IMG/VR virus record: IMGVR_UViG_3300022072_000172
Span: 1-20,968 of that record
Reading direction: 5' to 3' (one strand)
Source of the DNA: a virus
Length of the DNA stretch: 20,968 bases
The first letter of the stretch is position 1. Every line of letters begins with the position of its first letter. The translations under genes were made by a program, and so were the position numbers. This document shows, piece by piece, positions 1 through 20,968 of the stretch. The notes under the pieces are model-generated. The model saw nothing but the letters and a program-made list of their open reading frames with translations, ran no database searches and was not told the DNA's origin.

Positions 1-44
1 GGCCTAATTTCGAACCCAAACAATTTTAAACTGTTATCAGCCAT
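1..44 (-). CDS. 20: Probable portal vertex protein gp20, N-terminal fragment
   Basis: The reading frame starts at an ATG at 44-42 and runs off the left edge of the window. The visible residues are MADNSLKLFGFEIR. An AGGAT ribosome-binding site lies about 8 bases upstream of the start. In T4 and its relatives the portal gene 20 directly follows tail tube gene 19, which is the position here. The LFGFEI-type start is reminiscent of marine T4-like portals. The assignment rests mainly on gene order because only about 14 residues are visible. The portal forms the dodecameric ring at the DNA-packaging vertex. Confidence 0.7.
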   Translation of the reverse strand, partial: MADNSLKLFGFEIR

Positions 45-65
45 TATTAATCCTATCGTTTAAAG

Positions 66-89
66 AGGTTGGGCGTTCCCGCCCAACCT
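66..89 (-). terminator. Strong hairpin between gp19 and gp20
   Basis: A perfect 10-bp stem (AGGTTGGGCG paired with CGCCCAACCT) closes a 4-base loop (TTCC on the + strand). It lies 20 bases past the gp19 stop. On the minus strand it is followed by CTCTTTAAA, not by a clean U-tract. It may therefore be a weak terminator, an RNA-stabilising 3' or 5' hairpin, or both. A TATATAA box lies 4 bases upstream of it. Confidence 0.75.
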
Positions 90-93
90 GATC

Positions 94-100
94 TTATATA
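94..100 (-). promoter_or_regulatory. TATATAA box upstream of hairpin and gp20; possible variant late promoter
   Basis: The minus strand reads TATATAAG just after the gp19 stop and 4 bases before the hairpin at 66-89. It resembles, but does not match, the T4 late promoter box TATAAATA. The same box-plus-hairpin arrangement occurs at 10382-10422. If it is active, transcription would begin at or inside the hairpin and lead into gp20. It is a weak call on sequence alone because AT-rich strings are common here. Confidence 0.35.
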
Positions 101-108
101 TCCACTTA

Positions 109-636
109 TTAGGAAGTGGTATTTGATTCCCAATACTGAACTTGGAATTCTACACTGAATCTTTCGATATCATCATTCGCAGAATACGCAAGATCAATTG
201 GAGATACCACGGTAGGAAAGCAACCTCTAAAGGTATATGTCTTTAGGATTGATCCATCGCGGTCCAACTGTTCCACTAACAGATCTGCTTCGTAATCAAT
301 AGGTGCTGTCAGTCCAGTATTTGCACTGTGTGCGTTAATACCATTCATCCAGCGTTCCATTGAGTTACGAACACGGAAATCAGTGTCGTTAATAATTGTT
401 GGTGACCACGTGTCAAACGTTCTATCACCAGCAAGTTTAAGTTGTCTACCACGGAATGGGATTGTAATTAATCCCATTGTTGATCCAGGTAGCTGAGCAG
501 CTTCACAAAGGAATGAAGTAATTTCTACATCACCATTTGCATAAGCTGGGAAGTTAATAGTAGCTTTAAACAGATTAGGTCTAGCGCCACCACCTTTTAA
601 CTTGGCCTTAAAATCGTCTACTCCAAGAATAGCCAT
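109..636 (-). CDS. 19: Tail tube protein gp19
   Basis: This 175-residue protein matches the T4 gp19 tail tube family in length (T4 gp19 is 163 residues) and in overall pattern. The N-terminal region has the ARPNLFKATINFP stretch (about 19-31), followed by a conserved region with LPGSTMG and IPFRGRQLKLAGDRTFDTW (about 49-77). It ends with a beta-rich FSVEFQVQYW segment. The tube stacks in hexameric rings inside the contractile sheath and conducts DNA into the host. The start is fixed by a good ribosome-binding site, AAGGAG, about 10 bases before the ATG. The gene follows the sheath gene gp18 with a 19-base gap and is probably co-transcribed from the late promoter at 2446-2453. Gene order 18-19-20 is as in T4. 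Confidence 0.95.
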   Translation of the reverse strand: MAILGVDDFKAKLKGGGARPNLFKATINFPAYANGDVEITSFLCEAAQLPGSTMGLITIPFRGRQLKLAGDRTFDTWSPTIINDTDFRVRNSMERWMNGINAHSANTGLTAPIDYEADLLVEQLDRDGSILKTYTFRGCFPTVVSPIDLAYSANDDIERFSVEFQVQYWESNTTS

Positions 637-655
637 TTTATATTCTCCTTAGCGC

Positions 656-2383
656 TTATACCGTACCTACGACTTCTTCAAAGTCAACACCTGTTCTAAC
701 TGCAACGAAGTTAAGCGTTACGAAGTTAATTGAACGTGCTGGTTTGACGAAGATCGAACATACGAATTCGTTTCTATCTATAACTGCCGGTGTGTTGTTT
801 GATTCGTCACAAACGACGCGGAAGTCGGTGATACCTCTTCGACCTTGGATTTCTCTAAGGAAAGGCTCGATAACATTTTTAAACTCTGCGCGAGTAAACT
901 CATCGTTGAATTCAAACATAACGTTACGTGCTGCAACAGAGATCGCTCTTTCAATACCGAGGAACAGACGACGTACGTTAATACGATCGAATGCACTTGG
1001 ACGAGAAAGCTTAGTCTTATCGCCGAATAACATTACACCTTGACCAGGAATATTTGCGATCGGGTTAATGCCTGCTTTGTAAAGAGTGTCACGCTGAGTC
1101 TGGTTAGGAGAGTATGCCAGTGAAGTAATACCAAGCATCTGACCTCTACGTGGACCAGCTGGCGAGAACCAAGGAGCAGCAACTGCATCAGTAGCAGCCA
1201 TAATACCTGCAACAGAAGATGCCGCTGGAATATAGATGTATTGATCGTTAAACTTATCATATACCTTTAGGTAGTTGTTGTCAACAATAAGGTAAGACGA
1301 ACTAGTAAATGTATTACCAGTTGTAACAGTACTTGTGGTTGGATCTGTATTATTAATAATATCAGATCTTGCAGGTGAAGTAACTACTACACAGTCTTTA
1401 CGAATACCCTGTGCAATCGCAACACAATCGTTAACTACCGAAGTTTGATCCGCACGGGCGTTCATACCTGGAGCAATTAAGAAATCTATTAGCAGATTTT
1501 CTTTATCTTCAAATAAGTCAAAGCCTGTTGCATAGTCGCCTACACCAAGAGCATTGCCATTTGAACCACCTGTGAAATTGATAGATTTAGTTACTACACC
1601 CGACTGAGCATAGTCTTTACCAGAAGCCGCATTTGTACCTGCTTGTACGCTAAAGTTGCCAGTACCAAATCCAGCCATCCAAGTGTATTTAGAACCGTTG
1701 TTGATTCTGTCGAGGATGTAATTAGATGAACCATCAGCGCTTAATGCACCTTTTGCAAGAGATACAAATGGGAAGGTTTCTAAGACTTGGCCTCTAGTAC
1801 CTGATAGTTCGCCAAGGCGATCAACTACTACTACATGGACTTCATCGCCTGATGCTCCAGCGTCTGTTGCATGTGCAGATGTACCTGGCGCTGTATCAAA
1901 GCTTGTATTATAAGTCCAAGCGTTAAAGTCGGAATCACCCGAAGAATCTGCACCACACCAGTGAATAGAGATCGAGTTACCAACCTCACCTGGATATTTG
2001 CCGATAAACGAATGATCGCTATCGTTAAGTGCACTGATTTGGTTATCGAAGTTATCTCTATTTTTGACAAGAGGTGCTGCAGCGCCTGATGCCACATCGA
2101 AACCATTCGTTGCGGATTCTACAACTCGAACGACTTGAAGCTCGTTTGAATATCTTAAGAAGTAGGCAGCAGAATGCCACTCTACTGTGTTATCACTGTC
2201 AGGTGAACCAAATGCTTCTACCAAACCGGTTTCTGTTGAAATTAATTGAGTTTCCTCTACAGGACCCCAGTTAAATTCCCCAACAAAACCGCCAGTAGAC
2301 GTAGGAACATTCGGAACAACCCCAGTAAGATCAATCTCTCTAACAAATATGCCAGGAGACTGTAATGGTGTTGAAATTGCCAT
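656..2383 (-). CDS. 18: Tail sheath protein gp18
   Basis: This 575-residue protein is a contractile tail sheath subunit. The N-terminus carries the family's SPGIFVREID segment (about 9-18) followed by GGFVGEFNWGPVE (about 31-43). The C-terminal third has the conserved core: SPAGPRRG, then the LFGDKT / RPSAFDRINVRRLFLGIERAI region, and an INFVTLNFVAVRTGVDFEEV-like terminal arm that interlocks neighbouring subunits. It is shorter than T4 gp18 (659 residues). The middle (roughly 110-290) is Ser/Gly/Asn-rich and looks like the variable, outward-facing insertion. A GAGG ribosome-binding site precedes the ATG, and an exact TATAAATA late box lies about 63 bases upstream. The sheath polymerises around gp19 and contracts on infection. 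Confidence 0.96.
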   Translation of the reverse strand: MAISTPLQSPGIFVREIDLTGVVPNVPTSTGGFVGEFNWGPVEETQLISTETGLVEAFGSPDSDNTVEWHSAAYFLRYSNELQVVRVVESATNGFDVASGAAAPLVKNRDNFDNQISALNDSDHSFIGKYPGEVGNSISIHWCGADSSGDSDFNAWTYNTSFDTAPGTSAHATDAGASGDEVHVVVVDRLGELSGTRGQVLETFPFVSLAKGALSADGSSNYILDRINNGSKYTWMAGFGTGNFSVQAGTNAASGKDYAQSGVVTKSINFTGGSNGNALGVGDYATGFDLFEDKENLLIDFLIAPGMNARADQTSVVNDCVAIAQGIRKDCVVVTSPARSDIINNTDPTTSTVTTGNTFTSSSYLIVDNNYLKVYDKFNDQYIYIPAASSVAGIMAATDAVAAPWFSPAGPRRGQMLGITSLAYSPNQTQRDTLYKAGINPIANIPGQGVMLFGDKTKLSRPSAFDRINVRRLFLGIERAISVAARNVMFEFNDEFTRAEFKNVIEPFLREIQGRRGITDFRVVCDESNNTPAVIDRNEFVCSIFVKPARSINFVTLNFVAVRTGVDFEEVVGTV

Positions 2384-2445
2384 GACTCTTTTCCTCTGAG
2401 TTAAATTATAAGCTTATATCATAATGCGGATCTATCACTTATTTC

Positions 2446-2453
2446 TATTTATA
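2446..2453 (-). promoter_or_regulatory. T4-type late promoter box upstream of gp18
   Basis: The minus strand carries an exact TATAAATA in the 81-base gap between gp17 and gp18. T4 late promoters consist of essentially this box, recognised by RNA polymerase carrying phage gp55 with gp33 and the sliding clamp. The position explains strong separate expression of the abundant sheath and tube proteins. The leader also holds the 12-base palindrome TATAAGCTTATA at 2407-2418, whose role is unknown. Confidence 0.8.
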
Positions 2454-2464
2454 AGAAATTATAT

Positions 2465-4081
2465 TTAGAAACTGTGGTGTTCATAGTCTATGGCCCAAGG
2501 TTTACCTATGTCGTCTTCTCTTTGTAATTCATTAATTGCATCAGATCCATCATCAATAAATCCGAATGGCACCAAGTCATTTTCAATCTGATTCATTTTA
2601 TCCTTAAACATCATCTCTTTTAAATTGATATCCGTCATATCACCAAACATTTCAGTCGTAGCAAAGTAGCCAAACATAACTAAATTCATCATTAAGTCGT
2701 CATGGTTACCCTGTGAGGCTTCATACGATTGGCCCTTGGCAATAAATGTAGAACACTCTAAGATAGTATTGGTGTCATGGATCTGGAGTTTTTCATTCTC
2801 AATAATATCTTTAATACCAGAACATCCTAACCGTTTTACCTTGCGAGTCATTTCAATACCAATTCCGTCTGATTTAAGCGCAGACGATACGTGCATGTTT
2901 TCATATTCTAATTCATGATATAAACCACGCGTGACTAGCACACCTTGATCATTTGATTCAATAATAACGTATGCCTGATTGTAAGAAGTTGCATACTTAT
3001 AAATAATGTCAGGGAAGAGTATTGGAGAGATAGAGTTACATCGATAAACCGCGACTTGTTCAAACGGTCTACAGGTTACATCGATCACATTAAATGTAGA
3101 ATAATCCTGTCCTCTTCCCTTACTTACATCTACGCATATAATATATTCATGATCTTTTTTGGTTTCTTTATAAACCAGTAAGTGCCCACCCTCTAGAATC
3201 TTAACAGGGTCTATAGCCTTCATTCTCATAAGAGCTTCTGCGCCGATTAGTGTGTCGCCAGTGCCGAAGAACGTATTGCCAAATTCCTGATCAAACTGAA
3301 GCTGTGAAGTATTGTTAACCGTCTCACGCTTCCAAGCTTCATCACGCCCTGGAACATCCCACCAATCAACTCTGAATGGTATATATGCGTTTGTCTTTTG
3401 TCCAGCGCCTTGCCAGATAGTATAGAACTGGTTACCAATACCGTTCGCAGTTGATGTAATAATAACCTTTGTATCTTTACCAGATGAAACAACGGGATAT
3501 GTCGATGTATAAAATTCTGTAGCATTTTCAACGAATGCAAATTCGTCAAGATAAAGTAGGTTAACAGATTGACCACGAATAGAAGAACCTGAAGTAGCCG
3601 CAGCAAAAATCTTAGAGTTATTACTAAACTCAATTGAACCTTTGTTTAAAGCTTTTGTGCCAGGCTGTAGAAAGAATGGTAAGTTCTCTAACATAAGTGT
3701 AACACGTGAAAGCATCTCACGGGCCGTAGCACCTTTGTTTGCTAATACTGCAATATTTTTTTCAGAATGAAAAATGCCAAACCAAAGCAGATACGCAACA
3801 GATGAAATTGATTTACCACTCTGACGACATGCAAGAACAATAGTAAATCGGTTATCGTTAAAGTGCTGAAACATCTTTTTCTGGTAAGGATACAGCTTAA
3901 AGTTTACTAAGCCTTCATCAAGTGAAATAATCTTACAGTATGTCACAGCAAAATATGCAGGATCATTCATGCACTTTTGATATTCAAGTATAGTTTCTTG
4001 TGACCATCCCTGAACAATCCCATCACGTTTAACATTTTGATTACCTAAGTAACCTTCATTAGTATTTACAATATTATTCAT
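2465..4081 (-). CDS. 17: Terminase large subunit gp17 (packaging ATPase and nuclease)
   Basis: This 538-residue protein has both motor and nuclease domains. A Q-type motif YPYQKKM lies at 64-70, Walker A CRQSGKS at 85-91, Walker B LLYLDE at 175-180 with catalytic Glu180, and the coupling motif TSTAN at 209-213. In the C-terminal RNase H-like nuclease domain, the likely metal ligands are Asp318 (in VDVSKG), Glu375 (in IIESNDQG) and Asp461 or Asp462 (in NHDDLMM), with QDYS at 325-328. T4 gp17 is longer (610 residues). The motor docks on the portal and packages concatemeric DNA, cutting at headful. The ATG lies inside the end of gp16 (8-base overlap, ATGAATAA) without a clear ribosome-binding site, so translation is probably coupled to gp16. 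Confidence 0.97.
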   Translation of the reverse strand: MNNIVNTNEGYLGNQNVKRDGIVQGWSQETILEYQKCMNDPAYFAVTYCKIISLDEGLVNFKLYPYQKKMFQHFNDNRFTIVLACRQSGKSISSVAYLLWFGIFHSEKNIAVLANKGATAREMLSRVTLMLENLPFFLQPGTKALNKGSIEFSNNSKIFAAATSGSSIRGQSVNLLYLDEFAFVENATEFYTSTYPVVSSGKDTKVIITSTANGIGNQFYTIWQGAGQKTNAYIPFRVDWWDVPGRDEAWKRETVNNTSQLQFDQEFGNTFFGTGDTLIGAEALMRMKAIDPVKILEGGHLLVYKETKKDHEYIICVDVSKGRGQDYSTFNVIDVTCRPFEQVAVYRCNSISPILFPDIIYKYATSYNQAYVIIESNDQGVLVTRGLYHELEYENMHVSSALKSDGIGIEMTRKVKRLGCSGIKDIIENEKLQIHDTNTILECSTFIAKGQSYEASQGNHDDLMMNLVMFGYFATTEMFGDMTDINLKEMMFKDKMNQIENDLVPFGFIDDGSDAINELQREDDIGKPWAIDYEHHSF

Positions 4082-4442
4082 CTTTTAAATGTGGTGTAAT
4101 ATCAACTACGTTGCTCTCTACTTGTTTATTATTCGCATCTTGAAGCATACGTTGAAGATCTGTTGTTGATCCTATGAACAGATTATTAGTAGTTTGTCCA
4201 TGAGGTAACTGTGGTTGTTCTTTAATGTTAATATCTTTATGTTTCTTATTCAGATCCATAAGCTTATCGTTAACATCAGCAACGTTTTTAATAAGTCCAG
4301 ATAGCACTTCGAATGCTCTAGGGTGCTCGCTCTCACGTGCGACGTCGATCATATCTTCAAGAGCATTTCGTCCCTTATTGATTAAATCAAATAAGGTGTC
4401 TCTTGAATATTCATAGTCATTTTTAATTCTATCTGAGTCCAT
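4074..4442 (-). CDS. 16: Terminase small subunit gp16
   Basis: The family signature is the N-terminal helix pair NDYEYSRDTLFDLINKGRNALEDM and the following SEHPRAFEVLSGLIKNVADVNDKLMDLNKKH, as in T4-like gp16. This region should form the coiled-coil oligomerisation core. The C-terminal tail is polar and probably flexible. I chose the ATG at 4442, which gives 122 residues. A TTG at 4451 in the same frame could add three residues, but it has no ribosome-binding site and lies within the end of gp15. The chosen ATG sits one base after the gp15 stop (TGATATG), which favours translational coupling. The protein recognises DNA and regulates gp17 during packaging. It is shorter than T4 gp16 (164 residues). 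Confidence 0.88.
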   Translation of the reverse strand: MDSDRIKNDYEYSRDTLFDLINKGRNALEDMIDVARESEHPRAFEVLSGLIKNVADVNDKLMDLNKKHKDINIKEQPQLPHGQTTNNLFIGSTTDLQRMLQDANNKQVESNVVDITPHLKDE

Positions 4443-4443
4443 A

Positions 4444-5205
4444 TCAATCAATCAATGTTGTTAAAGTTTCTGTAAATCCATAATCACTATCAGGTGAAAC
4501 GTTTAAGGGGTTTGGTTCTACTGTTAAAGTTGAAACCTTATAATCGGAATCTGCCATAAAATAAATTTCATTAGTAACCTTGCGAATAATTTTGCCTTCG
4601 TTAATGCTCTGGTAAAAGTTGGCATGCATTTGAAAGTCTAATTGATAGATAATAGTTCGTCTATTAAAAGATCCTTCATAGTCATCAGAGTAAGATATAC
4701 CATTTAATATAATAGGAACATCTTCTTTTATATCTGGATAATCTGAAAATGGCTTAATGGTTAAGTTATACTGTGGACTAAAGTACGGCATGATTTGTTC
4801 TACTATTTGTAGAGCATCATCCTGAGTCTTTGCATAGACGTTAAGCTGCATGTCAATAGTATATGGTACGTAGTTATATATCTTCGAGTTTGTAGTTATA
4901 CTATCGCTAGCTCTATTTCTTGCACCCATTTTTTGTAGCTGTCTTTGCGCATCATATTGATACCCTAAGATTTCAAACGACATACGAGGTAATTTAATAG
5001 CCACCTTTGTGTCATTGGTTAAGTCAGGATTTTCCCTAATACGTTCTAAAAAATCTCTTTTAGGTGCATACGATAAAGGAACCTTCATAGTGTTAAGCAC
5101 TTTACCCGTCGAATCTTTACGAAGAACATACAGGTTATTAAAAAGAGACCCAAACATTGCGACGCTTTTACGGATACGTTCGTGGTAGAAATATGTTCCT
5201 AACAT
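4444..5205 (-). CDS. 15: Tail sheath stabiliser / tail terminator gp15
   Basis: This 253-residue protein is close to T4 gp15 (272 residues). Recognisable parts are the N-terminal GTYFYHERIRKSVAMFGSLF-like segment, a VPLSYAPKRDFLERI stretch (about 42-56), LPRMSFEILGYQYD (about 72-85), and the strongly conserved NYVPYTIDMQLNVYAKTQDDALQIVEQIMPYF region (about 110-141). gp15 forms a hexameric ring that caps the tail tube and sheath and joins the neck. Its ATG overlaps the gp14 stop by one base (TAATG), and a GGAG about 12 bases upstream lies inside gp14, so the two are probably coupled. Confidence 0.93.
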   Translation of the reverse strand: MLGTYFYHERIRKSVAMFGSLFNNLYVLRKDSTGKVLNTMKVPLSYAPKRDFLERIRENPDLTNDTKVAIKLPRMSFEILGYQYDAQRQLQKMGARNRASDSITTNSKIYNYVPYTIDMQLNVYAKTQDDALQIVEQIMPYFSPQYNLTIKPFSDYPDIKEDVPIILNGISYSDDYEGSFNRRTIIYQLDFQMHANFYQSINEGKIIRKVTNEIYFMADSDYKVSTLTVEPNPLNVSPDSDYGFTETLTTLID

Positions 5206-6323
5206 TACTGAGGATCTCCAAATGGATTTTCGTCGCTAAAATCTAAGAATTCTAGATTATCAGTACCGAAGTCTAAATTCTGTTCATTCTCAGATAGCTG
5301 GTTATCTTCTACCACTGCTGTAACTAATCCACCAGAACCATCAGATGCAAGAATAAGTCGAGTCGTAATAGCGTGGAATTTGCCATCGCTAGCTCCAACC
5401 GAAACAATCTTCAAAGTGCCACTGGAATCATTCCAATCTGAAACTTCGCCCTCGATAATAGTACCATCTGAAAGGGTCTGATACACAGGTTCACCCTTTG
5501 TAAATGTAATAACAGGTGGTGGTGCTATAGTTAAATCAGCTGAGGTATATCCAAAACCTCCATTAACTAACGTTAGATCAATAACTTGTCCTAAATCACT
5601 ATCTATTATAGCTACCACTTCAGCGCCTGTCCCAACGTCTGGTGTAGAAATTGTAACTATAGGTGCTGTCTTAAAATATCCTGCGCCAGGATCTACTAGT
5701 CTAAGACCACCGATACTACCGGAGTCGGTAATACCTACATCACCAAGAGCAGTAGTTCTGGTAACATCGACTGTAAGAACATATTGGTATCCGTAGTCTG
5801 CTTCAATGTCATCAATTACATCAATACCAGTATCAAGTGCTTCACCACTATACTCAAAGAGTTCACATCTCATTTTATAGGTGGGCAGATTGCTTATTTG
5901 GTAGAATGGAGATTCATGCTCAACGTGCTGAATTTGAAATAAAGAATTAGATAGGCTAAGATAAACTAGATCACCTTCTCTTGGTCTTACAGAATTAATC
6001 TCATTATCATATCGGCCTATAGTTTGATTCCACCTTTTACGAGATACGATAAAGGTTGCTTGGTCACGAATCTCAATACCAAACTTAGTAAAAAGATCCC
6101 CTTCTCCATCAAACCCTTCTGCGTTCTCGATATACATTTCGATTTTATATGAGTTACTAAATGATGATTGTATATCGTCGCCTAAAATACGATCCTCATT
6201 TACTATTTCTCTTGGAATGTAATAGACATCTTGACCATAGATCTTAAGAGATTCTATAATAATATCTTCATATAGGTTTTGTTCTGATTTAACCTTTTGG
6301 CTAAAATAATGATTTGTTGCCAT
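5205..6323 (-). CDS. 14: Neck protein gp14 with an inserted Gly-rich beta-repeat region
   Basis: Residues 1-165 are a good match to the T4-like gp14 head-completion/neck family: HYFSQKVKSEQNLYEDIIIESLKIYGQDVYYIPRE near the start, then EDRILGDD, an IEMYIEN strand and KFGIEIRDQATFIVSRKRW. At 372 residues the protein is much longer than T4 gp14 (256). The extra part at about 204-275 contains two copies of a GxGY...P.V/I-type beta repeat (LVDPGAGYFKTAPIVTI and LVNGGFGYTSADLTIA), followed by a small domain beginning GEPVYQTLSDG. The protein completes the head after packaging, together with gp13. The ATG has an AGGAT ribosome-binding site that overlaps the gp13 stop codon. Confidence 0.92.
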   Translation of the reverse strand: MATNHYFSQKVKSEQNLYEDIIIESLKIYGQDVYYIPREIVNEDRILGDDIQSSFSNSYKIEMYIENAEGFDGEGDLFTKFGIEIRDQATFIVSRKRWNQTIGRYDNEINSVRPREGDLVYLSLSNSLFQIQHVEHESPFYQISNLPTYKMRCELFEYSGEALDTGIDVIDDIEADYGYQYVLTVDVTRTTALGDVGITDSGSIGGLRLVDPGAGYFKTAPIVTISTPDVGTGAEVVAIIDSDLGQVIDLTLVNGGFGYTSADLTIAPPPVITFTKGEPVYQTLSDGTIIEGEVSDWNDSSGTLKIVSVGASDGKFHAITTRLILASDGSGGLVTAVVEDNQLSENEQNLDFGTDNLEFLDFSDENPFGDPQ

Positions 6324-6327
6324 TTGT

Positions 6328-7083
6328 TTATCCTACAAAGAAATCTGCTGGCATCTCAAAGTCCATGCGAATCTTTTCTCTTAGTTTCTCAATTTCTTGT
6401 AGTGCATCCTCAAAGATCTGTCTTCCGTTAAGGGTAACTCCACCTGGTAATTGCATTCCTTCAAACTTAATTAGGTTTGAACCCCACTGTTGCTTAATTA
6501 ATGCAGTGGTATATTCTTTTAACCACATATCATTCCATACTTTTGTATGAGCACCGGAATCTACAGTCTTGTATGCTTCGTATACAATATAATCACCGGC
6601 TTGCACATCTTTATCATTAAAGTCTCCGTGAAGATAAAGACGATTCATTTTACGTGAATACGTAGTCTGTGGTTCACCGTTGAGCTTCATATCAAGCAGA
6701 GATAGGTACTGGTTTAGCTGATCGTAATACGCTAAATCCCCTGCAAAGTTTTGCATATCAGCAATGTCATTTAACATCATCTGATACTTAATATCAAAGA
6801 AATTAAACGAAGTATTAAAGCTTGACGAAATACGGAACATTCTACTTATGTAAATCACATCATTAGAAACGGTAACATATTTATTCGATACGTCACTGTC
6901 ACCTACGAGCTGCGATACATAGGTTCTATACGTCGCATCTGAGTGATACTCTTGCCAGTACTGTAAAGCCTCGTCAACCCGATCTTCTAATTGATCAACA
7001 TCGACATTAATCTCGATTACTGGATCGCCTAATCTTCTAAGGCAGTAATCTATAAGACCTTGTCTTGAACTCGGGTTAGCCAT
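6328..7083 (-). CDS. 13: Neck protein gp13 (head completion)
   Basis: This 251-residue protein has the gp13 family opening, SSRQGLIDYCLRRLGDPVIEINVDVDQLEDRVDEAL, followed by an aromatic-rich YWQEYHSDATYRTYV. Later landmarks are VSNDVIYISRMFRI, FNFFDIKYQMMLND and YDQLNQYLSLLDMKL. The C-terminal part has YEAYKTVD and WLKEYTTALIKQQWGSNLIKFEG, followed by an LPGGVTLNGRQIFEDA stretch typical of marine T4-like gp13. T4 gp13 is 309 residues. The protein binds the portal and, with gp14, forms the collar that joins head and tail. A TAGGA ribosome-binding site precedes the ATG, and an exact late promoter box abuts the upstream gene's stop codon at 7104-7111. Confidence 0.93.
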   Translation of the reverse strand: MANPSSRQGLIDYCLRRLGDPVIEINVDVDQLEDRVDEALQYWQEYHSDATYRTYVSQLVGDSDVSNKYVTVSNDVIYISRMFRISSSFNTSFNFFDIKYQMMLNDIADMQNFAGDLAYYDQLNQYLSLLDMKLNGEPQTTYSRKMNRLYLHGDFNDKDVQAGDYIVYEAYKTVDSGAHTKVWNDMWLKEYTTALIKQQWGSNLIKFEGMQLPGGVTLNGRQIFEDALQEIEKLREKIRMDFEMPADFFVG

Positions 7084-7103
7084 ATCTTATTCCTATTTTC
7101 AAC

Positions 7104-7111
7104 TATTTATA
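7104..7111 (-). promoter_or_regulatory. T4-type late promoter box upstream of gp13
   Basis: The minus strand reads TATAAATA in the 28-base gap between the 1079-residue fibre gene and gp13. The box begins directly after the fibre gene's stop codon and ends 20 bases before the gp13 ATG. It is an exact match to the T4 late box and probably drives the gp13-gp14-gp15-gp16-gp17 run. Confidence 0.8.
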
Positions 7112-10100
7112 TTAGTTTAAAAGTGTTCCTGCTGCGTTATATACGTCAATACGGTAATACGAACCTTGTTGACCGTCGAGAAGATCGGCATCTAAACCTG
7201 ATCCTGAGCCATCATTTACCGTAGCAGTTAGTGTCACGTTTGCAGATCCATCAATACTAACATTACCAGATAAATCCCCGCCTAATGTAATTGTACGAGC
7301 AGTCGTCCATTTGTCCGCATTAGGATGATAGCCATCTGTGAAGATAACATTTCCATCATATTTAAACTGTGCCCCGCGGCCACTATTTGCTGGGATAACG
7401 AATATTTGTGCACCAGTGCCATTTTTAAAATCATAAGATCCACCGGCCGGATTTCCTGCTGCGGTATTAAAAGTTAAGCCGAAATTTGTAGAGGGAGCAA
7501 AAGCAAATACATAGTTATCTTCGCCACTTACACCAACATTTATTTGGGAGCCACTACCTAGATTAATATCTGCTGAACTACCGAAAGTTAAATTACCAGA
7601 CATAGTCCCGCCAGCAAGAGGCAACTTAGCATCGAGAGCTGTCTGTAAACCGTCTACGTTAGAAATAACGTGGTTGTGTGTATCATCACCAACAGTAGCG
7701 GTAATTGAGATATTACCTGAACCATCAAAGTTAGCACTACCGGTTACGTCACCGGTAAGAGCTATCGCACGAGCGGTTGCAAGAGCAGATGCGGTTGAAG
7801 CATTACCAGTAAGAGCTGCTGTAATTGTACCAGCAGAGAAGTTACCAGATGCATTTCTTGCTACAATTGATGAAGATGTATTTGCTGAGGTAGCGGATGT
7901 TGCGGAGTTTTGGACTTTACCTACACTAGATATAGTATTAAGCTTGGTATCCGCAATAGCTGCTGAAGCATTAATATCAGCATTTACAATCGATCCAGCC
8001 GTAATAGCTGCGGATAGTGTAATATTACTTGAACCATTAAATGCTACGCCTGAAGCTGTAATATCACCGCTGATAGCAATATTTCGACTTGTTGCTAAGA
8101 CTGTAGAAGATGTAGCATTACCTGTTACGTTACCTGCTACGTTACCAGTTAAGTTACCTTGGAATGTATCGGCTTTAAATGTACCAAGTGAATACGATGC
8201 ATCACCATCGTCAATGCTTCCATTAGGCTCAGGCGCATATTCATCTACTACTTTAAATATACCATCGCTTACATCAAAGTAAATACCAAGGTGTGTATAT
8301 CCTACCCCAGTAGTGCCAGTGTTACGATTAGTAAACCAACCTGTATCGGTATTTACTGGAGCAGCTTGGCCATCCCATTTATCAGCAGAGGTGTGACCAG
8401 TTGTAGCGTTAAAGAAGATACTGATACCATCAGCTAGAGCTTGATCATCACCTGTAATATCGACGTCGGTTGCTTCGGTCGTTGAAAAGTTATCTAATGA
8501 CCATTCAAACGTATCGACACCGCCAGAACCTGTACCAACCCCATCAATTCTAACATAGAATGTTTGTGTCGTTGTCCCTTCATAGTGTCCAGTGAAGTAA
8601 GCATCATCCAGACCTGAACCTGTAAAGTTAGTATTCGCAGAACCAATAGTATTACCAGAGTTCAGATAGATAAATGAATTATCAACTGCGAGGTTAGCCT
8701 GTGAAACAATCGACTGTGTACCATTAACAGTTAAGTCACCGTCTACAGTTAGGTTACCGTCGATGTGCGAATTACCACTTACTCTCAATTGTTCAGAGTG
8801 ATGCCAGTCAACGTTGACGTAAACGTAACCACCAGAGGAATCTGATACCACGCAGGCCCCAATTTCGACTGGGAAGTACGGATATGTAGCAGCAGTATTT
8901 TTGAGTGAACCATCTGCGGCAAGATGTATAGGTTGTCCAGCTGCAATCGCAGAAGTATCAAATCCTGAAACTAAACCTCGAACAGTCACATAACCGTAAG
9001 AAGAATTTTCAATAGTATGCGTCGCTAATCCGACAACACGCGCTTTTGTTTCGGTTGTAGCATCAGCAGGGGCAATCGTCAGGGTCTCACCGAGAGATCC
9101 TGTAGCATATACCGGTCTACCATCAGGAATGGCAGAACCACTGTTATTATAAACCCGAACCCACTCTTCTTGACCAACCTGAAGCGAAATGTCTGCTTCG
9201 TCGTTATATACAGTTAGCGCTTTATATTCATCATTATAGTAAAGTCTACCTTCTTTCCAAGCTGGACCTGGATCTGTTGGTGTAAGGTCAATAAGACCAG
9301 TTGCAACTTCACTTGCAACAGCTGAATCCATATTAATTCTACCATCAACACGAATTCTATCTTGTACACGTAAGTATTCAAAATGCTCGGAGAATACCTC
9401 AACAAGCACCATACCTTCACTAGAATCAACTGTCATAACTCTAGCAGCATGGACAGGATAACCGTCGTCTACTGAAACACCGGTGTTAACTAATTCACCA
9501 GCGGAATCTTTAGAAAGATAAAGAACATCACCTGTAGTAAATAACGAGGTGTCTAGTCCTCTTACCATACCAGATGTAGTTACCCAACCATGTCCGCCGT
9601 TGGGAATATCCATAGTAGTAAGACCAGCAATTTGGCCAGTAGCAGACGTGTCAGCTTTAGATAAAGAAATCTGTGGATGTTTACCGTGAGCAGTACCGGA
9701 TACGTAAACAGCTTTACCGTTAAGAATATTTGCGCCGGATAAGTTGTGAACGTAGAGTAAGTTTTCTTGACCTACGTTAAGGGTAACACCCGGTGTGGGA
9801 TTCTCTAAGGTTCTTAATTTAAGAGAAAGAGATTGTTGCTCATCAGAATCGAAATATAAAGTACCTGCAGCATCGTTCGGAGCTGTGGTTCGAATTCTAA
9901 ACGATATATTATCGACTGAAGCAGAGTCGCTTGTTACTTTAGCAAAGGTAACATCTGATGTAGTTGAAACATCTTGGCCAATAGCAATGTTGTCAGCATT
10001 AACCGTAATACCTGTACCAGCGCCAATATTAAATGTGCGAGAGGTTGTAATATCACCCCCGCCTGTTAGACCGGAGCCAGCAGTTAAAGTTACAGTACTA

Positions 10101-10351
10101 TGATCAATATGCTCATTTGCTACAAAACCTTCAAGATCATCATGTGCAGGCAGTTCTGCCAGTGGAGGCACATACCCTGCTAATACGCTTTCCACTCCGG
10201 CCGAATCTATAAATCCTTTAATTTGATTTGAAGAATTCTTATAATATAGTCGACCGTCAGCATAATTAAGTGCGAGTTCGCCATATTCTAAATCTCCTGT
10301 GCCCGGTGCATTATCCGAGACTGAAGACTTTTTAAGAAGTACCTTAGCCAT
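7112..10351 (-). CDS. Large tail-fibre-like structural protein (1079 residues)
   Basis: The N-terminus (LLKKSSVSDNAPGTGDLEYGELALNYADGRLYYKN, residues 5-39) is a phage fibre attachment-type segment also seen in shorter form in the 585-residue neighbour. Residues about 163-340 and 365-540 are an internal duplication: each has LYF/LYYxD, then L(N/Q)VGQE, NLSG/NNSG, G(L/F)DTS, a VxVxV strand and a trailing LRV...DG segment. Residues about 528-560 have DGDLTVNGTQSIV, a common fibre beta-motif. The second half is Thr/Ala/Gly-rich repeat sequence ('GNVTGNATS', 'IALTGDVTGS'). It ends with LDADLLDGQQGSYYR, typical of phage fibre C-termini. AAGGA lies about 8 bases before the ATG. The T4 slot between gp8 and gp13 suggests a baseplate or fibre component; receptor binding is inferred only. 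Confidence 0.85.
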   Translation of the reverse strand: MAKVLLKKSSVSDNAPGTGDLEYGELALNYADGRLYYKNSSNQIKGFIDSAGVESVLAGYVPPLAELPAHDDLEGFVANEHIDHSTVTLTAGSGLTGGGDITTSRTFNIGAGTGITVNADNIAIGQDVSTTSDVTFAKVTSDSASVDNISFRIRTTAPNDAAGTLYFDSDEQQSLSLKLRTLENPTPGVTLNVGQENLLYVHNLSGANILNGKAVYVSGTAHGKHPQISLSKADTSATGQIAGLTTMDIPNGGHGWVTTSGMVRGLDTSLFTTGDVLYLSKDSAGELVNTGVSVDDGYPVHAARVMTVDSSEGMVLVEVFSEHFEYLRVQDRIRVDGRINMDSAVASEVATGLIDLTPTDPGPAWKEGRLYYNDEYKALTVYNDEADISLQVGQEEWVRVYNNSGSAIPDGRPVYATGSLGETLTIAPADATTETKARVVGLATHTIENSSYGYVTVRGLVSGFDTSAIAAGQPIHLAADGSLKNTAATYPYFPVEIGACVVSDSSGGYVYVNVDWHHSEQLRVSGNSHIDGNLTVDGDLTVNGTQSIVSQANLAVDNSFIYLNSGNTIGSANTNFTGSGLDDAYFTGHYEGTTTQTFYVRIDGVGTGSGGVDTFEWSLDNFSTTEATDVDITGDDQALADGISIFFNATTGHTSADKWDGQAAPVNTDTGWFTNRNTGTTGVGYTHLGIYFDVSDGIFKVVDEYAPEPNGSIDDGDASYSLGTFKADTFQGNLTGNVAGNVTGNATSSTVLATSRNIAISGDITASGVAFNGSSNITLSAAITAGSIVNADINASAAIADTKLNTISSVGKVQNSATSATSANTSSSIVARNASGNFSAGTITAALTGNASTASALATARAIALTGDVTGSANFDGSGNISITATVGDDTHNHVISNVDGLQTALDAKLPLAGGTMSGNLTFGSSADINLGSGSQINVGVSGEDNYVFAFAPSTNFGLTFNTAAGNPAGGSYDFKNGTGAQIFVIPANSGRGAQFKYDGNVIFTDGYHPNADKWTTARTITLGGDLSGNVSIDGSANVTLTATVNDGSGSGLDADLLDGQQGSYYRIDVYNAAGTLLN
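8732..9259 (-). repeat. Internal duplication in the 1079-residue fibre, second copy
   Basis: This part encodes residues of about 365-540 and parallels the segment at 9332-9865. Shared landmarks are RLYYNDE against LYFDSDE, LQVGQEEWVRVYNNSG against LNVGQENLLYVHNLSG, GFDTSAIAAG against GLDTSLFTTG, and LRVSGNSHIDG against LRVQDRIRVDG. Similarity is clear in protein but not in DNA, so the duplication is old. Confidence 0.8.
9332..9865 (-). repeat. Internal duplication in the 1079-residue fibre, first copy
   Basis: This part encodes residues of about 163-340 and is the partner of the segment at 8732-9259. The unit is about 175 residues and is probably a separate beta-rich fibre domain. It carries a central G(G/S)xGxVTxxG(M/L)VxG(L/F)DTS core in both copies. 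Confidence 0.8.
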
Positions 10352-10381
10352 ATTTTATCCTTAATAAAGGGTTTAGTTTAG

Positions 10382-10409
10382 AGTCTGGGATATAAAAATA
10401 ACCCAGACT
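10382..10409 (-). terminator. Hairpin between the 585- and 1079-residue fibre genes
   Basis: An 8-bp perfect stem (AGTCTGGG with CCCAGACT) closes a 12-base AT-rich loop. It begins 17 bases past the stop of the 585-residue gene. On the minus strand it is followed by CTAAACTAAACCC, with no U-tract, so it may stabilise the mRNA as much as terminate it. A TATATAA box lies 6 bases upstream, as at the gp19-gp20 hairpin. Confidence 0.65.
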
Positions 10410-10415
10410 TTAGCT

Positions 10416-10422
10416 TTATATA
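10416..10422 (-). promoter_or_regulatory. TATATAA box before hairpin; possible variant late promoter for the 1079-residue fibre
   Basis: The minus strand reads CATATATAAAGC just after the stop of the 585-residue gene. It is similar to the T4 late box but not an exact match. It lies just upstream of the hairpin at 10382-10409, mirroring the arrangement at 66-100. Confidence 0.35.
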
Positions 10423-10425
10423 TGT

Positions 10426-12183
10426 TTAGAACGAGCCGCCGTCGATAGTAGCAAGAGTAACTGCGCCTGCTGTTACGTCAAATTCACTTGCATCGAAACT
10501 TGCTACACCAAGATTCGAAGATGTAGCTAATTCTGCAGCAAATGTAATTGTGCCAGCAGAGTCATCATATGCGATGTCCATGCCTTCGCCTTCTTGGAAG
10601 ACTGTAGCTATGTGATCATCGACTTCTTCTAGCCAAGATACGCCATTAAAGGATAACGATGTATTATCTGGCAGATTGAGATGTTTGTTCATCTCCCATT
10701 GGTCACTAGCTCCGTTATACGTAAATGTAGCAGGAGTAGTTGGACCATTGATGGTCAGACCTGCGCCGTCAGCTTCTGCTGAGTTTGAAGCGCTGTCTGC
10801 AAGAACAATGTTTTTATCATTAATAGAAACGGTAGTTGAGTTAACAGTTGTCGTTAGACCCTGTACAGTAAAGTTACCGCGAATAATAACTTCGCCGCCA
10901 TCTGAATCGATAGGATTAGGGTCGATATAAAGTACACCAGTAGACGATGCAATAGTATTGTCAAAAATACGGATGTTATCAACATCGATTTGAGTAAGAC
11001 CTGCAAGCGTAGTAGTAGATTCACCTAATGTAAGCGATGTACTACCAAGAGTAATATCTTTAGAAGAAATAACCCCAGCGCCATCATCCGAGAAGTTAGT
11101 AGCATTAAAGGTTGCAACACCTTTAGTAGTTGCATTAGCTACTGCATCGGCAATGGTTAAAGTAATCGCAGTGCCCGTTGCAGAAGTACTAATACCTTGT
11201 GCCGCAGTACCATTGACTGAGATTGATCCGCCTAGCGTTTCTGCTGCTGAACCTGTATCTGCATTAAATGTGATATCATTAGAAGTAATATCACCGTTTG
11301 ATGCTGTAAAGTTTGTAGCGTTAAATGATGCTACACCTTTATTGGTATCAGTAGCATCTTCAGCAGAAATGGTAATAGTAGTACCACTTGCCTCTGTATT
11401 AATACCTTCGCCTGCTGCGATTGTTATATCTGAGTCTAGAAGAGAGATTGAACCTGTACCAGTTTCACCTGAAAAGTTCAGCGTTGTAGCAACGTTGACC
11501 GTGCTAGCTGCAGTTAAACGACCTTGTTGATCGACTGTAAAGGTTGGAATAGCAGTAGTCGAACCATATGATCCAGGAGTAACCGCTGTGTCGTCAAGAT
11601 CAATGATAATCTCATTTGCTGATACACTGGTTGTAATACCTGTATCGCCAGTAAACGTAACAGTTTCATTACCTTGTATACCATCGACAGAACCAACATC
11701 TGCTGCAATAGAGAATAACTGAGCATCCCCTGAAAATTGGTCATCGACATATTTTTTAGTAGCAGCATCTTGGTTTGCAGTTGGATCAACTACATTCGTG
11801 ATCTTAGATGTTGATACGTCTACTACACCAATCCCATTTGGATTAATAGTGACATTACCATCAATATCAGTAGATGAAATAGTATTTCCATCAATAGTAA
11901 TATTATCAACGTGTAGTGCGTTGATTTTACTATCGGCATCCACAATAATAGCTGCAGATGCTGTAAGAGTACCATGAGCGTGGTTAAGTAGACCGACGAA
12001 GTATTCACCGCCGACTTGTACTACGGTTGTTGCGTTTCCGCCACCATCGTCACCCTTACCAAAGAACAGGCGATCGCCTGCGTTGGCCTGAGTGCCAGTG
12101 CCCATTGTATAGGCAAGTTCGGCAGTTTTCAATGAGCCCGGTGCCGAAGTGCCCGTAGATCGTTTGATTCTAATTACGGCCAT
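10426..12183 (-). CDS. Fibre-like structural protein with internal repeats (585 residues)
   Basis: The N-terminus IRIKRSTGTSAPGSLKTAELAYT (4-26), followed by GDRLFFGKG (37-45), resembles the start of the 1079-residue fibre and of other phage fibre proteins. Residues about 127-150 carry ITNVVDPTANQDAATKKYVDDQF, a common fibre motif. A repeat with core KGVASFNATNF occurs at about 282-292, again as KGVATFNATNF at 354-364, and degenerate as LGVASFDASEF at 558-568. A second repeat, VDNITIDGNTISS / VDNIRIFDNTIASS, lies at about 92-104 and 401-414. Residues 436-460 (FTVQGLTTTVNSTTVSINDKNIVLAD) are a typical fibre beta-element. It ends TIDGGSF. I recognise the type from marine T4-like 'structural proteins' but not a defined function. 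The ATG follows the upstream TAA with no gap and uses a GGAGGA site inside that gene. Confidence 0.82.
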   Translation of the reverse strand: MAVIRIKRSTGTSAPGSLKTAELAYTMGTGTQANAGDRLFFGKGDDGGGNATTVVQVGGEYFVGLLNHAHGTLTASAAIIVDADSKINALHVDNITIDGNTISSTDIDGNVTINPNGIGVVDVSTSKITNVVDPTANQDAATKKYVDDQFSGDAQLFSIAADVGSVDGIQGNETVTFTGDTGITTSVSANEIIIDLDDTAVTPGSYGSTTAIPTFTVDQQGRLTAASTVNVATTLNFSGETGTGSISLLDSDITIAAGEGINTEASGTTITISAEDATDTNKGVASFNATNFTASNGDITSNDITFNADTGSAAETLGGSISVNGTAAQGISTSATGTAITLTIADAVANATTKGVATFNATNFSDDGAGVISSKDITLGSTSLTLGESTTTLAGLTQIDVDNIRIFDNTIASSTGVLYIDPNPIDSDGGEVIIRGNFTVQGLTTTVNSTTVSINDKNIVLADSASNSAEADGAGLTINGPTTPATFTYNGASDQWEMNKHLNLPDNTSLSFNGVSWLEEVDDHIATVFQEGEGMDIAYDDSAGTITFAAELATSSNLGVASFDASEFDVTAGAVTLATIDGGSF

Positions 12184-12414
12184 TTAGAAGTTTCCTCCGT
12201 TAAAATTTGTATCTTCATTATCAATGTTTTTAGTAGATTCAAAATTACCAGATCCCTCAGAATAAACCAGCAAAGCGCCATTTTCTAAAGTAGATAGATC
12301 TACCCCACCTAACGTGGATATAGTAAAAGCGCCGTTAGTGACTCTTTTAATGGGAGTACCAACGATTACTTTTTTTACAATAGTATTTGAACCGGATTGA
12401 ACCCTAATCGACAT
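12184..12414 (-). CDS. Small structural-module protein (76 residues), function unknown
   Basis: The protein starts MSIRVQSGSNTIVKKVIVGTP and has a Gly/Ser-rich beta-type middle (GAFTISTLGGVDLSTLENGALLVYSEGSGNFEST, about 28-61). It ends NFNGGNF, like the TIDGGSF end of the next gene. ENGALLVY.E..GNFE has the look of the short 'ALVYxxSxGxFE' elements in phage fibre proteins. I do not recognise a family with a known role. Its position between an Ig-like protein and fibre genes suggests a fibre or fibre-attachment part. The ATG has a GAGGT ribosome-binding site that includes part of the upstream stop codon. Codons for the final NGGNF provide the GGAGGA site for the 585-residue gene that starts immediately after the stop. 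Confidence 0.75.
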   Translation of the reverse strand: MSIRVQSGSNTIVKKVIVGTPIKRVTNGAFTISTLGGVDLSTLENGALLVYSEGSGNFESTKNIDNEDTNFNGGNF

Positions 12415-12418
12415 TATT

Positions 12419-12760
12419 TTACCTCGTTACCGATGGGGTTACGTGTATGTTACCCTCTAGCACTCTTTCTATGATAGTATTCGAATCACTATCTACGAAA
12501 GAAATTTCTACATCATAAACATATCTGCCGGCTTTTAGTAAATCGGTTTGGGTGTTAGTTAAAGCTAAATTAATAGTGTTATCTGAAATGGCAGTAGTAA
12601 ACGTATGAGTATCAGCAGAGTCACTATTGTAAGATTTTTTTAGTTTCGCTGCGACTGTATGGTTAGCTAAATTCTTAGCCGCACCATTAGCGTCAACTAA
12701 TTCAAGTTGCACTTGCACGTCAGTACCTTGGTCTATTGTAAGGTCTTCGTATTGAGCCAT
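12419..12760 (-). CDS. Ig-like beta-sandwich structural protein (113 residues), probably baseplate or fibre associated
   Basis: The sequence has the pattern of a small Ig-like domain: LTIDQGTDVQVQLELVDANG (7-26), a strand with HTVAAKLKKSY (34-44), NTINLALTNTQTDLLKAGRYVYDVEISFVDSDS (63-95), then IERVLEGNIHVTP (99-111). The 'G.Y.YDVEI......RVLEG.I.V.P' ending is typical of phage baseplate or fibre Ig-like domains such as BppU-type N-terminal domains. That assignment is by pattern only. It is the first gene after an exact TATAAATA late box and heads the run into the two large fibre genes. A GGAGA ribosome-binding site precedes the ATG. Confidence 0.78.
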   Translation of the reverse strand: MAQYEDLTIDQGTDVQVQLELVDANGAAKNLANHTVAAKLKKSYNSDSADTHTFTTAISDNTINLALTNTQTDLLKAGRYVYDVEISFVDSDSNTIIERVLEGNIHVTPSVTR

Positions 12761-12784
12761 TTAGTTTCTCCGTGTTCTTACCGT

Positions 12785-12792
12785 TATTTATA
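12785..12792 (-). promoter_or_regulatory. T4-type late promoter box upstream of the Ig-like/fibre operon
   Basis: The minus strand carries TATAAATA in the 49-base gap after the glycosyltransferase gene that ends at 12810. The box lies 24 bases ahead of the ATG at 12760. An exact late box here separates the fibre genes from the upstream modification cassette. Confidence 0.78.
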
Positions 12793-12809
12793 ACAAAAAA
12801 ATGTTTGAA

Positions 12810-13562
12810 TTATTTAAAATAAGAAGAAAAAACCTCGTAGACCCGCTCTAATACTTGATAATTCGAAGCGCCATTTAACATAGCAATCTTAGAATGTGGA
12901 ACAAAGTTTATAGACATACTTCCATATTGATTTCTTACACGATTATTAGAGATCCACTTTTTATGATCTGGAATATTTAACCACGCTTGTGAGTTATTGA
13001 TCACAGGATAAAAGTCTTTTATAATTTCAAAGAACTCGAAGTCATCCTTAAAAAAGTACCAGAGATAACGACACACGCCTTTATATTCTAGGATGTAGTG
13101 GTCAGGATTTTGTAAAAAATGTTCTGTAATATAATTTGTTCTAGAAGGTCTAAATAATATTATAGACGAGTTAACAAGATTAGGATGCTTACAGAATTCA
13201 ACATGGTTTTTATCTAGAGATATAAATAGATCTGTAAACACTATTTTCATCGGACTTACTGGATCTTTAAATAGATCATCCAACGGATTCTGCACAATGG
13301 TATCTAAATCTAAATATAACGTAAGATTATCATTACCGTAAAGATCCTTATTAAAGATAGTGAGTTTATACCAATACGTTTCAAGTTCAAGATTTAAATC
13401 TAACGGTATAGATAAAATATCAGAATGCAACCCATTAGTATTTTCTGTTAGACAATAAAAATAAAATGGCAAAGAGAGATTTCTCCGTACCATTTCATAA
13501 AGTCGATTTACATGTTCTTCTGTGTATTTGTTACCATATTTTACACATACTACATTAATCAT
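12810..13562 (-). CDS. Glycosyltransferase-like protein, GT-A fold with DxD (250 residues)
   Basis: The first 110 residues fit a GT-A nucleotide-sugar transferase. A beta-strand start MINVVCVKYG leads into a helix EEHVNRLYEMVRRNL, then FYFYCLTEN (33-41). ETYWYKLTIF (61-70) is the substrate-proximal W-x-K segment, and NLTLYLDLDTIV (79-90) contains the metal-binding DxD (Asp85-Leu-Asp87). Later parts (WYFFKDDFEFFEIIKDFYP, W...IPDHKKW) are aromatic-rich. The sugar donor and acceptor cannot be told. The gene lies between the oxygenase-like gene and the fibre operon, so a virion protein or a host surface glycan is a plausible acceptor (inference). AGGAT precedes the ATG. The 63-base gap on its upstream side holds no convincing hairpin. 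Confidence 0.82.
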   Translation of the reverse strand: MINVVCVKYGNKYTEEHVNRLYEMVRRNLSLPFYFYCLTENTNGLHSDILSIPLDLNLELETYWYKLTIFNKDLYGNDNLTLYLDLDTIVQNPLDDLFKDPVSPMKIVFTDLFISLDKNHVEFCKHPNLVNSSIILFRPSRTNYITEHFLQNPDHYILEYKGVCRYLWYFFKDDFEFFEIIKDFYPVINNSQAWLNIPDHKKWISNNRVRNQYGSMSINFVPHSKIAMLNGASNYQVLERVYEVFSSYFK

Positions 13563-13625
13563 GTACTATCCTACCCAAAGTACTCTTCTTTATTATACCA
13601 ACTTCTGCAGCTTTGTAAACCCCCT

Positions 13626-14300
13626 TTATACAGGATTTTCAATATCTTCAATAATATCTTCCCAAAGATTATGAGCTTCATCTCTACCCCAGACATATGC
13701 AACACTAATCCGAAGGCAGTCCGTTGATGCAGCATGATAGCACAGTTTATCTGGCTCATCATAAGATCCGAAGTAAGTCATTTTACACTGCCAACCAGAG
13801 TGATCTGGAATTCTAACACGTTCTTTCTTATCGACATCCCAATAATCAAACCATCCGTCACCATTCTCTGACCAAGAAAAAATGACATTATAGCCAGCAG
13901 CATTTGCGTTATTGTGCCAACTGATCCATCCACCTGGAGGGTATACTGTAACTAATGTATTTGTTCTGGCAGACAGCTCAGTCATCATTTCCATATTAAG
14001 TCGATTACTCATGTCTCGGTAATCTTTAAAGCTATCTTTATATCCGCTATTGCTATTGGGCATTAGACCATGATAAGATTGCATGCTTTCTGGGAATCCC
14101 TCATGCTGTCTATTGCGATCGATAATACGATGCATATAGTCGTCAGCCAACCATCTATCACGCGTGTGATCCTTCGCATTTAATTGAAGGTCCTTATCCA
14201 TTTCACCAGAATCTCTTTTAGCAAGAATAAAATCCTTAAATTTATTAAGTGACTTTAAGACTTCTTCATTATTAATTTCTACATCACGAACTTCAAACAT
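13626..14300 (-). CDS. 2-oxoglutarate/Fe(II) oxygenase-like protein (224 residues)
   Basis: The C-terminal half looks like a double-stranded beta-helix oxygenase. VTVYPPGGWISWHNNANAAGYNVIFSWS holds His129 in an H-N-N context, a central strand has WFDYWD, and LCYHAASTDCLRISVAYVW holds His189 and Arg197. In the family, HxD and a distal His bind iron and the Arg binds 2-oxoglutarate. Here the carboxylate position is Asn131 (HxN), so activity is uncertain. The N-terminal 110 residues are mostly helical and of no known fold to me. Similar proteins are frequent in marine T4-like phages. The ATG overlaps the stop of the upstream glycosyltransferase (TAATG), with AAGGA 13 bases before, so the two are probably co-translated. 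The substrate is unknown; a nearby virion protein is one possibility. Confidence 0.72.
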   Translation of the reverse strand: MFEVRDVEINNEEVLKSLNKFKDFILAKRDSGEMDKDLQLNAKDHTRDRWLADDYMHRIIDRNRQHEGFPESMQSYHGLMPNSNSGYKDSFKDYRDMSNRLNMEMMTELSARTNTLVTVYPPGGWISWHNNANAAGYNVIFSWSENGDGWFDYWDVDKKERVRIPDHSGWQCKMTYFGSYDEPDKLCYHAASTDCLRISVAYVWGRDEAHNLWEDIIEDIENPV

Positions 14301-15097
14301 TAATGTACTGCGTCCTTTTTCATACTTGCGGAATGGTGAATAACAATAGGTGGATTATCTACTAGATTGTGTTTTTTAGTCTCAGGATTAATCCTAAAAG
14401 AAGTAAACCAGTTCCATCTATAATTTTCTTTAAAAATACCTATTTTAATATCTTTATATCTATCAACCTTATTGGTCATCCACCACAAGGTAAACTGATC
14501 CCATCGCAACATAGTTTGAGGGGTGTCTTCTGGAAACCATCTTTGATTGGGACCAACATCAACGTTATTGTACACTTCTTCTTGGACTTGGAATTTTTCC
14601 CACCAATCTTGCATAAATTCTCTAACAACTGGATTTCTCATATCGTATAGACAAACGCCACCGCAGAGTGTTAAGTCAATAAGATCTCCAGTGCTAGGAA
14701 TCTTAGCCGTAACCTCGACAAAGGATCCAGCTGCTCTATTGTCTTTGGTTAGCTCTACGAATACAAGATCATTATCTTCAAGCTGATCCCAGATAGTAAC
14801 AATATCTTCATGCTCAACTTCACAGTCAGCATCAATATAGAATGTAATATCAAAAGGTGAATTAGCCATACCGTATAGCTTAGCACGAATGTGGTTCGTG
14901 CATGAAAAGACTTGGATTCTAGGATCTTCAGCTCTACTGTCTAAAAATCGATCTTCTGTGAAAAGTGCAAACTGAGCCTCAGGGTAGTAGTCCCATATAG
15001 ATTCAATAAGGTTAATTGCCGAATAATAAAATGCGGGCTTTTTAGATGCAACTATTACAAATCCCTTAGACGGACTCTGGTGTTGGGATAGATTCAT
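14300..15097 (-). CDS. Glycosyltransferase-like protein, GT-A fold with DxD (265 residues)
   Basis: Residues 12-20 (GFVIVASKK) form the first strand, followed by a helix and AQFALFTED. The HIRAKLYGMANSPFD stretch (69-83) and TFYIDADCEVEHEDI (85-99) place a DxD (Asp89-Ala-Asp91) as in GT8-like transferases. CGGVCLYDMRN is the expected product-side loop. The C-terminal part is Trp-rich (RWDQFTLWWMTNK, NYRWNWF) and ends with a conserved-looking IHHSASMKK. The protein is similar in plan to the enzyme at 12810-13562 but clearly divergent. The first 32 bases of the gene overlap the end of the preceding gene in another frame. The ATG has AGGAAG about 9 bases upstream. Donor and acceptor are unknown. 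Confidence 0.83.
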   Translation of the reverse strand: MNLSQHQSPSKGFVIVASKKPAFYYSAINLIESIWDYYPEAQFALFTEDRFLDSRAEDPRIQVFSCTNHIRAKLYGMANSPFDITFYIDADCEVEHEDIVTIWDQLEDNDLVFVELTKDNRAAGSFVEVTAKIPSTGDLIDLTLCGGVCLYDMRNPVVREFMQDWWEKFQVQEEVYNNVDVGPNQRWFPEDTPQTMLRWDQFTLWWMTNKVDRYKDIKIGIFKENYRWNWFTSFRINPETKKHNLVDNPPIVIHHSASMKKDAVH

Positions 15098-15530
15098 TAT
15101 TATATTCTTCCTGGATCAACAAAGAAAGATAAGCCTGCATTTCGAAAATGCTTTTAGACTTTCTGATTTTGGCTTTTAATTTTCTATTTTTAGAATTTTT
15201 TACCGGCTCAATCTCAAAAACTTCAAGCTTAGCATTAAAAAGATTCTCAAGCTTTTGAGCTTGTATTCTTTCTTCTTGAGCTTTCTTATCGCTTTTTCGT
15301 CTATTCTTATGACGCTCTTCTCTTTCTTTAGTATTCTCATTAATCTTTTCAATTGTATTTTGATCAATGATTTGCTGAAAATCTTTATTAATAGATCCAT
15401 CAGCCTGATACTTAGAAACTGTGGCAGTAGAAGATGTTTCTTTACCGTCTTCATGAATAATAAAAAGCTTTGCAGTAATTCTATCTTTTTGATAATTTTC
15501 CCAGAAGGGAAATTTCCATTCTTTTTTCAT
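15066..15530 (-). CDS. Highly charged, coiled-coil-like protein of unknown function (154 residues)
   Basis: I do not recognise this family with a known function. The N-terminus is aromatic (WKFPFWENYQKDRITAKLFI, residues 4-23), a beta-type segment with SSTATVSKYQADGSINKDF follows, and residues about 60-112 are an almost uninterrupted charged helix (NENTKEREERHKNRRKSDKK...). A basic stretch NSKNRKLKAKIRKSK (112-126) precedes the last helix FEMQAYLSLLIQEE. The arrangement suggests a coiled coil or an RNA- or protein-binding helper. It sits directly after the two tetrapeptide-repeat fibres and before the glycosyltransferase, so a fibre assembly chaperone is conceivable but not supported beyond position. 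The ATG has a GAGGT ribosome-binding site. The 3' end overlaps the next gene by 32 bases. Confidence 0.78.
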   Translation of the reverse strand: MKKEWKFPFWENYQKDRITAKLFIIHEDGKETSSTATVSKYQADGSINKDFQQIIDQNTIEKINENTKEREERHKNRRKSDKKAQEERIQAQKLENLFNAKLEVFEIEPVKNSKNRKLKAKIRKSKSIFEMQAYLSLLIQEEYNNESIPTPESV

Positions 15531-15537
15531 AGTAACC

Positions 15538-18500
15538 TCATGCTGTTCGAACGTATAATGTATATATCTCTAGAGTTTCGTCTGTTCCTTGGACGGTGGA
15601 AGCCGTATAGTCGCCAATAAAGTTGCCAGTATAATTGCCTATAAAGTTGCCTATATAATCACCAATATAGTTACCTGTGTAATCTGCAGTATAGTTACCA
15701 ATAAACTCTCCGGTATAATCTGAAACATAATTGCCTAAGAAATTACCTTCATAATGTGCTACATAGTCACCCACAAAGTTTCCTGTGTATTCAGCAGTAT
15801 ATTCGCCTACGTAATTACCAATAAAGTCACCAGTATAATCCCCAATAAAGTCACCAGTGTAATCTGCAATGTAGTTGCCGATAAAGTTACCCAAATAATC
15901 AGCAATATAGTTACCTACAAAGTCACCGGTATAATCAGCAAGATAATTACCTAAGAAATTACCACCTACATAGTTACCGTCATAGTGAGCAACATAGTTA
16001 CCAGCATATGCAACTTCTCGTGTTCGGGTAAAATCTTGCGCCCTAACGCGTGTATAATCTACAGTAGAATCTCTTGTACTATTTCTTGTGTAGTTTACAG
16101 TAGAAGTTCTTTGACTGTTTCTGGTACTGTCTCTGGTAAAGTTTACTGTAGAATCTTTCGTGGAAGTTCTGAGTGAAGTTCTCGTATAGTTAACAGTAGA
16201 CGTACGCTGACTTAATCTTGTGTAATCAACGGTGCTTGTTCTTTGTGAAGTTCTAGTTGAGGTGCGTTGATAGTTAACAGTAGACGTACGCTGACTTAAT
16301 CTTGTGTAATCGACAGTGCTTGTTCTTTGTGAAGTTCTAGTAGAAGATCTTGTACTAGTTCGAGTAAAGTTAGTATTTTCGTTAGCGTAGTCCCCTACAA
16401 AGTTACCAGTATAGTCACCAAGGAAGTTGCCACCTACAAAGTCACCGGTATAGTCACCGAGGAAGTTACCTCCTACAAAGTCACCGAGGAAGTTGCCGCC
16501 TACGAAGTCACCGGTATAGTTCCCTACAAAGTTACCGCCTACGAAGTCACCAAGAAAGTTGCCTGCATAGGTTGCATTTAGTCTGTTTCTTGTGCTAGTT
16601 CGAGTAAAGTTAGCAGCGTAGTCACCGGTGTAGTTACCAGCATAGTCACCAAGGAAGTTACCGCCTACAAAGTTACCTATAAAGTCAGAAGAATAGTTAC
16701 CTATAAAGTTACCAGCAAATGCTCTAGTTGAACTTCTAGTAATCGTACGAGTACTAGTTCGAAGAAAGTTAGCCGCGTAGTCCCCTACAAAGTTACCAGC
16801 AAAGTTACCAACAAAGTCTCCAATGTAGTACTTAATGCCACCACCAAAGTATGCTGGTGAGCCGCCATAATATTGCACGCTGCCACCCTGAAGAGCGCGT
16901 ATTCTTGTACTTGTCCGAGTAGAAGTTCTTGTGCTAGTACGAAGAAAGTTAGCTAGGTAGTCACCGACGTAGTTACCATCAAAGTTACCAGCAAAAGCCC
17001 TAGTGGAACTTCTCGTAGAAGTTCTAGCATATGGGACAAGCGAATTTCTAGTATAATCTACAGTAGAATATCGGGTACTTGTACGATTACTAACCCGAGT
17101 AAAGTTAGCTAGGTAGTTACCGGCATAGTCACCAAGGAAGTATGTAAGCGAACTTCTTGTAGAGGTACGTTGATAGTTCACAGTCGAAGTTCTTGTAGAG
17201 GTACGTTGATAGTTCACAGTCGAAGTACGTTGATAGTTCACAGTCGAGGTGCGTTGACTATTTCTTGTATAGTTCACAGTAGACGTGCGTTGACTTAATC
17301 TAGTGCTAGTTCTGGTATAATTTTGGGTACCAATGTAATCTCCGACAAAGTTACCGGCAAAGTTACCAGCATAGTCACCAAGGAAGTTACCGCCAACAAA
17401 GTTACCAGTATAGTCGCCAAGAAAGTTACCGCCAACAAAATCCCCTAAAAAGTTACCAGCATAGTCACCAAGGAAGTTACCGCCAATAAAGTTACCAGTA
17501 TAGTCGCCAAGAAAGTTACCGCCAACAAAGTCTCCAACATAGTTACCAGCATAGTCACCGATAAAGTTACCCTGATAGTTACCTATAAAGTTACCGGTAT
17601 AGTCTCCTAGGAAGTTGCCACCAATAAAGTCACCAGTGTAATCGCCAATAAAGTTACCCTGATAGTTACCCGTAAAGTTACCCTCGTAGTTACCAGCAAA
17701 GTTACCACCAACGTAATTACCGAGATAAGTAGTAGCGTAGTTACCAAGATACGTCGACTCTCTTGTTCGTGTAAAATCAAGATTAGATACTCTTGTACTA
17801 TTTCTACTAAATGCCGCGGTAGAAACTCTAGTACTGTCACTAGTAAAACTAGTTTGACTTACTCTTGTGTAGTTACCCAAGAAAGTCTGTAGAGAATTTC
17901 TAGTGCTATCACGATTAAAATTATTAGTAAATTCTGTAGTGCTTTCTCTGATATAGTTTGCTGAGAAGTTGACAAGACTTGTTCTGGTGTACTCCGAGGA
18001 GAATGCTACCTGGCTTGTACGTACAAAATTTAAAGTACTGACTCGTGAACTGTCACGAGTAAAGTTTTGGGTGCTATCTCTATTAAAGACGTTAGTACTG
18101 TCTCTTGTGTATGCTTCTTCTGCAACCTGTTGTCTGGTATCAAGAGCGGTTCCTTTTGTAACCCATGTACCGGGATCAGTTGGCGTACCTTGTACAGAAC
18201 TTCTTAACTGATACTTACCAACGCCTGTAGTTGATATCCTATCAATTAAATAATACCCAAACGCTTCTTTTATTTCAGCATCCGACATCTCTTGAAAGCC
18301 GGCAAATGCAGAAGCGACGTATTTTATTTTAATAGGTCTTACCGCAGTAGGAACAGTAATCGAGGTTCTTTTCCAAAGCGTGTAATTAATAGTAGTACCA
18401 TCAGATCTGGTATCAGTAAATACATTACTAAGCTCTGCAGACCATCCAGCACCAGGTGAGGAAACTGCTAATCTATAAGCCCCTGGACCATCATTGGTAA

Positions 18501-18864
18501 AAATATAAGAAATGATATCATCAGCAATTGAATTGATATCAGTCGGTATCATCTCGTATGCAGCTCCTGCATCAAAAGATAGAGGCACAACAGTAGGAGC
18601 GGATGGCGCTGTATAATTTTGATATAGATTCGTGGTGGTTGTACTAATCGATAATGAATCGTGAGCACCAGGAGCTTGATCGTAGACTGTATCTGTATGG
18701 GACCCAACCGAATTACCAGAAGTGGTATTCATGTACCAGTTACTGGTGGCGCTTGCCAACCAATTAGCACTTTGCACATTAATATAGTCTAAATCTGAAG
18801 AGGTATTAAACTGTTGTAGGTTTCCCGCGGCATCTTTCAGCTTCAGTAAAGTGCTATTGCTCAT
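15538..18864 (-). CDS. Giant tetrapeptide-repeat fibre-like protein (1108 residues)
   Basis: Residues 1-250 are a non-repetitive domain shared with the next protein upstream; matching landmarks are HTDTVYDQAPGAH, TTTTNLYQNY, FTDTRSDGTTINYTLWKR, EMSDAEIKEAF and LRSSVQGTPTDPGTWVTKGTALDTRQ. From about residue 252 to 1085 the chain is built of four-residue units whose last residue is Phe, Tyr or Ser: xG[N/D][F/Y] blocks (GNFIGDYTGNF) and xR[T/N/D]S or TVNY blocks (TRTSTVNYQRTS). Exceptions are about a dozen five-residue GGNF units and one irregular insert near 655-685. The last 25 residues (IYTLYVRTA end) are shared with the paralogue. There are no Cys residues in the repeat part and no signal or membrane segment. 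I infer a long fibrous virion protein, perhaps a tail or whisker fibre. A GAGGA site precedes the ATG. Confidence 0.85.
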   Translation of the reverse strand: MSNSTLLKLKDAAGNLQQFNTSSDLDYINVQSANWLASATSNWYMNTTSGNSVGSHTDTVYDQAPGAHDSLSISTTTTNLYQNYTAPSAPTVVPLSFDAGAAYEMIPTDINSIADDIISYIFTNDGPGAYRLAVSSPGAGWSAELSNVFTDTRSDGTTINYTLWKRTSITVPTAVRPIKIKYVASAFAGFQEMSDAEIKEAFGYYLIDRISTTGVGKYQLRSSVQGTPTDPGTWVTKGTALDTRQQVAEEAYTRDSTNVFNRDSTQNFTRDSSRVSTLNFVRTSQVAFSSEYTRTSLVNFSANYIRESTTEFTNNFNRDSTRNSLQTFLGNYTRVSQTSFTSDSTRVSTAAFSRNSTRVSNLDFTRTRESTYLGNYATTYLGNYVGGNFAGNYEGNFTGNYQGNFIGDYTGDFIGGNFLGDYTGNFIGNYQGNFIGDYAGNYVGDFVGGNFLGDYTGNFIGGNFLGDYAGNFLGDFVGGNFLGDYTGNFVGGNFLGDYAGNFAGNFVGDYIGTQNYTRTSTRLSQRTSTVNYTRNSQRTSTVNYQRTSTVNYQRTSTRTSTVNYQRTSTRSSLTYFLGDYAGNYLANFTRVSNRTSTRYSTVDYTRNSLVPYARTSTRSSTRAFAGNFDGNYVGDYLANFLRTSTRTSTRTSTRIRALQGGSVQYYGGSPAYFGGGIKYYIGDFVGNFAGNFVGDYAANFLRTSTRTITRSSTRAFAGNFIGNYSSDFIGNFVGGNFLGDYAGNYTGDYAANFTRTSTRNRLNATYAGNFLGDFVGGNFVGNYTGDFVGGNFLGDFVGGNFLGDYTGDFVGGNFLGDYTGNFVGDYANENTNFTRTSTRSSTRTSQRTSTVDYTRLSQRTSTVNYQRTSTRTSQRTSTVDYTRLSQRTSTVNYTRTSLRTSTKDSTVNFTRDSTRNSQRTSTVNYTRNSTRDSTVDYTRVRAQDFTRTREVAYAGNYVAHYDGNYVGGNFLGNYLADYTGDFVGNYIADYLGNFIGNYIADYTGDFIGDYTGDFIGNYVGEYTAEYTGNFVGDYVAHYEGNFLGNYVSDYTGEFIGNYTADYTGNYIGDYIGNFIGNYTGNFIGDYTASTVQGTDETLEIYTLYVRTA
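16187..16354 (-). repeat. Two tandem 84-base copies within the fibre repeat
   Basis: The segments 16187-16270 and 16271-16354 are nearly identical over about the first 70 bases (two differences near TAATC[A/G]AC[G/A]G) and then diverge. The offset of 84 bases is 28 residues, or seven whole four-residue units of the RTS/TVDY type. This looks like a recent in-frame duplication. Confidence 0.85.
17361..17540 (-). repeat. Two tandem 90-base copies within the fibre repeat
   Basis: The segments 17361-17450 and 17451-17540 differ at one base in the first 80. The unit is 30 residues and consists of five four-residue units plus two five-residue GGNF units, so the duplication preserves the register of the array. 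Confidence 0.88.
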
Positions 18865-18873
18865 ATATTGTCC

Positions 18874-20961
18874 TCAAGATACTCTAAGATATAGTGTATA
18901 TATCTCCGCTTGACTGGAGGTAACTTGGATCGTCTGTCCTAGATAATCACCGGTGTAATCTCCGATAAAGTTACCATCGTAGTTACCTATAAATCCACCG
19001 TCGTAGTTTCCTACATACTCTGCAGTATATTCACCTAAAAATTCACCAGTGTAGTTTCCGATAAAATCTTGGTTAGTTACGTACTCCCCGGCATAGTCAC
19101 CGATGTAATCATCCGAAGCGTATTCGCCAACAAAGGTGTTAACGTAGTTACCTACGAAGTCGCCAGTATAGTCGCCAACAAAGTTACCGGTATAGTTACC
19201 TGCAAAGCCCCCGCTATAGTTACCAATGAAGTTACCAGTATAGTTACCTACGAAGTCGCCAGTATAGTCGCCAACAAAGTTACCGGTATAATTGCCAACA
19301 AAGTTACCGCCAACAAAGTCTCCAGCGTAGTTACCTGCAAATGCTCTGGTAGAACTTCGCGTTGATGTTCTAGTAAAATTAGAAACATACTCGCCTAGGA
19401 AGTTACCGCCAGTAAAGTTACCGGTGTAATCTCCGATAAAGTTACCAGTATAGTTGCCAATGAAATTACCCTCGTAAGCTGGACTCACATAGTATTCAAC
19501 TCTACTACCGAAAGTGTCCGAACGAATATCTTGCCTAATTCTAGTAGAGGTTCTAGTAAATACGTCACCGATGTAGTTGCCAATGAAATTACCCTCGTAA
19601 GCTGCACCACCAAAGTATACTATTTTACCACCGTAAGTTGCTGATGAACCACCCCCATCAATTCTAGTAGAAGTTCGGGTAAAATCGCCACCTGTTCTTA
19701 TTCTAGTAGAAACCCTTGTATAGTCCACTGTAGAGGTTCTTACGAAAGCAGTAACGTAGTCACCAACGAAGTTACCCGCAAATGCATTGGTAGAGTTTCG
19801 GGTGGAAGTACGTGTATAATTTACTGTAGAGGTCCTAGAATAATCTACCGTTGCCGACCGTGTATAATTTACTGTAGAGTTGCTAGAATAATCTACCGTG
19901 CTCGACCGTGTATAATTTACTGTAGAGGTCCTAGAATAATCTACCGTGCTATCCCGTGTAAAAGCATTCGTAGAAGTTCTGGTAAAGTTTGCGGTATATT
20001 CACCTACGTAAGTACCAGCAACATTTGTTGGACCGGACACATAGTTACCAGCATAATTACCCACAAAGGTCACAGCACTCACATAGTTACCTAGATAATT
20101 TACCCCGGAATTTCTTGTAAAAGCTCTAGTGGAAGTTCTGGTAAAGTTACCTGACGTGCCTCTGGTAGAATTTCTAGTAGAGGTTCGTTGGCTATTTCGT
20201 GTGTAATTTACATCTGCTGTATTTTGCTTAGTGTCAACTGCTGTACCACGACTTACCCATGTACCAGTAGCGGTTGGTGCGCCTTGGGCAGAAGTCCTTA
20301 ACAGATAAGATCCAATCCCGCCCGACGTAACTCTATTTTTTACAGCTTGACCGAAAAGATCCCGAATCTCTGTGTCGCTCATTTCTTTAAGATCTGAACC
20401 AAATAATTTTACAGGTTGAACTGCAGTAGGTTGAGTTGGAAGATTTTTCTTATACAAGTTATACGTTATACTAGTCCCATCGGTTCTAGTATCAGTAAAA
20501 AGGCTAGATATAAAAAGAGTATGCCCTGCTGGTGCAGAAGTGTCAATACGATATGAAAAATAGTCGTCACCGAACACTTTTTCTAAAAGTCTGTCTGCAA
20601 TAACATTAAGATCGGAAGATGTAGTAGCTTTAAGATCAGTCTCCCCGTCTACCAGAGTTACCGGATCCACGCTTGCAAGTGTTGCATTACCTGAAAAGTT
20701 TTGATAAAGAGTAGTAGTGGTAGAAGAAGATGTGATAGAAGATCCGGGGTGAGTACCTACTGCTTGATCGAAAAGGGTATCAGTATAGGATCCAATGCTA
20801 GTACCATTAGACAAAGATTTGCTTAATACGCCAGCTTCACCAGCTGTAGAATTAAATAGTTTATTTGCAACCCAATATGCTAAATAATCTTCTTCACTTT
20901 CTGAAATTTGTTGAAGATCGTAAGTATTGATCTTCTTGACCAAATGTTTGGTAATAGCCAT
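18874..20961 (-). CDS. Second tetrapeptide-repeat fibre-like protein (695 residues), paralogue of the 1108-residue protein
   Basis: Residues 1-250 match the N-terminal domain of the next gene: YTDTLFDQAVGTH, TTTTLYQNF, FTDTRTDGTSITYNLYKK, EMSDTEIRDLF and LRTSAQGAPTATGTWVSRGTAVDTKQ. Residues about 251-672 are four-residue repeats: Arg/Ser-type and TVDY/TVNY units dominate the first part, GNFxGDY units the second. Two irregular inserts occur at about 432-455 and 473-495. The last 22 residues (EIYTLYLRVS) match the paralogue's tail. The stop lies 9 bases before the next ATG. The start codon at 20961 is only 7 bases from the window edge, so its ribosome-binding site and promoter are not visible; a slightly longer N-terminus cannot be excluded. 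The role is inferred to be a fibrous virion appendage. Confidence 0.84.
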   Translation of the reverse strand: MAITKHLVKKINTYDLQQISESEEDYLAYWVANKLFNSTAGEAGVLSKSLSNGTSIGSYTDTLFDQAVGTHPGSSITSSSTTTTLYQNFSGNATLASVDPVTLVDGETDLKATTSSDLNVIADRLLEKVFGDDYFSYRIDTSAPAGHTLFISSLFTDTRTDGTSITYNLYKKNLPTQPTAVQPVKLFGSDLKEMSDTEIRDLFGQAVKNRVTSGGIGSYLLRTSAQGAPTATGTWVSRGTAVDTKQNTADVNYTRNSQRTSTRNSTRGTSGNFTRTSTRAFTRNSGVNYLGNYVSAVTFVGNYAGNYVSGPTNVAGTYVGEYTANFTRTSTNAFTRDSTVDYSRTSTVNYTRSSTVDYSSNSTVNYTRSATVDYSRTSTVNYTRTSTRNSTNAFAGNFVGDYVTAFVRTSTVDYTRVSTRIRTGGDFTRTSTRIDGGGSSATYGGKIVYFGGAAYEGNFIGNYIGDVFTRTSTRIRQDIRSDTFGSRVEYYVSPAYEGNFIGNYTGNFIGDYTGNFTGGNFLGEYVSNFTRTSTRSSTRAFAGNYAGDFVGGNFVGNYTGNFVGDYTGDFVGNYTGNFIGNYSGGFAGNYTGNFVGDYTGDFVGNYVNTFVGEYASDDYIGDYAGEYVTNQDFIGNYTGEFLGEYTAEYVGNYDGGFIGNYDGNFIGDYTGDYLGQTIQVTSSQAEIYTLYLRVS
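19145..19291 (-). repeat. 96-base offset direct repeat in the 695-residue fibre
   Basis: About 50 bases beginning at 19145 recur, essentially without change, beginning at 19241. The 96-base offset is 32 residues, or eight whole four-residue units of the GNY/GDF/GDY type. Confidence 0.85.
19811..19954 (-). repeat. Three tandem 48-base copies in the 695-residue fibre
   Basis: Copies begin at 19811, 19859 and 19907, each opening with CGTGTATAATTTACTGTAGA on the + strand and differing at only a few positions. The unit encodes 16 residues (four four-residue units of the TVDY, SRTS, TVNY and TRxS kind). Confidence 0.87.
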
Positions 20962-20968
20962 TATTTAA

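Follow-up and report, generated by a model that had tools for sequence, protein, structure and literature searches.

Predicted giant beta-hairpin tail fibres built from complementary four-residue repeats in a T4-like viral contig

Most known phage fibres are homotrimers of parallel chains whose tip is C-terminal. One element of this kind, the C-terminal triple-stranded beta-helix of T4 gp5 (PF22178), is a parallel homotrimer of octads that ends in a free C-terminus. In the 'stalk and knob' of bovine antibodies with an ultralong CDR-H3 (PMC5994613, PMC8602281), the beta-hairpin loop of a beta-domain is extended to a protruding stalk that carries a diversified apical knob. Pentapeptide-repeat (Rfr) beta-helices and collagen-like fibres consist of a short regular repeat with periodic aromatic or hydrophobic residues, or Gly, and arrays of TGN[VL] in structural proteins of T4-like viruses (S-RIM2 YP_007675557 and a 1079-aa fibre of the contig described here) are x-G-N-(hydrophobic) tetrads located in the same gene neighbourhood of related phages. 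Here we describe two tandem genes of a 20,968-bp viral contig from IMG/VR, analysed over its whole length (the window), whose products, A and B, are likely to be giant antiparallel beta-hairpin (ribbon) tail fibres with a receptor-facing tip, a structure predicted from the evidence given below.

Measured against these systems, A and B share with the gp5 element a phage setting, a Gly/Asn-containing short repeat and a sub-threshold profile similarity, but their period is 4, their C-terminus is anchored and their two halves are complementary in antiparallel orientation. As in the bovine loop, the hairpin loop of a beta-domain appears to be extended outward and to bear a diversified apex; by comparison with that loop, which reaches ~70 residues, there is no homology, the arms in the A/B family run to 200-900 residues each and follow a tetrad pairing code, and there is no disulphide knob. 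The TGN[VL] arrays differ from A and B in having V/L for F/Y, no Arg-tetrad partner and no triplicated N-domain. Matches to S-RIM2 were rejected as relatives, being low-complexity TGNV arrays; T4-like fibre proteins with TGN[VL] arrays are encoded at window positions 7112-10351 and at 1408-7146 of a related contig (L007). A pentapeptide repeat (period-5 A(D/N)LXX) was ruled out by periodicity at lag 4, not lag 5, and a collagen-like repeat (Gly at every third position) by a Gly autocorrelation that is negative at lag 3 and peaks at lag 4; neither family is matched by A or B in Pfam.

The sequence-only reading of this DNA had proposed Phe, Tyr or Ser at almost every fourth residue of both proteins, and autocorrelation bears this out: at lag 4 it reaches 0.74 over residues 271-1090 of A and 0.60 over residues 251-680 of B, whereas none of 500 shuffles exceeds 0.09 for A or 0.18 for B. 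The G, R and N/D autocorrelations likewise peak at lag 4, and among 56 dereplicated relatives the signal is still present at lag 32 (F/Y 0.35). In these relatives, T/A/V/S predominate at tetrad position 1, G/R/S at position 2, N/T/D at position 3 and Y/F/S at position 4, which can also be Arg (TRTR). The unit classes of A and B agree with those first described (QRTS, TRTS, LGDY, AGNF, TVNY and others). That these classes alternate in blocks was also seen, and is explained as the two sides of a pairing, an R-block in one arm facing a G-block in the other. The 'occasional breaks' in the repeat include single-Gly insertions (VGGNF), and these are not random. The interval first assigned to the repeat, 15610-20211, contains a real repeat within bounds that are slightly too narrow, in that about 255 N-terminal and about 22 C-terminal non-repetitive residues form part of the same object (Table 1). 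An acidic variant of the repeat (YSGNFSVNYSGDFEETY, with almost no Arg) occurs in the fibre ORFs of two further loci (L050 and L058), both open at the 3' end; arms of this composition must either obey a different rule or have Tyr paired with Gly/Glu.

Table 1. Coordinates of features in the window (residue numbers refer to the encoded protein)
Feature	Position	Strand	Basis
Protein A, 1108 aa, predicted giant hairpin-fibre gene	15538..18864	-	intact ORF; B paralogue
A N-domain, residues 1-253, helix+hairpin unit in three tandem copies	18106..18864	-	family profile self-alignment
A outgoing (N-) arm, residues 254-658	16891..18105	-	stem dynamic program
A apex, residues 659-679, QGGSVQYYGGSPAYFGGGIKY, predicted tip	16828..16890	-	stem dynamic program; relatives vary most here
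A returning (C-) arm, residues 680-1086	15607..16827	-	stem dynamic program
A C-terminal strand, residues 1087-1108, ..ETLEIYTLYVRTA	15541..15606	-	completes N-domain copy 3; tail profile match
Protein B, 695 aa, predicted giant hairpin-fibre gene, tandem paralogue of A	18874..20961	-	intact ORF
B N-domain, residues 1-254	20200..20961	-	AF2 pLDDT mostly 85-96; triplication
B outgoing arm, residues 255-465	19567..20199	-	stem dynamic program
B apex, residues 466-471, between two similar units resembling mini-hairpins	19549..19566	-	stem dynamic program
B returning arm, residues 472-673	18943..19548	-	stem dynamic program
B C-terminal strand, residues 674-695, back to N-domain	18877..18942	-	AF2 strand 661-693, pLDDT 75-95 over 670-695
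154-aa basic/coiled small protein, next gene after fibre in 60/84 loci	15066..15530	-	synteny
Glycosyltransferase-like protein (GT-A, invariant YIDAD-type motif), conserved in 60/84 loci	14300..15097	-	
224-aa protein, 2OG-oxygenase-like motif order (HNN..H..R), conserved in 57/84 loci	13626..14300	-	

The N-domains of A and B are paralogous (42% identity across 278 residues), and an alignment of 50 non-redundant N-domains resolves them into three tandem copies of a strand - helix - beta-hairpin unit (best profile self-alignment score 70.5, column-shuffled maximum 22.6). In copy 3, the repeat starts where the last strand would be expected. The conserved C-terminus, SSTIETYTLYVRTA (..IETYTLYVRTA), scores 13.7 against the last strand of copy 2 (DGTSTNYNIYKRTS) and 12.1 against that of copy 1 (TSTTTTTTLYQVEG), the next-best N-domain window scoring 4.3 (P 0.002 against shuffled tails). 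The C-terminus thus appears to be the missing last strand of copy 3, which makes the entire repeat an insertion between the two strands of the third hairpin, with both of its ends anchored. Both the triplication and the return of the strand are read from the sequences themselves; the return is supported independently by an AF2 model of B (45-sequence alignment), in which the confidently predicted N-domain is followed by 413 repeat residues at pLDDT ~25 and the chain ends in the confident strand listed in Table 1. The strand limits of that model, 235-265 and 661-693, give index sums of 926-928, in agreement with the register derived from sequence, where residue 255 faces residue 673 (sum 928). 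A Foldseek search of the PDB with the B model returned no structural relative of the N-domain (best E 0.2).

The two halves of the repeat are complementary. The tetrad types at the start of the repeat mirror those of its reversed end, xRxR/xRxS lying opposite xGN[FY] and VSxY opposite SRNF. Mutual information between residue classes in the first 72 residues of each arm of 35 non-redundant proteins peaks at one register, in which position 2 faces position 4', at 0.464; permuting the C-arms between proteins gives 0.131 (sd 0.019). In these 35 proteins, facing R-R pairs number 0 and 2, against expectations of 13 and 15, and Gly lies opposite R or S at position 4 in 75 and 70 cases, against expectations of 50 and 41. 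Mutual information also exceeds this null off-register (z 5-7 at |delta| = 8-10, and 11-14 at +4 and +6). Relatedness within subfamilies and period-8 patterns each contribute to this excess, so that significance rests on the specificity of the register, on held-out tests and on the indels described below. Since relatedness inflates mutual information at every register, the pairing rule was trained only on other N-domain subfamilies; with such rules, 23 of 37 held-out proteins picked the same register from the 12 offered, the mean score being +0.27 there and at most +0.03 elsewhere, and in all 37 the protein's own C-arm outscored the mean of foreign C-arms (mean z 2.5). Antiparallel complementarity in a fixed register is found in both A and B, and in two members of the family (L019 and the downstream gene of L020) the types of the two arms are swapped while their complementarity is retained. 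An origin of this complementarity in DNA palindromes was rejected, the gene for A holding one 18-bp inverted repeat.

The location of both repeat ends in one domain, together with the antiparallel complementarity of the halves, leads to the proposal of a giant hairpin. A dynamic program that extends the pairing of the arms outward from the base carries the stems to mid-chain, with arms of 405 and 407 residues and a 21-residue apex in A, and arms of 897 and 897 (L024), 674 and 675 (L037) and 251 and 251 (L036) in three relatives. Stem scores, which are partly circular in that the program uses the learned rule, far exceed those of tetrad shuffles in A (89, against 41 with sd 5) and in relatives (155 against 62 in L019, 104 against 31 in L020, 241 against 104-120 in L024 and 222 against 81-95 in phage C48C1). 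For 28 of 31 proteins, each of the 15 rotations scores below the true order, a control that is conservative because a rotated hairpin remains partly a hairpin, and for 30 of 31 the parallel order does so too. Where one arm of A passes from R-type to G-type blocks, the other makes the reverse change, and 62 of its 67 paired Arg/Lys residues face an aromatic residue, five face Gly and none faces Arg, a count that is partly built into the scoring. The one-residue bulges VGGNF, a feature unrewarded by the scoring, lie opposite TV[ND][FY] in 16 of 21 cases, against 1.5 expected. The fit of the stem is weak in a few short or unusual members (L016, L022 and the first gene of L012). In an AF2 prediction of the apex fragment of A (residues 613-725, single sequence; pLDDT 64, pTM 0.37), a low-confidence helix occupies the position expected of the return strand, and no hairpin is seen. 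The apex region of B (window 19451-19683) contains a 123-bp tandem duplication with two mini-hairpin-like tips (TRTSTRI...YEGNFIGNY twice), which suggests that its tip is branched.

ﾠWhen related proteins are aligned pairwise with affine gaps, an indel in one arm has a mirror counterpart in the other, of equal length and equally far from the base. Expressed as size@distance from the base, L080 and L081 differ by 12@321, 16@345, 30@389 and 4@488 in the N-arm and by 12@319, 16@345, 30@389 and 4@490 in the C-arm; L036 and L039 differ by 4@6, 28@129 and -14@236 and by 4@5, 28@141 and -14@236, respectively. In other pairs the same length is made up differently on the two sides (176 against 156+20 in L048/L034, and 120+56 against 176 in L024/L048). 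In a strict count, limited to indels of at least 4 aa that lie more than 30 aa from the apex and requiring mirror partners to agree in size and sign and to lie within 20 aa of each other in height, 16 of the 51 in the N-arm are mirrored, against 2.9 expected (maximum 9 in 2000) and 1 in an opposite-sign control; the 19 comparisons behind this count share some genomes and are not fully independent. Of the indel lengths in the stem, 81 of 99 are multiples of 4 and 95 are even, as aligned with affine gaps, which were used in place of default MAFFT gaps (72 of 179 indels multiples of 4). Unmirrored indels also exist (-24 in L029 and 118 in L065/L070). Variation rises toward the predicted tip: amino-acid difference between relatives is 0.11 at the base and 0.38 at the apex, and the number of indels per decile climbs from 4 to 51. 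Such a gradient would be expected if the tip diversifies, and the tip is likely to contact a receptor.

For the ribbon geometry, its oligomeric state, its attachment to the baseplate and its binding of a receptor, we infer the following. The N-domain would be a single-chain pseudo-threefold assembly of three helix-plus-hairpin units, seated at the baseplate, with the whole repeat replacing the beta-hairpin loop of the third unit. From there the chain would run outward as a long beta-strand of tetrads, turn at the apex and come back as a second strand paired antiparallel to the first over its full length, the last ~12 residues completing the sheet of the N-domain. In facing tetrads, position 2 would lie opposite position 4', Arg mostly meeting Tyr/Phe, in contacts possibly of cation-pi type, and otherwise Gly; a small Ser or long Arg at position 4 would lie opposite Gly, VSxY opposite SRxF, and one-residue Gly bulges (VGGNF) opposite TV[ND][YF] units. 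Stacked Arg and aromatic residues would occupy one face of the ribbon and Thr/Val/Asn/Asp the other. With its register fixed by the complementarity, a straight ribbon would measure ~130 nm in A, where each arm has ~405 residues, and ~70 nm in B, where each has ~205. A two-stranded ribbon of more than 100 nm would be floppy unless oligomerised or coiled, and several ribbons may associate or domain-swap. We also regard it as reasonably probable that these proteins represent a new fibrous class in which one chain, of up to more than 3,000 residues, folds on itself into one antiparallel beta-ribbon with complementary strands. In such a class, a tetrapeptide code (Arg-tetrad to Gly-tetrad, VSxY to SRxF, TV[ND]Y to GG bulge) would set the register, length would change by mirrored compensatory indels in the manner of an RNA stem, and the fold-back would form a hypervariable receptor-binding tip.

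Other arrangements of the repeat have to be weighed against this hairpin. The sequence-only reading had envisaged an ordered fibrous fold, perhaps a narrow solenoid or an intertwined oligomer; the fibre-like ordered code is in keeping with the former part of that proposal, but the anchored ends and antiparallel complementary halves speak against a narrow solenoid or a parallel intertwined oligomer. A single-chain solenoid, a pentapeptide-like fold and a gp5-like trimer were dropped, as they predict no return of the C-strand, no complementarity and no mirrored indels. The trimer, a parallel intertwined triple-stranded beta-helix or spiral resembling the C-terminal part of T4 gp5, in which a tetrad would be a short side or half an octad, draws on the prevalence of parallel trimers among known tail fibres, on a weak, sub-threshold match to Gp5_trimer_C confined to B residues 336-386 (E 0.013; 16.1 bits, cut-off 30.9) and on the weak resemblance of TGN[VL] repeats of other phages to gp5 structures (E 0.004-0.04). 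We nevertheless consider it distinctly unlikely, as it would not place the C-terminal strand in the N-domain, where it sits in these proteins with no free distal tip, nor would it account for complementary arms with matching indels.

An oligomer in which the outgoing arm pairs antiparallel with the returning arm of a neighbour (for example, a trimer forming a 6-stranded fibre) is equally compatible with the complementarity, the mirrored indels and the returning strand, and tail fibres are usually oligomeric; a multi-ribbon fibre would also be stiffer. Such a swap is unneeded by the data, however, and a monomer AF2 model places the C-strand confidently, and we judge it unlikely. We give very little credence to a flexible, sticky, disordered loop tethered at both ends, of the FG-nucleoporin or RG/YG low-complexity adhesive type. 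The Tyr/Phe/Arg/Gly/Asn-rich low-complexity composition and the low pLDDT of the B repeat would suit such a loop, but it would have no need for a fixed register, equal arms, indels that are even or multiples of four and mirrored, or paired bulges. The self-paired hairpin remains the reading that we prefer.

The surroundings of the two genes are those of a tail module. All main genes of the window lie on the minus strand, in the order B, A, the 154-aa protein, a glycosyltransferase-like protein, the 224-aa enzyme-like protein, a second glycosyltransferase-like protein, an LtfC-like protein and a 76-aa protein; beyond these are two further fibre-like proteins (585 and 1079 aa) and then homologues of T4 gp13-gp19, named from order and length with the exception of TerL, which was assigned by sequence comparison. 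TerL is 70% identical to that of C48C1 and 46-48% to those of Synechococcus myophages, placing the contig with T4-like, Kyanoviridae-type viruses; no psbA was found in six large related contigs, which are possibly incomplete. In most of 84 loci, two baseplate-region proteins, homologous to baseplate-region ORFs of C48C1, precede one or two fibre (REP) genes, followed by the 154-aa protein, the glycosyltransferase, the 224-aa protein and the LtfC-like gene, the last resembling an L-shaped tail fibre assembly gene. A and B accordingly lie in a tail-baseplate segment, beside baseplate and fibre-assembly genes. This context, like the complementarity, mirrored indels and variable apex, is read from sequence. 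On our preferred reading, both proteins serve a marine, T4-like myophage as tail fibres with an unusual fold.

The 154-aa protein is a candidate fibre chaperone. In the window (13626-15097) and its homologues in ~60 loci, the glycosyltransferase (invariant DAD motif) and the 224-aa protein are locked behind the fibre gene. The latter may be 2OG oxygenase-like, to judge from its motif, and searches of Pfam and of PDB sequences gave no family or match confirming this; its motif, WHNN..H..R, has HxN in place of the HxD of 2OG dioxygenases. Together, these two enzymes may hydroxylate and glycosylate the fibre. At another locus (L008, 676-4821), the upstream 1381-aa baseplate-region protein has a C-terminus that is a Hint/intein-like domain (CFVKGTKVRMADG...AHNRC).

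That no described family has this four-residue code had been suspected at the outset, and searches agree: A and B match no Pfam family above its cut-off; PHROG gives two weak matches, both to families with no known function; NCBIfam matches fall far under cut-off (PdsO, 27.5 against 152; PRK10045, 16.5 against 331); and a PDB sequence search found no relative, its matches being confined to a low-complexity part of P230 rich in Glu/Val/Gly. Neither these repeats nor C48C1 were found described in the open-access literature. A scan of 50,697 phage records located the B N-domain only in C48C1 (OQ984149, Kyanoviridae), whose 'hypothetical protein' WJE88074.1 is the sole relative in a named phage. 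It has the same N-domain, tetrads, C-terminal strand and complementary stem as A and B, and differs from them in its length of 3,347 aa and in several globular inserts, mostly in the returning arm. This homologue (L006, 11995-22038) includes a tandem-repeated stretch (KTRHRSYLYYSTDTSTNQQFFEPRVDD...), and some of its inserts are possibly carbohydrate-binding.

A scan of IMG/VR recovered 211 relatives, of which 79 loci were kept, and on this one scan the family appears common in marine viromes. Ninety-three distinct proteins, ranging from 508 to more than 3,500 aa, combine the N-domain with a tetrad tail, and wherever their end is present it is of the YTLYxR type; A and B, with triplicated N-domain and YTLYxR strand, are among 70 proteins with both N-domain and complete C-terminus. 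In 84,980 prokaryote genomes, one match was found (L090, NHBR02000105.1), on a contig binned into the marine Muricauda sp. TMED12 MAG; this is probably viral contamination and possibly a hint of the host.

An architecture of this kind, with self-paired halves, an arginine/aromatic/glycine code and a fast-evolving tip, was found in no described family. If the hairpin is true, with both ends of the chain at the base and its middle at the tip, it would represent a different way for a single gene to encode a long adhesin. Its code of paired tetrads would make structure readable from sequence and the evolution of length testable through mirrored indels, and it suggests designable protein ribbons of programmable length. 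Modification of the fibre by the glycosyltransferase and 2OG-like enzyme of the cassette likewise becomes testable. As a family that appears common in marine viromes, these fibres may affect host recognition in the sea.
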